Shown in pieces: positions 1 through 64,000 of a stretch of DNA of 64,000 bases. Origin of the DNA: an uncultured Pelagibacteraceae bacterium (lineage in GTDB: Bacteria; Pseudomonadota; Alphaproteobacteria; Pelagibacterales; Pelagibacteraceae); NCBI GenBank assembly GCA_902545635.1, contig CACCGT010000005.1:26918-90917 (forward strand), given 5' to 3'. Every line of letters begins with the position of its first letter. Position 1 is the first letter of the stretch. A program made the position numbers and the translations under genes. The notes below the pieces were generated by a model. The model saw nothing but the letters and a program-made list of their open reading frames with translations. It ran no database searches and was not told the origin of the DNA.

Positions 1-54
1 AATAATTACTGATATTATCCGTAATTTTGAAAAGTATAACACTTTTTTGTTATG

Positions 55-339
55 TTATTTTTTTGGTTCGATGGAACTTACTAAACTTTGTATGCCAGTT
101 GCTCTAACAACTTCAACATTTACATTGTCAGAAATTTTTACTTCAACTTTTTCGTTATCTATAATTCTCTCAACTGTGCCAAGTATGCCACCAGATGTGA
201 TAACCTTATCACCTCTTTTAAGAGCTTCTACCATAGCTTTGTGGTCTTTAACTTTTTTTTGTTGAGGTCTAATTAAGAAAAAATAGAAAATTACAAAAAT
301 TAAAATTAAGGGTATAAATTGTCCAATTCCAGCATCCAT
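55..339 (-). CDS. yajC: Preprotein translocase subunit YajC
   Basis: 94 aa; N-terminal TM then FYFFLIRPQQKKVKDHKAMVEALKRGDKVITSGGILGTV, typical YajC. Confidence 0.95.
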   Translation of the reverse strand: MDAGIGQFIPLILIFVIFYFFLIRPQQKKVKDHKAMVEALKRGDKVITSGGILGTVERIIDNEKVEVKISDNVNVEVVRATGIQSLVSSIEPKK

Positions 340-393
340 AACGTATATAATTTATTAAGGCTATTTATCTTATCTTATATTCAAACTCAACTC

Positions 394-1653
394 TTAATTG
401 ATGGAAATTTTGTCTATATTAGGCATATATGGCTTTAGAACTTCAGGTATTAAAATTGAACCATCTTGAGTTTGATAATTTTCCATTATTGCTAACATTG
501 TACGTCCAACTGCCAACCCACTACCATTTAATGTTCCTAAAAACTCTTTTGAATTTTTTTTATCTTTGTATCTTGCTTTCATCCTTCTTGCTTGGAATGA
601 TCCACAAGATGAACAACTAGAAATTTCTCTATATCTATTTTCAGAAGGGAGCCAAACCTCAATATCATACGTTTTTTCGGCGCTAAAACCCATATCACCA
701 GTACATAAAATAATTTTCCTATATGGAAGTTTTAGCTCATCTAAAATCATGGTAGCTGCATTAGACATACGCTCTAACTCCTCGGCACATTTATCGTTTT
801 CAACTATGCTAACTAATTCAACTTTATAAAACTGATGTTGTCTAATCATACCTTTTGTATCTTTGCCGTAACTGCCTGCTTCTTTTCTAAAACATGGAGT
901 TGAAGCAACAACTCTAATTGGTAGATCATCCTTATTTATAATTTGGTTTTTTACTATATTCGTTAAAATTACTTCTGCAGTCGGAATCAAAAACTTTCTT
1001 CCTTCATCTGCATCTAATTTAATTTCAAATTGATCATTTTCAAATTTTGGTAATTGGCCAGTTCCATACATAGTATCAGCGGTAGCTATTAATGGAGGTG
1101 ATATTTCTGTGTAACCATTTTTTTGTGTATGAGTATCTATCATAAAATTTGATAGAGCTCTTTCAAGTTGAGCTAATTGTTTTTTTACAAATACAAACCT
1201 AGAGCCTGTGGTTTTTGTGGCTAAGTCAAAATCAAGCATATTAAGATTTTCACCTAATACGAAGTGGGTTTTTGGTTTAAAATCAAACTCTTTAATTTCA
1301 CCTTTTTTTTCAATCTCTACATTAGCATTTTCATCCTGACCAATTGGAACATCGCTTAAAGGTAAGTTTGGTATTGATGACAATATGCTATCAATTTGGC
1401 TCTGCAGTTTTGATTGATTTTTGTTAATTTCTTCAATTTTAACAGAAAGTTCTTTTGATTTTTCAAATAATTTTTGGTCTTTAGATTTTGAAATAGTTTT
1501 TTTTTCCATTTCAAGTGTTTCTTTTTCTTTGATAAGCTTTCTATTTTCTTCATCTAAACCTATTATGCTATCAAGATCTGTATCAGTGTTTCTATTTTTA
1601 AGTTTATTCTTAAAATTATCAAAGTCTTTTCTAATATCTTTAATATTGTGCAT
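394..1653 (-). CDS. serS: Seryl-tRNA synthetase
   Basis: 419 aa; coiled-coil N-term, class II motifs ([30 protein letters not shown]). Confidence 0.97.
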
Positions 1654-2410
1654 TTTTTTCTTCTAATTTTTTTTCAATTATTCCTACTGATATTATTGAT
1701 AATTCATATAAAATTAATAATGGAATTCCCAAACCTATTTGAGTAATTGGATCGGGAGGTGTTAGTACTGCAGCTGCTGCAAATATAATAACAACCACAT
1801 ATTTTCTTCTCTCTTTAAGAAAAGTTGAGTTAACAACACCAATTCTGGCCAATAAACTTAATACTACTGGTAATTGAAAACTTAATCCAAATGCGAAAAT
1901 AAGCTTCATAACTAATGATAAATATTCATTCACTTTAGCTTCTAGTTGTATTGGTAAATTTGTTGCTGCTCCTAAACTCTCAAATGATAAAAAAAACTTT
2001 ATAGCAAGTGGCATTATTAAATAATAAACAAGCATGCCGCCAAGTAAAAATAAAATAGGTGTTACAACTAAGTATGGCATTATTGCTTTCTTTTCATGGT
2101 TATAAAGACCAGGTGCAATAAATTTCCAAATTTGAATTAGAATGAATGGGCTTGTAATAAAAAATGCTGTAAAAAAAGAAACTTTTAAATACGTTAAAAA
2201 AGTTTCTTGAAGTGCAGTAAATATTAATCTCCTATTTGCATCATCATTTTTTACTGCATTTGCATAGGGCTCTACAAGAAAACCATAAATGTATTCGGAA
2301 AAATAATAACAAATTACAAAAAGCACTGCTAGAAAAATCAAAGAATTAATTAATCTTTTTCGCAACTCAGTTAAATGACTTATAAAGCTTCCTTCTTTAT
2401 CTTTACTCAT
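1640..2410 (-). CDS. tatC: Sec-independent translocase TatC
   Basis: 256 aa; [17 protein letters not shown]-term and multi-TM pattern. Confidence 0.96.
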
Positions 2411-2636
2411 CTGTTTTCTTTTTTTGATTTTCTGATTTAGGTTTTTCTTCTATATCAGCACTTAAAGTTTCATTTGTTAAATCACTTACTTGTCCTTGCA
2501 CATCTCTAACATATCTTTTTGCTGAACCTATCCATGAACCAATTTTTTTTAACATAAAAGGGAAATCTTTTGGGCCTACAACAATTATTGCAATTGAAAC
2601 AATTATTAAGATTTCTAACCAGCCAATTGATGGCAT
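2403..2636 (-). CDS. tatB: Twin-arginine translocase TatB
   Basis: 77 aa; IGWLEILIIVSIAIIVVGPKDFP; adjacent to tatC. Confidence 0.88.
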   Translation of the reverse strand: MPSIGWLEILIIVSIAIIVVGPKDFPFMLKKIGSWIGSAKRYVRDVQGQVSDLTNETLSADIEEKPKSENQKKKTDE

Positions 2637-2639
2637 TTT

Positions 2640-2837
2640 TTACTCTTTGTTATTTGAGTCTTGATTGTCTGAAATATTTTTATTTTGGCTATCATCATTA
2701 ACATCTGTAGCCATTCCCTTTTTAAAACTTTTGATACCCTTTGCTACATCACCCATCAGGCTGGATATTTTACCTCTACCAAAAAGTAGAACAACTAAGA
2801 TCACTACAATTGCAATTTGCCAAAAACCTATACTCAT
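2640..2837 (-). CDS. tatA: Twin-arginine translocase TatA
   Basis: 65 aa; [39 protein letters not shown]. Confidence 0.93.
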
Positions 2838-2880
2838 GAATTGCTTATAACCTTATTATTGATTATTTAAAAGTGAATTT

Positions 2881-3570
2881 TTAGGTTTCGTCTGTTTTAA
2901 GTGTACTGCTTAACATTTCATCAATATCAGAATATATATTTTCCTTTTTATCTACTTGTTTTTCTTTGAAAAATTTGCCTGTTCCAAAAATTGATGCATC
3001 AACGCTTGAAGTATCAATTAAACCTGCTGAACCTAATTCATTGACAGTTGGTAGATCTGATAATTTTTGAAGATTAAAATGGCTTAAAAATTCTTCTGTT
3101 GTCCCATATTGTATTGGCTTACCTGGAACATTTTTTCTACCTTCGTGTTTAACCCAATTTAGTTCCATTAAAATTTCTAAAGTATTTGTTCCAAATGCAA
3201 CACCTCTAATTTCTTCAATTTCAGATCTTGTAACAGGTTGGTGATAAACAATAATTGCAAGTGTTTCTATCGCTGCTCTAGATAATTTTTTTTCAACTGT
3301 CTTTTGTTCTGACATTAAAGATGATAAATTTACTGCTGTCCTAAAAGACCATTTGTTTGAAATACAAATTAGATTAATACCTCTTATGGAGTAAAAATCC
3401 TTTAGATTTTCTAATGATTGTTTAATGTCGGTTGGTTTTGATAATTTAGACTCTATCGTTTCTACTGATAGAGGTTCTGCAGCAGCAAATATAATAGCCT
3501 CAATTTCTCTTTCTACTTCAGTAAGTTTAGTTGGAAATTTTACAATATTATTTTTTTTTAATTTATTCAT
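2881..3570 (-). CDS. scpB: Segregation and condensation protein B
   Basis: 229 aa; EREIEAIIFAAAEPLS...LAIIVYHQPVTRSEIEEIRGV. Confidence 0.95.
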   Translation of the reverse strand: MNKLKKNNIVKFPTKLTEVEREIEAIIFAAAEPLSVETIESKLSKPTDIKQSLENLKDFYSIRGINLICISNKWSFRTAVNLSSLMSEQKTVEKKLSRAAIETLAIIVYHQPVTRSEIEEIRGVAFGTNTLEILMELNWVKHEGRKNVPGKPIQYGTTEEFLSHFNLQKLSDLPTVNELGSAGLIDTSSVDASIFGTGKFFKEKQVDKKENIYSDIDEMLSSTLKTDET

Positions 3571-4307
3571 TAATTTTCCTTAATAAAAATATCATCGAAT
3601 AACTCTTTTTGTTTCAATGATACATTGCCTTCTTTAACTAATTCTAATGATCCAGCAAATATACCAGCTTTACCTGTTTTTTTTAAATTAGTAGAATTTT
3701 TAAAACCTGATGGAACTAACTCTGAAATATTTTTCCACTCATTAAGATTTCCAAAAAACTCCTTAATTCTTTTAATGGCATCTTCAGTTGTAAAAACAGG
3801 TAGTTTGGGAATATTCATAGTATGAAAATCTTTTGTCATCACAATTCCTGAATATGCCTTCAATAACTCAAACAAAGTTAAAGAAACTTTTTTGTCATAA
3901 ATAGACTTAACACCACTTTTAGAGCCACGCATAAAAATATCTCTTCCCAATCTTTTTCTGTTTAACATTTGTGAGGACAATAGCCTTATCAACTCTAATT
4001 TTTTTAATTGCAATTTAAGTTTTTCAGCTACCTCAAGTGCTTTAAATTCATCTTCATCTGTTTCAGGAAGTAATAATTTAGACTTTAAATAAGTAAGCCA
4101 TGTAGCCATCAGTAAATATTCGGAAGCAATTTCCAGATTTAGGTTTTCCTTTTCAGTGAGATATTGGTGAAATTGATCAGCTAATTTTGTAATTGATATT
4201 TGCTCTAAATCAACTTTTTGAGATTTTGCAAGATCAAGTAATATTTCTAATGATCCATTAAAATTATTTAAATTTACATTAAAGTCTAAAGAATCATCTG
4301 ATTGCAT
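3570..4307 (-). CDS. scpA: Segregation and condensation protein A
   Basis: 245 aa; FNGSLEILLDLAKSQKVDLEQISITKLADQF; next to scpB. Confidence 0.94.
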   Translation of the reverse strand: MQSDDSLDFNVNLNNFNGSLEILLDLAKSQKVDLEQISITKLADQFHQYLTEKENLNLEIASEYLLMATWLTYLKSKLLLPETDEDEFKALEVAEKLKLQLKKLELIRLLSSQMLNRKRLGRDIFMRGSKSGVKSIYDKKVSLTLFELLKAYSGIVMTKDFHTMNIPKLPVFTTEDAIKRIKEFFGNLNEWKNISELVPSGFKNSTNLKKTGKAGIFAGSLELVKEGNVSLKQKELFDDIFIKEN

Positions 4308-4315
4308 AAATTACT

Positions 4316-5269
4316 CTAACCTATAATCTTTGTTAATTGTGATGTTTTTTTAATAATAAATTGGTTTATTTTAGGAGAATTTTGAGCAACAATTTTCATT
4401 TCACTCAAATTTCCATTGCAATGTAATACTAAGTTGCAACCTGCTAAAAAAGATTTTTTCACACTTATATCAAGTTTATCCTTAATTGCTTTCATTGAAA
4501 TATCATCGCTCATAATCAAACCTTTAAATTTTATTTTATTTCTTATTAGCTTATTTATTTTTTTTGAATGCGTTGCATTATTTTCTGAGTCTATTTTTTC
4601 AAATAACAAGTGACCCGTCATTGCCAATAAAGAGCTTTTATTTTTAAAGGGATAAAAGTCGTTTTTGATCAAATATTGCTCATTTCTAGTTATTCTTGGC
4701 AGATTTTTATGACTATCTGCTTTGGCTAAACCATGTCCAGGAATATGTTTAATAACTGTAGCAACTCTATTTGAATGAAAAAGTTTAATACATCTATCAC
4801 CTATTTTTGAGACAATTTTTTTATCTGTTGAAAATGATCTATCATCAACAATTTTATGAAATTTTTTTCTTTTTATATCTAAAACAGGTACTGTATTGAT
4901 ATTAATACCTAGTAATCTTAAAAGGTAAGCAATTTGTTTAACATAAACACCGTAATAAATATCAAATTTATTAATATTTTTTTTATACAAGCTGCCAAAA
5001 TATTCTGCTGTAAAAATTGAGTTATCAATAAATTTTCTTAATCTACTTACTCTTCCACCTTCTTCATCAACCAATATTGGATAATTTTTATTGTTAAAAA
5101 TTTTTTTAATCGAATTAGTTAATTTTATAGTTTGTTTAATACTTCCAATATTTCTTTTAAAAAGAATTATTCCCCATGGCTTATATTTTTTTAAAAATTC
5201 AATTTCTGTTTTTGATAAAACTTTACCTTTTACACCACATATAAATGATCTATGGTTTTTAATTATCAT
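4316..5269 (-). CDS. nagZ: Beta-N-acetylhexosaminidase (GH3, NagZ-like)
   Basis: ILVDEEGGRVSRL, VIKHIPGHGLAKADSHKNLP, LIMSDDISMKAI motifs; start moved to internal Met (MIIKNHRSFICG). Confidence 0.88.
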   Translation of the reverse strand: MIIKNHRSFICGVKGKVLSKTEIEFLKKYKPWGIILFKRNIGSIKQTIKLTNSIKKIFNNKNYPILVDEEGGRVSRLRKFIDNSIFTAEYFGSLYKKNINKFDIYYGVYVKQIAYLLRLLGININTVPVLDIKRKKFHKIVDDRSFSTDKKIVSKIGDRCIKLFHSNRVATVIKHIPGHGLAKADSHKNLPRITRNEQYLIKNDFYPFKNKSSLLAMTGHLLFEKIDSENNATHSKKINKLIRNKIKFKGLIMSDDISMKAIKDKLDISVKKSFLAGCNLVLHCNGNLSEMKIVAQNSPKINQFIIKKTSQLTKIIG

Positions 5270-5522
5270 TATAAAGAAGTTTCCAAAATGAATATTTATT
5301 TGTTTTTTTGTCCTTTTTAAATTCAACGTATTCAATGATGTTCTCAGTATCACTCTCTAAAAATATCAGATCCTTTTCAATAAGATTTATTTTGTCATCA
5401 ATCAATGAGATAGACCTGTAAGATTTTTTAATATTTTCATCTGAAAAATAATATCTAGCCGTAAAAAAAAAGAAGAAAAAAATAATTATTAAATAAAAAA
5501 GATATTTTAATTCTTTTATCAT
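5259..5522 (-). CDS. Small single-TM protein between argS and nagZ
   Basis: 87 aa; hydrophobic N-term then charged region; occupies the position where many alphaproteobacteria have a SPOR-domain gene, but no SPOR domain recognisable. Confidence 0.6.
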   Translation of the reverse strand: MIKELKYLFYLIIIFFFFFFTARYYFSDENIKKSYRSISLIDDKINLIEKDLIFLESDTENIIEYVEFKKDKKTNKYSFWKLLYNDN

Positions 5523-7252
5523 TACATTTTTTCAGGTGTATCAACGCCTAAAATATCCATTCCTGATTTAATAGTGTTGGCTATAGACTTTAAGAAGACT
5601 AACTTTTCTTCTTTTATCGAGTTATCCTCTTCAATAAATCTCTTTGAAATGTCATCTTTACCCATATTCCAATACGAATGAAACTCTGAAGCTAATTCAT
5701 ATAAGTAAACAGATATTCTATGTGGTTCTAATTTTTCTGTAGATACTTCAACACATTTTGGCCATTCACTTATCTTCTTGAATAATTTGATTTCTTGGTC
5801 GCCAAATTTATATTCAGAATTAGTTATTTTAATATCGTTTTTAATTTCATGTTGAGTATTTCTGAATACAGATGAAATTCTAGCATATGCATATTGAACA
5901 TAATAAATAGGATTTTCTTTTGATTTTTCTTTTACTTTATCAAAATCAAAATCAATTTCAGCATCACTACTTCTGCTTAACATTATAAATCTTGTAGCAT
6001 CTTTACCAACTTCATTAATTAAATCTTCAATTGTTATATAGTCACCTTTTCTCTTAGACATTTTAAAAGGTTTTTTATCTTTTATTAATTTAACTAACTG
6101 ACTTACTTTACAAATTAACTTATTTTTTTTTCCTGAAAGAGCTTCGACAACAGAAGTAATTCTTTTTATATAACCAGCGTGATCTGCTCCTAATATATTA
6201 ACAAGAACATCAAAATTTCTTTTCAGTTTAGTATTATGATATGCAACATCACTTGCAAAATATGTCCAAGACTTATCTTCTTTTTGTAAGGCCCTGTCTT
6301 TATCATCTCCAAATTCAGTAGATTTAAACAGTAATTGCTCTCTTTCTACCCAATTTTCGTTATTTTCACCTTCAGGTGCTTTAATTTTTCCCTCATAAAT
6401 AAATTTCTTTTCTTTTAAATTTTTTATTACTTCGTCAACTTCTTTATTTTTTATAACCTCAGTTTCGCTAGCAAAATTATCATGTTTTATTCCAAGATTT
6501 TCTAAATTTGTTTTTATTAATTTTAAAGACTCTTCAATCGAAAGTTTCTTTAATTTTTCAGATATTTTGTCATAGTCATTAAAATCTATATCTTTATTTT
6601 TTGAAATTATTTTTTTTGCTATGTCGATAAGATATGCACCTGGATATAAATCTTTGTCTTCTATTGGAAATGTTTCGTTATTAGTAATCTCCTTTATTCT
6701 AAAATAAACTGATTTAGTAAAATGAGAAATTTGATTTCCATAGTCATTTACATAGTATTCTTTGGTAACATTATGACCATTAAATGATAATAGATTTGAA
6801 ATAACGTCACCAAGTATTGCGCCTCTTGAATGTCCAACATGAAGTGGTCCTGTTGGGTTTGCTGAAACAAACTCAACTAAATAACTATTTTTTTTACCAC
6901 TCAGATTAGTTCCATAAGAAGGTTTATTAAGCACATCTAATATAAAAGCACTCCAGAATTCTTTCTTAAATTTTAAATTAATAAAACCTGGTTTTTCAAT
7001 ACTAATATGATCTATGTTTTTGTCATTTTTTTTTAATAATCCTGAAATAATTTCTGCAAGTTCAATTGGAGGTTTTTTATTAATTTTTGATAAAACCATC
7101 GCAACATTAGTAGATACGTCACCATTAAATTTAGCAGGAGGAATATCCACATTTATACCAGATAAATTTTCTGGCAATTCCAACAAATTGTATTGATTTG
7201 CTTTCTTAATAGTATTTTCAATTTTTATTAAATAATCTTCAAAAATATTCAT
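5522..7252 (-). CDS. argS: Arginyl-tRNA synthetase
   Basis: 576 aa; EFVSANPTGPLHVGHSRGAILGD, KMSKRKGDYITIEDL. Confidence 0.97.
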   Translation of the reverse strand: MNIFEDYLIKIENTIKKANQYNLLELPENLSGINVDIPPAKFNGDVSTNVAMVLSKINKKPPIELAEIISGLLKKNDKNIDHISIEKPGFINLKFKKEFWSAFILDVLNKPSYGTNLSGKKNSYLVEFVSANPTGPLHVGHSRGAILGDVISNLLSFNGHNVTKEYYVNDYGNQISHFTKSVYFRIKEITNNETFPIEDKDLYPGAYLIDIAKKIISKNKDIDFNDYDKISEKLKKLSIEESLKLIKTNLENLGIKHDNFASETEVIKNKEVDEVIKNLKEKKFIYEGKIKAPEGENNENWVEREQLLFKSTEFGDDKDRALQKEDKSWTYFASDVAYHNTKLKRNFDVLVNILGADHAGYIKRITSVVEALSGKKNKLICKVSQLVKLIKDKKPFKMSKRKGDYITIEDLINEVGKDATRFIMLSRSSDAEIDFDFDKVKEKSKENPIYYVQYAYARISSVFRNTQHEIKNDIKITNSEYKFGDQEIKLFKKISEWPKCVEVSTEKLEPHRISVYLYELASEFHSYWNMGKDDISKRFIEEDNSIKEEKLVFLKSIANTIKSGMDILGVDTPEKM

Positions 7253-8367
7253 TTTGACATTTTGTATAATTGTATTGCATATCTATCAGTCATCCCTGAA
7301 ATATAGTCTGAAATAGATCTATATTTATCATTATTTATATATTTATTTTTTATAAATTTTTTTGGATTTCTTTCTATCAATTTAAATAAATGTTTAACTA
7401 TTTTTTTACCATTATTATTTTTAATTTGCACATTTTTATTATTATACATATTAATTCTTAAAAAATTTTTAATTTCTTTTTCAATAGATGCAAATTTAGC
7501 TGAAAAATTGACAATTTTTTTCTTATTTAAATAGACATGATTAATATTATTAATTTTGTATTTTTTTATATTTTTTAAAGTATTTTTAATAACATCTTGA
7601 ACCATCAAATTAATTGAGTCTCTTATTATTTGGTAAACAATAATATCTCTGTTAGAGTTTTTAACTTTTGTTTTATAAGATTTATAAAGTTCTTTAAAAA
7701 AATTAATTTCACACAATTGATTTAATGAAAATAGTTTTGCTTTAATTCCATCTTGAATATCGTGATTATTATAGGCTATGTCATCAGATATAGCTGCAAT
7801 TTGAGCTTCTAAAGATGAATTTTTTTTAAAATCTATTTTATTTTTAAAATTTTTGACTCCAATTATTGTATCTAAGTGATCAGTATTATTTATAGGTCCA
7901 TTATGTTTTAAAAGACCATCTAAAGTTTCTATAGTTAAATTTAGACCCTTGAATTTTAAGTATTTATTTTCAATAAACATTACTATTCTTAAGGTTTGAA
8001 GGTTATGATCAAAACCGCCATGATTAATCATTGACTCGTTTAAAGCGTCTTCACCTGCGTGTCCAAAAGGAGTATGCCCCATATCATGAGCTAAACTAAG
8101 CGTTTCAACTAAATCATCATTTAAATTGAGATATCTTGATATTGATCGAGCAATTTGAGCAACCTCCATTGAGTGAGTTATTCTTGTTCTATAGTGATCT
8201 CCATTTGTGTTCACAAATACCTGAGTCTTGTGTTTTAACCTTCTAAATGAAGCTGAGTGAATAATTCTATCTCTATCTCTTTGAAATGGAGTTCTAAACC
8301 TATTATTTTGCTCTTTTATCAAGCGTCCACGGGATCTAAAAGAACCTAATTTTGAGTAATTATTCAT
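7249..8367 (-). CDS. dgt: Deoxyguanosinetriphosphate triphosphohydrolase-like protein
   Basis: 372 aa; FRTPFQRDRDRIIHSASFRRLKHKTQVF, HD motifs (SLAHDMGHTPFGHAGEDAL). Confidence 0.93.
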   Translation of the reverse strand: MNNYSKLGSFRSRGRLIKEQNNRFRTPFQRDRDRIIHSASFRRLKHKTQVFVNTNGDHYRTRITHSMEVAQIARSISRYLNLNDDLVETLSLAHDMGHTPFGHAGEDALNESMINHGGFDHNLQTLRIVMFIENKYLKFKGLNLTIETLDGLLKHNGPINNTDHLDTIIGVKNFKNKIDFKKNSSLEAQIAAISDDIAYNNHDIQDGIKAKLFSLNQLCEINFFKELYKSYKTKVKNSNRDIIVYQIIRDSINLMVQDVIKNTLKNIKKYKINNINHVYLNKKKIVNFSAKFASIEKEIKNFLRINMYNNKNVQIKNNNGKKIVKHLFKLIERNPKKFIKNKYINNDKYRSISDYISGMTDRYAIQLYKMSK

Positions 8368-8417
8368 TCTTTAAAATTGGCAAATATTTATTATATTAGT
8401 ATTAACAGTGATAAATA

Positions 8418-8735
8418 ATGATTAAAGAAATTAAATTTACAGATAATGCGTTAAAACAAATAAATAACCTATTATCATCCAAGGATGAAGGTTCTTTTTT
8501 TAGAATCGCTATCAAAGGCGGTGGATGCTCAGGGTTTCAGTACGATTTCTCATTTGATAAAACACCTCAAGATGACGACTTAAGACAGGATAATATTTTA
8601 ATAGATAAAACCTCAGCTGATCTCTTAAAAGGATCAGAAATAGATTTTGTAAAAGAATTAATTGGAGACCAATTTAAAATTAATAACCCACAAAGCAAAT
8701 CATCTTGCGGTTGTGGTGTTTCATTTTCTCTTTAA
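8418..8735 (+). CDS. erpA: A-type Fe-S cluster carrier/insertion protein (ErpA/IscA family)
   Basis: 105 aa; GGGCSGFQY and C-terminal SSCGCGVSFSL. Confidence 0.88.
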   Translation: MIKEIKFTDNALKQINNLLSSKDEGSFFRIAIKGGGCSGFQYDFSFDKTPQDDDLRQDNILIDKTSADLLKGSEIDFVKELIGDQFKINNPQSKSSCGCGVSFSL

Positions 8736-9511
8736 TGATTATTAGCTCTTGGAATGTAAATTCTATTAGGGCAAGAATATTGAACGTTCAAGAATATTTA
8801 AAAAAATTTAATCCTGATGTGGTATTAGTCCAAGAAATTAAAACTCAAGATGAAACTTATCCTTACGATGATGTTAAAAAAATCAAGTATGAAAGTTATG
8901 TATTTGGACAAAAAAGTTACAACGGTGTTGCAATACTCTCAAAAAAAAAATTAGATAATATTCAAAAAGATATTTTTAAAGATAAAAATAAACAATCAAG
9001 AATAATTACTGCAGATGTAAAATATAAATCAAAAGTAATTAAACTAATAAATATCTATACTCCTAATGGCAATCCAGTAGACACTGAAAAATATGACTAT
9101 AAATTATATTGGTTAGATAGTTTAATAAAAAAATTAAAATCTCTTTTAAAAATAAATGAAAATATAATTATTGCGGGTGATTTTAATATTATTCCCTCTG
9201 CTGAAGATGTTCATGATCCTAAAGGATATGAAAACGATGCATTGTATAGAATAGAAATTAGAAAGAAATTAAGAGAAATGTATAATTTAGGGTTTCATGA
9301 TGCATTTCGATATATCTATCCTGATAAAGAGGAGTATACGTTTTGGGATTATACAAGTGGTGCTTGGCAAAAAAATAATGGTATGAGGATTGATCACTTC
9401 CTATTAACCAATTCATTATTAAAAAATATTAAGGATGTTAAAATTAACAAATATCCAAGAGGCAGAGAGAAACCTTCAGATCACACCCCTATTGAATTAG
9501 AATTAACTTAA
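8735..9511 (+). CDS. xth: Exodeoxyribonuclease III
   Basis: MIISSWNVNSIRARILNV...LVQEIKTQ...IAGDFNIIP...RIDHFLLT...SDHTPIELEL; start at 8735 overlaps previous stop (TAATG). Confidence 0.93.
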   Translation: MIISSWNVNSIRARILNVQEYLKKFNPDVVLVQEIKTQDETYPYDDVKKIKYESYVFGQKSYNGVAILSKKKLDNIQKDIFKDKNKQSRIITADVKYKSKVIKLINIYTPNGNPVDTEKYDYKLYWLDSLIKKLKSLLKINENIIIAGDFNIIPSAEDVHDPKGYENDALYRIEIRKKLREMYNLGFHDAFRYIYPDKEEYTFWDYTSGAWQKNNGMRIDHFLLTNSLLKNIKDVKINKYPRGREKPSDHTPIELELT

Positions 9512-10501
9512 AGATTTAATTTTATTTACCAAGTCTTCATTTATATGTCTTGGTCCTTTATCTAATCTATTTTTATGTCTTCTTTCACCAGGAAGTCTAA
9601 CATCCCCCATTGATTTCATTTTTTCAAAAAACTTTGAAGAATGTGTGTCCCAATCTGAATTTGACAATTTATCTGGAGATATTGCTAAAATGAACTCTCC
9701 ACCACTTGGTGGACCGCCATCATTATTATCCTTCTCAGCCGTCTCATAACTAAAATTATCTCCAACAAGGGCACCAGCAAGCAATTCAACCATCATCGCA
9801 ATCCCTGAGCCTTTATAGCCGCCAAAAGGCAATAAAACACCCCCATCTGCTATTTCAGCTGGATCAGTTGTTTCCTTTCCATCTTTTGTTAATCCAGTGC
9901 CTGATGGAACTTTGTGACCTTCCCTTTTTGCAACTTGAACTTCGCCCATTGCCATAGATGCTGTTGCCATATCATAAACTACTGGAGGTTTACTTTTTCT
10001 AGGCCAAGCAAATGAAATAGGATTTGTACCAAATAAAGGTTTGATAGATCCTGCAGGTGCAACAGCTGGTTTATAAGATGTGCATGCAAAAGCAACTAGG
10101 CCTTCTTCTGCAATTGCCTCTGTTTCAGGCCACATCGCTGCCATGTGATGCGAATTTGTTATAGACAAAACTGCTACTCCATTTTCTTTTGCAGCTTTAA
10201 TTAACTCCGGCAAACTTTTATTTAGAACCATTGGCGCCAAACAATTATTACCATCTACTTTAATAACGCTTGGTGTAATTTTAGAAATTTTAGGTCTATT
10301 TTTTCCATTAATTTTTCCACTTTTTAATCCAGCAATATAAGCAGGTAATCTGAATAAGCCATGAGAAAGAGAACCATCTCTCTCTGCTTTCATTATCAAA
10401 TCGGATAAAATATTTGATGTTTCCTCATCACATCCATTAGTTAATAAAGTTTTATTTGCCAGTTTATAAATATCTTCAAGACTTAAAGAAATAGTTTTCA
10501 T
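9503..10501 (-). CDS. Ldh family (malate/L-lactate/ureidoglycolate dehydrogenase-type) oxidoreductase
   Basis: 332 aa; GNNCLAPMVLNKSLPELI, SHHMAAMWPETEAIAEEGLVAFACTS, FGGYKGSGIAMMVELLAGAL. Confidence 0.85.
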   Translation of the reverse strand: MKTISLSLEDIYKLANKTLLTNGCDEETSNILSDLIMKAERDGSLSHGLFRLPAYIAGLKSGKINGKNRPKISKITPSVIKVDGNNCLAPMVLNKSLPELIKAAKENGVAVLSITNSHHMAAMWPETEAIAEEGLVAFACTSYKPAVAPAGSIKPLFGTNPISFAWPRKSKPPVVYDMATASMAMGEVQVAKREGHKVPSGTGLTKDGKETTDPAEIADGGVLLPFGGYKGSGIAMMVELLAGALVGDNFSYETAEKDNNDGGPPSGGEFILAISPDKLSNSDWDTHSSKFFEKMKSMGDVRLPGERRHKNRLDKGPRHINEDLVNKIKSLS

Positions 10502-10547
10502 AATATTATTAGATCTTATTTGCAGATAAAGTTCAATTTAAATTATT

Positions 10548-10811
10548 TTAGTGACTATGATTATGCGTATCAGATAAATTAATTATATCTGACTCTAAAA
10601 TATCATTAATTGGTTTTCCAATACGCTAATTATTTAATTTTCCATCTATTGTTCTTTCTGTAATAATTGTCTCAATAGGTGGGCAATTCGGTTCATGACA
10701 ACTTAATTCTGCGATACTTAATAATGATGTATCTGGTATTTGTTTTTTTTCTGAAAAAATTTTTTTTAAACTTCTTATCATTTCAACATTCGGCTTTTTT
10801 TTATTAAACAT
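10548..10811 (-). pseudogene. Small zinc-operon-associated protein interrupted by an in-frame TAG (10626-10628); ORF to the TAG is 61 aa
   Basis: SIAELSCHEPNCPPIETIITERTIDGKLNN*RIGKPINDILESDIINLSDTHNHSH*: the same frame stays open for 25 codons after the TAG and ends in a His-rich tail. Confidence 0.55.
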
Positions 10812-10814
10812 AAT

Positions 10815-11858
10815 TTATTTATTTTCCTCATCCCATATAGATGTCCATAAAATATTTCCAGCCATATCTCCAATTAATATACTTGAACCATCTTCAGTAA
10901 CTGAAATTGTAGTAACTTCTGACTCTGTGAAACTACGAATTATTATTGTATTACTTGATTTTTCAATTTCTGATAAGAACACTGAACCATCACTTAATCC
11001 TGTAAAAATTGCATTTTCATTTGGGAATGGTTCAACAAATGTTACTAATTTATTTCCAACAAAAGGAAGACAAATTGGTTGACGACCCTCTGGACCAATT
11101 CCATCAAACGGCCAACAAACCGCATCGTTAGAACCAGATGTTACTAAAAATTTTGTATCATGAACAAAGGCAAAACTCTTAACTTTTGTACCATAGCCAG
11201 ACATTGTAGAATCAGTTTTATCTTTTAAGCGCCAAAAATGAAGTTGATTCTCTTGCATTGAAGTTACTAAATATCTGTCATCTGGACTAAAAATGACCTT
11301 ATTATGAGAGCCTTTCCATAATAAATTAGATGATTTCCACTTGTTGCTATAATCTTTTTTCCAAAGAGTGACACCACCGTATCGAGAAACTGCTAATCTT
11401 CTTCCTTTTGAGTCAAATGCTACACCACCAATAGTGCTCTCATGTTCTAATATTTTTGGTTCTTTTCTGCCTGCCATCCACAGGTAAACGTTATTTCCAG
11501 ACGTGCAAACCAAACTTCCATTATTTGCTGTAACATGATCAACCCAACGAGAACCAAAATTTGCAATTTCGCTTATTTCTCCATTCAGAGAAATTCTTAA
11601 AAACCTTCCGTCATCTCCACCAGTTATAATATCATCACCATCTTTTGAAATACAAAGAACAATACCATTATGTGCTTTTATGGGTTCTGAGCTTTGTCCT
11701 GCTTTAAATATTCTTATAGTGCCATCCCCAAATCCAACAGCAATAGAATTACCTATCACTACTGAATTAATAACTGGAATTCCGAGTCTTAAATCTTTTC
11801 CTCTATTTTCAAATTTTGTTTTATTTAACTCTGGGAACTTGTTCAGATCAGCTTTCAT
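10815..11858 (-). CDS. WD40-repeat (beta-propeller) protein in zinc operon
   Basis: 347 aa; repeated WD-like blades (DGTIRIFKAGQ..IKAHNGIVLCISKDGDDIITGGDDG...); stop/start overlap with cobW-type gene. Confidence 0.8.
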   Translation of the reverse strand: MKADLNKFPELNKTKFENRGKDLRLGIPVINSVVIGNSIAVGFGDGTIRIFKAGQSSEPIKAHNGIVLCISKDGDDIITGGDDGRFLRISLNGEISEIANFGSRWVDHVTANNGSLVCTSGNNVYLWMAGRKEPKILEHESTIGGVAFDSKGRRLAVSRYGGVTLWKKDYSNKWKSSNLLWKGSHNKVIFSPDDRYLVTSMQENQLHFWRLKDKTDSTMSGYGTKVKSFAFVHDTKFLVTSGSNDAVCWPFDGIGPEGRQPICLPFVGNKLVTFVEPFPNENAIFTGLSDGSVFLSEIEKSSNTIIIRSFTESEVTTISVTEDGSSILIGDMAGNILWTSIWDEENK

Positions 11859-12826
11859 GCCGATTTACAATTTTCAAATCCCTCTTTCAAATTCATATTC
11901 TCAAGATTTCGACCAATAAAAACTAGTCTAGAGCTTCGTACTTTTCCTTCTGGCCATTTACCCATAGGCGAGGCATCCATAAGCATGTGTACTCCTTGAA
12001 ATACATATCGATCACTTTCTCCTGTAAAATCGAGAATTCCCTTAGTTCTCAGTATATCTTGACCCTTTGTCTGTAAAAGCTTGCTGAACCAATCTTGAAA
12101 CTTTTCCATATCTAAAGGGCTATCAGAGACAAACGATAAGCTAGTTACATCATCATCATGCTCATGATCATGGTCTGACTCTAGAAAATCAGGTTCAACT
12201 TCTAAAACTCGTTTTAAACTAAATGCATCAAGATTAAGAATTTCATTTAATGATACTCCACATTTAGTAGTATTAATGATTTTTGCAAAAGGATTAATTT
12301 TTCTTATTCTTTCTTTGACTGCTTCTAAACCACTTTCGTCAACAAGATCTATTTTATTTAACAACACAACATCAGCAAAAGCGATTTGTTCCTCAGCTTC
12401 ATGGTGATCAGTTAGTTGAGAACTTAAATGAACAGCATCTGCAACGGTAACAATCGCATCTAACTTTGTTCGATCAGCAACATCTTGGTCAACAAAAAAA
12501 GTTTGTGCAACTGGGGCTGGGTCAGCTAATCCAGTAGTTTCTACAATAATTGCATCTAATTTATCTGCTCTTTTCATAAGGCCACTTAAAATTCTGATTA
12601 GATCACCTCTGACAGTGCAGCATATGCACCCATTATTCATCTCAAACACTTCTTCATCAGCATCTACAACTAAATCATTATCTATACCTTGTTCGCCAAA
12701 TTCATTAACGATTACGGCATACTTTTTACCGTGCTGTTCGGTTAGGATTCTATTCAATAAAGTGGTTTTGCCTGCACCAAGAAAACCTGTCAAAACAGTA
12801 ACTGGAACTTGTTTATTACTGTCCAT
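11855..12826 (-). CDS. CobW/ZNG1-type metal chaperone GTPase
   Basis: 323 aa; TGFLGAGKTTLLNRIL (P-loop), NNGCICCTVRGDL (CxCC), NKIDLV. Confidence 0.93.
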   Translation of the reverse strand: MDSNKQVPVTVLTGFLGAGKTTLLNRILTEQHGKKYAVIVNEFGEQGIDNDLVVDADEEVFEMNNGCICCTVRGDLIRILSGLMKRADKLDAIIVETTGLADPAPVAQTFFVDQDVADRTKLDAIVTVADAVHLSSQLTDHHEAEEQIAFADVVLLNKIDLVDESGLEAVKERIRKINPFAKIINTTKCGVSLNEILNLDAFSLKRVLEVEPDFLESDHDHEHDDDVTSLSFVSDSPLDMEKFQDWFSKLLQTKGQDILRTKGILDFTGESDRYVFQGVHMLMDASPMGKWPEGKVRSSRLVFIGRNLENMNLKEGFENCKSA

Positions 12827-12833
12827 TAAATAG

Positions 12834-13946
12834 TTAACAACCTTTAAATGATGCTGACATGTTTCTTATTAGATCAAAATATAAATTTTTACCTGGTTTT
12901 AAAGTTGCTCCTAGAGGATCTACAACACCAGTTTTTATATTCATATCTTTTGCAACTGCTTTAATGATGTCAGGATTAAACTGAGGCTCTGAAAATACGC
13001 AAGCAACATTATCATGCTCAATGATTTCTCTAATTTCTGCTAATTGCTCTGCGCCAGGCATTACATCAGTATTGACTGTGAAAGCGCCTAATATATTTAC
13101 ATTAAATCGTTCTTCAAAATATTGATATGCATCATGAAAAACTATTGAGGCTACGCTTTGGTTTAATTCAGACTTAACGTCAGCTGTAAGTTTATCTATA
13201 TCTTTTAAAGCTTTATTTAAATTATTTTTGTATTTAGATGCGTTTTTTGAATCATTTTCTATTAAATGTTCAGTCATCTCTTTTAATATAGCGCTTGCAT
13301 TAATTGGATCTAACCAAATGTGTGGATCAAATTCACCATGGTGGTGTCCTTCGTGTCCATCATGATCATCGTGGTCGTCATGACCATCCTCTTTTTTAGC
13401 ATGGTCGTCATGATCGTGATCATCGTGATCATCTTTTTTCTTATGTCCGTGGTCGTCATGATCATCTTCCTTATGACCATCCTCTTTTTTAGCATGGTCG
13501 TCATGATCGTGATCATCGTGATCATCTTTTTTCTTATGTCCATGATCGTCGTGGTCATCATGATCATCATGGTCACCAAAAATATTTCTCTCTCTAAATT
13601 TTAATTTAACAATACCTTTTGCATCCATTAGTTCAATCTTGTCTGCCTTCTTAGCTATTGAGTTTAATGGTTTTTCTAAAAAATTTTCTATATCCTCACC
13701 TACCCAAAATACAATATCTGCGTTTTGTAGCATTTTTGCGTGCGAAGGTTTCATGGCAAATCCATGTGGAGAAGCATAGCCATCAACTATTAAATCAGGT
13801 TTAGCCACACCATCCATTAAATAGCTAACTAGAGAGTGTATTGGTTTGATTGATGCTACAACTTTAATGTCAGCATTTGCTGATGTAAATAAAGTTAAAA
13901 ATGATAATATTGTAAAGATTATTGAGGATTTTTTTAAGTTTTTCAT
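12834..13946 (-). CDS. znuA: Zinc ABC transporter substrate-binding protein with long His/Asp-rich insert
   Basis: 370 aa; signal peptide, GYASPHGFAMKPSHAKMLQNADIVFWVG, HEGHHHGEFDPHIWLDP; DH-rich loop of roughly 70 aa. Confidence 0.95.
   Translation of the reverse strand: MKNLKKSSIIFTILSFLTLFTSANADIKVVASIKPIHSLVSYLMDGVAKPDLIVDGYASPHGFAMKPSHAKMLQNADIVFWVGEDIENFLEKPLNSIAKKADKIELMDAKGIVKLKFRERNIFGDHDDHDDHDDHGHKKKDDHDDHDHDDHAKKEDGHKEDDHDDHGHKKKDDHDDHDHDDHAKKEDGHDDHDDHDGHEGHHHGEFDPHIWLDPINASAILKEMTEHLIENDSKNASKYKNNLNKALKDIDKLTADVKSELNQSVASIVFHDAYQYFEERFNVNILGAFTVNTDVMPGAEQLAEIREIIEHDNVACVFSEPQFNPDIIKAVAKDMNIKTGVVDPLGATLKPGKNLYFDLIRNMSASFKGC
13382..13541. repeat. Tandem duplication, period 93 bp (31 codons), inside the znuA His-rich loop
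   Basis: 67-bp block gaccatcctcttttttagcatggtcgtcatg...cttatgtcc at 13382 recurs identically at 13475. Confidence 0.9.
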
Positions 13947-13967
13947 AATATTTGGTTTTTGTTAAAT

Positions 13968-13980
13968 GTTATAATATAAC
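13968..13980. promoter_or_regulatory. Candidate Zur box 1
   Basis: GTTATAATATAAC, perfect 6-1-6 palindrome between divergent znuA and znuCB. Confidence 0.75.
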
Positions 13981-13985
13981 GCTGT

Positions 13986-13998
13986 GTAATAATATAAC
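13986..13998. promoter_or_regulatory. Candidate Zur box 2
   Basis: GTAATAATATAAC, one mismatch to box 1, 18 bp start-to-start. Confidence 0.65.
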
Positions 13999-14019
13999 AT
14001 TTATAAGTCAAGGAAATAA

Positions 14020-14766
14020 ATGAGCATAGAAAATAATGTTTTGGTAAAGTTAAATAATGTTGGTTTAAAACAAAACCAAAAGTGGCTTGTTCAAGGTGTT
14101 TCTCTTCAGGTTGAAAAAGGTAAAATTGTTACTTTAATTGGTCCTAATGGATCTGGCAAAAGCACGACTGCAAAAATTGCACTAGGGTTTTACAAAAATA
14201 TAGAGGGAAACGTAGAAAAATACACTAGTAATATTGGATACGTTCCCCAAAAAATTTCAATAGATTGGACATTGCCGCTAAGAGTTAATGATCTGATGCT
14301 TTTAACAGAAAATTTAAGTGACGAAGTCATAAATGAATCATTAACATTAACGGGTGTTAAGCACCTTAAGGATAAAAGTTTAGCTAACTTGTCTGGTGGA
14401 GAATTTCAGAGAGTGTTACTTGCCAGAGCAATATCAAAAAAACCAGATTTATTAGTTCTTGATGAGCCAGTACAAGGTGTTGATTTCACAGGAGAAATTG
14501 AATTATATGAACTAATCAAAGAGCTATCATTAAAACTAAATTGTGGGATTCTACTAATATCTCACGATCTTCATACAGTAATGAGTGCAACTGACCATGT
14601 TGTTTGCTTAAACGGTCATGTATGCTGCTGCGGGAGTCCGAGTGAAGTTGCAAAAAATAGTGAATACAAAGCTTTGTTTGGTGAACAAGCTTCACAAACT
14701 TTAGCAATTTACGAACATAAACATGATCATGTTCACACTACAGACGGAGAAATAAAAAAAAAATAG
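14020..14766 (+). CDS. znuC: Zinc ABC transporter ATP-binding protein
   Basis: 248 aa; GPNGSGKSTTAK, LSGGEFQRVLLARA, LDEP; His-rich C-term. Confidence 0.94.
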   Translation: MSIENNVLVKLNNVGLKQNQKWLVQGVSLQVEKGKIVTLIGPNGSGKSTTAKIALGFYKNIEGNVEKYTSNIGYVPQKISIDWTLPLRVNDLMLLTENLSDEVINESLTLTGVKHLKDKSLANLSGGEFQRVLLARAISKKPDLLVLDEPVQGVDFTGEIELYELIKELSLKLNCGILLISHDLHTVMSATDHVVCLNGHVCCCGSPSEVAKNSEYKALFGEQASQTLAIYEHKHDHVHTTDGEIKKK

Positions 14767-14767
14767 T

Positions 14768-15571
14768 ATGTTAGATGATTTTTTTATAAGAGCACTAGTT
14801 GCAGGGATAGGTATTGCTTTTGTTGCAGGCCCTCTTGGTTGCTTTGTTGTATGGAGGAGATTATCTTATTTTGGTGATACACTTGCCCACTCTGCATTGC
14901 TCGGTGTAACAATTGCATATTCATTAGAATTTAATATCGCTGTTTCAATATTTTTAATTTCATCGGTAATTGCATTAATTTTAATACAACTACAAAGAAA
15001 AACTAATCTACCAAGTGATGCATTGTTAGGTCTTCTAGCTCACTCATCATTGGCAGTTGGATTAGTGGTTATTGGATTTTTAACCTTTATTAGATTTGAT
15101 ATAATGGGATTACTGTTTGGAGATATTTTAGCAGTTAACAAAAAAGACTTGTTTATTATATGGTTTGGTGGCGCTTTAATATTAATAACTTTAAAAATAA
15201 TCTGGAAACCATTATTTGCATCTACAGTTAATTATGAATTAGCTGAAGCAGAAGGTTTAAATCCTGATAGAGCAAAAGCGGTGTTTACAGTCTTATTGGC
15301 TGCAATAATTGCCATTTCAATAAAATTAGTTGGAGTTTTATTAATCACTGGAATGTTAATTATACCAACTGCTATGGCTAGAAATCTTTCAGATAATCCA
15401 CAAAAAATGGTTATTTTTTCAATAATTGGGGGATTGTTATCAGTGTTTATAGGATTGTTCTCTTCGTTAGAATTCAATACACCGTCTGGTCCATCCATAA
15501 TTGCTGCAGCTCTTGTGTTGTTTATTTTTTCATTACTTAAAGTTAAACAAACGATACAATTGAAAAATTAA
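14768..15571 (+). CDS. znuB: Zinc ABC transporter permease
   Basis: 267 aa; RLSYFGDTLAHSALLGV, GVLLITGMLIIPTAMARNLS. Confidence 0.94.
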   Translation: MLDDFFIRALVAGIGIAFVAGPLGCFVVWRRLSYFGDTLAHSALLGVTIAYSLEFNIAVSIFLISSVIALILIQLQRKTNLPSDALLGLLAHSSLAVGLVVIGFLTFIRFDIMGLLFGDILAVNKKDLFIIWFGGALILITLKIIWKPLFASTVNYELAEAEGLNPDRAKAVFTVLLAAIIAISIKLVGVLLITGMLIIPTAMARNLSDNPQKMVIFSIIGGLLSVFIGLFSSLEFNTPSGPSIIAAALVLFIFSLLKVKQTIQLKN

Positions 15572-15595
15572 TGGAATATTATAAAAAATAATTAA

Positions 15596-15988
15596 ATGCA
15601 AAAACAAGAAACATTAACTAAAAACCAAAAAATAATTTTAGATTTAATTGAAAAATCTGATCAACCATTAAAAGCATACTCAATTTTATTTGATGTTAAA
15701 AAAAAAGGTATTAATGCTCCTTTGCAAGTTTATAGAGCGTTAAAAAAACTAGTCAAAATCGGAAAAATTCATAAAATAGAAAGTAGAAACGCTTTCATCG
15801 CTTGTAAAAATTCAAAATGTCAAATTGCTAAAGCTACTATTTTTTCAATTTGTGAAAGTTGTGAAGATGTAACTGAAATTCATGATCATAAATTATCAGA
15901 ACATCTAAGAGATTTTAAAGATAATAAAGGAATGAAATATAATAAATACAATTTAGAATTTTTTGGTCTGTGCAAGAAATGCGTTTAA
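15596..15988 (+). CDS. zur: Fur-family zinc uptake regulator
   Basis: 130 aa; winged helix (LQVYRALKKLVKIGKIHKIES), two Cys pairs (CKNSKC/CESC, CKKC); downstream of znuB. Confidence 0.88.
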   Translation: MQKQETLTKNQKIILDLIEKSDQPLKAYSILFDVKKKGINAPLQVYRALKKLVKIGKIHKIESRNAFIACKNSKCQIAKATIFSICESCEDVTEIHDHKLSEHLRDFKDNKGMKYNKYNLEFFGLCKKCV

Positions 15989-15991
15989 AAA

Positions 15992-16585
15992 ATGAAAATT
16001 GAATATTATTTTAGTGTCCTATCTCCGTTTAGTTATCTTGGAGCTGATAGATTTACAAAGATAGTAAGCAAATATAATTTAGAGGTTATAGAAAAACCAC
16101 TTGATTTAGTTGGTGAAATTTTTCCAAATACTGGTGGGTTGCCAGTTCCTAAAAGACATCCTGCAAGACAAAAATATAGACTTGTAGAACTGGAGAGAAT
16201 TTCAAATAAACTGGGTTTGCCGATTATTAAAAAGCCAAAGTTTTTTCCACCTAAAGACCCACACTTACCAGCAAAATTTGTAATAGCTTCAAATAAATTG
16301 GGTAATAAACTTCATTTTGGAAATGAATGTTTAAAATATTTATGGTCTATGGATAAAGATCTTTCTGATCACAATACACTTCAGGAAATTTGTGAAAAAT
16401 TAAATTTAAACTTTGAAGAAATGAAGAAATTAGCTTTATCTGAAGATGTGAACTTGGAGTATCAAAAAAATTCAAAAGATGCGGTTGATAATGATGTATT
16501 TGGCGCTCCTTCGTATGTCTTAAATAATGAGATTTTTTGGGGTCAAGATAGATTAGATTATCTTGAAGATGCATTAAATAAATAA
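15992..16585 (+). CDS. 2-hydroxychromene-2-carboxylate isomerase family (DsbA-like fold)
   Basis: 197 aa; IEYYFSVLSPFSYLGADRF, VFGAPSYVLNNEIFWGQDRLDYLEDAL. Confidence 0.88.
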   Translation: MKIEYYFSVLSPFSYLGADRFTKIVSKYNLEVIEKPLDLVGEIFPNTGGLPVPKRHPARQKYRLVELERISNKLGLPIIKKPKFFPPKDPHLPAKFVIASNKLGNKLHFGNECLKYLWSMDKDLSDHNTLQEICEKLNLNFEEMKKLALSEDVNLEYQKNSKDAVDNDVFGAPSYVLNNEIFWGQDRLDYLEDALNK

Positions 16586-16709
16586 TTTAAAATTAATAAA
16601 TTTTATTAATAATTTAATTAAGCATTAATAGAAACTAATTTTAACAAATCTTTAATATAATATTATCATAATTTAAAATGATAATAAATTTAAAAAAAAA
16701 GGAGAGAAA

Positions 16710-16949
16710 ATGACTGCAAATATCAGAATATTAAAATGGACAAGCACAGTTTTGACGCTTTTAGGAATATTAACTTTTTATTTAGATTACTATCCTTATA
16801 GCATGATACCTCACAGTTTAGGTATAATCGGTTGGACTATTGTTGGTACCATTACAAAGGATAAACCTTTATTAACAAATTTTTCACTACAAATCCCGAT
16901 AATGATTGCAGGTATAATTAAGTATTCTTATACAACTGGGTTATTTTAA
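16710..16949 (+). CDS. Small membrane protein
   Basis: 79 aa, hydrophobic segments; good upstream AAGGAGAG; 3' end abuts/overlaps phnM. Confidence 0.65.
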   Translation: MTANIRILKWTSTVLTLLGILTFYLDYYPYSMIPHSLGIIGWTIVGTITKDKPLLTNFSLQIPIMIAGIIKYSYTTGLF

Positions 16950-18085
16950 CTTACTTGGATTCCGTTTGACCAAACATTTTTTACAACTGGTAAATTTTGA
17001 TAAATTTTAAACCTTATTAAATCTGCTCTCTTATTATTGTCAATGGAACCCCTGTCATTTAAATTTGTAGCTATAGACGGAGCGTGACTAGCTGCTGCAA
17101 ATGCTTTTGGAAGATTATCAATTTCTAAACCCCATTTGACAACAGATATAATTAATGATGATGGAATATAATCTGAGCTTAAGATATCTAAACAATCATT
17201 TTCTAAGAGTTCTTTTGCAGATATATTGCCAGAGTGTGAACCTCCTCTAAGTAAATTAGGAGATCCCATCATAACTTTAATATTGTAATCTTTAGAAGTT
17301 TTGGCTGCTTCTAATGTTGTTGGAAATTCAGCCAATTTTACTCCATATTTATTTGAATTATGAACATCATTTTCTGTGGTATCGTCGTGACTAGCCAAAA
17401 TACAATCATATGATGATTTAAATTCTAAAATTTTATCTATGTGTTTCTTGCTATTTTTTTTTTGAAGATTTTTTAAGTGATCAAAATGAATTTCCATTTC
17501 ATTTTCTGTCATACCGTGTTTAATTGAAAGATATTCTTTGTACTTATCTATAACTCTAAATTGCCTCTGACCTGGTGTATGATCCATTATACTAATCAGT
17601 TTTACATCGTGAGTTTCATTGTATTCGTCTAATTCATCAATCAAATTCTCCGAACAAGTTTCAGCTCTTAAATGTATTTTGTGATCAATCTTGAGAATAT
17701 TATCTTTTTTAAAACTTGAAATTATATCCGAACAGTTTTTTGCATATTTTTTATATTTTCCTGTTTTTTCAATAGAACCAACTCTTAATGCATCAAAAAC
17801 TGTAGTTATTCCAACAGATGCTAATTCTCTATCATGAGATAAAATTGCATTTTCTACTGGAAATGAAACTTTAGGTCTTGGTGTCATGTGTCTTTCAAGA
17901 TTGTCAGTATGTAATTCAACCAATCCTGGCGAAATATAATCTTTTTCGCAGTCTATAGAACTTTTGTTATTACTTAATCCACTACTTATATCGACAATCT
18001 TGTTATCTTTAATCCTGATATGACCATGAACGATTTCATCTTTTTTAATTATCATGGCATTGTTTAAAATATATTCATGCATCAC
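16946..18085 (-). CDS. phnM: Alpha-D-ribose 1-methylphosphonate 5-triphosphate diphosphatase
   Basis: 379 aa; DYISPGLVELHTDNLERHMTPRPKVSFP, MDHTPGQRQF, LASHDDTTENDV, LSSDYIPSSLI. Confidence 0.95.
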   Translation of the reverse strand: MMHEYILNNAMIIKKDEIVHGHIRIKDNKIVDISSGLSNNKSSIDCEKDYISPGLVELHTDNLERHMTPRPKVSFPVENAILSHDRELASVGITTVFDALRVGSIEKTGKYKKYAKNCSDIISSFKKDNILKIDHKIHLRAETCSENLIDELDEYNETHDVKLISIMDHTPGQRQFRVIDKYKEYLSIKHGMTENEMEIHFDHLKNLQKKNSKKHIDKILEFKSSYDCILASHDDTTENDVHNSNKYGVKLAEFPTTLEAAKTSKDYNIKVMMGSPNLLRGGSHSGNISAKELLENDCLDILSSDYIPSSLIISVVKWGLEIDNLPKAFAAASHAPSIATNLNDRGSIDNNKRADLIRFKIYQNLPVVKNVWSNGIQVS

Positions 18086-18157
18086 TTTTTAATACACATG
18101 AATTGTTACAAATATTTTAAATTAGAGAAAATTTATATAAGTATTATAAGTTGAATT

Positions 18158-18871
18158 ATGAAAAAATATTCTAGATACGCTATTTATTATGCACCTCCAA
18201 AAGAGAGTAGTCTAGAAGAATTTGGCAGATATTGGTTCGGTTGGGATCCACTTAATGCAAAGTTAATAAATAACAAACATAGAATTAATTATCTAAACAG
18301 ATTTGGAATTAAAAACTTAATAAACATAGATAAAAATGTTTTAATTGCAAAGAAATATGGGTTTCACGGCACACTTATTCCTCCTTTTAAACTAAACAAA
18401 AATTATAGTACCAATACATTATTTAAAAAAACTGAGGAAATAGCAAAAAAATTCAAAAAATTTAAATTTTATAAATTTAAATTAAAAAAAATGAATAATT
18501 TTTATGCTTTTGTTCAAAATAAAAAAAATAATAACATTAATAATTTATCAAATAGACTAGTTAGAGAATTATTTAAATTTAGGTCACCTCTTACAAAAAA
18601 AGAAATTGATAGAAGAAATCCCTCTAAACTAAGTAAATTACAATTAAATATTTTATATAAATGGGGATACCCCTATTTAATGTCAGAATTTAATTTCCAT
18701 ATGACCCTTGCATCAGAGGTCACAGGAAACAAATTGTACCTTGAGTTAAAAAAAATTGAAAGAAACAAAGAAATCATTTTAAATGAAATAAATAATTTTG
18801 ATAAAATATATATATTTGGTGAAAACCAAAAAGGAATGTTTGAGAATTTAGAAAATTTTTCACTTAGCTAA
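18158..18871 (+). CDS. DUF1045 phosphonate-metabolism protein (2H phosphoesterase-like)
   Basis: 237 aa; YAIYYAPP..., two HxT motifs (GFHGTLIPPFKL, FNFHMTLASEV); between phnN and phnM. Confidence 0.88.
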   Translation: MKKYSRYAIYYAPPKESSLEEFGRYWFGWDPLNAKLINNKHRINYLNRFGIKNLINIDKNVLIAKKYGFHGTLIPPFKLNKNYSTNTLFKKTEEIAKKFKKFKFYKFKLKKMNNFYAFVQNKKNNNINNLSNRLVRELFKFRSPLTKKEIDRRNPSKLSKLQLNILYKWGYPYLMSEFNFHMTLASEVTGNKLYLELKKIERNKEIILNEINNFDKIYIFGENQKGMFENLENFSLS

Positions 18872-19396
18872 AATTATTTTTTTCAATTTATTTACACCTA
18901 TAGCTATTGATTTATTATTATTTATAGTAATTATATTTTTCGGTAGTAAATTAATTTTTCTTTTTATCCTTTTATTAATTGATTTTTTGTCTTCTCTAGC
19001 TCGATTTACAAGTCTCTTTTTAATAATTGTTGATGGGGCAATAATATTAATTATTTTAACATTATTAACTTTTTTTTTTACTTTAAAAAGTACTTTTCTT
19101 GATCCATTAAAAATTACTGTTTTACCTTCCTCTATTTTTTTTATTTCCTTAAATGGAATACCGTATGAAAAACCATGAGCTTTCCAGTAAACAAAGAAAT
19201 GTTTTTTTAAAATCTTATCTTCAAAATTTTTAATTGATATGCTGTAATGATCTTCATTTTTAATATCTTTTTTCCTAGTAATGTACCTTTTTACCAAAAT
19301 GGAATTAGGAATTTTTTTAATTACTTTTTTTAATAAAGTATCTTTTCCTGATCCTGATGGTCCAACGACTACGATAAGCTGACCGTTATTTTGCAT
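18860..19396 (-). CDS. phnN: Ribose 1,5-bisphosphate phosphokinase
   Basis: 178 aa; LIVVVGPSGSGKDTLL, guanylate-kinase-like; phn cluster. Confidence 0.93.
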   Translation of the reverse strand: MQNNGQLIVVVGPSGSGKDTLLKKVIKKIPNSILVKRYITRKKDIKNEDHYSISIKNFEDKILKKHFFVYWKAHGFSYGIPFKEIKKIEEGKTVIFNGSRKVLFKVKKKVNNVKIINIIAPSTIIKKRLVNRAREDKKSINKRIKRKINLLPKNIITINNNKSIAIGVNKLKKIILAK

Positions 19397-20063
19397 CTGA
19401 TATTTTTGTAATATCTATTTCCCTAGCATTTAAATATTTACGTGAATATTCATCATGAAAAATACCAATTATTGAAGATCCACTATCCTTTTTTTCATTA
19501 ATCAAATTCAAAACAATATCTTTGTTAACACTATCTAAACTAGCAGTTGGTTCATCTAGTAATAAACATGGATAATTTCTAATCAGTCCCCTAGCAACAT
19601 TAACTCTTTGTTGTTCTCCACCTGAAAAAGTTAGTGGCGATAAATTCCATAAGTTTTTATCTATATTAAGTTTTAGTAAAATTTTTTCAGCTTTTTCACG
19701 AACTTCATCTTGATCTGAATTTATTTCTAATAAGGGCTCCATAACAATTTCAATTGTAGGAACACGAGGTATCACTCTTAGAAATTGACTAACATATCCT
19801 ATTATATTTTTTCTAAGTTCAATAATATTTCTCGGATATGTATGATCTATGTTGTGATTATTAATTTTAATTTGTCCTGATTGAAAAACATAGTTTCCAT
19901 AAATCATTTTTAAAATACTAGACTTTCCAACACCTGATGGTCCTGTTAACGCTACAATTTCTCCAGGATTAATTTTCAAATTCAAATTATTAAAAACTAA
20001 TATGTTTGTTTTGCCCTGATTATGAAGTGTAAATTTTTTTGTAATTTTATTTAGTTCAATCAT
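19386..20063 (-). CDS. phnL: Phosphonate C-P lyase system protein PhnL
   Basis: 225 aa ABC protein; GPSGVGKSSILKMIYGNY, GYVSQFLRVIPRV, LTFSGGEQQRVNVARG. Confidence 0.95.
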   Translation of the reverse strand: MIELNKITKKFTLHNQGKTNILVFNNLNLKINPGEIVALTGPSGVGKSSILKMIYGNYVFQSGQIKINNHNIDHTYPRNIIELRKNIIGYVSQFLRVIPRVPTIEIVMEPLLEINSDQDEVREKAEKILLKLNIDKNLWNLSPLTFSGGEQQRVNVARGLIRNYPCLLLDEPTASLDSVNKDIVLNLINEKKDSGSSIIGIFHDEYSRKYLNAREIDITKISDAK

Positions 20064-20065
20064 TT

Positions 20066-20833
20066 TTAAACCTGTAATACTGAACTAACTAATAACTGAG
20101 TATAAGAATGTTGCGGATCATCTAGTACCTGATCACAAAGTCCAGACTCAACAGCCTCCCCATTTTTCATAACAATAATTTTATCAGCTAACAATCTAAT
20201 CACTGCTAAATCGTGAGAAACGATTACAACTGATAAATTTAATTCTCTAACTAATTTTCTTAACAAATCTAAAATTTTTGCTTGAACAGAAACATCAAGA
20301 CCTCCTGTTGGTTCGTCCATGAAAATTATTTTAGGACTCGTAACCAAATTTTTTGCTATTTGTAATCTTTGCAACATTCCACCAGAAAATGTTCTTGGAA
20401 AATCATCTACTCTACTTTTATCGATTTCTACTTTATCTAACCATTTAAAAATAGTTTGCCTAATATTTCCATAATTTCTTTGTCCAATCGACATTAATCT
20501 TTCACTAATATTTCCACCAGCACTTACATCTAATCTTAAACCGTCTCTAGGATTTTGGTGAACAAAAGCTAATTCAGTTCTTATCAATAACCTTTTCAAT
20601 GACTCAGATATTTCTAGAAAATCAATCGTTTCATTACCTGTTTCAATTAAGATTTTTCCACTATCAGGAATAAGATTGCCTGATATGGAATTTATAAAAG
20701 TTGTTTTTCCTGAGCCAGATTCTCCTACTACACCAACGACTTCCCCAGGATATAATGTCAAATTCATATTTTTGCATCCCACTTGATTACCGTAATATTT
20801 GTTTAAATTATGAACTGACAAAATTGGTTGCAT
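20066..20833 (-). CDS. phnK: Phosphonate C-P lyase system protein PhnK
   Basis: 255 aa ABC protein; YYGNQVGCKNMNLTLYPGEVVGVVGESGSGKTT, VHQNPRDGLRLDVSAGGNI. Confidence 0.95.
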   Translation of the reverse strand: MQPILSVHNLNKYYGNQVGCKNMNLTLYPGEVVGVVGESGSGKTTFINSISGNLIPDSGKILIETGNETIDFLEISESLKRLLIRTELAFVHQNPRDGLRLDVSAGGNISERLMSIGQRNYGNIRQTIFKWLDKVEIDKSRVDDFPRTFSGGMLQRLQIAKNLVTSPKIIFMDEPTGGLDVSVQAKILDLLRKLVRELNLSVVIVSHDLAVIRLLADKIIVMKNGEAVESGLCDQVLDDPQHSYTQLLVSSVLQV

Positions 20834-21715
20834 TTAATTATTTTCCATTCTTTGATTACAATAATTTGTATCTGAACATATAAATGATCTATTACCGTCA
20901 TCATCAGTAATTATTTCATCTAAAAAACTCTCATTTGATCCACAAATAGAACATTTATGAGGTGCCTTTGAGGGATCAAATGGATAATCTTCAAAATCAA
21001 GACTCGTTACTTCAGTATAAGGTGGTATTGCATAAATTCTTTGTTCTCTTCCTGCTCCAAATAATTGAATAGCAGGGTTATTGTTCATTTTTGGGTTATC
21101 AAATTTTGGAATAGGTGATGGGTCCATTATATATCTATCATTTGTCTTTACCGGATAAGCATATGCTGTTTCTATATGACCATTTTTGGTAATATCTTCA
21201 TATAACTTTACATGCATAATTCCATATTCTGATAGTGCATGCATTTTTTTAGTTTCTTGATATCTTGGTTCTAAAAACGCAAGAGGTTCTGGTATTGGAA
21301 CCTGATAAACAAGTATTTGTTTTTCTTTTAACTTTTCTTCTGGAATTCTGTGTCTTGTCTGAATTATCGAAGCTTGGCTTGTTTTTTCTGTGGTCTTAAT
21401 ATTAGCAGTTTTTTTAAAGAAATTTCTAATTGAAACTGCGTTTGTAGTATCATCTGCTCCTTGGTCAATAACTTTTATCACATCGTCAGTTGTTAAACAT
21501 GACGATGTTACTTGAACCCCTCCTGTTCCCCATCCGTATGGCATAGGCATTTCTCTAGATGAAAATGGAACTTGATAACCTGGTATACAAAGAGCTTTAA
21601 TCAAAGCTCTTCTTATCATTCTTTTTGTATTTTCGTCTAAATAAGCAAAATTATAAATTTCATCTTGAGCTGCAACAGTATTTTTTTTATTTTTAAATTT
21701 AAGTACGTTGTTCAT
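20834..21715 (-). CDS. phnJ: Alpha-D-ribose 1-methylphosphonate 5-phosphate C-P lyase
   Basis: 293 aa; PYGWGTGGVQVTSSCL; radical-SAM Cys array CSIC-x21-CSDTNYC. Confidence 0.97.
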   Translation of the reverse strand: MNNVLKFKNKKNTVAAQDEIYNFAYLDENTKRMIRRALIKALCIPGYQVPFSSREMPMPYGWGTGGVQVTSSCLTTDDVIKVIDQGADDTTNAVSIRNFFKKTANIKTTEKTSQASIIQTRHRIPEEKLKEKQILVYQVPIPEPLAFLEPRYQETKKMHALSEYGIMHVKLYEDITKNGHIETAYAYPVKTNDRYIMDPSPIPKFDNPKMNNNPAIQLFGAGREQRIYAIPPYTEVTSLDFEDYPFDPSKAPHKCSICGSNESFLDEIITDDDGNRSFICSDTNYCNQRMENN

Positions 21716-22778
21716 TTTTTTTATACTCTTCTCTAATTTTTCTTACTAAATCCAATTCCGCCTGAAAATCTACATAATGAGGTAATTTGATATGTTCTAA
21801 AAAACCTGTGGCTTGAATATTATCACAATGAGATATAACAAATTCTTCATCTTGAGCAGCAACACCTAAGTACTCCTCACCAAATTCTTTCCATCTCATT
21901 GATCTGTCAACCAAAGCCATAGAAATAGCTTTTCTCTCTAATTGACCAAAAACTAAACCATATCCACGGGTAAATTGAGCAGGTATTTTTTTACTACCTT
22001 TAAATTGGTTTACTGACTCACACTCAGTAAACATGACATCAGCAATATTTATTTCTATACCTAATTCTGGAATTTCAAATTGAACCTCAACGTAACCAGT
22101 TCTTAATTCACCAACAAATGCATGGTTTCTAGCATAACCTCTCTGTGTTGAGTAAGCTAAACCAAGAAGAAAACCCTCATCTCCTCTTGAAAGAGATTGC
22201 AATCGTTCAGATCTTGTTAAAGGAAAATTAATTGGGTTTCTTGTAATATCTTTAGATGTTTTGCCACTAGGTATTTCTTTCTGAATTAATCCTTCTTTAT
22301 TTAAAAAGCTTAAAACATGCGGGATTTCTTTATCATCATATTTTTCAATCTTAGCTTTTTCATACTCACCATCAGCAAGAAGTTTGAAGTCAAGTAAACG
22401 GTGTGTGTAGTCAAATGTTGGGCCTAACTTTTGTTTACCTGGGATATCTTTAAATGTTGCAGATATTCTTCTTAGACATAACATTTTGCCAGTTTCGATA
22501 GGTTTGCTTGAACCAATTCTAGGTAAAGTAGTTCTATAGGCTCTCATTAGAAAAATTGCTTCAATCAAGTCACCTCTAGACTGTTTGATTGCAAGAGCAG
22601 ACAAATCTTTGTCATATAAAGATCCTTCTGACATAACTCTATCAACACTTAAAGTTAGTTGTTCACTAATTTGTTTAATATTTAGTTCTGCTATATTTAC
22701 ATCCCCTCTTCTTATTTCGGATAACCAGGAATGTGCGTTATTTATTGCCTTTTCCCCACCTTTTACTGATACATACAT
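21699..22778 (-). CDS. phnI: Carbon-phosphorus lyase complex subunit PhnI
   Basis: 359 aa; MYVSVKGGEKAINNAHSWL, GYARNHAFVGELRTGYVEV. Confidence 0.97.
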   Translation of the reverse strand: MYVSVKGGEKAINNAHSWLSEIRRGDVNIAELNIKQISEQLTLSVDRVMSEGSLYDKDLSALAIKQSRGDLIEAIFLMRAYRTTLPRIGSSKPIETGKMLCLRRISATFKDIPGKQKLGPTFDYTHRLLDFKLLADGEYEKAKIEKYDDKEIPHVLSFLNKEGLIQKEIPSGKTSKDITRNPINFPLTRSERLQSLSRGDEGFLLGLAYSTQRGYARNHAFVGELRTGYVEVQFEIPELGIEINIADVMFTECESVNQFKGSKKIPAQFTRGYGLVFGQLERKAISMALVDRSMRWKEFGEEYLGVAAQDEEFVISHCDNIQATGFLEHIKLPHYVDFQAELDLVRKIREEYKKNEQRT

Positions 22779-22779
22779 T

Positions 22780-23334
22780 TTATAGCTCTCCTATTTTCAA
22801 TGATCTTGGTATTGAATAAAATTTATCATTATCAACAAAATAAAAATCAAGTCCTAATGGAAATTGCTGGTTATTTTTTTTTATAATCTCTCTATCAGGT
22901 AAAAATATACTTTTAGAACTTTTAATACCAGGACCAGTAATTATGGCATTTGGTTTTTCAAATTTAGACTGGCAAATAATAGTGCACGATTGATCAGGAT
23001 TTTGGTCGTCCCCTTTTTTAAATTCATCTAATGGTAAAAGATCATCCCAAATACCAATTGCAAAATTTGCATTTTTTTTATCTGTAATATTTGCACCTGT
23101 ATTAAATTTAATCCAATCAATAGTTTCTGGATTGTTAATATCACGACCTAAAAAAATATTCGAATAACTGTCACAAAAAGTTTTTATAATTGAACAACTG
23201 GCTGAAAACATTTTTGAAGGCGAATTTATACTGTCTAATATTTCGATCGAACCAGGATATGAAGTTGCAAACAAAATACTTCTAAAATAATCAGCACTTG
23301 TTTGAGAATTATTTTTTTTAGAAACAACTTCCAT
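22780..23334 (-). CDS. phnH: Phosphonate C-P lyase subunit PhnH
   Basis: 184 aa; GPGIKSSKSIFLP, FPLGLDFYFVDNDKFYSIPRSLKI. Confidence 0.93.
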   Translation of the reverse strand: MEVVSKKNNSQTSADYFRSILFATSYPGSIEILDSINSPSKMFSASCSIIKTFCDSYSNIFLGRDINNPETIDWIKFNTGANITDKKNANFAIGIWDDLLPLDEFKKGDDQNPDQSCTIICQSKFEKPNAIITGPGIKSSKSIFLPDREIIKKNNQQFPLGLDFYFVDNDKFYSIPRSLKIGEL

Positions 23335-23337
23335 AGA

Positions 23338-23781
23338 TTATTTATCCTCACCTCTTACCAAGGTAAAAAAATCAACTTTAGTAGCTTCTGTTTTAGATAA
23401 TATTTCATTTCTTTTGTTATTTTTATATTTAATTAATTTATCAATTATATTTCTTTTAATTATTTCTTTTTTTTCAGTTTGCATCAATGCATCACACAAA
23501 GCTGCAATTTTGGATTTATATTTATTTCTACCTTGAACATAACCATGTCCTTGAATTTTTTTATCTAAACTTAATGAACATCTCGTTATAGTTACTTCTC
23601 CAACATTAAAATTATCACCTGTGACGCCTGCTTTTCCTTGAACCATAACACTGCCAATCTCAGGTTCTCTTAACCAATTATATTCTATTTTCATATTTAA
23701 ATTGTCCCAAAGCGATATTAGATAATTTTCATCTGCTGTTGCTAAATAACTTAACCATTGTTTTCTTGATTCATTTTTCAT
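23338..23781 (-). CDS. phnG: Phosphonate C-P lyase subunit PhnG
   Basis: LREPEIGSVMVQGKAGVTGDNFNVGEVTITRCSL; start placed at MKNESRKQW (listed ORF begins four codons upstream). Confidence 0.93.
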   Translation of the reverse strand: MKNESRKQWLSYLATADENYLISLWDNLNMKIEYNWLREPEIGSVMVQGKAGVTGDNFNVGEVTITRCSLSLDKKIQGHGYVQGRNKYKSKIAALCDALMQTEKKEIIKRNIIDKLIKYKNNKRNEILSKTEATKVDFFTLVRGEDK

Positions 23782-23785
23782 AATA

Positions 23786-23801
23786 CTATACAACTAGACA
23801 A
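23786..23801. promoter_or_regulatory. Candidate PhnF operator: 8-bp tandem repeat CTATACAA/CTAGACAA
   Basis: 7/8 identical direct repeats immediately upstream of phnG start, in the phnG/phnF divergent spacer; half-sites resemble HutC-subfamily GT(A/C)TA core. Confidence 0.4.
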
Positions 23802-23847
23802 GTACTAAAATTAAAAATAATTTCAATATATTATTTATTAAAATTTT

Positions 23848-24558
23848 ATGACAACAAAAGATTTGCTTTGGAAGGAAATATACAATTCAATCAAAAGAGA
23901 AATTGTTTTAAATAAGTACAAAATTAATAAAAAGTTAGATTCTGAGAATGACTATGCAAAACAATTTAATGTCAATAGACACACTATAAGAAGAGCTTTT
24001 AAAGAACTTAAAGATGATAATTTAATATATTCAAAAAGAGGTCTTGGAGTATTTGTTAAATCATCAAAAATTAATTACTCAATTAGTAAAAACGTACGAT
24101 TTACCGAGAATATACTTCAAGAAAACCAATCTGTAAGAATTGAAATAAAGAGTTTTGATATTGCTGAATGCAATCCTTTTGAAAAAAAAGAACTCAATTT
24201 AAAAAAAAATGATAAAGTTACACGCATAAATAGCATAGGTTTTGTCAACAAGTCACCTTCTGTTATAACCTTCAGATCAATTCCTTATACAAAATTTCCA
24301 AAATTTATTAATCTTTTTGTTAAAAAACAATCAGTAACAAAAGCTTTTCATTTATTGAATATCAAATCAATTAAAAGATCAAAAACTCTAGTCAATGCAG
24401 AAATTGCAGACAAAATAAAATCAAATTTATTAAATATAAATGAGGGTGAAGCATTATTAAAAACTACATCTGTTAATGTCGATTTTAAAAACAATCCTAT
24501 AGAGTTAAGTGAAAGTCATTTTATTGGATCTAAAATTCAATTTTTAATAAAAAATTAG
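23848..24558 (+). CDS. phnF: GntR/HutC-family regulator of phosphonate genes
   Basis: 236 aa; LDSENDYAKQFNVNRHTIRRAFKELKDDNLIYSKRGLGVFV; divergent from phnG. Confidence 0.9.
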   Translation: MTTKDLLWKEIYNSIKREIVLNKYKINKKLDSENDYAKQFNVNRHTIRRAFKELKDDNLIYSKRGLGVFVKSSKINYSISKNVRFTENILQENQSVRIEIKSFDIAECNPFEKKELNLKKNDKVTRINSIGFVNKSPSVITFRSIPYTKFPKFINLFVKKQSVTKAFHLLNIKSIKRSKTLVNAEIADKIKSNLLNINEGEALLKTTSVNVDFKNNPIELSESHFIGSKIQFLIKN

Positions 24559-24665
24559 ATTTTCTACCTTAGGTTTAAATTTCATATAACTTAAACAAAA
24601 TTTAAAAGATTCATTAATAATATTTTAACATTTATTAAAGATTAGAGGATTAATAAATTCCTCAA

Positions 24666-25490
24666 ATGATTATTAAAAAAGTTAACAAATTTTTCGGTGA
24701 TAATCATGCCGTTAAAAACGTTTCTTTTGAGGTTAACAAACCTCAAATGATAGGAATTATAGGTAGATCTGGGGCTGGTAAATCAACATTACTAAGAATT
24801 ATAAATCGACTTACCGACGCAACAGATGGGTCGATTGAAATTGAAGGTCAAAATATTCTAGATTTAAAAAGTAAGGAAAAGAGATCATGGCAAAGAAACT
24901 GTGCAATGATTTTTCAACAATTTAATTTAGTCCCACGATTAGATGTTCTAACAAATGTAATATTAGGCAGATTAAACTATCAGGGCTCATTTAGAGCATC
25001 TTTAAAAATGTTTTCTCGAGATGAAAGAGCTGATGCTTTGATTTTACTTAACAACTTAGGTATGGCTAACACTGCTCTCCAAAGAGCTGAAACATTATCT
25101 GGAGGTCAACAGCAACGTGTAGCTATATGCAGAGCTTTGATGCAAAATCCTAAAATGATTTTAGCAGACGAACCTATAGCATCTTTAGACCCAATGAATG
25201 CAAGAATGGTAATGGAGTCATTAAGAAAAATTCATGATGAAAAAAATTTAACGGTCATTTCAAATCTTCATACACTTGATACAGCGAAAACTTATTGTGA
25301 TCGAATTATTGGAATGAAAGATGGTGAAATAGTCTTTGATGATTTGCCTGAAAAATTATCTGATAAACTTGCAAGAGAAATTTATGGTGCAGAGGCTGAT
25401 GAAGCTTTTGAACCACAAGTAACATCCACTGAGCTTAAAACAAAAAAAAAGATAAATGGAGATGTTGAGAAAGAATTTGCAACTGCATGA
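24666..25490 (+). CDS. phnC: Phosphonate ABC transporter ATP-binding protein
   Basis: 274 aa; [38 protein letters not shown]. Confidence 0.94.
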
Positions 25491-25550
25491 GATCAATAAC
25501 TCATCGTTACAAATAAGTCGTTAGACTAAAATTATAAAAAGGAGATAATT

Positions 25551-26501
25551 ATGTTTAATAAACTAACAAGAGTTATTGCACTTTTGGCTATGGTGTTTTT
25601 TTCAACTCAAGCTAATGCAGTAACTTACACAGGTCCAAAAATGGACTTAAGTAAACACCAACCAGAATTTAGAGTTGGTTTTTTAGGTGACGAAGCAGCT
25701 CAAGATATTATAGCTAGAAATGAATGTTTCATGCCGTATATCGAAGCCGCTTATGGTGTACCTGCTAAATTCTTTACATTTAAAGATTACGCAGGAACAA
25801 TGGAGTCGATGCTAGGTGGTAATCTAGATTACACATGGTTTGGTTCATCCGGATATGCGGGTATGTATCTTAAAGATCCAACTGCAGTAGTACCAGTACT
25901 AACAAGAATGCAGCCAACAGGTGATATGGGTTACTACTCTGTTGCAGTAGCAACTAAAGCATCTGGAATTAAATCAATGGCAGATCTTAAAGGTAAATCT
26001 TTTGGTTGGGCTGACCCTAACTCTACATCAGGTTTTTTAATTCCTTCAATTGAATTAAAGGCTATGGGTATGGACCCAGATACATATTTTTCAAAAACAC
26101 AGTTTTCTGGAGGACATGAAAACAATGTATTAGCGGTAATGAATGGTGATGTTGATGCTGGTGTAACATGGGTATCTGGTGTTGGTAGCTGGGAAGAAGG
26201 ATATTCGTCAGGGAATTTAAGAAAAATGGTTGATAAAGGGATTTTAAATATGGACGACATTGTTCAAATTTGGTCTTCAAAATTAATTCCTAATGGTCCA
26301 ATTGTGATGCCTACTTTTTTACCTGTTAGAGCACACCAAGTAATGATTGGTTTAAAGCAATGGATACACGAGAACGATCCAAAATGTAGCGAAAACGTTG
26401 CAAACGGGATTGTAAAAAAATGGGTTCCGGTGGATCATTCTTTTTACGAATCAGTTGTAGCTGCAAGAAAAGCTAAAATTGAAGCGCAAAAAAATAATTA
26501 A
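25551..26501 (+). CDS. phnD: Phosphonate ABC transporter substrate-binding protein
   Basis: 316 aa; signal peptide; FRVGFLGDEAAQDIIARNECFMPYIEAAYGVPAKFFTFKDYAGTMESMLGGNLDYTWFGSSGY. Confidence 0.95.
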   Translation: MFNKLTRVIALLAMVFFSTQANAVTYTGPKMDLSKHQPEFRVGFLGDEAAQDIIARNECFMPYIEAAYGVPAKFFTFKDYAGTMESMLGGNLDYTWFGSSGYAGMYLKDPTAVVPVLTRMQPTGDMGYYSVAVATKASGIKSMADLKGKSFGWADPNSTSGFLIPSIELKAMGMDPDTYFSKTQFSGGHENNVLAVMNGDVDAGVTWVSGVGSWEEGYSSGNLRKMVDKGILNMDDIVQIWSSKLIPNGPIVMPTFLPVRAHQVMIGLKQWIHENDPKCSENVANGIVKKWVPVDHSFYESVVAARKAKIEAQKNN

Positions 26502-26515
26502 TTAAACCCCCTATA

Positions 26516-26550
26516 ATCAGAGGCAAAGACTGTAAATCTTTGCCTCTGAT
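26516..26550 (+). terminator. Strong hairpin between phnD and phnE (partial terminator / mRNA stabiliser)
   Basis: ATCAGAGGCAAAGA-CTGTAAA-TCTTTGCCTCTGAT, perfect 14-bp stem, followed by TTATTTTT. Confidence 0.85.
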
Positions 26551-26565
26551 TTATTTTTAAAAATT

Positions 26566-27420
26566 ATGACAAAAGCCTTACCTGCCAACCTAGAACAAAT
26601 TGAAGTTAATTTAAAAAAATTAACAAACCAGAGAACTAGGTCCTCGCTACTTGGAATTGCAATTCTAATATTAATTTTTTTTGGTGGTACCTTGGTATCG
26701 TTAGAAGCAAATGCAGGGTCTTTTGGAAGAGGTATAGCTAATTTTTTTAACTACCCTAGAGATTTATTTGTAGACACTTTTGAGATGGGATGGAAATATT
26801 GGCCAAGAGTTGTAAAATACATACCTGAATTAATTATTACTTTAAATATTGCTTTATTTTCAACTTCTATAGGTTTTATTTTAGCAATTATATTTGCAAT
26901 TTTTTCAAGTAGGAATCTAATTAGAAACAAAAAAGTTATTCAATTTACAAAATTTTTAATGGATGTGACAAGATCATTTCCAACATTAATAATAGCAATG
27001 GTGTTTTTATATCTAATGGGTAAATCATCTTTACCAGCTGTAATTGCTATAACAATACATACTGCTGGAGCACTTGGTAAATTATTTACAGAGGCTATAG
27101 AAAATTGTGATGGAAAACCTATTGAAGGTTTAAGTTCTGTTGGTGCAACTTGGACACAGAAGATAAGATTTTCAGTTCTTCCCCAGGTACTACCTTTGTT
27201 TTTAAGTTATGGAATATTGAGGTTAGAAATTAATGTTAGAGAATCTACAATATTAGGTTTTGTTGGTGCAGGTGGAATTGGAGAAATGTTAGCGGCTCTA
27301 ATTCAGTGGAATTATGGAGCTGATGTTTTAGCGTGTATGTTCTTACTGGTTGGTACAATAATTGCATTAGATTATTTGTCTGCATATTGGAGACATAAAT
27401 TAATTGGAGCAAATCAATGA
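26566..27420 (+). CDS. phnE: Phosphonate ABC transporter permease 1
   Basis: 284 aa; DVTRSFPTLIIAMVFLYLMG, GALGKLFTEAIENCDGKPIEGLSSVGATWTQKIRFSVLPQVLP. Confidence 0.94.
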   Translation: MTKALPANLEQIEVNLKKLTNQRTRSSLLGIAILILIFFGGTLVSLEANAGSFGRGIANFFNYPRDLFVDTFEMGWKYWPRVVKYIPELIITLNIALFSTSIGFILAIIFAIFSSRNLIRNKKVIQFTKFLMDVTRSFPTLIIAMVFLYLMGKSSLPAVIAITIHTAGALGKLFTEAIENCDGKPIEGLSSVGATWTQKIRFSVLPQVLPLFLSYGILRLEINVRESTILGFVGAGGIGEMLAALIQWNYGADVLACMFLLVGTIIALDYLSAYWRHKLIGANQ

Positions 27421-28817
27421 GTTCTAGTTTAGCTATTCAAAGAGAAAATATTCGTAAATTATTTCCTGACACATTTAAACAAGCCAGAAAGAGTAGATTA
27501 AGAGGCCAAATAATTTTTTTTCTCGTCTTAGTATATTTAATAGTAGGTTTTTTTACTTTAGATGTTGTTGATATCCCAAAAAAATGGAAACCACAAAATG
27601 CTGCTATGTTTGTCTTAGACACATATGCACACAAAGATCATGTAACAATGAAATGGGAAAATCATGAGGATATTAAAATAGCTTTTGAAGGAAATTATAG
27701 AAGTGTTTATGGAAGAGATAATCTTGATAAATCAATTCCAGATTGGTTTTACAAAAATTCTGATAATGTTGGCAATGTAGTTGAGTTTAATAATAAAGGT
27801 AAGGCAATATTGTACAAAGATAAAGTCGAGATTGTAAATTTTCCAAAATATGAGAGAGATTTTACCATAAAATTAAATTCTAATGGCAAACCTTACCTTG
27901 TAGGTTCAGAGGATTTGGTCATAGAAGATTTAAAAGGTTTTAGAATCACAGAAAATAGAGTTGAATTTAGACCAACTTTGTATGAGAGAATTCAAGTATA
28001 TCCAAAAAAAGTTGAAATTCATCGTTACAGTATCGGATGGAAATATTTTTGGTTTGATTTCTCAAGTCCGTTAGAACCATATACCTTTTTCGAAGCACTA
28101 GGTTTGACTTTTTCTAAAGAAAGAGTTGTTCCTGAAATGTCTAATTTAAAACTTTTCTTAACAGAGATTAAGAATAATGAAGCATTTATGCACGGTAGAG
28201 TTTGGTGGGCTATGCTTGAAACAATTGTTATGGCTGTATTAGGGACAATGTTTGCTACAGTTATGGCTCTTCCCTTATCTTTTCTTGCGGCATACAACGT
28301 TACCCCAATTAAAACTCTGAGATTTATGTTGAGAAGATTATTTGATACTTTAAGAGGAATAGATTTTTTAATTTGGAGTTTAATATTTTTAAGAGCTTTT
28401 GGTCCAGGACCCTTCACTGGTATTTTTGCAATTGGTTTTACTGATACAGGTACTTTAGGTAAATTATATTCTGAAGCAATTGAAAATACTGAGAAGAAAC
28501 AACAAGAAGGAGTTCAATCTACAGGGGCTAGCAAATTTCTACAACATAGATTTGGTATAATTCCTCAAATACTTCCAATTTTTGTATCTCAATCCTTATA
28601 CTATTTAGAGTCAAATACTAGAGGAGCCGTAATAATAGGTGCAATGGGTGCAGGAGGAATTGGGTTACAATTTTTAGGTGCGCTAGCTACTGGAAATGAT
28701 TTTGAAAATGTCGCCTACATGGCAATATTAGTTTTGGCTGTAGTAATATTTATGGATAGATTATCTGCTTGGCTTAGAAGAATATTAATTGGATCAGATC
28801 AATTAATTGTAAGGTAA
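27417..28817 (+). CDS. phnE: Phosphonate ABC transporter permease 2 with long soluble N-terminal insert
   Basis: 466 aa; C-term FDTLRGIDFLIWSLIFLRAFGPGPFTGIFAIGFTDTGTLGKLYSEAIENTEKKQQEGVQSTGAS; overlaps phnE1 stop. Confidence 0.92.
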   Translation: MSSSLAIQRENIRKLFPDTFKQARKSRLRGQIIFFLVLVYLIVGFFTLDVVDIPKKWKPQNAAMFVLDTYAHKDHVTMKWENHEDIKIAFEGNYRSVYGRDNLDKSIPDWFYKNSDNVGNVVEFNNKGKAILYKDKVEIVNFPKYERDFTIKLNSNGKPYLVGSEDLVIEDLKGFRITENRVEFRPTLYERIQVYPKKVEIHRYSIGWKYFWFDFSSPLEPYTFFEALGLTFSKERVVPEMSNLKLFLTEIKNNEAFMHGRVWWAMLETIVMAVLGTMFATVMALPLSFLAAYNVTPIKTLRFMLRRLFDTLRGIDFLIWSLIFLRAFGPGPFTGIFAIGFTDTGTLGKLYSEAIENTEKKQQEGVQSTGASKFLQHRFGIIPQILPIFVSQSLYYLESNTRGAVIIGAMGAGGIGLQFLGALATGNDFENVAYMAILVLAVVIFMDRLSAWLRRILIGSDQLIVR

Positions 28818-28884
28818 ATAGAAAAAATACCTTTATCAAAAATTTTTCTAGAAATTTTAATTTAGGAATTTAAAAAGATAAAAA

Positions 28885-29313
28885 TCAATCTTTCCAGAAT
28901 TTCCACCAAGGTTTTTCTTCCTTTGTTATTTCATTATTGTCAACAACAACTTTAGTTATAGATGGATCCTCTCCATCTACTAATCCTGCTCTAGCAGTTG
29001 TTTTAGCGTCTTCTAATTTTAGTTTTGCCTCAAAAACTCTATTTTCATTACACAATTTCATGCCCTCTTTCATTAATGCTTCTGCCTCAGATGCTTTTTC
29101 GGGACTAGATCTTGAAATATCATTTTTAACAGTGGCTCTTAACATAAGTACGCCAGGGTCTTCACAATTCCCTATTTCATTTTTAAATGTATCCTCAGTA
29201 TTTTGTGAATAACTACTGCCGGCTTGTTGCTCTGTTATTTTAGCATGATTTTCAGCTTGAGTAATAGAAATTGTGGATAAAGTTAATATAAATGAGATTA
29301 AGATTTTATTCAT
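28885..29313 (-). CDS. Secreted/periplasmic hypothetical protein ending in KPWWKFWKD
   Basis: 142 aa; signal peptide ISITQAENHA; two Cys; acidic helical region. Confidence 0.65.
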   Translation of the reverse strand: MNKILISFILTLSTISITQAENHAKITEQQAGSSYSQNTEDTFKNEIGNCEDPGVLMLRATVKNDISRSSPEKASEAEALMKEGMKLCNENRVFEAKLKLEDAKTTARAGLVDGEDPSITKVVVDNNEITKEEKPWWKFWKD

Positions 29314-29367
29314 AATAATCTATTAACTTACTTTTGTTAAAAAAATGTTAAAGAAATAAAAAAATTT

Positions 29368-30540
29368 GTGAAATATTTGTCTGCATTTTTAATAGGTATA
29401 TCAGTTACCTTTTGTTACAGCAGTTGTATGTATCTGTTCTCAGCGTTGTTGCTAACTTGGGAAAATGAACTTAGTATCTCAAGGAATAATTTAACATTTA
29501 TTTATTCTCTAGGCTTAGTTGTGCATAGTTTACTTTTACCTTTTCTAGGTAAGATTGTAGATAGAAATCTAAGTTTTCCAATGATGTGGACCAGTCCTAT
29601 ACTGTTAGGACTAAGTGTAATTTATCTTTCATCAGTAGATACATATGGTGGATTTTTACTTGCTTGGATACTTGTCAGTGCAACCTCGGGTGGCTGTCTT
29701 TATACGATGCTTTTTAGTGTCATTACTATTAATTTAAAATCAAAGGCCAAAACATCTATTGCAATAATTACTTTATTTGCTGGATTTGCAAGCACATACA
29801 CATTTCCTACTGCTACTTATTTAACAGAACAATATGACTGGAGGTTTACTGTATTTATTTTTGGAATATTAAATATATTGATTAGTTCACCAGCTAATTA
29901 TTTTGGTTTCAAAAATATAATTATAAAAGAATTTAAAAAAATTGAAAAGAAAACAGATCAAAATTCAAAGCTTAAAATAATACTTAAAGATTATAGATTT
30001 TGGTTATTTAGTTTTTCATTGTTTGTTATTGGATTTAATATTGGTGCTATTACAACTCATGTAATTCCAATGTTGCAGGAAAAAGGGATGAGTCTATCCC
30101 AAGCTGTATTGACAGCATCTCTGTTTGGACCAGGACAAGTAATAGGTAGAATTTTAGTTATGATATATGGAGGTGATAAGTCAAATTTAAAATTATTTGT
30201 AATTTGTTTTTACTCGATGGTAGTTGGAATGATATTTTTATACTTTATAAATATTAATCATTACTTAGCATTTTTATTTGTTTTATTTAATAGTTCAGCA
30301 TATGGCAGTATGGCTATTTTAAAACCTTTGGTTCAAAATGATACTTTTGGCCAAAAAAACTTTGGCAATATTCATGGTATTTTAGCTTTGCAATATATGA
30401 TTGGTAGTATTGCTGGTCCATGGATTGGTTCGTTGGTATGGAATGTAGGAGGATATGATTTGTTAATATTAGTATTTTTTGTTTTAGCAATATTTGGTAA
30501 CTCGACAGCAATTTTTTTAAACAAAAAAAAGTTTATTTAA
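29368..30540 (+). CDS. MFS transporter (GTG start)
   Basis: 390 aa; about 12 hydrophobic segments, LGKIVDRNLSFP, LFGPGQVIGRILV. Confidence 0.82.
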   Translation: MKYLSAFLIGISVTFCYSSCMYLFSALLLTWENELSISRNNLTFIYSLGLVVHSLLLPFLGKIVDRNLSFPMMWTSPILLGLSVIYLSSVDTYGGFLLAWILVSATSGGCLYTMLFSVITINLKSKAKTSIAIITLFAGFASTYTFPTATYLTEQYDWRFTVFIFGILNILISSPANYFGFKNIIIKEFKKIEKKTDQNSKLKIILKDYRFWLFSFSLFVIGFNIGAITTHVIPMLQEKGMSLSQAVLTASLFGPGQVIGRILVMIYGGDKSNLKLFVICFYSMVVGMIFLYFININHYLAFLFVLFNSSAYGSMAILKPLVQNDTFGQKNFGNIHGILALQYMIGSIAGPWIGSLVWNVGGYDLLILVFFVLAIFGNSTAIFLNKKKFI

Positions 30541-31087
30541 AGCTTCTCTCTACGTGTTTGTAAAAATAATTTATATTTGGAATTTCTAAATTTTCAATTT
30601 TAGCAAGATCATCATATTTTCTTAATCTAACTGCATCTTGCATAAAAGGTTGTTTAATAAATTCGTTTGCTTCCTCTTTGGAAAAACTTCCTCCTTGGAC
30701 ATCTAAACTTCGTTTTGAAGCAATAGATAAAGACTCATAATAACCTTTTTCACAATAAACCAAATATCTTTTAGCCGGAACATGTCCTTTAATTAATATT
30801 GTAACATCTTCTGGAAAAAATCTAGAAAGAAAAAGAGATCCTGAATTTTCATGCTTTTTATCTATTCCTTTTTTTATGGCTTCTTTGTCATTATTAATTA
30901 AGTGACCAATATCATGGAATAGGGCTGCAGTAATAAAAAAATGGTTTTCATTATTTTTTTTTGCCAATAATGCGCATTGAATTGCATGTTCTAGTTGTGA
31001 AACTTTTTCATTTCCATATTGTTTGTCTGATCCAATTTCTTCTATAATTTTAAATAAATTGGCAATATTTGACATATTATCCATCAT
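30533..31087 (-). CDS. HD-domain protein of the PhnZ/TmpB-type mixed-valent diiron oxygenase group
   Basis: 184 aa; Y24-x2-E27, QLEH34AIQCALLA, FH58D59IGH, H79ENSG, IKGH102VPAK, MQDAVRLRKYDD159. Confidence 0.8.
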   Translation of the reverse strand: MMDNMSNIANLFKIIEEIGSDKQYGNEKVSQLEHAIQCALLAKKNNENHFFITAALFHDIGHLINNDKEAIKKGIDKKHENSGSLFLSRFFPEDVTILIKGHVPAKRYLVYCEKGYYESLSIASKRSLDVQGGSFSKEEANEFIKQPFMQDAVRLRKYDDLAKIENLEIPNINYFYKHVERSFK

Positions 31088-31182
31088 ATTCTTTTAAATT
31101 AAAAATGTTTCAGTTTTATTACAATTTAGATTTAGTACTCATTAAGTATAGAAAAAATATTTTATAGTAATAAAAGTTAAAA

Positions 31183-31638
31183 ATGAAAAAACTTTTATTT
31201 GTTTGTACTGGCAATTCTCACAGAAGCATATTGGCCGAAAGTGTAGTTAATAAATTTCATAAAAATAAATTTATTGGTTACAGTGCGGGTAGCAAACCAT
31301 CTGGAATAATTAATAAATATGTCATTAAGTATCTAAATGAAAATAATTTTGATACAAAAAATCTGTCATCAAAAAACTTCAACAAATTCTTGAATGAGAA
31401 AACAAACTTTGATCAGGTATTTACTGTATGTAACAATGCTAGTAATGAAGTTTGTCCAGTCTGGCCATCCCCTGAAAAAATAGTTCATTGGGATATTGAA
31501 GATCCTGTTTATATCATTAATGAGTTAGAGAAGAGTGATAAACCAAATAAAGAAGAGCTGATTTCAACAGAAATACATAAAACTTATTCCAATTTAGAAA
31601 CAAGAATTAATGATTGGATAAAAAATTATGAAATATAG
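31183..31638 (+). CDS. arsC: Arsenate reductase (low-MW phosphatase type)
   Basis: 151 aa; LLFVCTGNSHRSILAE, DQVFTVCNNASNEVCPVWPSPEKIVHWDIEDP. Confidence 0.9.
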   Translation: MKKLLFVCTGNSHRSILAESVVNKFHKNKFIGYSAGSKPSGIINKYVIKYLNENNFDTKNLSSKNFNKFLNEKTNFDQVFTVCNNASNEVCPVWPSPEKIVHWDIEDPVYIINELEKSDKPNKEELISTEIHKTYSNLETRINDWIKNYEI

Positions 31639-32305
31639 TAAGTTTTTTCTTGGAGAGTTTATTGGTAGTTGTTTCCTTGTAATGATTATTGTTGGCTCAG
31701 GAATAATGGCTGAAAATCTTACAAATGACACAGGTATTATGCTTTTAGCCAATACTATAGCAACTGGCGCAGGACTTTTTGTGCTAATAACTGTTTTTAG
31801 TGATGTTTCAGGAGCACATTTTAATCCATTTGTAAGTCTAGCAATGTTTCTTACAAAAAAATTAAAAGGAAATTTATTACCCACATATATATCTGCGCAA
31901 ATTTTAGGTTGTTTGTTAGGTGTAGCACTTGCCAATTTCTTTTTCGAACATCAAATTTTTGAATTATCAACAAAATCAAGGGACGGAATAAATATATTTA
32001 CATCTGAAATTGTAGCAACATTTGGATTGATACTGATAATTTTTGGATCATTAAAGAAAGGAAGTGTGGTAGTGGCCTCATGTGTAGCTTTTTATATCAC
32101 TGCTGGTTATTGGTTTACATCATCTACATCATTTGCAAATCCTGCTGTAGCAATAGCGAGAACATTTACAGAAAGTTTTACTGGAATTAATTATATGTAT
32201 ACTCCAGTTTATATATTAGCAGAAATTATCGGTGCACTTTTTGCTGTATTTGTGGCTAAAAAAATGCTTTTCAATAACAGGACAAGAGATAAAACTATTT
32301 CGTAG
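31628..32305 (+). CDS. MIP/aquaporin family channel (AqpS-like, probable arsenite exit)
   Basis: 225 aa; AHFNPFVSLA and SFANPAVAIARTFT (NPx motifs); overlaps arsC by 11 nt. Confidence 0.87.
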   Translation: MKYSKFFLGEFIGSCFLVMIIVGSGIMAENLTNDTGIMLLANTIATGAGLFVLITVFSDVSGAHFNPFVSLAMFLTKKLKGNLLPTYISAQILGCLLGVALANFFFEHQIFELSTKSRDGINIFTSEIVATFGLILIIFGSLKKGSVVVASCVAFYITAGYWFTSSTSFANPAVAIARTFTESFTGINYMYTPVYILAEIIGALFAVFVAKKMLFNNRTRDKTIS

Positions 32306-32306
32306 A

Positions 32307-32339
32307 AAAATTGAACCTATAAGATTTAAGGTCAATTTT
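32307..32339 (+). terminator. Possible terminator after arsC-aqp
   Basis: AAAATTGA(a)CCT...AGGTCAATTTT imperfect stem. Confidence 0.45.
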
Positions 32340-32415
32340 CTAAATCAGTTTTTAAAAAATTTATTGAATATTAAAGATTAAAATAATAATGAAGAATATC
32401 TATAAGTAAAAACTA

Positions 32416-33135
32416 TTACAGGCTAGAAGGATTAATACTTTCAAACTCCAGCATGTTTTTAAAGGTACACATTTCAGGTTTTGTGAAAGTAATTTTTGGA
32501 AATTTTTTATTAAAATCAGAGGATAATTGTTTATTAAATTTAATTAAATTTTTTATTTCAGTCTCATTAAGTTGTCTCAAGATATAAGCCAATGTAACAT
32601 GGAAAGTATATCTTTGATGATTTTCAAATTTAATTTTCAATAAATTACTTAGTTCATCTCTACAATTTCTTAAAATTTTTTCGTCCTCCTCAGAAAAGGG
32701 TTCTAAAACAATGCTGTAACCACCAAAAAATGTTTTTAGTTTTAAATTGATTTCTTTTGGAAAATTATAGTTTTCAATTCTTTTATTTAATTGAATAGCT
32801 ATATCTTTGTAATCCATATCAAGATCTATATCTGTTGGCCAATAATAAGTATTTTTTGTATTTAAATTACAACAGTCAAATAATGTCATATGAAAACTAG
32901 ATGGAGGTAAATAGGAATAAGTTTTTTCAGGATTAAAATTTTCTAAATTTTTTTGAAAACCAATAATTTGATCAGATAAATATGTATTAAGAGGAATATT
33001 ACAAATTATTGTGCACCCTGGAAATGGTAAAGGTTTTCCTTTATCGTCAAATTTATTTTCTGCACCTTTTAAACTATACCCTCTAAGTTTACCTGCTAAA
33101 AATTGCTCTTGGTTATTAACTATATTTAAATCCAT
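32416..33135 (-). CDS. DUF1868-like 2H phosphoesterase
   Basis: 239 aa; two HxT motifs SSFHMTLFDCC and YTFHVTLAYIL; downstream of glpQ-like gene. Confidence 0.72.
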   Translation of the reverse strand: MDLNIVNNQEQFLAGKLRGYSLKGAENKFDDKGKPLPFPGCTIICNIPLNTYLSDQIIGFQKNLENFNPEKTYSYLPPSSFHMTLFDCCNLNTKNTYYWPTDIDLDMDYKDIAIQLNKRIENYNFPKEINLKLKTFFGGYSIVLEPFSEEDEKILRNCRDELSNLLKIKFENHQRYTFHVTLAYILRQLNETEIKNLIKFNKQLSSDFNKKFPKITFTKPEMCTFKNMLEFESINPSSL

Positions 33136-33144
33136 TAAAATAAA

Positions 33145-34068
33145 CTAAAACCAGTTTATATTTTCTTTATCACAAAGTTCTTTCAGCCTTAATGGATAGT
33201 CTGTCATGATACCATCTACGCTATACTCAATCATTTTTAACATATCGTACTCTTCATTAACTGTCCAAACGTTCACTGGCAAATCTTCCTGATGAGAAAT
33301 TTCTACTAGTTTTTTTGTAATATCTTTATGGTATGGATGCCAAGCCTTTCCACCTTGTGATTTTATAATTTTTGGTAACTCATATTTTTCAAAAAAAGGT
33401 AAGAAACTCATCCATGGAGATCTATTGTAAATTGTATTTTTAATTTTAATTCCTGTCTGTTGTTGAAAACTTAAATAAGCTCTTGAAATTTCAGGGTAAT
33501 GATTTTTGATTTCTGTCAGTGTTCTCCAATCAAATGAAGAAATGATTATTTTATTTTGTAAATTTGATTTATTTACTTCTTGCATAACAAGTTTTACCAT
33601 TTCCTCTGGGGTTGGAGTTAAATTTTCCTCGTCAGGTGTAGATTTAATTTCTAAATTTATTAATAAATTTTCAGATTTGTTTTTTGAAGATAATTCTAAT
33701 AACTCAGAAAGTTTTGGTATCTTTTGATTTTCTAAAGTTTTTTGATTAACAAATCTTCTTCCATATCTAGATAATTTATTTAAAGCCCCAACATCAAATT
33801 TTAAAAGCTCATCGTCACTTAAGTCAAATATTATTATATTTTCATCCGTTATCCAATTTCCCTCATTATCTTTTGTAAAACTTGGATCTAATCTAAAGTC
33901 ATGTGTAATCACAGGAATAAGATCTTTGGAAATCAAAATATCTGTTTCGTATGCATTAATATTGTTTTTAAATAAATATTTAAAACTTTCTAGAGTATTT
34001 TCAGGAAGATCTCCTCTAGCGCCTCTATGGCCGTAAATTTTAATATAATTTGGCTTTGATAAAATCAA
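33145..34068 (-). CDS. ugpQ: Glycerophosphodiester phosphodiesterase
   Basis: 307 aa; IYGHRGARGDLPENTLESF, YETDILISKDLIPVITHD, VNVWTVNEEYDMLKMIEYSVDGIMTDYP. Confidence 0.93.
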   Translation of the reverse strand: MILSKPNYIKIYGHRGARGDLPENTLESFKYLFKNNINAYETDILISKDLIPVITHDFRLDPSFTKDNEGNWITDENIIIFDLSDDELLKFDVGALNKLSRYGRRFVNQKTLENQKIPKLSELLELSSKNKSENLLINLEIKSTPDEENLTPTPEEMVKLVMQEVNKSNLQNKIIISSFDWRTLTEIKNHYPEISRAYLSFQQQTGIKIKNTIYNRSPWMSFLPFFEKYELPKIIKSQGGKAWHPYHKDITKKLVEISHQEDLPVNVWTVNEEYDMLKMIEYSVDGIMTDYPLRLKELCDKENINWF

Positions 34069-34070
34069 AA

Positions 34071-35123
34071 TTAATTTACTCGATTACCATTAGATTTATC
34101 AAAAACATAATAATTGTTATCATTTATGTTCAAAGATAATTTACTTCCCTTTTTAATAATTTGACTTCCAGGACATCTAAAACAAAAATCTTTTTTATTT
34201 TTTATTTCTCCATAAATCAAATTATCTGAACCTAATTGTTCAACAAGATCTACAGATAAATTTATTAAACCTTTATCAGTTTGCGACATATGCTCTGGTC
34301 TAATTCCTAATATAACTGGTCCATTAAAATCACTTGTAACATTATTAATTTCAAAACCTTCTGAAGTAAGAGTTTTATTTTTTAATTCTCCTTCAAGAAA
34401 ATTCATCTGTGGCGAACCTATAAATCCTGCGACAAACATAGATTTAGGATTATTATAAATTTCTATCGGTGTTCCAAGCTGCTCAATAAGGCCATTATTT
34501 ATTACTGCCAGTCTATCAGCTAAGGTCATAGCTTCTACTTGGTCATGAGTTACAAATATACTTGTCACTCCAACTTTTTGCTGAAGTTTTTTTATTTCAA
34601 GCCTCATTTGTATTCTTAGTTTTGCATCTAAATTAGATAATGGCTCATCAAATAAAAATATTTTAGGACTTCTTACAATAGCTCTTCCCATAGCAACTCT
34701 CTGCCTTTGACCTCCTGACAACATGGATGGTTTTCTTTGCAAGTATTCAGAAATTTGTAATAGCTTTGCTGCCTCATTAACTTTTTTTTCAATATCTTCT
34801 TTTGAAATACCTCTATTTTTTAATCCGTAAGCCAAATTGTTGTAAACATTCATGTGAGGATAGAGTGCATAATTCTGAAAAACCATCGCAACATCTCTCT
34901 CTGAAGGGTCAACTTTATTAATTAATATTCCATCAAGATTTATATTACCTTCAGTTATGTCTTCTAACCCAGCAATCATTCTTAAAAGAGTAGATTTTCC
35001 ACATCCACTCGGTCCAACAAAAACCATGAATTCACCATTTTCTACATTCATACTTGTCTCATGAACAGCTTTAGTTCCGTTTGGATAGATTTTAGTAACT
35101 TTATTTAATTCTAAAAAACTCAT
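34071..35123 (-). CDS. ugpC: Glycerol-3-phosphate ABC transporter ATP-binding protein
   Basis: 350 aa; CUT1-type MalK/UgpC ATPase with C-terminal regulatory domain (LGIRPEHM). Confidence 0.92.
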   Translation of the reverse strand: MSFLELNKVTKIYPNGTKAVHETSMNVENGEFMVFVGPSGCGKSTLLRMIAGLEDITEGNINLDGILINKVDPSERDVAMVFQNYALYPHMNVYNNLAYGLKNRGISKEDIEKKVNEAAKLLQISEYLQRKPSMLSGGQRQRVAMGRAIVRSPKIFLFDEPLSNLDAKLRIQMRLEIKKLQQKVGVTSIFVTHDQVEAMTLADRLAVINNGLIEQLGTPIEIYNNPKSMFVAGFIGSPQMNFLEGELKNKTLTSEGFEINNVTSDFNGPVILGIRPEHMSQTDKGLINLSVDLVEQLGSDNLIYGEIKNKKDFCFRCPGSQIIKKGSKLSLNINDNNYYVFDKSNGNRVN

Positions 35124-35975
35124 TTATTTCTCTGTTTGAATTAATCCTTTTATGAACCATTTTTGCAAAAATACTACCACTAAAACTGGGGGGATCATTG
35201 ATAAAATAATATAAGCAAATCTCTCTGCTGTTCTTGGTAAAGCAACTCCCTCATAACTTTCAGTAAATATAATTTTCATTCCCATTACTACAGTCCAATA
35301 TTCCTCACTCGTAGTCATTATTAACGGCCATAAATATTGACTATATCCGTATACAAACATGAATATAAACATCGCTGCAATCATTGTTTTAGATAATGGA
35401 ACTAAAAAATCTATAAAAAATCTCCAACTATTTGCACCATCTAATTTTGCTGATTCAAGTAATTCATCAGGTATAGTTTTATAAAACTGTCTAAAAAAAA
35501 AGGTAGCGGTGGCTGATGCAACCAATGGAAGAACAAGACCTGTGTATGAATTAGTTAAACCTAAATCTGATACAATCTTATAACTTGGAAAAATCCTAAC
35601 CTCCAGAGGCACAAGTAAAGTAATAAAGATTAACCAAAAAATTGGTACAGCTAATTTGAATCTAAAATAAACTAAAGCATAAGCTGACATTGCTGAGATA
35701 ATTACTTTAAGGGTTGCAATTCCTAAAGCCATTATAAAGCTATTTATAAACATTTTTGCAGCAGTCACTTCCTCTGACCAACCACCCTTCTCATTTAAAA
35801 CTTCGTTATAATTTCTTGTTAATTGATCGCCAAGACCAAATTTCATTCCCTCTTTTAAAATAGTTACAGTATCGTGGGTAGAGCTAGCAAATGATAACCA
35901 AATCGGAATTACCATTAATAAAACACCTAGTATAAGTACAATGTGTGCTAAAATTTGTGATAATTTAATTTTCAT
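35124..35975 (-). CDS. ugpE: Glycerol-3-phosphate ABC permease UgpE (copy 1)
   Basis: 283 aa; [59 protein letters not shown]. Confidence 0.93.
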   Translation of the reverse strand: [283 protein letters not shown]

Positions 35976-36793
35976 TTGTCTTGAAAGATCCCTTTAATAA
36001 AATATTTTTGTAATACAATTATAATTAATACTGGTGGTATCATTGACATGATAACAAATGCAAATTTGTTAACAATTGATCCAGACATCATCTTTAATCC
36101 CATGACAACAGTCCAATATTGTTCAGAAGAAGTTACTAATATCGGCCATAAATATTGATTATAACCGAATACAAACATAAATATGAACATTGCAACAATC
36201 ATTGTTTTTGACAATGGCACTAAAAAGTCAATAAAAAATCTCCAAGTATTTGCACCATCCAATTTTGCTGATTCAAGTAATTCATCAGGTATAGTTTTAT
36301 AAAACTGCCTAAAAAATAAAGTAGCTATAGCAGAAGCTGAAATTGGAATAATTAGTCCCCAATATGAGTTTACTAAGTTAAGTGTAGACATAACAGAATA
36401 GGTAGGAAAAATTCTTAACTCCAGAGGGACTAGTATAGTAATAAAAATTATCCAAAATAATAATGTTGCATATTTCACTCTAAAATAAACTAAGACATAT
36501 GCAGTCATAAGAGATGAAATAACTGATAAAAACGCAACTCCAGTTGCCATTAAAAAACTATTTAAAAACATCTTTAATGCAGTAATTTCTTTAAAAAAAC
36601 CACCTTCATATAATAAAACTTTTGTATAATTCTCTAAAAACTTATCTCCTAAAAAAAATTGAAGACCTTGGGTATTAATTATCGAAGCTGTATGAGTTGA
36701 GCTTGCAAAAATTAACCAAACAGGAATTATCATAATAAAAATGCCTATCAAAAGAATTAAATGAGAAAAGTTTGATGAAAAATATCTAATCAT
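35972..36793 (-). CDS. ugpE: Glycerol-3-phosphate ABC permease UgpE (copy 2, tandem paralogue)
   Basis: 273 aa; [59 protein letters not shown]. Confidence 0.92.
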   Translation of the reverse strand: [273 protein letters not shown]

Positions 36794-36794
36794 T

Positions 36795-37673
36795 TTAATT
36801 GTAATGTATTTTCCCTTCTATGTATCTAAATTGAAAAATTGTAATAACTAAAACAATCAACATCATCATAATTGATTGAGCACCAGCACTTCCTAAGTCT
36901 AACCCCCTAAATCCGTCCATGTATGCTTTATAAACAAGAGTTCTTGTTTCACCTGAGGGTGCACCAATTGTTGTAGTGTCAATTATTCCAAAAGTATCAA
37001 AAAAAGCATAAGTTATATTGATAATGATTAAAAAGAAAGTTGTGGGCATCAATAGAGGGAAAGTGATTGTCCAAAATCTTCTGAAACTACTTTTACAATC
37101 AATTATCGATGCTTCAATGACAGATTGTTGTATTGCTTGAAGACCGGCTAAGAAGAAAATAAAATTAGCACTTATTTGTTTCCATGATCCTGCTATTATT
37201 AAGTAGATATAAGAATCAAAAACACTTTCATACCAATTAAAACCCCATAAATCGTTAAATAGATGATACAATAATCCAAATCTTTCACTAAAAAAATAAT
37301 TTGCCATAACACCCACCACCGCTGGCGCAATAGCATAAGGCCAAATCAAAAGAGTTTTGTAGGCACTTTTTCCATGCATTACATTATTGGCTTGTACAGC
37401 AAGTAACAATCCAATGGCTCCTGTAACAAGTGTAATCACAAAGCTATAAATAATAGTAAACTTGAAAGCTATTAAATAAGCCGGGTCATCAAAAATAAAT
37501 AAAAAATTATCAAACCATACAAATTGTCTTCCAAATCCAAATGCATCTTGCATGGTAAATGCATCTCTAAAAGTTTGTATTATTGGCCAATATAAAAATA
37601 TTAATAAAATACCTAGCTGTGGTGCTAAAAAAAAATACTGTGAATAGTTTGATTTAAACTGAACTTTTTTCAT
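36795..37673 (-). CDS. ugpA: Glycerol-3-phosphate ABC permease UgpA
   Basis: 292 aa; QYFFLAPQLGILLIFLYWPIIQTFRDAFTMQDAFGFGRQFVWFDNF. Confidence 0.93.
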   Translation of the reverse strand: MKKVQFKSNYSQYFFLAPQLGILLIFLYWPIIQTFRDAFTMQDAFGFGRQFVWFDNFLFIFDDPAYLIAFKFTIIYSFVITLVTGAIGLLLAVQANNVMHGKSAYKTLLIWPYAIAPAVVGVMANYFFSERFGLLYHLFNDLWGFNWYESVFDSYIYLIIAGSWKQISANFIFFLAGLQAIQQSVIEASIIDCKSSFRRFWTITFPLLMPTTFFLIIINITYAFFDTFGIIDTTTIGAPSGETRTLVYKAYMDGFRGLDLGSAGAQSIMMMLIVLVITIFQFRYIEGKIHYN

Positions 37674-37682
37674 AAAATAAAT

Positions 37683-37706
37683 AGGAGGGTATATTAATAC
37701 CCTCCT
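37683..37706 (-). terminator. Hairpin between ugpB and ugpA
   Basis: AGGAGGGTAT-ATTA-ATACCCTCCT, perfect 10-bp stem in the 48-bp spacer. Confidence 0.78.
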
Positions 37707-37721
37707 AATTTATATTATTTT

Positions 37722-39029
37722 TTAAAGAGTCTTAGCAAATTGTTTTAACAATTTAGCTGCACCCTTATCCATGTTCTTTAATCCTTTTTCGATTGATATT
37801 TTGCCATTTAACATTGGCTCAACATTTTCGTAAATTACTTCACGAATTTGAGGCCAGTTACCAGCTCTATATCCACCAGGAATAGTTGAACCTTCTAAGC
37901 TTAATTGTTCACCAACAGCTTTGTGATATGGAGAAGCTCTATAAAAGTTTATAGTTTCAGCTAATTCTATACCACCTTTAGTTACAGCAGAATAACCTGT
38001 CATGTTGTGATAGTATAAATCCATTTCAGGAGAACCCATAAATTCTATGAATTTAGCAAGTCCTTTATACTCTTCTTCTGTATGACCATTTAAGATCCAG
38101 TTTGCTGCGCCACCAATAAATGTTGGATACTCTTTGCCACCAGTTACTGAGTCCCAATAAGGAATATGATTAACTGTAAAATTTGGAACAACACCTTTCA
38201 TTCCACCAAATGATGCAGCAGATCCAAACCAAAAAGCAGCCTCACCTGCTATAAATGGTGCTTGATTATCTCCCCAAGCTCTTCCTTTATAGCCGTAGAG
38301 ACCTTTTTCGTACCATTCTTTTACTTTTTTCCAATGATAAACAAATGCATCTGTTTCAGCAAATAAAGTTTTTGTCGGAACAGCATCGTAACCATTGTTT
38401 CCATCTGTCATAAGGAGATTATGTCTTGAAAAGAAATTTTCTGTCCAGATCCAAGGAGAGTGACTTTGAACTAAAGGAATATATCCAGCAGCTTTAATTT
38501 TTGGAGCCATAGCCTCAAATTCTTCATAAGTTTTTGGAACTGATTCTATTCCTACTTCTTTCAATATGTCCATATTTGCATACATTAAGCAAGTTGAACT
38601 ATTAAAAGGAACACCTATCATTTTTCCATCAGAGTCAGCATAGAAGTTTTTAATTCCAGGAATATAATTATCTGCATCTACTTTAATTCCATATTTCTCA
38701 GCCATATCTTCAAAACCAATAACAACGCCATTTTTAACTTGGGCTACCATAATTGCAGCACCAGCATCGTAAACCTGTGAATAATGTGGTTGGTCTCCCG
38801 CTCTAAATGCAGCTATAGTTGCCGCCATGTTATCTTCATAACTTCCTTTACCTGTAGGAATGACGGTGTATTCATCTTGTGAAGCATTAAATCTATTTGC
38901 AATTTCAATAATTACATCACCAAGAAATCCACTATTTCCATACCACCAATGAATTTCTGTCTTTGAATAACTGTGTGATGTAAAAGAGAAAGTAAATAGA
39001 ATTGTTAAAACACTCAATATTTTTTTCAT
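37722..39029 (-). CDS. ugpB: Glycerol-3-phosphate ABC substrate-binding protein
   Basis: 435 aa; signal peptide; IHWWYGNSGFLGDVIIEIANRFNASQDEYTVIPTGKGSYEDNMAATIAAFRAG. Confidence 0.94.
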   Translation of the reverse strand: MKKILSVLTILFTFSFTSHSYSKTEIHWWYGNSGFLGDVIIEIANRFNASQDEYTVIPTGKGSYEDNMAATIAAFRAGDQPHYSQVYDAGAAIMVAQVKNGVVIGFEDMAEKYGIKVDADNYIPGIKNFYADSDGKMIGVPFNSSTCLMYANMDILKEVGIESVPKTYEEFEAMAPKIKAAGYIPLVQSHSPWIWTENFFSRHNLLMTDGNNGYDAVPTKTLFAETDAFVYHWKKVKEWYEKGLYGYKGRAWGDNQAPFIAGEAAFWFGSAASFGGMKGVVPNFTVNHIPYWDSVTGGKEYPTFIGGAANWILNGHTEEEYKGLAKFIEFMGSPEMDLYYHNMTGYSAVTKGGIELAETINFYRASPYHKAVGEQLSLEGSTIPGGYRAGNWPQIREVIYENVEPMLNGKISIEKGLKNMDKGAAKLLKQFAKTL

Positions 39030-39167
39030 TTTACCTCTTTGTTTATTTATTATTCATTATGAATAAATTATTTATATTAAAGTATCGTTAAATTTTGATT
39101 ACTTAAATGTAAAAATATATAATGTTTCTAAAAGAGGTTGTATATTTTAAAACAAATCATAATTTAA

Positions 39168-40319
39168 ATGTCTAAAATATTCGATTTATTCATAATAGGT
39201 GGCGGTATAAACGGTGCAGGTATTGCAAGGGATGCTGCGGGTAGAGGTTTATCAGTTTGTTTAGCTGACAAAGGTGAGATTGGTGGAGCAACTTCATCCT
39301 GGTCAACGAAATTAATACATGGTGGTCTTCGTTATTTAGAAAATTATGAATTCAAATTAGTTAGAGAATCTTTAAAAGAAAGAGAAATTGTTTATAAAAT
39401 TGCTAAACATATTTCAAAACCCATTCCTTTTATAATTCCTTATGCAGATAAAATTCGACCAGCCTGGTTAATTAAAATTGGTTTATTTTTGTACGATAAT
39501 TTAGGTGGCAAAAGTAATATACCAAAATCAAAAACATTTGATCTTAGAAAAAAATTTTCAAATATTCTTAAAGAAAAATACAAAACCGGTTTTCAATATT
39601 TTGATATACAAATTGACGATAAAAAATTAACGAAATTAAATACCAAAGATGCAAAAAGAAATAACGCTAAAATACTAGAATACAACAAAGTTAAAAAAGC
39701 TGAAATTATTGGCAATGAATGGATTATTAGTCTTGAAAATGGTGAAAAAGTAAAGTCAAAAATTTTGATTAATGCATCTGGACCATGGATAAATGAAACC
39801 TTAAATAAAAATATAAAAATTAAATCTAAGAAAAAAATTAGATTGGTTAAAGGAAGTCATATTATTACAAAAAAATTGTACAAAGAAAATGTTGCGTTCA
39901 CATTTCAAAATACTGATAAAAGAATAATATTTGTAATACCTTACAAAGGGAAGTTTTCTTTAATTGGAACAACTGAAGAAGAGGTGAAATCACCTGAAAA
40001 TAAAGGAATATCAAAAAAAGAAATTAGATATTTAATTAGTTCAGTAAATAATTACTTAAAAAAACAAATAACATCAAAGGACATCGTAGATACATATTCT
40101 GGGATAAGACCTCTAATTGAAGATTTTAAAACAGCCTCAAAAGTCACAAGAGACTATGTTTTTGATCTAAAAATTATAAAAAAATTACCTTTATTGAATA
40201 TTTATGGAGGAAAACTTACCACCTACAGAAAATTGTCTGAAAAAGTCCTTATTGATCTTGAAAAATTTTTACCTAAAACAAAAAAAGGTCCATGGACACA
40301 CAAAAAGAAGCTTTTTTAA
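39168..40319 (+). CDS. glpD: Glycerol-3-phosphate dehydrogenase, short form lacking the C-terminal cap domain
   Basis: 383 aa; IIGGGINGAGIARDAAGRGLSVCLADKGEIGGATSSWSTKLIHGGLRYLE, YGGKLTTYRKLSEK. Confidence 0.92.
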   Translation: MSKIFDLFIIGGGINGAGIARDAAGRGLSVCLADKGEIGGATSSWSTKLIHGGLRYLENYEFKLVRESLKEREIVYKIAKHISKPIPFIIPYADKIRPAWLIKIGLFLYDNLGGKSNIPKSKTFDLRKKFSNILKEKYKTGFQYFDIQIDDKKLTKLNTKDAKRNNAKILEYNKVKKAEIIGNEWIISLENGEKVKSKILINASGPWINETLNKNIKIKSKKKIRLVKGSHIITKKLYKENVAFTFQNTDKRIIFVIPYKGKFSLIGTTEEEVKSPENKGISKKEIRYLISSVNNYLKKQITSKDIVDTYSGIRPLIEDFKTASKVTRDYVFDLKIIKKLPLLNIYGGKLTTYRKLSEKVLIDLEKFLPKTKKGPWTHKKKLF

Positions 40320-40357
40320 TTTCCATAGTCTTAAAAAATGCTTTTCATTAAGTAATT

Positions 40358-41152
40358 TTATTTAATTCTAGTTTGAATTATTTTGATAATTTTAGGTAAA
40401 TCTTTAATTGTATCTATTACATAGTGAGCGCCTACTTTCTTAAATTTATTCTTGATCTTTTTTCTAAATTTAGTTTTATCTTTAAAAGAAAGTCTATTAA
40501 ATTCGACTTCTGTTTTACCAAATTCATTACCTGAAAATATAACACCCACTACCCACATCCCAGCATTTACTCCCTCTAACAATCCAGGAATAGTGTCATC
40601 AACTTTTATACAATTTGATCCCTTGGTAATATTTAATTCAGAAAAAATTTTATATATTATTTCAGCTGAGGGTCTTCCAATTTTTGTGTATGAAGAACTA
40701 TATGACACATCAGGTATAAATCTTTGTTTTTTTAGTTCTGGCAATATAACATTTAGAATTTCTTCTGAATATCCGGTATTGATTCCTATTTTTATTTTTT
40801 TGTTTTTTATAAAATCTAAAGTTTTTTTACTTCCTGATATAAATTTTGAATGTTTCTTAATTATTTTTTTTAATTCTGGATTAAAAAGTTTAAACAATTT
40901 ATCAATATCTTTATCTGTTGGTTTTGATTTAAATTTTTTTTTCCACTGCGAATTAATTTTTCTTGTTGTTAGCAATGCTTTTATATGGGCTCGTTTTTCA
41001 ATACCCATTGGTCCTATGGCTTGTTTTCGTGTAATTTTAATTCCAAACCTATCAAATAATTCTATAAGAACTTGAGATGGCGCAAGGCTTCCAAAATCTA
41101 TTAATGTGCCAGCTAAATCAAATACAATTCCTTCTATATTGGAATTTTTCAT
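40358..41152 (-). CDS. phnX: Phosphonoacetaldehyde hydrolase (PhnX-like HAD)
   Basis: 264 aa; FDLAGTLIDFGSLAP, PMGIEKRAHIKAL, KVDDTIPGLLEGVNAGMWVVGVIFSGNEFG. Confidence 0.87.
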   Translation of the reverse strand: MKNSNIEGIVFDLAGTLIDFGSLAPSQVLIELFDRFGIKITRKQAIGPMGIEKRAHIKALLTTRKINSQWKKKFKSKPTDKDIDKLFKLFNPELKKIIKKHSKFISGSKKTLDFIKNKKIKIGINTGYSEEILNVILPELKKQRFIPDVSYSSSYTKIGRPSAEIIYKIFSELNITKGSNCIKVDDTIPGLLEGVNAGMWVVGVIFSGNEFGKTEVEFNRLSFKDKTKFRKKIKNKFKKVGAHYVIDTIKDLPKIIKIIQTRIK

Positions 41153-41298
41153 ATGTTTTTTTTCGAATCTTTTAATTAAAATTTAATATTTGAAATTAAT
41201 CATATCTTTAATTGAATAATAATACTGATTTTATTGCTGTTTATTTTGATTTTAACTTGTTTTATTAATGTTACAAAAATATTACAGATTTATTACAT

Positions 41299-41850
41299 AT
41301 GCTGAAAATACTAAATTTCTTATTGATAATTTCAACAGTATGTTTGACTTCAGCAGCAAAAGCAAATGAGTTAGATTTAAACAAACTTTTGAGTAAGTTA
41401 AAAGATTGTAATACACAAAGTGATGCAAAAATTTTAGAAAAAAGCATATGGAATTTGTGGGAAACACATCCATCTAATTTTCAATTAACTATTGATTTAA
41501 AAGAAGGTTCAAGACTAGTTCAAAATGGAAATTATATAAGGGCATATAGGATTTTTAGTAAAATTATAGAAAAAGATCCTAATTGGGCTGAAGCTTGGAA
41601 TAGACGTGCAACATCTTTATATTTTATGGGTAAGTATAAAAAATCACTTAGAGATATTGATATGGTCTTAAAACTTGAAAGCAGGCATTTCGGTGCTCTA
41701 ATTGGAAAAGGACAAGTATACATGGAAATGAAAGATTACGAAAAAGCCTACACTAGTTATTTAGAAGCTTCATATATAAACCCAATGAATACTGATACAA
41801 TAAATCAAATAAACAAAGTCTCTAAATTAATTAAAGAAAAAACAATATAA
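41299..41850 (+). CDS. TPR-repeat exported protein
   Basis: 183 aa; signal peptide; AWNRRATSLYFMGKYKKSLRDIDMVLKLE repeat pattern. Confidence 0.8.
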   Translation: MLKILNFLLIISTVCLTSAAKANELDLNKLLSKLKDCNTQSDAKILEKSIWNLWETHPSNFQLTIDLKEGSRLVQNGNYIRAYRIFSKIIEKDPNWAEAWNRRATSLYFMGKYKKSLRDIDMVLKLESRHFGALIGKGQVYMEMKDYEKAYTSYLEASYINPMNTDTINQINKVSKLIKEKTI

Positions 41851-42004
41851 TTACTTTATCTGTAAAATATCTTTAATATTATTAAAATATAATAACTTAT
41901 GAATTATTTGAAAAATATTAAGCTTACAAATAATATAACTTTAATTAATAAGCCATTCAAAAAAAAAAGAATATTATCATTTCTTAAAAACCTCTGATTT
42001 ATCT

Positions 42005-42400
42005 TTGGTAGTTGCGGAAATTAAGAAAAACGTTTTTGTTCTAGTTAGTCAAAAAAGAATTCCAGTTAATAAAATCAACTATGAATTTCCATCTGGTATG
42101 ATTGATAAAGGAGAAAATTCTATAAGTGCTGCTTGTAGAGAATTTTATGAGGAAACAGGATATAAAATATTAGGAAGACCAAAAAAATTATTTACAATTA
42201 ATTGTGAGCCAGGAAGGTTAACAACTAAAATATACTGCTATTATTCAAATAGAATAATTAAAAAAAAAGGACCTGAGAAAGCTATTAAAATTCATTTTCT
42301 GTCTAAAGAAGAAATAAACAAATTAATTTTAAATGAAAAATTTTGTAATGCCTCTCATGTGGCTTCATTTTTTAAAGTTATAAAGGTGCCTACAAAGTAA
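42005..42400 (+). CDS. NUDIX hydrolase (5' end probably frameshifted at an A10 tract)
   Basis: Nudix box GMIDKGENSISAACREFYEETGY; likely true start ATG 41899 in another frame. Confidence 0.85.
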   Translation: MVVAEIKKNVFVLVSQKRIPVNKINYEFPSGMIDKGENSISAACREFYEETGYKILGRPKKLFTINCEPGRLTTKIYCYYSNRIIKKKGPEKAIKIHFLSKEEINKLILNEKFCNASHVASFFKVIKVPTK

Positions 42401-42408
42401 GCACCTTT
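42382..42408 (+). terminator. Intrinsic terminator overlapping nudix stop
   Basis: AAAGGTGC...GCACCTTTTA stem. Confidence 0.6.
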
Positions 42409-42503
42409 TATAAGAGAAAATAATGATTTCGTTAATGTAATTAATGATGAAATATTACTGATAAATTAATAAAATATTAAATCTAATTTAAATTAACATT
42501 AAA

Positions 42504-44012
42504 TTAATTTGAATAAATTACCCTAGGATCTAAAAATAATTCTCTTGCTAAAGCTTTGAATTTTTTCGTAACTTGTTTTGAGATTATCTCTTGATGCTGC
42601 GAAGGTATTTTTAAAAAAACAGCATTTCCTCTTTTATAAAGTTTAAATTCTTCTAAAAAAATTGTAGATATTGATGTAAGAGAATTAGCAAATCTTAAGG
42701 CTGCACCAACTTGTTTGCATGAATATATCTCGTTGTTATTTAAAAACGTTAAGTATTCTATCTTTGGGTTGTATTTTATACTGCAATATCTCCAGTAACA
42801 AGAAAGTGCCAATTGTATTCTTTCTTTATGTGAAAGTTTTAATAAAGGCGTATTTAATGTTTCTTGAAAAACCAACTCTGCTTTTTGGAATGCTCCCAAA
42901 CCCCAATCCATATGACTTAGTACGCAAGATAGATGAAGCAATTTTTGATTAAAATGCTCATTTCCCTCAAATATAGGTTTTATAAAATCAAAATATTTCT
43001 TATATGTAGATCCTAAATCGCCTCTTTTTTTTGAAATATGCTCTAATGATTTATTAAAAACAAAATTACTATCTGAGTTTTTAAATAAATCTTTGGCAAG
43101 AGATCCTTCTCTAATACCGCTAATTGAGCAAATAACATTTTTTGGATTTGCTATGTTCATAATTTCTTCTAGAATTATTGAGCTATAAGGAAGATAAGGC
43201 GTTCTAGACTTTGATATGTATTCAACTGATTTCAATTTAGATTTATTAAATGAAGAAATTTTTTCTAAAAATTTTGTAAGTTTTTCATTTTCTACTGAGT
43301 ATTGATGAATAATATGGACTGGATATTCATTTTGAAATAAGTGTAATTTAAACAAAGCTCTCCACGTACCTCCCACCAAATATAAATTATTAAATTTTTT
43401 TTTAGATAACCATTTTTCATCTCTTAAAAGATTTTTGAGATATTTAGGTAAATTTCTTTTTTTAACAATAGGATTGTTGATTAACCTTAATACACCAACT
43501 GGAAGTGATGTTTTATTTGTTACAACATTGTTTTCAACTCTAGCAAGCTCTAAACTTCCACCACCTAAATCAGCAACAAGTCCATCCACATTCTCAAATC
43601 CAATTTTAACGCCTTCAGCTGATGATTCAGCTTCTTCTTCACCAGTTAAAATATTTATATTTTTTTTAAATAAGTATTCTACTTCTTCAATAAAGGGCTT
43701 TGCGTCTGTAGCTTCTCTTAATACAGCTGTTGCAATAATTTTAAGGTTATTAATTTTTGAAACATTAAGAATTTCTGAAAATCTTTTTAAAACTTTTAAA
43801 GCATATATCTTGCCTGATTTATGAAGTTTTTTTGATTTATCTAAGTTTTTACCAAGTTCACAAACTGCTTTTTCATTAAAAAAAGGTACTCTAGATGATG
43901 TAAAATCATCGTAAATTAACATTCTTATAGAATTTGAACCTATATCAATAATAGCTAATTTTGATTGTCTTAATTTTAAATTTTGCTTATTTTTAATTAC
44001 TTTAAGTTCCAT
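42504..44012 (-). CDS. ppx: Exopolyphosphatase (Ppx/GppA)
   Basis: 502 aa; AIIDIGSNSIRMLIYD, TGEEEAESSAEGVKIGF, VADLGGGSLEL. Confidence 0.93.
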   Translation of the reverse strand: MELKVIKNKQNLKLRQSKLAIIDIGSNSIRMLIYDDFTSSRVPFFNEKAVCELGKNLDKSKKLHKSGKIYALKVLKRFSEILNVSKINNLKIIATAVLREATDAKPFIEEVEYLFKKNINILTGEEEAESSAEGVKIGFENVDGLVADLGGGSLELARVENNVVTNKTSLPVGVLRLINNPIVKKRNLPKYLKNLLRDEKWLSKKKFNNLYLVGGTWRALFKLHLFQNEYPVHIIHQYSVENEKLTKFLEKISSFNKSKLKSVEYISKSRTPYLPYSSIILEEIMNIANPKNVICSISGIREGSLAKDLFKNSDSNFVFNKSLEHISKKRGDLGSTYKKYFDFIKPIFEGNEHFNQKLLHLSCVLSHMDWGLGAFQKAELVFQETLNTPLLKLSHKERIQLALSCYWRYCSIKYNPKIEYLTFLNNNEIYSCKQVGAALRFANSLTSISTIFLEEFKLYKRGNAVFLKIPSQHQEIISKQVTKKFKALARELFLDPRVIYSN

Positions 44013-46152
44013 CTTTAACCAACCTTAAGTTTAATTTTTTAGGTTTAATTTTTAGTTTTGCCTTTCCTCTTCCTGATAAACTTGGATTATTCATGAAATA
44101 ATCATGTGCAGAAAAAGAATCTTTTCGACTATATTTAATTTTTTGATAATTTCCATTAGGATAAAGTTCCCAGCTCTGATTCGTGTCTAGATAATTGGCC
44201 ATCATTATTTGGTCTAAAACCTGTTCATGAACAGTTTGATTTTCAATTGGCACGAGAAGTTCGACTCTTCTATCTAGATTTCTTGGCATCAAATCTGCAG
44301 ATGAAATATAAACTTTTGCATTTCTGTTAGGCATTAATTTTCCATTTGCAAAACAATATATTCTTGAGTGTTCAAGAAATCTTCCAATGATACTTTTTAC
44401 AATAATATTTTCCGATTTATTTTTAATACCAGGTCTTAAACAACATACACCTCTTACAAATAAAGAGACTTTTACACCGACACTAGAAGCCTCATAAAAT
44501 TTATCAATTATTTGTGAATCAACTAATGAATTCATTTTAGCCCAAATCTCAGCGTGTTTCCCTTTTTTTGCATTACTTATTTCCTTATCTATATTCTGAT
44601 TTAAAGTTTTTCTTAAATTTACAGGTGAAATGGAAATTTTATTTAAATTTCTTGGTTTAGAATATCCAGTCACGTAATTGTAGAATTTTTCTACATCTGC
44701 AGCCATTTTTTTATCAGAGCTAAATAGAGATAAGTCTGTGTATATTTTTGCATTTACAGGATGATAATTGCCAGTACCTAAATGGAAATATGTTTGAATT
44801 TTACCACCCTCACGTCGATGTATTAGTGATGATTTAGCATGTGTTTTGTATTTTGCAAAACCATAAACAATTTGAACTCCAGCTTTTTCAAGACTTCTTG
44901 CCAGCTGTATATTTGCTTCTTCATCAAATCTAGCTTTGATTTCAATTAAAGCAGTAACTGTTTTGCCATTTTCGGAAGCGCTAATTAATGCTTTAACAAT
45001 TGGTGAATCTAAAGTAGTTCTGTACAATGTTTGTTTAATAGCAATTACTTTTTTATCCATAGCAGCTTGATTTAAAAATTCAATTACAGCATCAAAAGTC
45101 TCAAATGGATGATGAACTATTAGGTCTTTTTTCTTAATTGTCTCAAAAAAATTATTATTGTATTCTTTTAATCTTTCTACTTCTCTTGGTGTAAAGTTTT
45201 TAAATTTTAATTTAGAATTTTTAATTTTACAAATTTGGTCTATATCCTGGATTCCAACTAAACCTGCTACTTCATAAATATAATTTGGATTAATTTCTAA
45301 TTTATTTGTTATAAATTTTACAAGTTCTTTGTCGCTTTTTTCTAAAATTTCTAATCTAACAATATCACCAGTTCTTCTTCGCTTTAATGCTAGTTCAAAT
45401 GATCTGACTAAATCCTCAGCCTCTTCTTGAATTTCTACATCACTATCTCTTATTACTCTAAATATCATTTTCTTTTCTAATAAATGATCTGGAAAAATTT
45501 CAGAGGCAAAGTAACCAATAACATCGTCTAGAACCAAAAATTTCTTAAATGATTTTCCTCCATCTATTTCAATAAATCTTGATAAAGCTTTAGGAATTAC
45601 GATAATTGAATTAAGAATTCTCTTTTTTTTCTTTTTCTTCAGCTTCATAACTAAAGCTCTACCTTGATTAATAATAAATGGAAAAGGATGAGAAGGATCA
45701 ATCGCTGATGGTGTAAGTAGAGGATAAATTTCTTCGTTAAATATTTCTAATAATTTCTTTTTTTCTTTTGTGTTAAGGTTTTCTGGCTTAGTCAATAAAA
45801 TATTATTTCTCTTCAGCTGATTTGATAGATTATTAAATATGGTATTTTGTTTATTTAATAGATTTTTTGTATCATTAATAACCATCTCCATCTGTTCTTC
45901 AGGTGTTAGTCCATCTGAACTTAGTGAGTCGACTTCTTGTTTAATTTGACTGTATAGTCCAGCAACTCGAACCATAAAAAATTCATCTAAATTAGAGCCT
46001 GCAATAGATAAAAATTTTACTCTCTCATAAAGAGGATTTTCAATATTTTGCGCCTCTAACAGAACTCTATCGTTAAATTTTAACCATGATAATTCTCTAT
46101 TTATATAATTGGATTTAAGCTCTTCTTTGTCTTGTTTTTTTAATGCAGTCAT
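44002..46152 (-). CDS. ppk1: Polyphosphate kinase 1
   Basis: YINRELSWLKFNDRVLLEA, FMVRVAGL, IYTDLSLFSSD, RNAKVYISSADLMPRNLDRRVELLVPI; start set at MTALKKQD rather than the longer listed ORF. Confidence 0.95.
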   Translation of the reverse strand: MTALKKQDKEELKSNYINRELSWLKFNDRVLLEAQNIENPLYERVKFLSIAGSNLDEFFMVRVAGLYSQIKQEVDSLSSDGLTPEEQMEMVINDTKNLLNKQNTIFNNLSNQLKRNNILLTKPENLNTKEKKKLLEIFNEEIYPLLTPSAIDPSHPFPFIINQGRALVMKLKKKKKKRILNSIIVIPKALSRFIEIDGGKSFKKFLVLDDVIGYFASEIFPDHLLEKKMIFRVIRDSDVEIQEEAEDLVRSFELALKRRRTGDIVRLEILEKSDKELVKFITNKLEINPNYIYEVAGLVGIQDIDQICKIKNSKLKFKNFTPREVERLKEYNNNFFETIKKKDLIVHHPFETFDAVIEFLNQAAMDKKVIAIKQTLYRTTLDSPIVKALISASENGKTVTALIEIKARFDEEANIQLARSLEKAGVQIVYGFAKYKTHAKSSLIHRREGGKIQTYFHLGTGNYHPVNAKIYTDLSLFSSDKKMAADVEKFYNYVTGYSKPRNLNKISISPVNLRKTLNQNIDKEISNAKKGKHAEIWAKMNSLVDSQIIDKFYEASSVGVKVSLFVRGVCCLRPGIKNKSENIIVKSIIGRFLEHSRIYCFANGKLMPNRNAKVYISSADLMPRNLDRRVELLVPIENQTVHEQVLDQIMMANYLDTNQSWELYPNGNYQKIKYSRKDSFSAHDYFMNNPSLSGRGKAKLKIKPKKLNLRLVKDGT

Positions 46153-46165
46153 ATATTTAGATTTA

Positions 46166-46681
46166 ATGCGCGAATTATATGTCATGAGACATGCAAAATC
46201 TAGTTGGGAAGACCCAAATTTAAGTGATTTTGAAAGACCACTAAATAAAAGAGGCATCAAAAGTGCAAAAATTATAAGTGAATTTTTTGTTAAAAAAAAA
46301 TACTCCTTTGACTACGTGCTTTTATCTTCATCAAAAAGAACAAAAAAAACTCTAAATTTAATACTGAATAAAATAAATAAACCAAAAAAAATTAAAAGTT
46401 CCTCAAAACTCTATTTGGTTAATGAAAATGAAATAATAGCTAATATAAAAAATATCCATAAAAAGTTTAAGAAAGTATTGATAATAAATCATGAACCTGC
46501 TCTTAAAAATTTAGTTATAAAATTAACTAAAAATAAAGATAATAGTAATTTTAAACTATTAAATTATAAATTCCCAACTTGTGCATTTGCTAAAATAGTT
46601 TTCGATACGAATGATTGGATAAATATTGAAGAGAAAGGAATTATTTCTGAATTTGTAAGGCCTAAAGATTTAGTTATCTAA
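46166..46681 (+). CDS. sixA: SixA-type histidine phosphatase
   Basis: MRELYVMRHAKSSWEDPNLSDFERPLNKRG; start set at 46166. Confidence 0.88.
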   Translation: MRELYVMRHAKSSWEDPNLSDFERPLNKRGIKSAKIISEFFVKKKYSFDYVLLSSSKRTKKTLNLILNKINKPKKIKSSSKLYLVNENEIIANIKNIHKKFKKVLIINHEPALKNLVIKLTKNKDNSNFKLLNYKFPTCAFAKIVFDTNDWINIEEKGIISEFVRPKDLVI

Positions 46682-47353
46682 CGAATAGCCTGCAGATCTC
46701 ACTGTGCGAATTAAATTTTCTAATCCACTTACATTTAAAACTTTTCTCAATCTTCTTATGTGAACATCAACCGTTCTACTTTCTACATAAATATTTTCAC
46801 CCCAAACATTATTTAGTAATTGTTCTCTTGAATAAACTCTTTTTGGATTTTTAATAAAAAAATCTAATAATTTAAATTCTGTGGGTCCCAAAATTATTTC
46901 CTTATCATTTCTATAAACTCTTTTTGCTAATCTATCAATTTTAAGGTCTTTAAATTCCACAACATCAGTTGATGACAAAGGTTTAGCCCTTCTTAACAAA
47001 GATTTAATTCTTGCATTTAATTCTTTTTGGCTAAATGGTTTAGTGACGTAATCATCGGCTCCGGTTTCAAATGCTTTTAATTTATCTTCCTCCTCTCCTT
47101 TTGCAGTAAGCATAATAATTGGAATGTCATTATATTTTTTATCCCTTTTTAACTGTTTACATATTTCAACACCTGATAAATCTGGCAACATCCAATCTAA
47201 TAAGATTAAGTCTGGCATTTTTTGTTTTATTGATTTTAAAGAGTCCTCTCCATTTTCACTTGAAGAAACCTTATGACCTTCTTTTTCTAAATTATATTTT
47301 AATAAGGTTGAAATTGGCGCCTCATCTTCTGCAATAAATATGTGTGCACTCAT
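46670..47353 (-). CDS. phoB: Phosphate regulon response regulator
   Basis: 227 aa; REC plus OmpR-type wHTH (SRTVDVHIRRLRKVLNVSGLENLIRTVRSAGYSL). Confidence 0.94.
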   Translation of the reverse strand: MSAHIFIAEDEAPISTLLKYNLEKEGHKVSSSENGEDSLKSIKQKMPDLILLDWMLPDLSGVEICKQLKRDKKYNDIPIIMLTAKGEEEDKLKAFETGADDYVTKPFSQKELNARIKSLLRRAKPLSSTDVVEFKDLKIDRLAKRVYRNDKEIILGPTEFKLLDFFIKNPKRVYSREQLLNNVWGENIYVESRTVDVHIRRLRKVLNVSGLENLIRTVRSAGYSLDN

Positions 47354-48054
47354 TACTTTGTTAATTCTGTATCGCTACCCTTGGGTCTTTCACCCTCTAA
47401 ATAATCACCTGTAACTAAATAATATACTTGCTCAGCAATGTTTGTTGTATGATCTCCTATCCTTTCAAGGTTTTTAGTAACAAATAAAAGATGTGAGCCA
47501 TATTCAATATTTTCCATATTTGATTTAATTAATGAGATGACTTCTTCCATACATTTATTTGTTAAATCATCAACTTGTTCATCACTCTCCCATACTGTTT
47601 GAGCTACATCGCTTGATCTACTTAGATAAGAGTCTAAAACAATTTTTAATTGTTTTTGAACCAAAATGCAGATTCTACTCATTGCTTCAATTAAATTATT
47701 TGGCAAATGCGTATTTATAAGTTTTGTTCTTTTTGCAATATTTTTGGCAAGATCACCTATTCTTTCTAAGTCTGAAGACATCTTTAGAGCTGCAACTGTT
47801 TCTCTAAGATCCACAGCCATTGGTTGTCTTAAAGCAATTAAATTTACTACCTCATTCTCTATCTGAGACTCAAAATTATCTATAACCATATCTGAATTTA
47901 TAACATCATCAGCAAGGTTATGATCATTTGCTGATATTGCTTTCATTGCATTACCTAAAGCGGTTTCGCAATTTGCCCCCATTTCAACTAAATCATTGTT
48001 TAATTTTTTTAATTGGTCTTCGTAAGATTTTACTGTGTGTGGTTTTTCATTCAT
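47353..48054 (-). CDS. phoU: Phosphate transport regulator PhoU
   Basis: 233 aa; SSDLERIGDLAKNIAKR, LERIGDHTTNIAEQVYYLVTG. Confidence 0.96.
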   Translation of the reverse strand: MNEKPHTVKSYEDQLKKLNNDLVEMGANCETALGNAMKAISANDHNLADDVINSDMVIDNFESQIENEVVNLIALRQPMAVDLRETVAALKMSSDLERIGDLAKNIAKRTKLINTHLPNNLIEAMSRICILVQKQLKIVLDSYLSRSSDVAQTVWESDEQVDDLTNKCMEEVISLIKSNMENIEYGSHLLFVTKNLERIGDHTTNIAEQVYYLVTGDYLEGERPKGSDTELTK

Positions 48055-48809
48055 TATCCAAACCTTCCTGTTATGTAATCCTGCGTTTGTTGTTGAGTCG
48101 GATTCTTGAATATCTTATCAGTAGAACCTACTTCAATCAATTTGCCAAGGTGAAAAAAACCAGTATTTTGAGAGACTCTTGCAGCTTGGGACATTGAGTG
48201 AGTAACAATTATTATAGTATGTTCCTTTCTTAATTCATCAATTAGCTCCTCTATTTGTGCTGTCGCAATTGGATCAAGAGCTGAACATGGCTCATCCATG
48301 AGTATTACCTCTGGCTTAATTGATATTGTTCTTGCAATACAAAGTCTTTGTTGTTGTCCACCTGATAAACCAGTACCTGGTTCGTGAATTCTGTCTTTTA
48401 CCTCTTCCCAAAGTGCTGCTTTTCTCAAACTCTCTTCAACAATATTATCCATTTCACTTTTAGATTGAGCTATCCCATGTATCTCAGGTCCATAAGAAAT
48501 ATTCTCATAAATGGTTTTTGGAAAAGGATTTGGTTTTTGAAAAATCATTCCAACTTTTTCTCTAAGCCTTACAACATCTGTATCTTTTTGATTTATGTCA
48601 TAGTCATTAATTTTTACGACACCACTGACTTTACAAATATCGATCACATCATTCATCCTATTTAAACATCTTAAGAATGTTGATTTACCACAACCAGAAG
48701 GTCCAATAAGAGCAGTTACTTTATTTGCTTCGATATCCATATTGATATCAAATAAAGCTTGTTTCGCTCCATAATAGACATCAACATTTTTTGCTTCTAT
48801 TTTATTCAT
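48054..48809 (-). CDS. pstB: Phosphate ABC transporter ATP-binding protein
   Basis: 251 aa; [42 protein letters not shown]. Confidence 0.97.
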
Positions 48810-48812
48810 ATT

Positions 48813-50081
48813 TTAGTTCCATTTCTTTTCAAATTTATGTCTAATTAATTGTGCTCCTAAATTCATAAATATTAGGAAAAATAATAATACCATTATGCAA
48901 GCAGACACTTTTTCTACAAATCCTCTTTCGGCACTCTCTGCCCATATATAGATTTGAACAGGCAAGCTAGCTGCTGGATCCATAGGGGTTCCTGGTATTG
49001 TGTTAACAAAAGCAACCATTCCAATTAATATTAAAGGCGCTGTTTCACCTAATGCTTGAGCTAAGCCAATTATAGTACCTGATAAAGTTCCAGGTAAAGC
49101 CAAAGGCACGGTATGATGCATCGTCGTTTGCATTTTGCTAGCTCCCATTGCTAAAGCTGCTTCTCTTATACTGGGTGGAACAGCCTTCAATGATGCTCTG
49201 GCTGCTATTATAATTGTTGGAAGAGTCATTAATGAAAGGGTTATACCTCCAACTAAGGGTGTTGATCTAGGTAAACCAAATACAGCCAATAAAACACCTA
49301 ATCCTAACAATCCAAAAACAATTGAAGGAACTGCTGCTAGATTATTGATATTTACTTCAATAAAATCTGTAAATCTATTTTTTGGTGCAAATTCTTCTAG
49401 ATAAACTGCAGCTAGTAAGGCAACAGGAAAGGCAATTGACAGACAGACAAGTATGGAAAATAATGAACCCATAAATGAGCTTGCTATCCCCGCTAACTCA
49501 GCTTCTCTAGAATCAGCATTTGTAAAAAAACTGGCATTAAATTCACTTATAACTCTTCCATCTTCATTTAATTTATCAAAAATTTTTAATTGATAATCAG
49601 ATGCTCTTCTTCTATTTTCAGGTATATCTCTTGGATAATTTCCTTTAAATACTTGATCTAAGTCGTCAGAGGCTGTTAATTTTACATCAACTGTTTTTCC
49701 AAAGCTATCAGGATTGTCTAGAAGATAATATTTTAATTCTCTCTCAAAAGTAAATGCAAACATTTTTTTTAATTCCATAATTTGATCCTCACTTGCATCT
49801 GGATCGAGAGTGATAAATGTTTCTATCCCAAACTCATAAAAGTCTGCATCATTAATATCTTCGGTTGTTGGTTTTTTATCTGGATCCAAATATAATAAAT
49901 CTGCATTATAATTGACTGGTATTACCAACCATGTTTTTTGAAATGCTGTGTAACCAGTAGAAAATATCTTTGTTAGAAATACCACTAGAAATAATAAAGC
50001 CATAAATATTGCAGCTTTACCGTAAAATTGAAATCTTTTTTCAGCTTTGTATCTTTTAATTAAACGTTCTTCTTTATTCAT
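48813..50081 (-). CDS. pstA: Phosphate ABC transporter permease PstA
   Basis: 422 aa; NNLAAVPSIVFGLLGLGVLL, PPSIREAALAMGASKMQT. Confidence 0.95.
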   Translation of the reverse strand: MNKEERLIKRYKAEKRFQFYGKAAIFMALLFLVVFLTKIFSTGYTAFQKTWLVIPVNYNADLLYLDPDKKPTTEDINDADFYEFGIETFITLDPDASEDQIMELKKMFAFTFERELKYYLLDNPDSFGKTVDVKLTASDDLDQVFKGNYPRDIPENRRRASDYQLKIFDKLNEDGRVISEFNASFFTNADSREAELAGIASSFMGSLFSILVCLSIAFPVALLAAVYLEEFAPKNRFTDFIEVNINNLAAVPSIVFGLLGLGVLLAVFGLPRSTPLVGGITLSLMTLPTIIIAARASLKAVPPSIREAALAMGASKMQTTMHHTVPLALPGTLSGTIIGLAQALGETAPLILIGMVAFVNTIPGTPMDPAASLPVQIYIWAESAERGFVEKVSACIMVLLFFLIFMNLGAQLIRHKFEKKWN

Positions 50082-51456
50082 ATTTCTCTCTATATTTTTT
50101 CACAACAGATAAGGCAACAATATTTAAAACTAAAGTAACTATAAATAAACTTAATCCCAATGCAAAAGCTGCTTGGGTTTTCGGATCCCCAAATTGTTGA
50201 TCACCAATTAAGATAACAACAATTTGAGCAGTTATTGTTGAAGTGGACTCTAATGGATTAAGAGTTAGGTTTGCTGCCAACCCTGATGCCATTACAACAA
50301 TCATTGTTTCACCAATAGCTCTAGAAACACCTAATAAAATAGATCCAACAATTCCAGGTAAAGCAGCTGGAAAGATTACTCTTTTTATTGTTTCAGATTT
50401 TGTTGCTCCCATGGCATAGCTACCATCTCTAAGATTTTGAGGAACACTTGTAATTACGTCGTCACTTAAGCTTGATATAAATGGAATAATCATAATTCCC
50501 ATAACGCCACCGGCTGCCAGTGCGCTTTCTGCTGACACCTCTAATCCTAATGATAATCCAAGGTCTTTTAAAAAAGGTCCAACTGTTAAAGCAGCAAAAA
50601 AACCATAAACAACAGTTGGAATTCCTGCTAAAATTTCAATGACAGGTTTCGCATATTGTCTTAAACGTTTGCTCGCATATTCCGCCATATAAATACCACT
50701 TAACAAACCAATTGGTATTGCAACACACATTGCAATCAAAGCTATAAAAAAGGTGCCTGCAAATATCGGAACCGCACCAAAAGTATCACTATACATTGAT
50801 GGATCAAGTGCTTCACTTGCATCTCGAACAAAAGCTTTTGCAGGATACCAGTGCATTCCAAATACAAAATCAAATAGTGGGATAACTTGAAAAAATTCTA
50901 TTGTTTGAAACAAAAGGGAAAAAATAATACCAATAGTTGTTAATATCGCTGCCAGTGATGATAAAAAAAATACTCCTTTAAGAAATATTTCAACTGGTTC
51001 TCTTGTTTTAGTGTTGTTTGAAATCTTTGTATACGCATAACCTGTTGATGCAATTAATAATGATAAAACTATAACGACCTTAGACCACTTTGCTATGTCT
51101 CTAAAGTTTAAATATTTTTCTGCTGATCTTTGTAACTCTGCAGTAAGTTCTCCTGAATACTGGTTTCGAGAAAGTGATTTTACTTTTTCATAAAATAAAT
51201 TCAACTCTCCTTCTAGAAGTCCTTGCGAAGAATAATCACTAAGTATAAAAAATCTTACTATGCTAGGTTCAAATATCGACCATAAAGCATACAAAAGAAA
51301 AGCGGGTGCGCCACACCATATAGCAAGATAGTACCCATAAAATTTTGGAAGAGCTGTTAACCGTTTGTTAGATTGAATTAAAATAGCTTTTTTTCTTCCA
51401 AAGAAGTAACTGGATAAAGCTAAAAGAACGATGGTTAAAAATATTACTGAATTCAA
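50074..51456 (-). CDS. pstC: Phosphate ABC transporter permease PstC
   Basis: 460 aa; KPVIEILAGIPTVVYGFFAALTVGPF, AIGETMIVVMASG. Confidence 0.95.
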   Translation of the reverse strand: MNSVIFLTIVLLALSSYFFGRKKAILIQSNKRLTALPKFYGYYLAIWCGAPAFLLYALWSIFEPSIVRFFILSDYSSQGLLEGELNLFYEKVKSLSRNQYSGELTAELQRSAEKYLNFRDIAKWSKVVIVLSLLIASTGYAYTKISNNTKTREPVEIFLKGVFFLSSLAAILTTIGIIFSLLFQTIEFFQVIPLFDFVFGMHWYPAKAFVRDASEALDPSMYSDTFGAVPIFAGTFFIALIAMCVAIPIGLLSGIYMAEYASKRLRQYAKPVIEILAGIPTVVYGFFAALTVGPFLKDLGLSLGLEVSAESALAAGGVMGIMIIPFISSLSDDVITSVPQNLRDGSYAMGATKSETIKRVIFPAALPGIVGSILLGVSRAIGETMIVVMASGLAANLTLNPLESTSTITAQIVVILIGDQQFGDPKTQAAFALGLSLFIVTLVLNIVALSVVKKYREKYE

Positions 51457-51484
51457 TTATTGGCTCCTTTAGATTTATACAAAA

Positions 51485-51513
51485 AAAAGGGCCCATTTAA
51501 TAGGGCCCCTTTT
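51485..51513 (-). terminator. Rho-independent-type terminator between pstS and pstC
   Basis: minus strand AAAAGGGGCCC-TATTAAAT-GGGCCCTTTTTTTT. Confidence 0.85.
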
Positions 51514-51535
51514 GAGTTTATTAACAAATATTATA

Positions 51536-52570
51536 TTACTCCATTGACATTGCAGTAAGAGATTTCGAATTATCTCTAACTGTTCTGTAAGTTGCAGCAT
51601 CAAGTGGAACAAGTCCTATTTCCGCTAAGTAACCTCTTTTACCAATAGCTTTAGTTGTAGTGAATTCTTTTACAAATTCATGTAAACCTGGAATTACACC
51701 AACATGAGCTTTTTTTACGTAAAAGAATAATGGTCTAGCAACAGCATAACTATAGTCTTGGATAGATTCTAATGATGGTTGACCACCTTCTATACTTGCA
51801 GCTTGCAATTTATCTCTAGCAGCTAAGAAGTAACTAAATCCAAAGAAACCAAACATTTCTTTGTCTTCAGATAATTTTTGAATAATTAAACTATCATTCT
51901 CTCCAACTTCAATTGCAGCACCATCTTCTCTGTAAAGTTTTTGTGGTTTTTTATATTTTTTATTTCCAGCTTCGAAACCTGCTTTGTATAATGCTTTAGC
52001 CTCTTTAGGCATACCTTTTTTCATTACTAACGAATTCCAAGCATCTCTTGTTCCGGATGTTCCTGGGGGAATCATAACTGAAATCTTTTGTTTTGGTAAA
52101 CTTGGATCTATTTGATCCCATGTTTTGTATATGTTGTCTACTAATTTACCATCAACAACTGAGTGTTTTGCTAAAGCTTTCCAAAGTTGTTCTTTAGTGA
52201 AGTTTACTGGTTCAGCGTCAACACTGTATGCTAAAGTAATACCATCGTTACCGATAATAACTTCAACAATTTCATTAACACCATTTTTTTTGCAAAGAGC
52301 TTTTTCTTTATCTTTCATTGCTCTTGATGCATTTGTTATATCAGGGTGAGCTTCTCCTACACCTGCACAAAATAATTTTGCACCACCACCTGTACCAGTT
52401 GACTCGATTACTGGTGTTTTAAATCCAGTTTGCCCGAATCTTTCAGCAACTATTGTTGCGTAAGGGAATACAGTAGATGATCCAACTATTTTGATTTGAT
52501 CTCTTGCTTGAGCAATAGTGGCAACAGAAATGGCAACTATTGAAGCAAGGACTATAGTTAGTTTTTTCAT
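51536..52570 (-). CDS. pstS: Phosphate ABC transporter substrate-binding protein
   Basis: 344 aa; signal peptide; IKIVGSSTVFPYATIVAERFG...ESTGTGGGAKLFCAGVG, PPGTSGTRDAW. Confidence 0.97.
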   Translation of the reverse strand: MKKLTIVLASIVAISVATIAQARDQIKIVGSSTVFPYATIVAERFGQTGFKTPVIESTGTGGGAKLFCAGVGEAHPDITNASRAMKDKEKALCKKNGVNEIVEVIIGNDGITLAYSVDAEPVNFTKEQLWKALAKHSVVDGKLVDNIYKTWDQIDPSLPKQKISVMIPPGTSGTRDAWNSLVMKKGMPKEAKALYKAGFEAGNKKYKKPQKLYREDGAAIEVGENDSLIIQKLSEDKEMFGFFGFSYFLAARDKLQAASIEGGQPSLESIQDYSYAVARPLFFYVKKAHVGVIPGLHEFVKEFTTTKAIGKRGYLAEIGLVPLDAATYRTVRDNSKSLTAMSME

Positions 52571-52639
52571 TTTTAATGTCCTTTCGTGAATTAAATTTAA
52601 TTAACGACTCGCTTAATAAATTTTATTGAGGACTCTAGT

Positions 52640-52657
52640 ATTACAAATTTGTTACAG
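52640..52657 (-). promoter_or_regulatory. Candidate Pho box upstream of pstS
   Basis: minus strand CTGTAAC-AAAT-TTGTAAT: two 7-mers with 4-bp spacer, as in the classical CTGTCAT-AAAT-CTGTCAT; 70 bp upstream of pstS ATG. Confidence 0.72.
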
Positions 52658-52678
52658 TTTTGTTAAATAGGTAACTTT

Positions 52679-53311
52679 TTAGTTGTATTTTTTAGAGATG
52701 ATTAAAGTATCATTATCTGCAGCTAAATCTCCTCTACAACGAATTGGGCTCACATTTTCACTTAGTGCTAAGCTATTTGTTGGTCTTAAAGTAACTTCTA
52801 GTTGTATCATTGATATAAGATCTTTTACTTGTTTTTGATCATATTTCCATGAAGGCCAACTTGTGGGGGTAGAAAAAGTAGTAATTATATAACTTGAGGC
52901 TCTATTAAAATTATAATTACTCTCATTTTGTTTTCTTAACAAATGATCTCTTACAGAAAAGAAAATATTTTTACATCTATACATGTCAGACATATAATTT
53001 TCTTTTTTTAAGTTTTTGTTCATTGGGATTGATACAATCAAATCAATTGTATCTCTCCAGAATGAAGTTAAAACATCAGTATAGATATGATCAACATTTA
53101 CTTTGTCAGATGGAAAATGTTTACTGACAGTGCTTTTGGTGTTTTCTAAGTCATTTTTCATTCTAAAAATACCAATATCAAATACAGTAAGTTGTTGGTT
53201 CCTTAAAAGTGTTGTAATGTCTTTTTTATTAGAGTCTTCAGAGTAAGAATTTGATATAAAATTAAAGAATAAGTAAGAAAAAATAAAAAAATTTATTATT
53301 ATTTTTTTCAT
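52679..53311 (-). CDS. Secreted hypothetical protein between pstS and phoR
   Basis: 210 aa; N-terminal signal peptide (ISNSYSED); Cys pair; no recognised family. Confidence 0.7.
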   Translation of the reverse strand: MKKIIINFFIFSYLFFNFISNSYSEDSNKKDITTLLRNQQLTVFDIGIFRMKNDLENTKSTVSKHFPSDKVNVDHIYTDVLTSFWRDTIDLIVSIPMNKNLKKENYMSDMYRCKNIFFSVRDHLLRKQNESNYNFNRASSYIITTFSTPTSWPSWKYDQKQVKDLISMIQLEVTLRPTNSLALSENVSPIRCRGDLAADNDTLIISKKYN

Positions 53312-53385
53312 TTAACAACTTTATTGAAAAAATCCGTTATTTACAAATTAAATTATATTGTGAAAATTGTTAAATTATATAAAGT

Positions 53386-54540
53386 TTATAATTCACTAGG
53401 CAAATGAATGTTAATTTCGGTTCCTTTACCATTAAGATTTTTTATTTCGTAATCACCTCTATGTTGAGAAATTATATGTTTGACAATTGCAAGACCTAAA
53501 CCTGTTCCACCAACTTTCCTGCTCTCTTCAACATCTACTCTATAAAATCTTTCAGTTACCCTGTTAATTTGATCCTCGGGAATTCCAATACCTTGATCAG
53601 ATACAGATATTTTAATTCCTTTTGTTATGAGTTTCCCTTTGCTTGGAGAAGCTAATATATTTATAGTTGATTTTTCTTTTGAGTATTTAATAGCATTGTC
53701 TAATAAATTAGAAAAAACTGTTATTAATTTATCTTCATCACCAATAACATCACTTACAATATCTAAATTAATTTCAAGATTAATATTTTTTTCTTTTAAG
53801 CTAGTAAAATGAATATCTTTTACTTTTGTGAATACATTCTTCAAATTAACTGGTTTGTCAGGTCTTATATGCTCCTGGAGTTCAATTCTGCTTAATATTA
53901 ATAGATCACTTATTAAATTTTCCATTCTTTTGCTTTGTGAAGAGATTATTTTAAGAAAGTTTATCTTTGCTATTTCGTCATCTTTAGCAGGACCCTCTAT
54001 TGTCTCTATAGCGCCTTTAATTGAAACAAGAGGAGTTTTTAATTCATGGCTAACATTAGCAACAAAGTCAGTTCTAAATTTTTGTGCTTTTGAAATTTCA
54101 GTAAGATCTTTTAAAAATAAAACAACAGAGTCTTTTTCTGTAAAAATTACAGTTGGTCCAGGAATCACATAAATTCTGTAATACTGATATGAAGGCAAAT
54201 TTATTTCTAAATCTAAATTACTGGTTTTTTTTGAAGACTTAACTTCTCTGATTTTTTCATCTAGATTAGGATTTCTTAAAATTGTGCCGAGATGTGTATT
54301 TAAAATATTTTTACCAAATCTTTTTTCGGCACTTGGATTGGCATATTTTATAATATTTAATTTATCTAATGCTATAAATTGATCCTCTAATTCATCTAAT
54401 ATAAATGTTTTGCTATCATCCTTTTCATACTTTGAAATAATAATTTTATCATCAGTATTTTTTTTATTTCTGTTTGAATAAATTATTATTAGTAGAAATA
54501 TAATTACACAGATTAATAGTATTTCAAAGAGGCCAATCAT
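53386..54540 (-). CDS. phoR: Phosphate regulon sensor histidine kinase
   Basis: 384 aa; TM, PAS-like, FVANVSHELKTPLVSIKGAIETIEG, GTGLGLAIVKHIISQHRGDYEI. Confidence 0.93.
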   Translation of the reverse strand: MIGLFEILLICVIIFLLIIIYSNRNKKNTDDKIIISKYEKDDSKTFILDELEDQFIALDKLNIIKYANPSAEKRFGKNILNTHLGTILRNPNLDEKIREVKSSKKTSNLDLEINLPSYQYYRIYVIPGPTVIFTEKDSVVLFLKDLTEISKAQKFRTDFVANVSHELKTPLVSIKGAIETIEGPAKDDEIAKINFLKIISSQSKRMENLISDLLILSRIELQEHIRPDKPVNLKNVFTKVKDIHFTSLKEKNINLEINLDIVSDVIGDEDKLITVFSNLLDNAIKYSKEKSTINILASPSKGKLITKGIKISVSDQGIGIPEDQINRVTERFYRVDVEESRKVGGTGLGLAIVKHIISQHRGDYEIKNLNGKGTEINIHLPSEL

Positions 54541-54611
54541 GATGTTCTAAAAGTTAAGTATATAATTAACATATTAAAAATTTAATATGCAATTATTTAA
54601 ATTTTAGTTAC

Positions 54612-55616
54612 TTAATTAGGGGAGATATTATTAATAAAAATTTCTGCGGTTTTATCCCAAGTAAAGTTTTTAGAGTATTCTAGGCACTTTTCTCTTTCAA
54701 CTTTTAGAGCTTTCATTGCGGATTTTTCTAAATCCTCATCTAAACAATTAATTTCACTATCTTTGAAAATATCTTTAGGACCAGGAACAGGAAATGCTGC
54801 AACTGGTGTACCACAACTGAGGGATTCACATATTACAATTGCAAACGTATCTGTTTTGCTTGGAAAGACAAAAACATCAGATGATGTAAAATATGAAGCT
54901 AATTCACCATTAGTTTTTTCACCCAAGAAGTGAGCATCTGGAAATTCTTTTTTTAACTTTTCAATATCTGGTCCTTTACCAACAAGAAGTTTTGTTCCTT
55001 CTAATTTTAGATTTAAAAAAGCACGAATATTTTTTTCAATAGCCACTCGACCTACATATATCCATATAGGCCTTTTATATTCTAAATTGATTTTTTTTGG
55101 ATTTTTAAATGATCCATGATCAGCACCTCTTGTCCAAACAACCATTTTACTTTCATCTACTCCAATTTGAATTAGTTCTTTTTTCATAGATTCGGTTGTA
55201 ACCAAAATTTTTTCTGCTTTGTTATGAAAGTTGCTTAGGAATTTCTGTGATAATTTTTCAGGAACCCAAGGTAAATATAATTTCATATATTTATCAAATC
55301 TTGTGTGAAAACTTGTGGTAAACTTTAGATTATTTTTAAGACAATATCTTCTTGCCATAAATCCTAAAGGACCTTCGGTAGCTATATGTATGGCTGAAGG
55401 ATTTATTTTTTTTATTAAATGACTTACTCTTGGCCAAATATTCACAGAAAGTCTTATTTCATTATATTTAGGCATTGGCACAGTGAAGAAAAGTTGGGGA
55501 TTTAAATACTCAACTTCGTGACCCATTGCTTCAAGTTTTTTTCCTGTTTCATTTAAAGTTCTTACCACACCATTTACTTGTGGAAAATAAGCGTCTGTTA
55601 CAATTAATATTTTCAT
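54612..55616 (-). CDS. GT4 glycosyltransferase, probable glycolipid synthesis in P-limitation lipid remodelling
   Basis: 334 aa; VTDAYFPQVNGVVRTLNETGKKLEAMGHEV, SDVFVFPSKTDTFAIVICESLSCGTPVAAFPVPGP; coupled to plcP-like gene. Confidence 0.87.
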   Translation of the reverse strand: MKILIVTDAYFPQVNGVVRTLNETGKKLEAMGHEVEYLNPQLFFTVPMPKYNEIRLSVNIWPRVSHLIKKINPSAIHIATEGPLGFMARRYCLKNNLKFTTSFHTRFDKYMKLYLPWVPEKLSQKFLSNFHNKAEKILVTTESMKKELIQIGVDESKMVVWTRGADHGSFKNPKKINLEYKRPIWIYVGRVAIEKNIRAFLNLKLEGTKLLVGKGPDIEKLKKEFPDAHFLGEKTNGELASYFTSSDVFVFPSKTDTFAIVICESLSCGTPVAAFPVPGPKDIFKDSEINCLDEDLEKSAMKALKVEREKCLEYSKNFTWDKTAEIFINNISPN

Positions 55617-56434
55617 TATGATGCCTTTTTCAGACCTGGAGTTTCAATTACTTCTTTATCTGAATTATTACGACTATCTGAAAATTCTTCTCTTAATTTA
55701 TCCCAATAAATTATTTCAAACGTTCCATCAAAGTTTTCAACTAAGGCAGTACAAGACTCAACCCAGTCTCCACAATTTAAATAATTAACACCATCATAAT
55801 TTTCATTTTGGGCATGATGAATATGCCCACAGATTATTCCATCAAATTTTTTTTTCTTTCCATATTCTGCAATTGTTTTTTCGTATTCTCCCATATATTT
55901 AACTGCATTTTTTACCTTATATTTAAGAAACTTTGCTAAAGACCACTGGCCTTTACCTCTTAGACGTCTAAAAAAGTTAATCACTACATTTAATTTCAAT
56001 AGCATTTCATAGGCTATTGCGCCTAACTTCGACAACCATTTGGCATATCTCATAACACCATCCCAAGCATCACCGTGAACAACTAAATATTTTTTATTTA
56101 AAACAGACTGATGAATTACTCTATTGATCATTTTTATCTGTCCAAAATGCATAGGAATAAATTTTCGAAACACTTCATCATGATTACCTATAACGTAGTA
56201 AACTTCTGTTCCATGTCTTGCTTTTCTTAATATTTTTTGAATTACGTCATTATGTTCTTGTGGCCAATAAAAATTTTTTTGAAGTGCCCAAACATCTATT
56301 ATATCGCCTACACAGTAAAGTTTTTCTGATCTTGTATTTTTAAAAAATTCAAGCAATTTATTTGCTTGGCAACCTTTAGTACCAAGATGCACATCTGAAA
56401 TGAATATACTTTTGTATTTTAATATAGGTTTCAT
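55616..56434 (-). CDS. plcP: Metallophosphoesterase, PlcP-type phospholipase C
   Basis: 272 aa; FISDVHLGTKGCQANKLLEF, VGDIIDVW, VIGNHDEV, VVHGDAWDGVMRYAKW, ICGHIHHAQ. Confidence 0.87.
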   Translation of the reverse strand: MKPILKYKSIFISDVHLGTKGCQANKLLEFFKNTRSEKLYCVGDIIDVWALQKNFYWPQEHNDVIQKILRKARHGTEVYYVIGNHDEVFRKFIPMHFGQIKMINRVIHQSVLNKKYLVVHGDAWDGVMRYAKWLSKLGAIAYEMLLKLNVVINFFRRLRGKGQWSLAKFLKYKVKNAVKYMGEYEKTIAEYGKKKKFDGIICGHIHHAQNENYDGVNYLNCGDWVESCTALVENFDGTFEIIYWDKLREEFSDSRNNSDKEVIETPGLKKAS

Positions 56435-56520
56435 TTAATCCTTTTTTTTTAATTCAATTTGCACTAGAATCGTTTAATTCTTTGTGCCATAGTAATGTTA
56501 AGGAAATATTAAAATTTATT

Positions 56521-57408
56521 ATGAAATATTGCATTATTTACAACAAAAACGCTTCCTCTGGCAGAAAATCTAAATTTATAAAAAAAATTTCTGATGAACT
56601 TTCTAAGTATAACGATGTTTCTTTTTTTGAAACTGAGAGCGTGGATAAAGCAGAGGCAGTATTTAAAAATATTTCTAAGTTAAATATAGATAGACTTGTA
56701 GTTGCTGGAGGCGATGGTTCAGTATCATTTGCAATAAACAAACTTATTAAAAATAATTTTGTTCCAAAAAAAGATTTTGCTATTGGTTATATACCAGCTG
56801 GAACTGCTAATTTACTTCAAGCTGAACTAAATATGAGTAAAAAAATAAGTAAAATTGTTCAAATTTTACAATCAAACAATTTAAAACAAACTAATTTAGT
56901 AAAAATCAATAATGATTATTTTATTTTAATGGCAGGTATAGGTTGGGATGCAACGATAGTCCATTCAATTAATAGTTCTCTAAAAAAACTGTTAGGTAAA
57001 ATTATTTTTGGATATAAAGGATTGCAAAAATTTTTGTTAATGAAAAATCAAAAATTAAAAGTTAACATAGATGGTCAAAATCATATAGCTGACTGGGTGT
57101 TATGTTCTAATACCAATTATTATGCGGGTCACTACAAAATTAATAAAACAAATATATTTGATAACAAAATTATTACTTATGTATTCAAAGACCTTACAAG
57201 AATAAAAATACTTTATTATATTTATTTGATTATTTTTTTTGGAGATTTATCGAAGTCTACGAGTGTTATAACATCTTATTCCAGTGAGCTAAAAATTGAT
57301 GGACAAGGGAAAAAAATTCCAATTCAAATTGATGGTGATAAATATCAATATTGTGATAACGTAGAATTAAGGAAATCAGGAAAATATTTTAACATATTAA
57401 CAGCATAA
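56521..57408 (+). CDS. Diacylglycerol kinase-like lipid kinase
   Basis: YCIIYNKNASSGRKSKFIKKI, LVVAGGDGSVSFAINKL, IPAGTANLLQAEL; start placed at MKYCIIYNK. Confidence 0.88.
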   Translation: MKYCIIYNKNASSGRKSKFIKKISDELSKYNDVSFFETESVDKAEAVFKNISKLNIDRLVVAGGDGSVSFAINKLIKNNFVPKKDFAIGYIPAGTANLLQAELNMSKKISKIVQILQSNNLKQTNLVKINNDYFILMAGIGWDATIVHSINSSLKKLLGKIIFGYKGLQKFLLMKNQKLKVNIDGQNHIADWVLCSNTNYYAGHYKINKTNIFDNKIITYVFKDLTRIKILYYIYLIIFFGDLSKSTSVITSYSSELKIDGQGKKIPIQIDGDKYQYCDNVELRKSGKYFNILTA

Positions 57409-57496
57409 CTTTTAAATAAGAGAATTTATCAAAAAATCATTTTACTAAGATATTTAATTTAAATATAATTATTATAAAATTACACAGGAGGTCATT

Positions 57497-57706
57497 ATGA
57501 GTAAAAAGTTAAAGAAAAATGAAAAAAGAAAAAAAAAGGTTATCAAGTTAATAGAAAAACTTAAAAATAAGATCAATTTAAAAGAAAAAAAATTATCTAA
57601 AATTAATATTAAAATTGCAAGTATTGAAAAAAGAGTTGCTGAAAAAAAAACAAAAAAACTAGCTAAAAAGAAGACTATCGAGAGTTCCGCATCTGTAAAT
57701 AATTAA
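57497..57706 (+). CDS. Small Lys-rich coiled-coil protein
   Basis: 69 aa; AGGAGGT four bases before ATG; followed by strong terminator. Confidence 0.7.
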   Translation: MSKKLKKNEKRKKKVIKLIEKLKNKINLKEKKLSKINIKIASIEKRVAEKKTKKLAKKKTIESSASVNN

Positions 57707-57718
57707 TTTCTAAATCTT

Positions 57719-57751
57719 CTTTCCCCTTTTTGTAATTAAAAAAGGGGAAAG
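57719..57751. terminator. Intrinsic (bidirectional-looking) terminator
   Basis: CTTTCCCCTTTTT-GTAATT-AAAAAAGGGGAAAG. Confidence 0.8.
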
Positions 57752-57860
57752 TAGTTAATCAACAAAATTTTAAAATTAAGGGGAAATAAAGATGTTTTAT
57801 AATATAAAATTTTATAATTAATGTTTATGACAAAAATATTTATAGATTATTACAATTTAA

Positions 57861-59069
57861 TTAAAGTTTATTTGCTCTACCATAAATGTCTTGATATCTA
57901 ACAATATCAGTCTCTTTTAGAATTGAACCAACTTGAGCTTCCATAATTTTTACAGGTTTTTTTCCAGGATTTTGTATTCTATGAATTGCTCCTAATGGAA
58001 TAAATATATGCTCATCAGGTTTTTTATTAATAATATTTTTATTTAAAGTTATTCTTGGATTACCTTTTGTAACTAACCAATGTTCTGCTCTGTGATGATG
58101 TTTTTGAAGACTTAATATACCTTTAGGTTTAACTGATAATTCTTTAATTAAAAACTCTTTTCCTTCGAATAAATTTAAATAACTCCCCCATGGTCTATAA
58201 AAAATATTCTTTTTCTTAAAGTGTTTTCTTTTATTTTTATCATAAATTTTTAAAATCTCTTTCCAACTACCAAGATCAGACCAAGGTATATCTAGTTTAA
58301 TAGCATTAATTTTATTTGTTTTCTCAAGTATTGCATAATCAAAAGATTTCTCGATTGATTTTTCAAAAGCTCTTTTATTTAAGTAGTAGGTATTATTTTT
58401 ATATTTGCCTTTTTTAATTGCCTCAACACAACTTTTGTAAGTTTTATTTTGATATTTTTTAAAGTTATTAATAATTGAATCTTTTCTTAAATAAAACATG
58501 CCAGAATTCCAATAACCTTTTTTCTTAATTACTTCCTTTGCTTTTGATGATTTTGGTTTTTCAATAAATTTTGTAACTTTATTTATAGATTTAATTTTTT
58601 TAGTTAAAAAATATCCATATTCACTTGATGGGTTTGTAGGTTTTATTCCAAAAATAAATAAATTTTGATTATCTAAATTTGGTTTATTTTTTAAAAGGGA
58701 TTTATTTAAAATATTAGACCTGTCAATTAAATGATCTGCTGCAAAAAACATTAATGGTTGCTCTAATGGAATATCCTTTATCAAAGCTGAAGCAAGGATT
58801 GCTGGTGCGGTATTTTTTTTAGCTGGTTCTAGAACTATTTTAAACTTTTTAATTTTACTTTTTTTTAAAGCTTGCTTTACTTGTTTTAAGTATTTTAAAT
58901 TTGTACTGATTATAGGAAAATCAAAAATTGCTTTATTTACTCTTTCTAAAGTTTTTTGAATTAAACTCCATCCACCAAAATCAATAAATTGTTTTGCTTG
59001 ATGTTTTTTTTTATCTGGCCAAAGTCTTGTTCCTGCGCCACCACAAAGTATTACAGGTCTAATTTTCAT
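57861..59069 (-). CDS. manC: Mannose-1-phosphate guanylyltransferase / mannose-6-phosphate isomerase
   Basis: 402 aa; PVILCGGAGTRLWP, FIEKP, RPWGSYLNLFEG, LSLQKHHHRAEHWLVTKG. Confidence 0.92.
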   Translation of the reverse strand: MKIRPVILCGGAGTRLWPDKKKHQAKQFIDFGGWSLIQKTLERVNKAIFDFPIISTNLKYLKQVKQALKKSKIKKFKIVLEPAKKNTAPAILASALIKDIPLEQPLMFFAADHLIDRSNILNKSLLKNKPNLDNQNLFIFGIKPTNPSSEYGYFLTKKIKSINKVTKFIEKPKSSKAKEVIKKKGYWNSGMFYLRKDSIINNFKKYQNKTYKSCVEAIKKGKYKNNTYYLNKRAFEKSIEKSFDYAILEKTNKINAIKLDIPWSDLGSWKEILKIYDKNKRKHFKKKNIFYRPWGSYLNLFEGKEFLIKELSVKPKGILSLQKHHHRAEHWLVTKGNPRITLNKNIINKKPDEHIFIPLGAIHRIQNPGKKPVKIMEAQVGSILKETDIVRYQDIYGRANKL

Positions 59070-60787
59070 TAAATATCAGCGTACGTTCTAACCTCGTTTT
59101 TACCACCTGGATGAGTTGGTGCACCTTTATAAGCAGGACCAACCGTTTGTGCATATTTCCATAATGTTCCATTACCAAAATTCACTTTTCTTGGTTTCCA
59201 TTTTTTGCGTCTTGCACTTAATTCCTTCTTTGTAAGCCTTACGTTAATTGTGCCCTTTTTAGCGTCTATATCGATGATATCCCCATTCCTTAAAAGGGCT
59301 ATAGGACCGCCTACGGAGGCCTCAGGGCCCACATGACCGATACAGAAGCCTCTAGTAGCCCCAGAGAACCTACCGTCCGTAATAAGGGCTACTTTCTCCC
59401 CTTTTCCTTGACCGTATATTGCTGCAGTTGTTTGAAGCATTTCTCTCATTCCAGGACCTCCTATTGGTCCCTCATATCTAATTATAATGATGTCTCCATC
59501 TTTGTATTTTCTGTTTATTACTGCTTTATACGCAGACTCTTCATTATCAAAACATCTGGCTCTTCCTGTAAATTGTAATTTTTTTAAACCAGCTATTTTT
59601 ACAATTCCACCTTCTGGAGCTAAATTTCCTTTTAATCCAACAACTCCTCCTGTTGGTGAAATTGGATTTTTATAAGATCTCATTACTTTTTGGTTAGTTC
59701 TAAATTTAACATTTTTTAAATTTTCTCTCATGGTTTTTCCTGTAACTGTCATACAATCACCATGAATGTAACCACCATCCATAAGAGTTTTTAATAGCAT
59801 TGGAACTCCTCCTGCTTCCCACATATCTTTTGCAACATATTTTCCACCAGGTTTTAAATCAGCAAGATAAGGAGTTTTCTTAAATATTTTTGCAACATCC
59901 ATTAAATCAAATTTAATTCCAATTTCATTTGCGATAGCTGGTAAGTGCAATCCTGCGTTTGTTGATCCACCTGTTGCTGCAACAATTGTTGCTGCATTTT
60001 CTAAAGCTTTTCTTGTAACTATATCTCTAGGTCTAATATTTTTTGCTAACAAATTCATTACAGCTTTACCACTGTCTATTGCATATTTATTTCTTTCTAA
60101 ATATGGCGCTGGTGTTCCTGCTGAGAAAGGTAAAGCTAATCCTATTGCTTCAGAAACACATGCCATTGTATTTGCAGTAAATTGTCCACCACAAGCACCT
60201 GCACTTGGACATGCTTTTAATTCTAATTTTCTTAATGCATGAGCTGTCATTTTTTTTGACGTGTATTTTCCAACACCTTCAAATACATCTACAACGGTTA
60301 CATCTTTTCCATTAAATCTCCCTGGTAGAATTGAACCACCATATATAAATACACTTGGAATATTTAAACGTACCATTGACATCATTAAACCAGGTAATGA
60401 TTTATCACAGCCTGCTAATCCAACTAATGCATCATAACAATGTCCTCTAACCGTAAGTTCGGTTGAATCTGCTATTACATCTCTTGATATTAATGACGAT
60501 TTCATTCCTTCATGACCCATCGCAATACCATCAGTTACTGTAATAGTACAAAATTCTCTTGGAGTTCCACCTGAAGCTTTAACTCCTTTTTTAACTGATT
60601 GAGCTTGTTTCATTAAATTTATGTTACAAGGAGCGGCCTCATTCCATGTTGAAACAACACCAACAAATGGTTTTGCTACATCTTTTTCTGTAAGATCCAT
60701 TGCATAATAAAAAGATCTTTGAGGGGCTTTATCAGCACCTATTGTTGTGTGTCTACTTGGTAATTTCTTTTTATTAAATTTTTTCAT
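59069..60787 (-). CDS. ilvD: Dihydroxy-acid dehydratase
   Basis: 572 aa; [54 protein letters not shown]. Confidence 0.97.
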
Positions 60788-63414
60788 TATAAACCTTTAA
60801 GAGTTAATTCTATTTTTTTAACATTTTTTTCAAGATTAGCAAAGTTGCTTTTCTCCTGCTCTACTATATTTTGTGGTGCACGATCTACAAAGGATTTATT
60901 TGATAATCTAACATCAATTTTTTTCATCTCTTCACTAATTTTTGTAATTTTCTTTTCTAATGTTGATTTGATCATATTTAAATCAACATCTTCATCAAAA
61001 TATAATTTAAATAACTCACCACTTATCACTATACTTGCAGAGGGTTTATCTAGATCTTTTTCATGAAAATTTTTAATTCTACCATTTTTTTTCATTATAT
61101 TTTCATTAGAAGATAAAAAGTTTTTATATTCTTTGTTTGTATTTTCTGTTGAAATTTCAATAAATGATCCAGGACTTATATTTAATTCATTTTTAAATGA
61201 TCTAATTGATGTAATAAAATTAATGATATTATTTATCTCATCATACGATTTTTTTTCATGATAATCATCTTCTAGCCAATTGGCATACATCAAGTAATCT
61301 TTGCCTTCTTTATCTAGCTTATTATTTAACCATATCTCTTCGGTTACAAATGGAATAAATGGATGAAGTATTATTAAAATTTCCTTAAAAACATATGCTG
61401 ATGTTTGTCTTAACTCCTTAATATCTTCCTCATTATCAGAGTTTAAAACTGTTTTAGATAACTCTAAATACCAATCACAAAATGAATGCCATACAAATTG
61501 ATAAATAATCTTAGCTGACTCATCAAACCTATAGTTTTTCAAACTATTTTCCGTGTCATTTTTAACTTTTACAAGCTCAGATAGTATCCACTTATTGATT
61601 GTTAATTTTATTTTTTCAGGTTTTTTCACATCACCAAAATCACACTTATTTTGTGTTAAAAAGTTATTTGCATTCCAAATTTTATTTAAAAAATTTCTAT
61701 AACCTTTAACCCTGTCTTCAGATAATTTTACATCTCGACCTGGTGATGCCATTGATAAAAGTGTAAATCTCAATGCATCTGCACTATATTTCTCAATTAA
61801 TTCTAAAGGATCAATTACATTGCCCTTAGATTTAGACATTTTTTGACCCTTTTCATCTCTAACTAAAGCATGAACATATATATTTTTAAAAGGTTCCTTA
61901 TCTAAAAACTGAGTTCCCATCATAATCATTCTTGCAACCCAGAAAAATATGATATCAAAACCAGTAACAAGAACACTTGTTGGATAAAATTTTTCAACTT
62001 CTGGAGTTTTTTCTGGCCAACCTAAAGTCGCAAATGGCCATAGACCTGAGGAAAACCAAGTGTCTAGAACATCCTCATCTCTTTTTAATTCCACATCTTT
62101 TGAATAGAATTCTTTTGCCTGTTTTTTACATTCGTCTTCATTTTCAGCTACAAATATTTTTCCATCAGGCCCGTACCATGCTGGAATTTGATGTCCCCAC
62201 CATAATTGACGAGAAATACACCAAGGCTCAATATTATTCATCCATTGAAAATACGTTTTTGACCAGTTCTCAGGAAAGAATTTAGTTTTACCATTATTTA
62301 CTACTTCTTTTGCTTTAATTGCTAAAGTTTTAGCATCAACAAACCATTGTTCTGTTAAATAAGGTTCAATAATAGAATTAGATCTATCTCCATAAGGAAC
62401 TTTGTTTACTAACTTTTCTATTTTTTCTAAAAATTTACCCTCTTCAAGATGTTCTAAGATTAATTTTCTTGCTGCAAATCTATCTAAACCTATATATGGG
62501 TCAGGTGCATTGTCATTTATTTTTCCATCAGGAGTAAATATATTAATTACTTCTAACTTGTTTCTTATACCTACATCATAATCATTAAAATCATGAGCTG
62601 GAGTAATTTTTACAGCTCCTGTTCCTTGTTCAGGATCAGCATAATCATCTGTTATTATTTTTATTTTTCTTTTTACTAAAGGAATAATTACAAACTTTCC
62701 TACTAAATCTTTAAATCTATCATCTTTAGGATTTACAGCTATTGCAGTATCTCCCAACATAGTTTCAGGTCTAGTTGTTGCAATTGTTATAAATTTATCA
62801 GAATTTTCTATAGGGTAATTTATATAATAAAGTTGAGAATTTACTTCACGCTGATCAACTTCTAAATCAGATATTGCTGTTTTTAAAACAACATCCCAAT
62901 TTACAAGTTTTTTTGCTTTGTAGATTAATTTCTTATTATAAAGATCAACAAATACTTTTATGACTGACTTAGATAAATTTTCATCCATTGTGAATGCATT
63001 ACGAGACCAATCACAAGAACATCCAAGTTTTTTAAGTTGATTAATTATTATATCTCCATATTCATTCTTCCATTCCCAGACTTTATCTATAAACTTTTCT
63101 CTACCTAAATCGTTTTTTTTAATACCTTCTTTTGCAAGTTTTTTTTCAACTAATGCCTGGGTTGCAATACCAGCGTGATCTGTTCCTGGTTGCCACAAAG
63201 TTTCATAATTATTCATTCTATGAAATCTTGTTAAAACATCTTGAATTGAGTTATTTAAAGCATGGCCCATGTGAAGGCTTCCTGTTACATTTGGTGGAGG
63301 AATTACAATTGAGAATTTTTTTGAATTTTCTTTAGGTTTAAATAGCTGTTTTTTTTCCCAATAATCGTAGATTTTATTTTCTACATTTATATGCTCATAT
63401 TTATCAAAACTCAT
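60787..63414 (-). CDS. valS: Valyl-tRNA synthetase
   Basis: 875 aa; [43 protein letters not shown]. Confidence 0.97.
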
Positions 63415-63534
63415 TGATTTGTTTTATAAATTAATCAAATTAATAAACAATAATGAAAATCATTGCTAAATTTATAGACTAATGATCAAAATGAATTATA
63501 CAAAGATCGATTAACAAATATTTTTGTATTTGAT

Positions 63535-63608
63535 GGCAACGTGGCGGAATGGTTACGCAGAGGATTGCAAATCCTTGTATCCCGGTTCGATTCCGGGCGT
63601 TGCCTCCA
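63535..63608 (+). tRNA. tRNA-Cys (GCA)
   Basis: GGCAACG...GGATTGCAAATCC anticodon arm...GGTTCGATTCC T-loop...CGTTGCCTCCA; CCA encoded. Confidence 0.95.
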
Positions 63609-63658
63609 AAAAAAGTATTGAGATAAGTTTTAAAAAAAGTAAGTTGTGAGAAAAATAT

Positions 63659-63734
63659 TCCTCGGTAGCTCAGTTGGTAGAGCAGTTGACTGTTAATCAA
63701 TTGGTCGCAGGTTCGAGTCCTGCCCGAGGAGCCA
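63659..63734 (+). tRNA. tRNA-Asn (GTT)
   Basis: TCCTCGG...loop CTGTTAA...GGTTCGAGTCC...CCGAGGAGCCA; CCA encoded. Confidence 0.95.
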
Positions 63735-63740
63735 AATTAA

Positions 63741-64000
63741 TTAAACAGCCTTTGTTATATTTATTTGAGAAATTTGTAAATTTTTCGCAAATTTTGTTTT
63801 TTGATCCTGAGTTAACTCTGAGTAAACTTTAACTAAAAAGTTATAGTTTACATTCATATGACCTTCTTTAGATTTTTCTAGATTTACTAAATATTCTGAA
63901 AAATCCTCAAAGAAATAGCTTATTGGAACTTTTAAATAATTAGAAAGTTGTAATAATCTTATTGAACTTACACCGTTAGTTCCTTTTTCATATTTTTGAA
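63741..64000 (-). CDS. XRE-family transcriptional regulator (C-terminal part; runs off window)
   Basis: read from reverse complement: QKYEKGTNGVSSIRLLQLSNYLKVPISYFFEDFSEYLVNLEKS...; not in ORF track because partial. Confidence 0.8.
   Translation of the reverse strand, partial: QKYEKGTNGVSSIRLLQLSNYLKVPISYFFEDFSEYLVNLEKSKEGHMNVNYNFLVKVYSELTQDQKTKFAKNLQISQINITKAV

Follow-up and report, generated by a model that had tools for sequence, protein, structure and literature searches.

A PhnZ/TmpB-type diiron HD oxygenase gene linked to the C-P lyase operon of SAR11 bacteria

The window analyzed here, a stretch of 64,000 nucleotides from an uncultured Pelagibacteraceae bacterium, was assigned to SAR11 (Pelagibacter), since its best DNA relatives were Pelagibacteraceae single-cell genomes. 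It carries a phosphorus island in the order phnM, DUF1045, phnN-G, phnF, phnCDEE, a 142-aa protein, MFS, HD, arsC and aquaporin, followed by GDPD, Ugp-like and then Pst genes. The phnM gene, coding for ribose-1-methylphosphonate-5-triphosphate diphosphatase (16946..18085, – strand), is separated from the C-P lyase operon phnG, phnH, phnI, phnJ, phnK, phnL and phnN (18860..23793, –) by a gene for a DUF1045/TIGR03223 putative phosphonate metabolism protein (18158..18871, +); PhnJ was identified by Pfam PF06007 at 476 bits, with no NCBIfam match. The GntR-type regulator gene phnF (23848..24558, +) and the phosphonate ABC importer genes phnC, phnD, phnE1 and phnE2 (24666..28817, +) come next. They are followed by y142, a cassette member encoding a small exported-looking protein of 142 aa with no Pfam match (28885..29313, –), and by a gene for an MFS transporter resembling ArsK and oxalate-formate antiporters (29368..30540, +). 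The HD-domain gene itself (30533..31087, –) starts with ATG and encodes 184 aa. Divergent from it lies arsC, coding for an LMW arsenate-reductase-like protein (31183..31638, +), which is overlapped by an AqpS-like aquaporin gene (31628..32305, +); arsC plus aquaporin have been reported in SAR11 (PMC6426599). The initial annotation, made from the sequence alone, had placed a C-P lyase operon next door and a convergent MFS gene overlapping the HD gene at positions 30533-30540; both descriptions were correct, the former covering phnG, H, I, J, K, L, N and M plus phnF, C, D, E and E, and the latter an overlap of 8 bp. Further along the window, two neighbouring and alike UgpE-like permease genes (35124-36793) were observed in the Ugp-like transporter operon. 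Near pst/phoR, the region 54612-57408 holds glycosyltransferase, metallophosphoesterase and diacylglycerol-kinase-like genes that resemble HTCC7211-only genes reported to be enriched in the Sargasso Sea (PMC3686209).

The alignment of the HD protein with PhnZ revealed that Y24, E27, H34, H58 and D59 match residues of the same numbers, and that H79, H102, K106 and D159 correspond to H80, H104, K108 and D161, so that every residue named in the initial annotation, from Tyr24 to Asp159, was in place; H62, S124, Q131 and R156 are likewise equivalent to H62, S126, Q133 and R158. The diiron ligand set H...HD...H...H...D is thus complete (H34, H58-D59, H79, H102 and D159), and the YxxE loop, a substrate-gated loop in PhnZ/TmpB-type oxygenases (PMC8177086), is conserved as Y24-G-N-E27, as are the substrate lysine and arginine. 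The protein matched NCBIfam TIGR03276 over its full length (203.1 bits, E=2.4e-60), narrowly missing the cut-off of 214.6 bits, which was exceeded in none of the 397 genomes of the family (SAR11). The equivalog models of PhnZ1 (NF052439; 155.7 bits, E 1e-45) and TmpB (NF049941; 141.4 bits, E 2.8e-41) gave scores under their 300-bit cut-offs, and substrate specificity is not readable from the sequence because the cut-offs of all three models were missed. Pfam detected only generic HD (29 bits) and HDOD domains, and a PDB sequence search returned PhnZ (E=1.4e-28) and TmpB (E=5e-27), with no further significant match.

The structure prediction against PhnZ and TmpB proposed with the initial annotation was carried out with AlphaFold, using SAR11 homologues and one viral-contig homologue as input, and yielded a model with pLDDT 76 and pTM 0.73, in which the YxxE loop region was poorly modelled (residues 17-26 at pLDDT under 50). 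The ten best PDB matches of this model in Foldseek were all PhnZ or TmpB (E 1e-8 to 1e-9, TM 0.72-0.80), PhnZ being the best at E=1.6e-9; the first HD protein other than an oxygenase, a hydrolase, appeared at E=1.4e-2. As judged by residues, family models and fold search, the protein is a PhnZ/TmpB-type diiron HD oxygenase rather than a nucleotide hydrolase, which upholds the assignment proposed at the outset.

The 95-bp region between the HD gene and arsC contains the element TTGTAA(T/C)AAAACTGAAACAT, which is near-invariant in 20 aligned SAR11 loci. In the window it forms a Pho-box-like direct repeat, TTGTAAT AAAA CTGAAAC (31107..31124, –), oriented like the HD gene and 20 bp upstream of its start codon. 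A weight matrix was built solely from the three Pho-box repeats, with 11-bp spacing, that precede the window's own pstS (52640..52668, –). By this matrix the HD-promoter repeat ranked 7th of the 127,966 window positions, the chance expectation for such a match in the HD promoter being about 0.004; higher scores were found for the y142 gene, which has its Pho-box-like repeat at 29336-29353 (–), and for a HAD-type hydrolase gene (40358-41152). This conserved element strongly suggests that the HD gene is switched on by PhoB under phosphate starvation, a suggestion and not a proof, since the matrix rests on three heptamers. The overlapping repeats of the HAD-type hydrolase gene (– strand), at 41259-41298, were among the strongest in the window, and its product is a probable Pi-starvation phosphatase. 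A search for E. coli-type Pho boxes (CTGTCAT repeats) was uninformative, with 9 matches against 4.5 expected and equally high counts in 6 of 100 shuffles, and a general promoter scan of the sequence was at chance level only.

The order arsC-HD-MFS-y142-phnE2 and onwards was kept in all 43 SAR11 relatives, as far as their contigs reach, and the identical 8-bp overlap between the HD and MFS genes was present in 41 of them. The y142 gene was strictly retained in the C-P lyase cassette; gene content beyond arsC and aquaporin was variable, the aquaporin being absent or divergent in some relatives. Across the SAR11 relatives, HD codons were under purifying selection (dN/dS 0.08-0.16, about 0.1). The HD gene is real, conserved and selected, and it belongs to an enzyme family that is already known, NCBIfam TIGR03276 being named 'phosphonate degradation HD-domain oxygenase'. 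Among the 397 family genomes, PhnJ was found in 10, and all 10 of these encoded the HD protein at 199-203 bits (hereafter type A); the sole type-A carrier without PhnJ was a genome (G166) whose contig stops inside the cassette, within the MFS gene. A comparison of 35 genomes revealed that the cassette MFS (85-100% identity) and the cassette version of arsC (91-99% identity) were confined to the ten type-A genomes, and the remaining 25 had no more than remote relatives of the MFS (23-26%) or an arsC paralogue at 51-56%, which indicates that the cassette was gained or lost as a unit. Two genomes also have short arsC-like fragments of about 50% identity beyond the distal end of the C-P lyase operon (G035:C1:969381-969545 and G342:C1:186792-187028), which may be leftovers of an additional arsC copy.

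SAR11 genomes also contain a second HD type (type B), which is more distant and scores 160-174 bits. In the examples examined, the gene is flanked by a TauD-like oxygenase gene on one side and a GMC oxidoreductase gene on the other, or has other TauD-like genes in its vicinity. In the genome that carries the window, TauD and GMC oxidoreductase genes are paired within a cluster resembling those for carnitine degradation (L168:6860-9274, G000:C1), and the type-B HD oxygenase found between such genes in other SAR11 genomes suggests that a phosphonate step was gained or lost.

Homologues were examined in 40 further alphaproteobacterial loci, chosen mostly among the best TIGR03276 matches. The HD gene was within a C-P lyase cluster in 14 of them, directly after phnM in 11. 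For 13 of these 14, no 2-oxoglutarate (2OG) oxygenase was detectable at a distance of up to about 7 kb, and the remaining one had a distant 2OG oxygenase on the opposite strand. These counts are indicative, as the 2OG profiles were small and custom-built and the loci were not sampled at random. Some members of the family adjoin TmpA-like or PhnY-like hydroxylase genes in places where C-P lyase is absent. Three have TmpA-like neighbours (L138, L146 and L152) and another (L157) is beside a PhyH protein with phnDCE. In three homologues (L149:6956-7516, L154:6943-7533 and L112:1492-2055), YxxE was replaced by YxxS, so that the amine-contacting glutamate is missing; two of the three are in C-P lyase clusters, and these enzymes may be specific for substrates that lack an amino group. 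In the phylogenetic tree, C-P-lyase-linked and hydroxylase-linked homologues clustered (4 changes, with 1 of 500 shuffles as low) and did not form single clades. Type A did not fall clearly inside the other C-P lyase group; it was placed (95/93) with L156 and with the hydroxylase-linked L157 and SAR11 type B, although this part of the tree carries long-branch warnings. For these reasons we make no claim that the SAR11 gene descends from the HD genes linked to C-P lyase elsewhere. The SAR11 link of the HD gene to C-P lyase may consequently have an independent origin, long branches precluding a firmer statement. The viral collection contained a single HD relative, unrelated to the SAR11 locus, on an IMG/VR contig with a TmpA-TmpB-like pair. 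On that contig, which may be host DNA next to a provirus, genes for an aldehyde dehydrogenase and TmpA-like and TmpB-like proteins (L170:152-3370) lie beside phage-like DNA polymerase genes.

All characterized HD phosphonate oxygenases are partnered with a hydroxylase, as in PhnY/PhnZ, TmpA/TmpB and the fused PhoF (PMC10574752, PMC8177086). For the SAR11 gene, the initial annotation had pointed to the absence of an alpha-ketoglutarate oxygenase from the window, and this absence extends further, with neither PhyH nor TauD family 2OG oxygenases on the whole contig. The description of the enzyme as stand-alone thus held for the window, but the partnerless state is not peculiar to SAR11, as it recurs in other alphaproteobacterial C-P lyase clusters. 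The search for a distal PhnY/TmpA partner, suggested at the same time, retrieved eight 2OG oxygenases elsewhere in the genome (four PhyH and four TauD, at 82% completeness), though none was co-inherited with the HD gene.

These distal enzymes raise the alternative that the HD enzyme cleaves an alpha-hydroxyphosphonate supplied by a TmpA/GBBH-like or TauD-like 2OG oxygenase, as would fit the partnered state of the characterized systems. One of the eight, a 366-aa protein (G000:C2), has TmpA as its best solved relative (5e-40), but gamma-butyrobetaine dioxygenase is nearly equal (2e-36); a TauD (G000:C1) resembles the one flanking the type-B HD gene. Across the 35 SAR11 genomes, however, no 2OG group, as judged by score and length, tracked type A, and TauD proteins similar to TmpA in length were also present in many SAR11 genomes without an HD gene, while the type-A genome G140 (96% complete) had a single TauD match. 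Taken together with the lack of close partners in other C-P lyase clusters, this renders a distal partner rather unlikely.

The strict association with C-P lyase, and the frequent position beside phnM or phnN in other alphaproteobacteria, would also suit a hydrolase of the C-P lyase pathway, for example one opening ribose 1,2-cyclic phosphate 5-phosphate instead of PhnP. This role is quite improbable, since the oxygenase YxxE loop and lysine are conserved and the significant fold matches were to oxygenases only; moreover, the DUF1045/TIGR03223 phosphonate protein is also encoded in the window and in several homologous clusters, and the family's occurrence beside hydroxylases without C-P lyase argues in the same direction. 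A role with the neighbouring arsenic genes (arsC, aquaporin and ArsK-like MFS), acting on organoarsenicals, was considered too: the divergent arsC and convergent MFS are fixed neighbours whose cassette versions were found, in the 35 genomes, only with the HD gene. Nevertheless, elsewhere the HD family keeps the company of phosphonate genes, and we know of no C-As-cleaving HD oxygenase. SAR11 is able to use methylated arsenic, and a promiscuous C-P lyase has been proposed, but other SAR11 arsC copies occur without the HD gene (PMC6426599). The linkage has a simpler reason, since arsenate stress grows along with phosphate scarcity, and an arsenic role for the HD gene is left as highly improbable.

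The preferred reading, to which we assign a probability of about two thirds, is that the HD enzyme is a mixed-valent diiron oxygenase, induced through PhoB, that cleaves ready-made, imported alpha-hydroxyphosphonates. Under phosphate starvation, PhoB would turn on the HD gene, and an alpha-hydroxyphosphonate, most likely imported already hydroxylated through PhnCDE, would be the substrate; candidates are hydroxymethylphosphonate and (R)-1-hydroxy-2-aminoethylphosphonate or a close analogue. In PhnZ and TmpB, Tyr24 guards the second iron until the alpha-hydroxyphosphonate binds, Glu27 contacts the substrate amino group where present, and O2 binding and alpha-hydrogen abstraction lead to C-P cleavage into phosphate and a carboxylate (PMC8177086, PMC10574752). 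All residues of this mechanism were found in the SAR11 protein, in which the substrate hydroxyl and phosphonate would bind the diiron centre, and O2 would abstract the alpha hydrogen, after which C-P cleavage would presumably release phosphate and formate or glycine. For the SAR11 enzyme, we infer this chemistry, the import route and the absence of a dedicated hydroxylase from the comparisons above. Hydroxymethylphosphonate is a good substrate candidate, given that the Gimesia maris PhnZ cleaves both this compound and 1-hydroxy-2-aminoethylphosphonate (PMC10574752) and that marine Prochlorococcus uses hydroxymethylphosphonate, the occurrence of which in marine organic matter has been discussed (PMC6581173). 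Such direct cleavage would complement the adjacent C-P lyase by providing a one-enzyme route without ATP or SAM. Weighing against this reading are the hydroxylases of all characterized pairs, the eight candidate partners in trans, the low pLDDT of the YxxE loop region and the tree, in which type A is grouped with hydroxylase-linked homologues.

Compared with known systems, the SAR11 protein shares 34% identity, the metal and main substrate residues and the predicted fold with PhnZ (4MLM, 4N71; 2-amino-1-hydroxyethylphosphonate oxygenase), but its gene lies with C-P lyase and has no adjacent PhnY. Similarly, it shares 33% identity, the YxxE loop, the ligands and the predicted fold with TmpB (6NPA; (R)-1-hydroxy-2-trimethylaminoethylphosphonate oxygenase), whereas no TmpA adjoins the SAR11 gene. 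It scored slightly better on the model of G. maris PhnZ1 (NF052439; hydroxymethylphosphonate dioxygenase) than on that of TmpB, yet a neighbouring PhyH-type PhnY is absent, unlike the alphaproteobacterial pair in L157. With TIGR03276 (Phn-HD) it has in common a full-length match and motifs, and other alphaproteobacterial members are also in C-P lyase clusters; in SAR11, however, the HD gene stands on its own, with arsC on one side and MFS on the other, instead of following phnM in an operon. For the phosphonate/C-P lyase island of Pelagibacter HTCC7211, phnCDEE, phnJ/L/M and an MFS_1 gene have been listed jointly as over-represented at the Sargasso Sea station (PMC3686209). C-P lyase is documented in SAR11 and enriched in Pelagibacter of phosphate-poor seas (PMC6852614), and the passages found in these two papers do not discuss the HD gene.

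More broadly, and tentatively, the HD oxygenases that accompany C-P lyase in alphaproteobacteria, among them SAR11, might be hydroxylase-free scavengers of natural alpha-hydroxyphosphonates, and phosphate-starved SAR11 might make formate from hydroxymethylphosphonate, bypassing C-P lyase; the linkage may have several origins. No answer concerning the role of the HD oxygenase in hydroxylase-less C-P lyase clusters was found in the open-access papers searched, and the SAR11 gene makes this role directly testable. SAR11 are among the most abundant bacteria of the ocean, and their C-P lyase has been put forward as a source of methane in the sea. If these bacteria can also cleave hydroxylated phosphonates by direct oxidation, some of the phosphonate in the sea would be converted into phosphate and formate and not into C-P lyase products.
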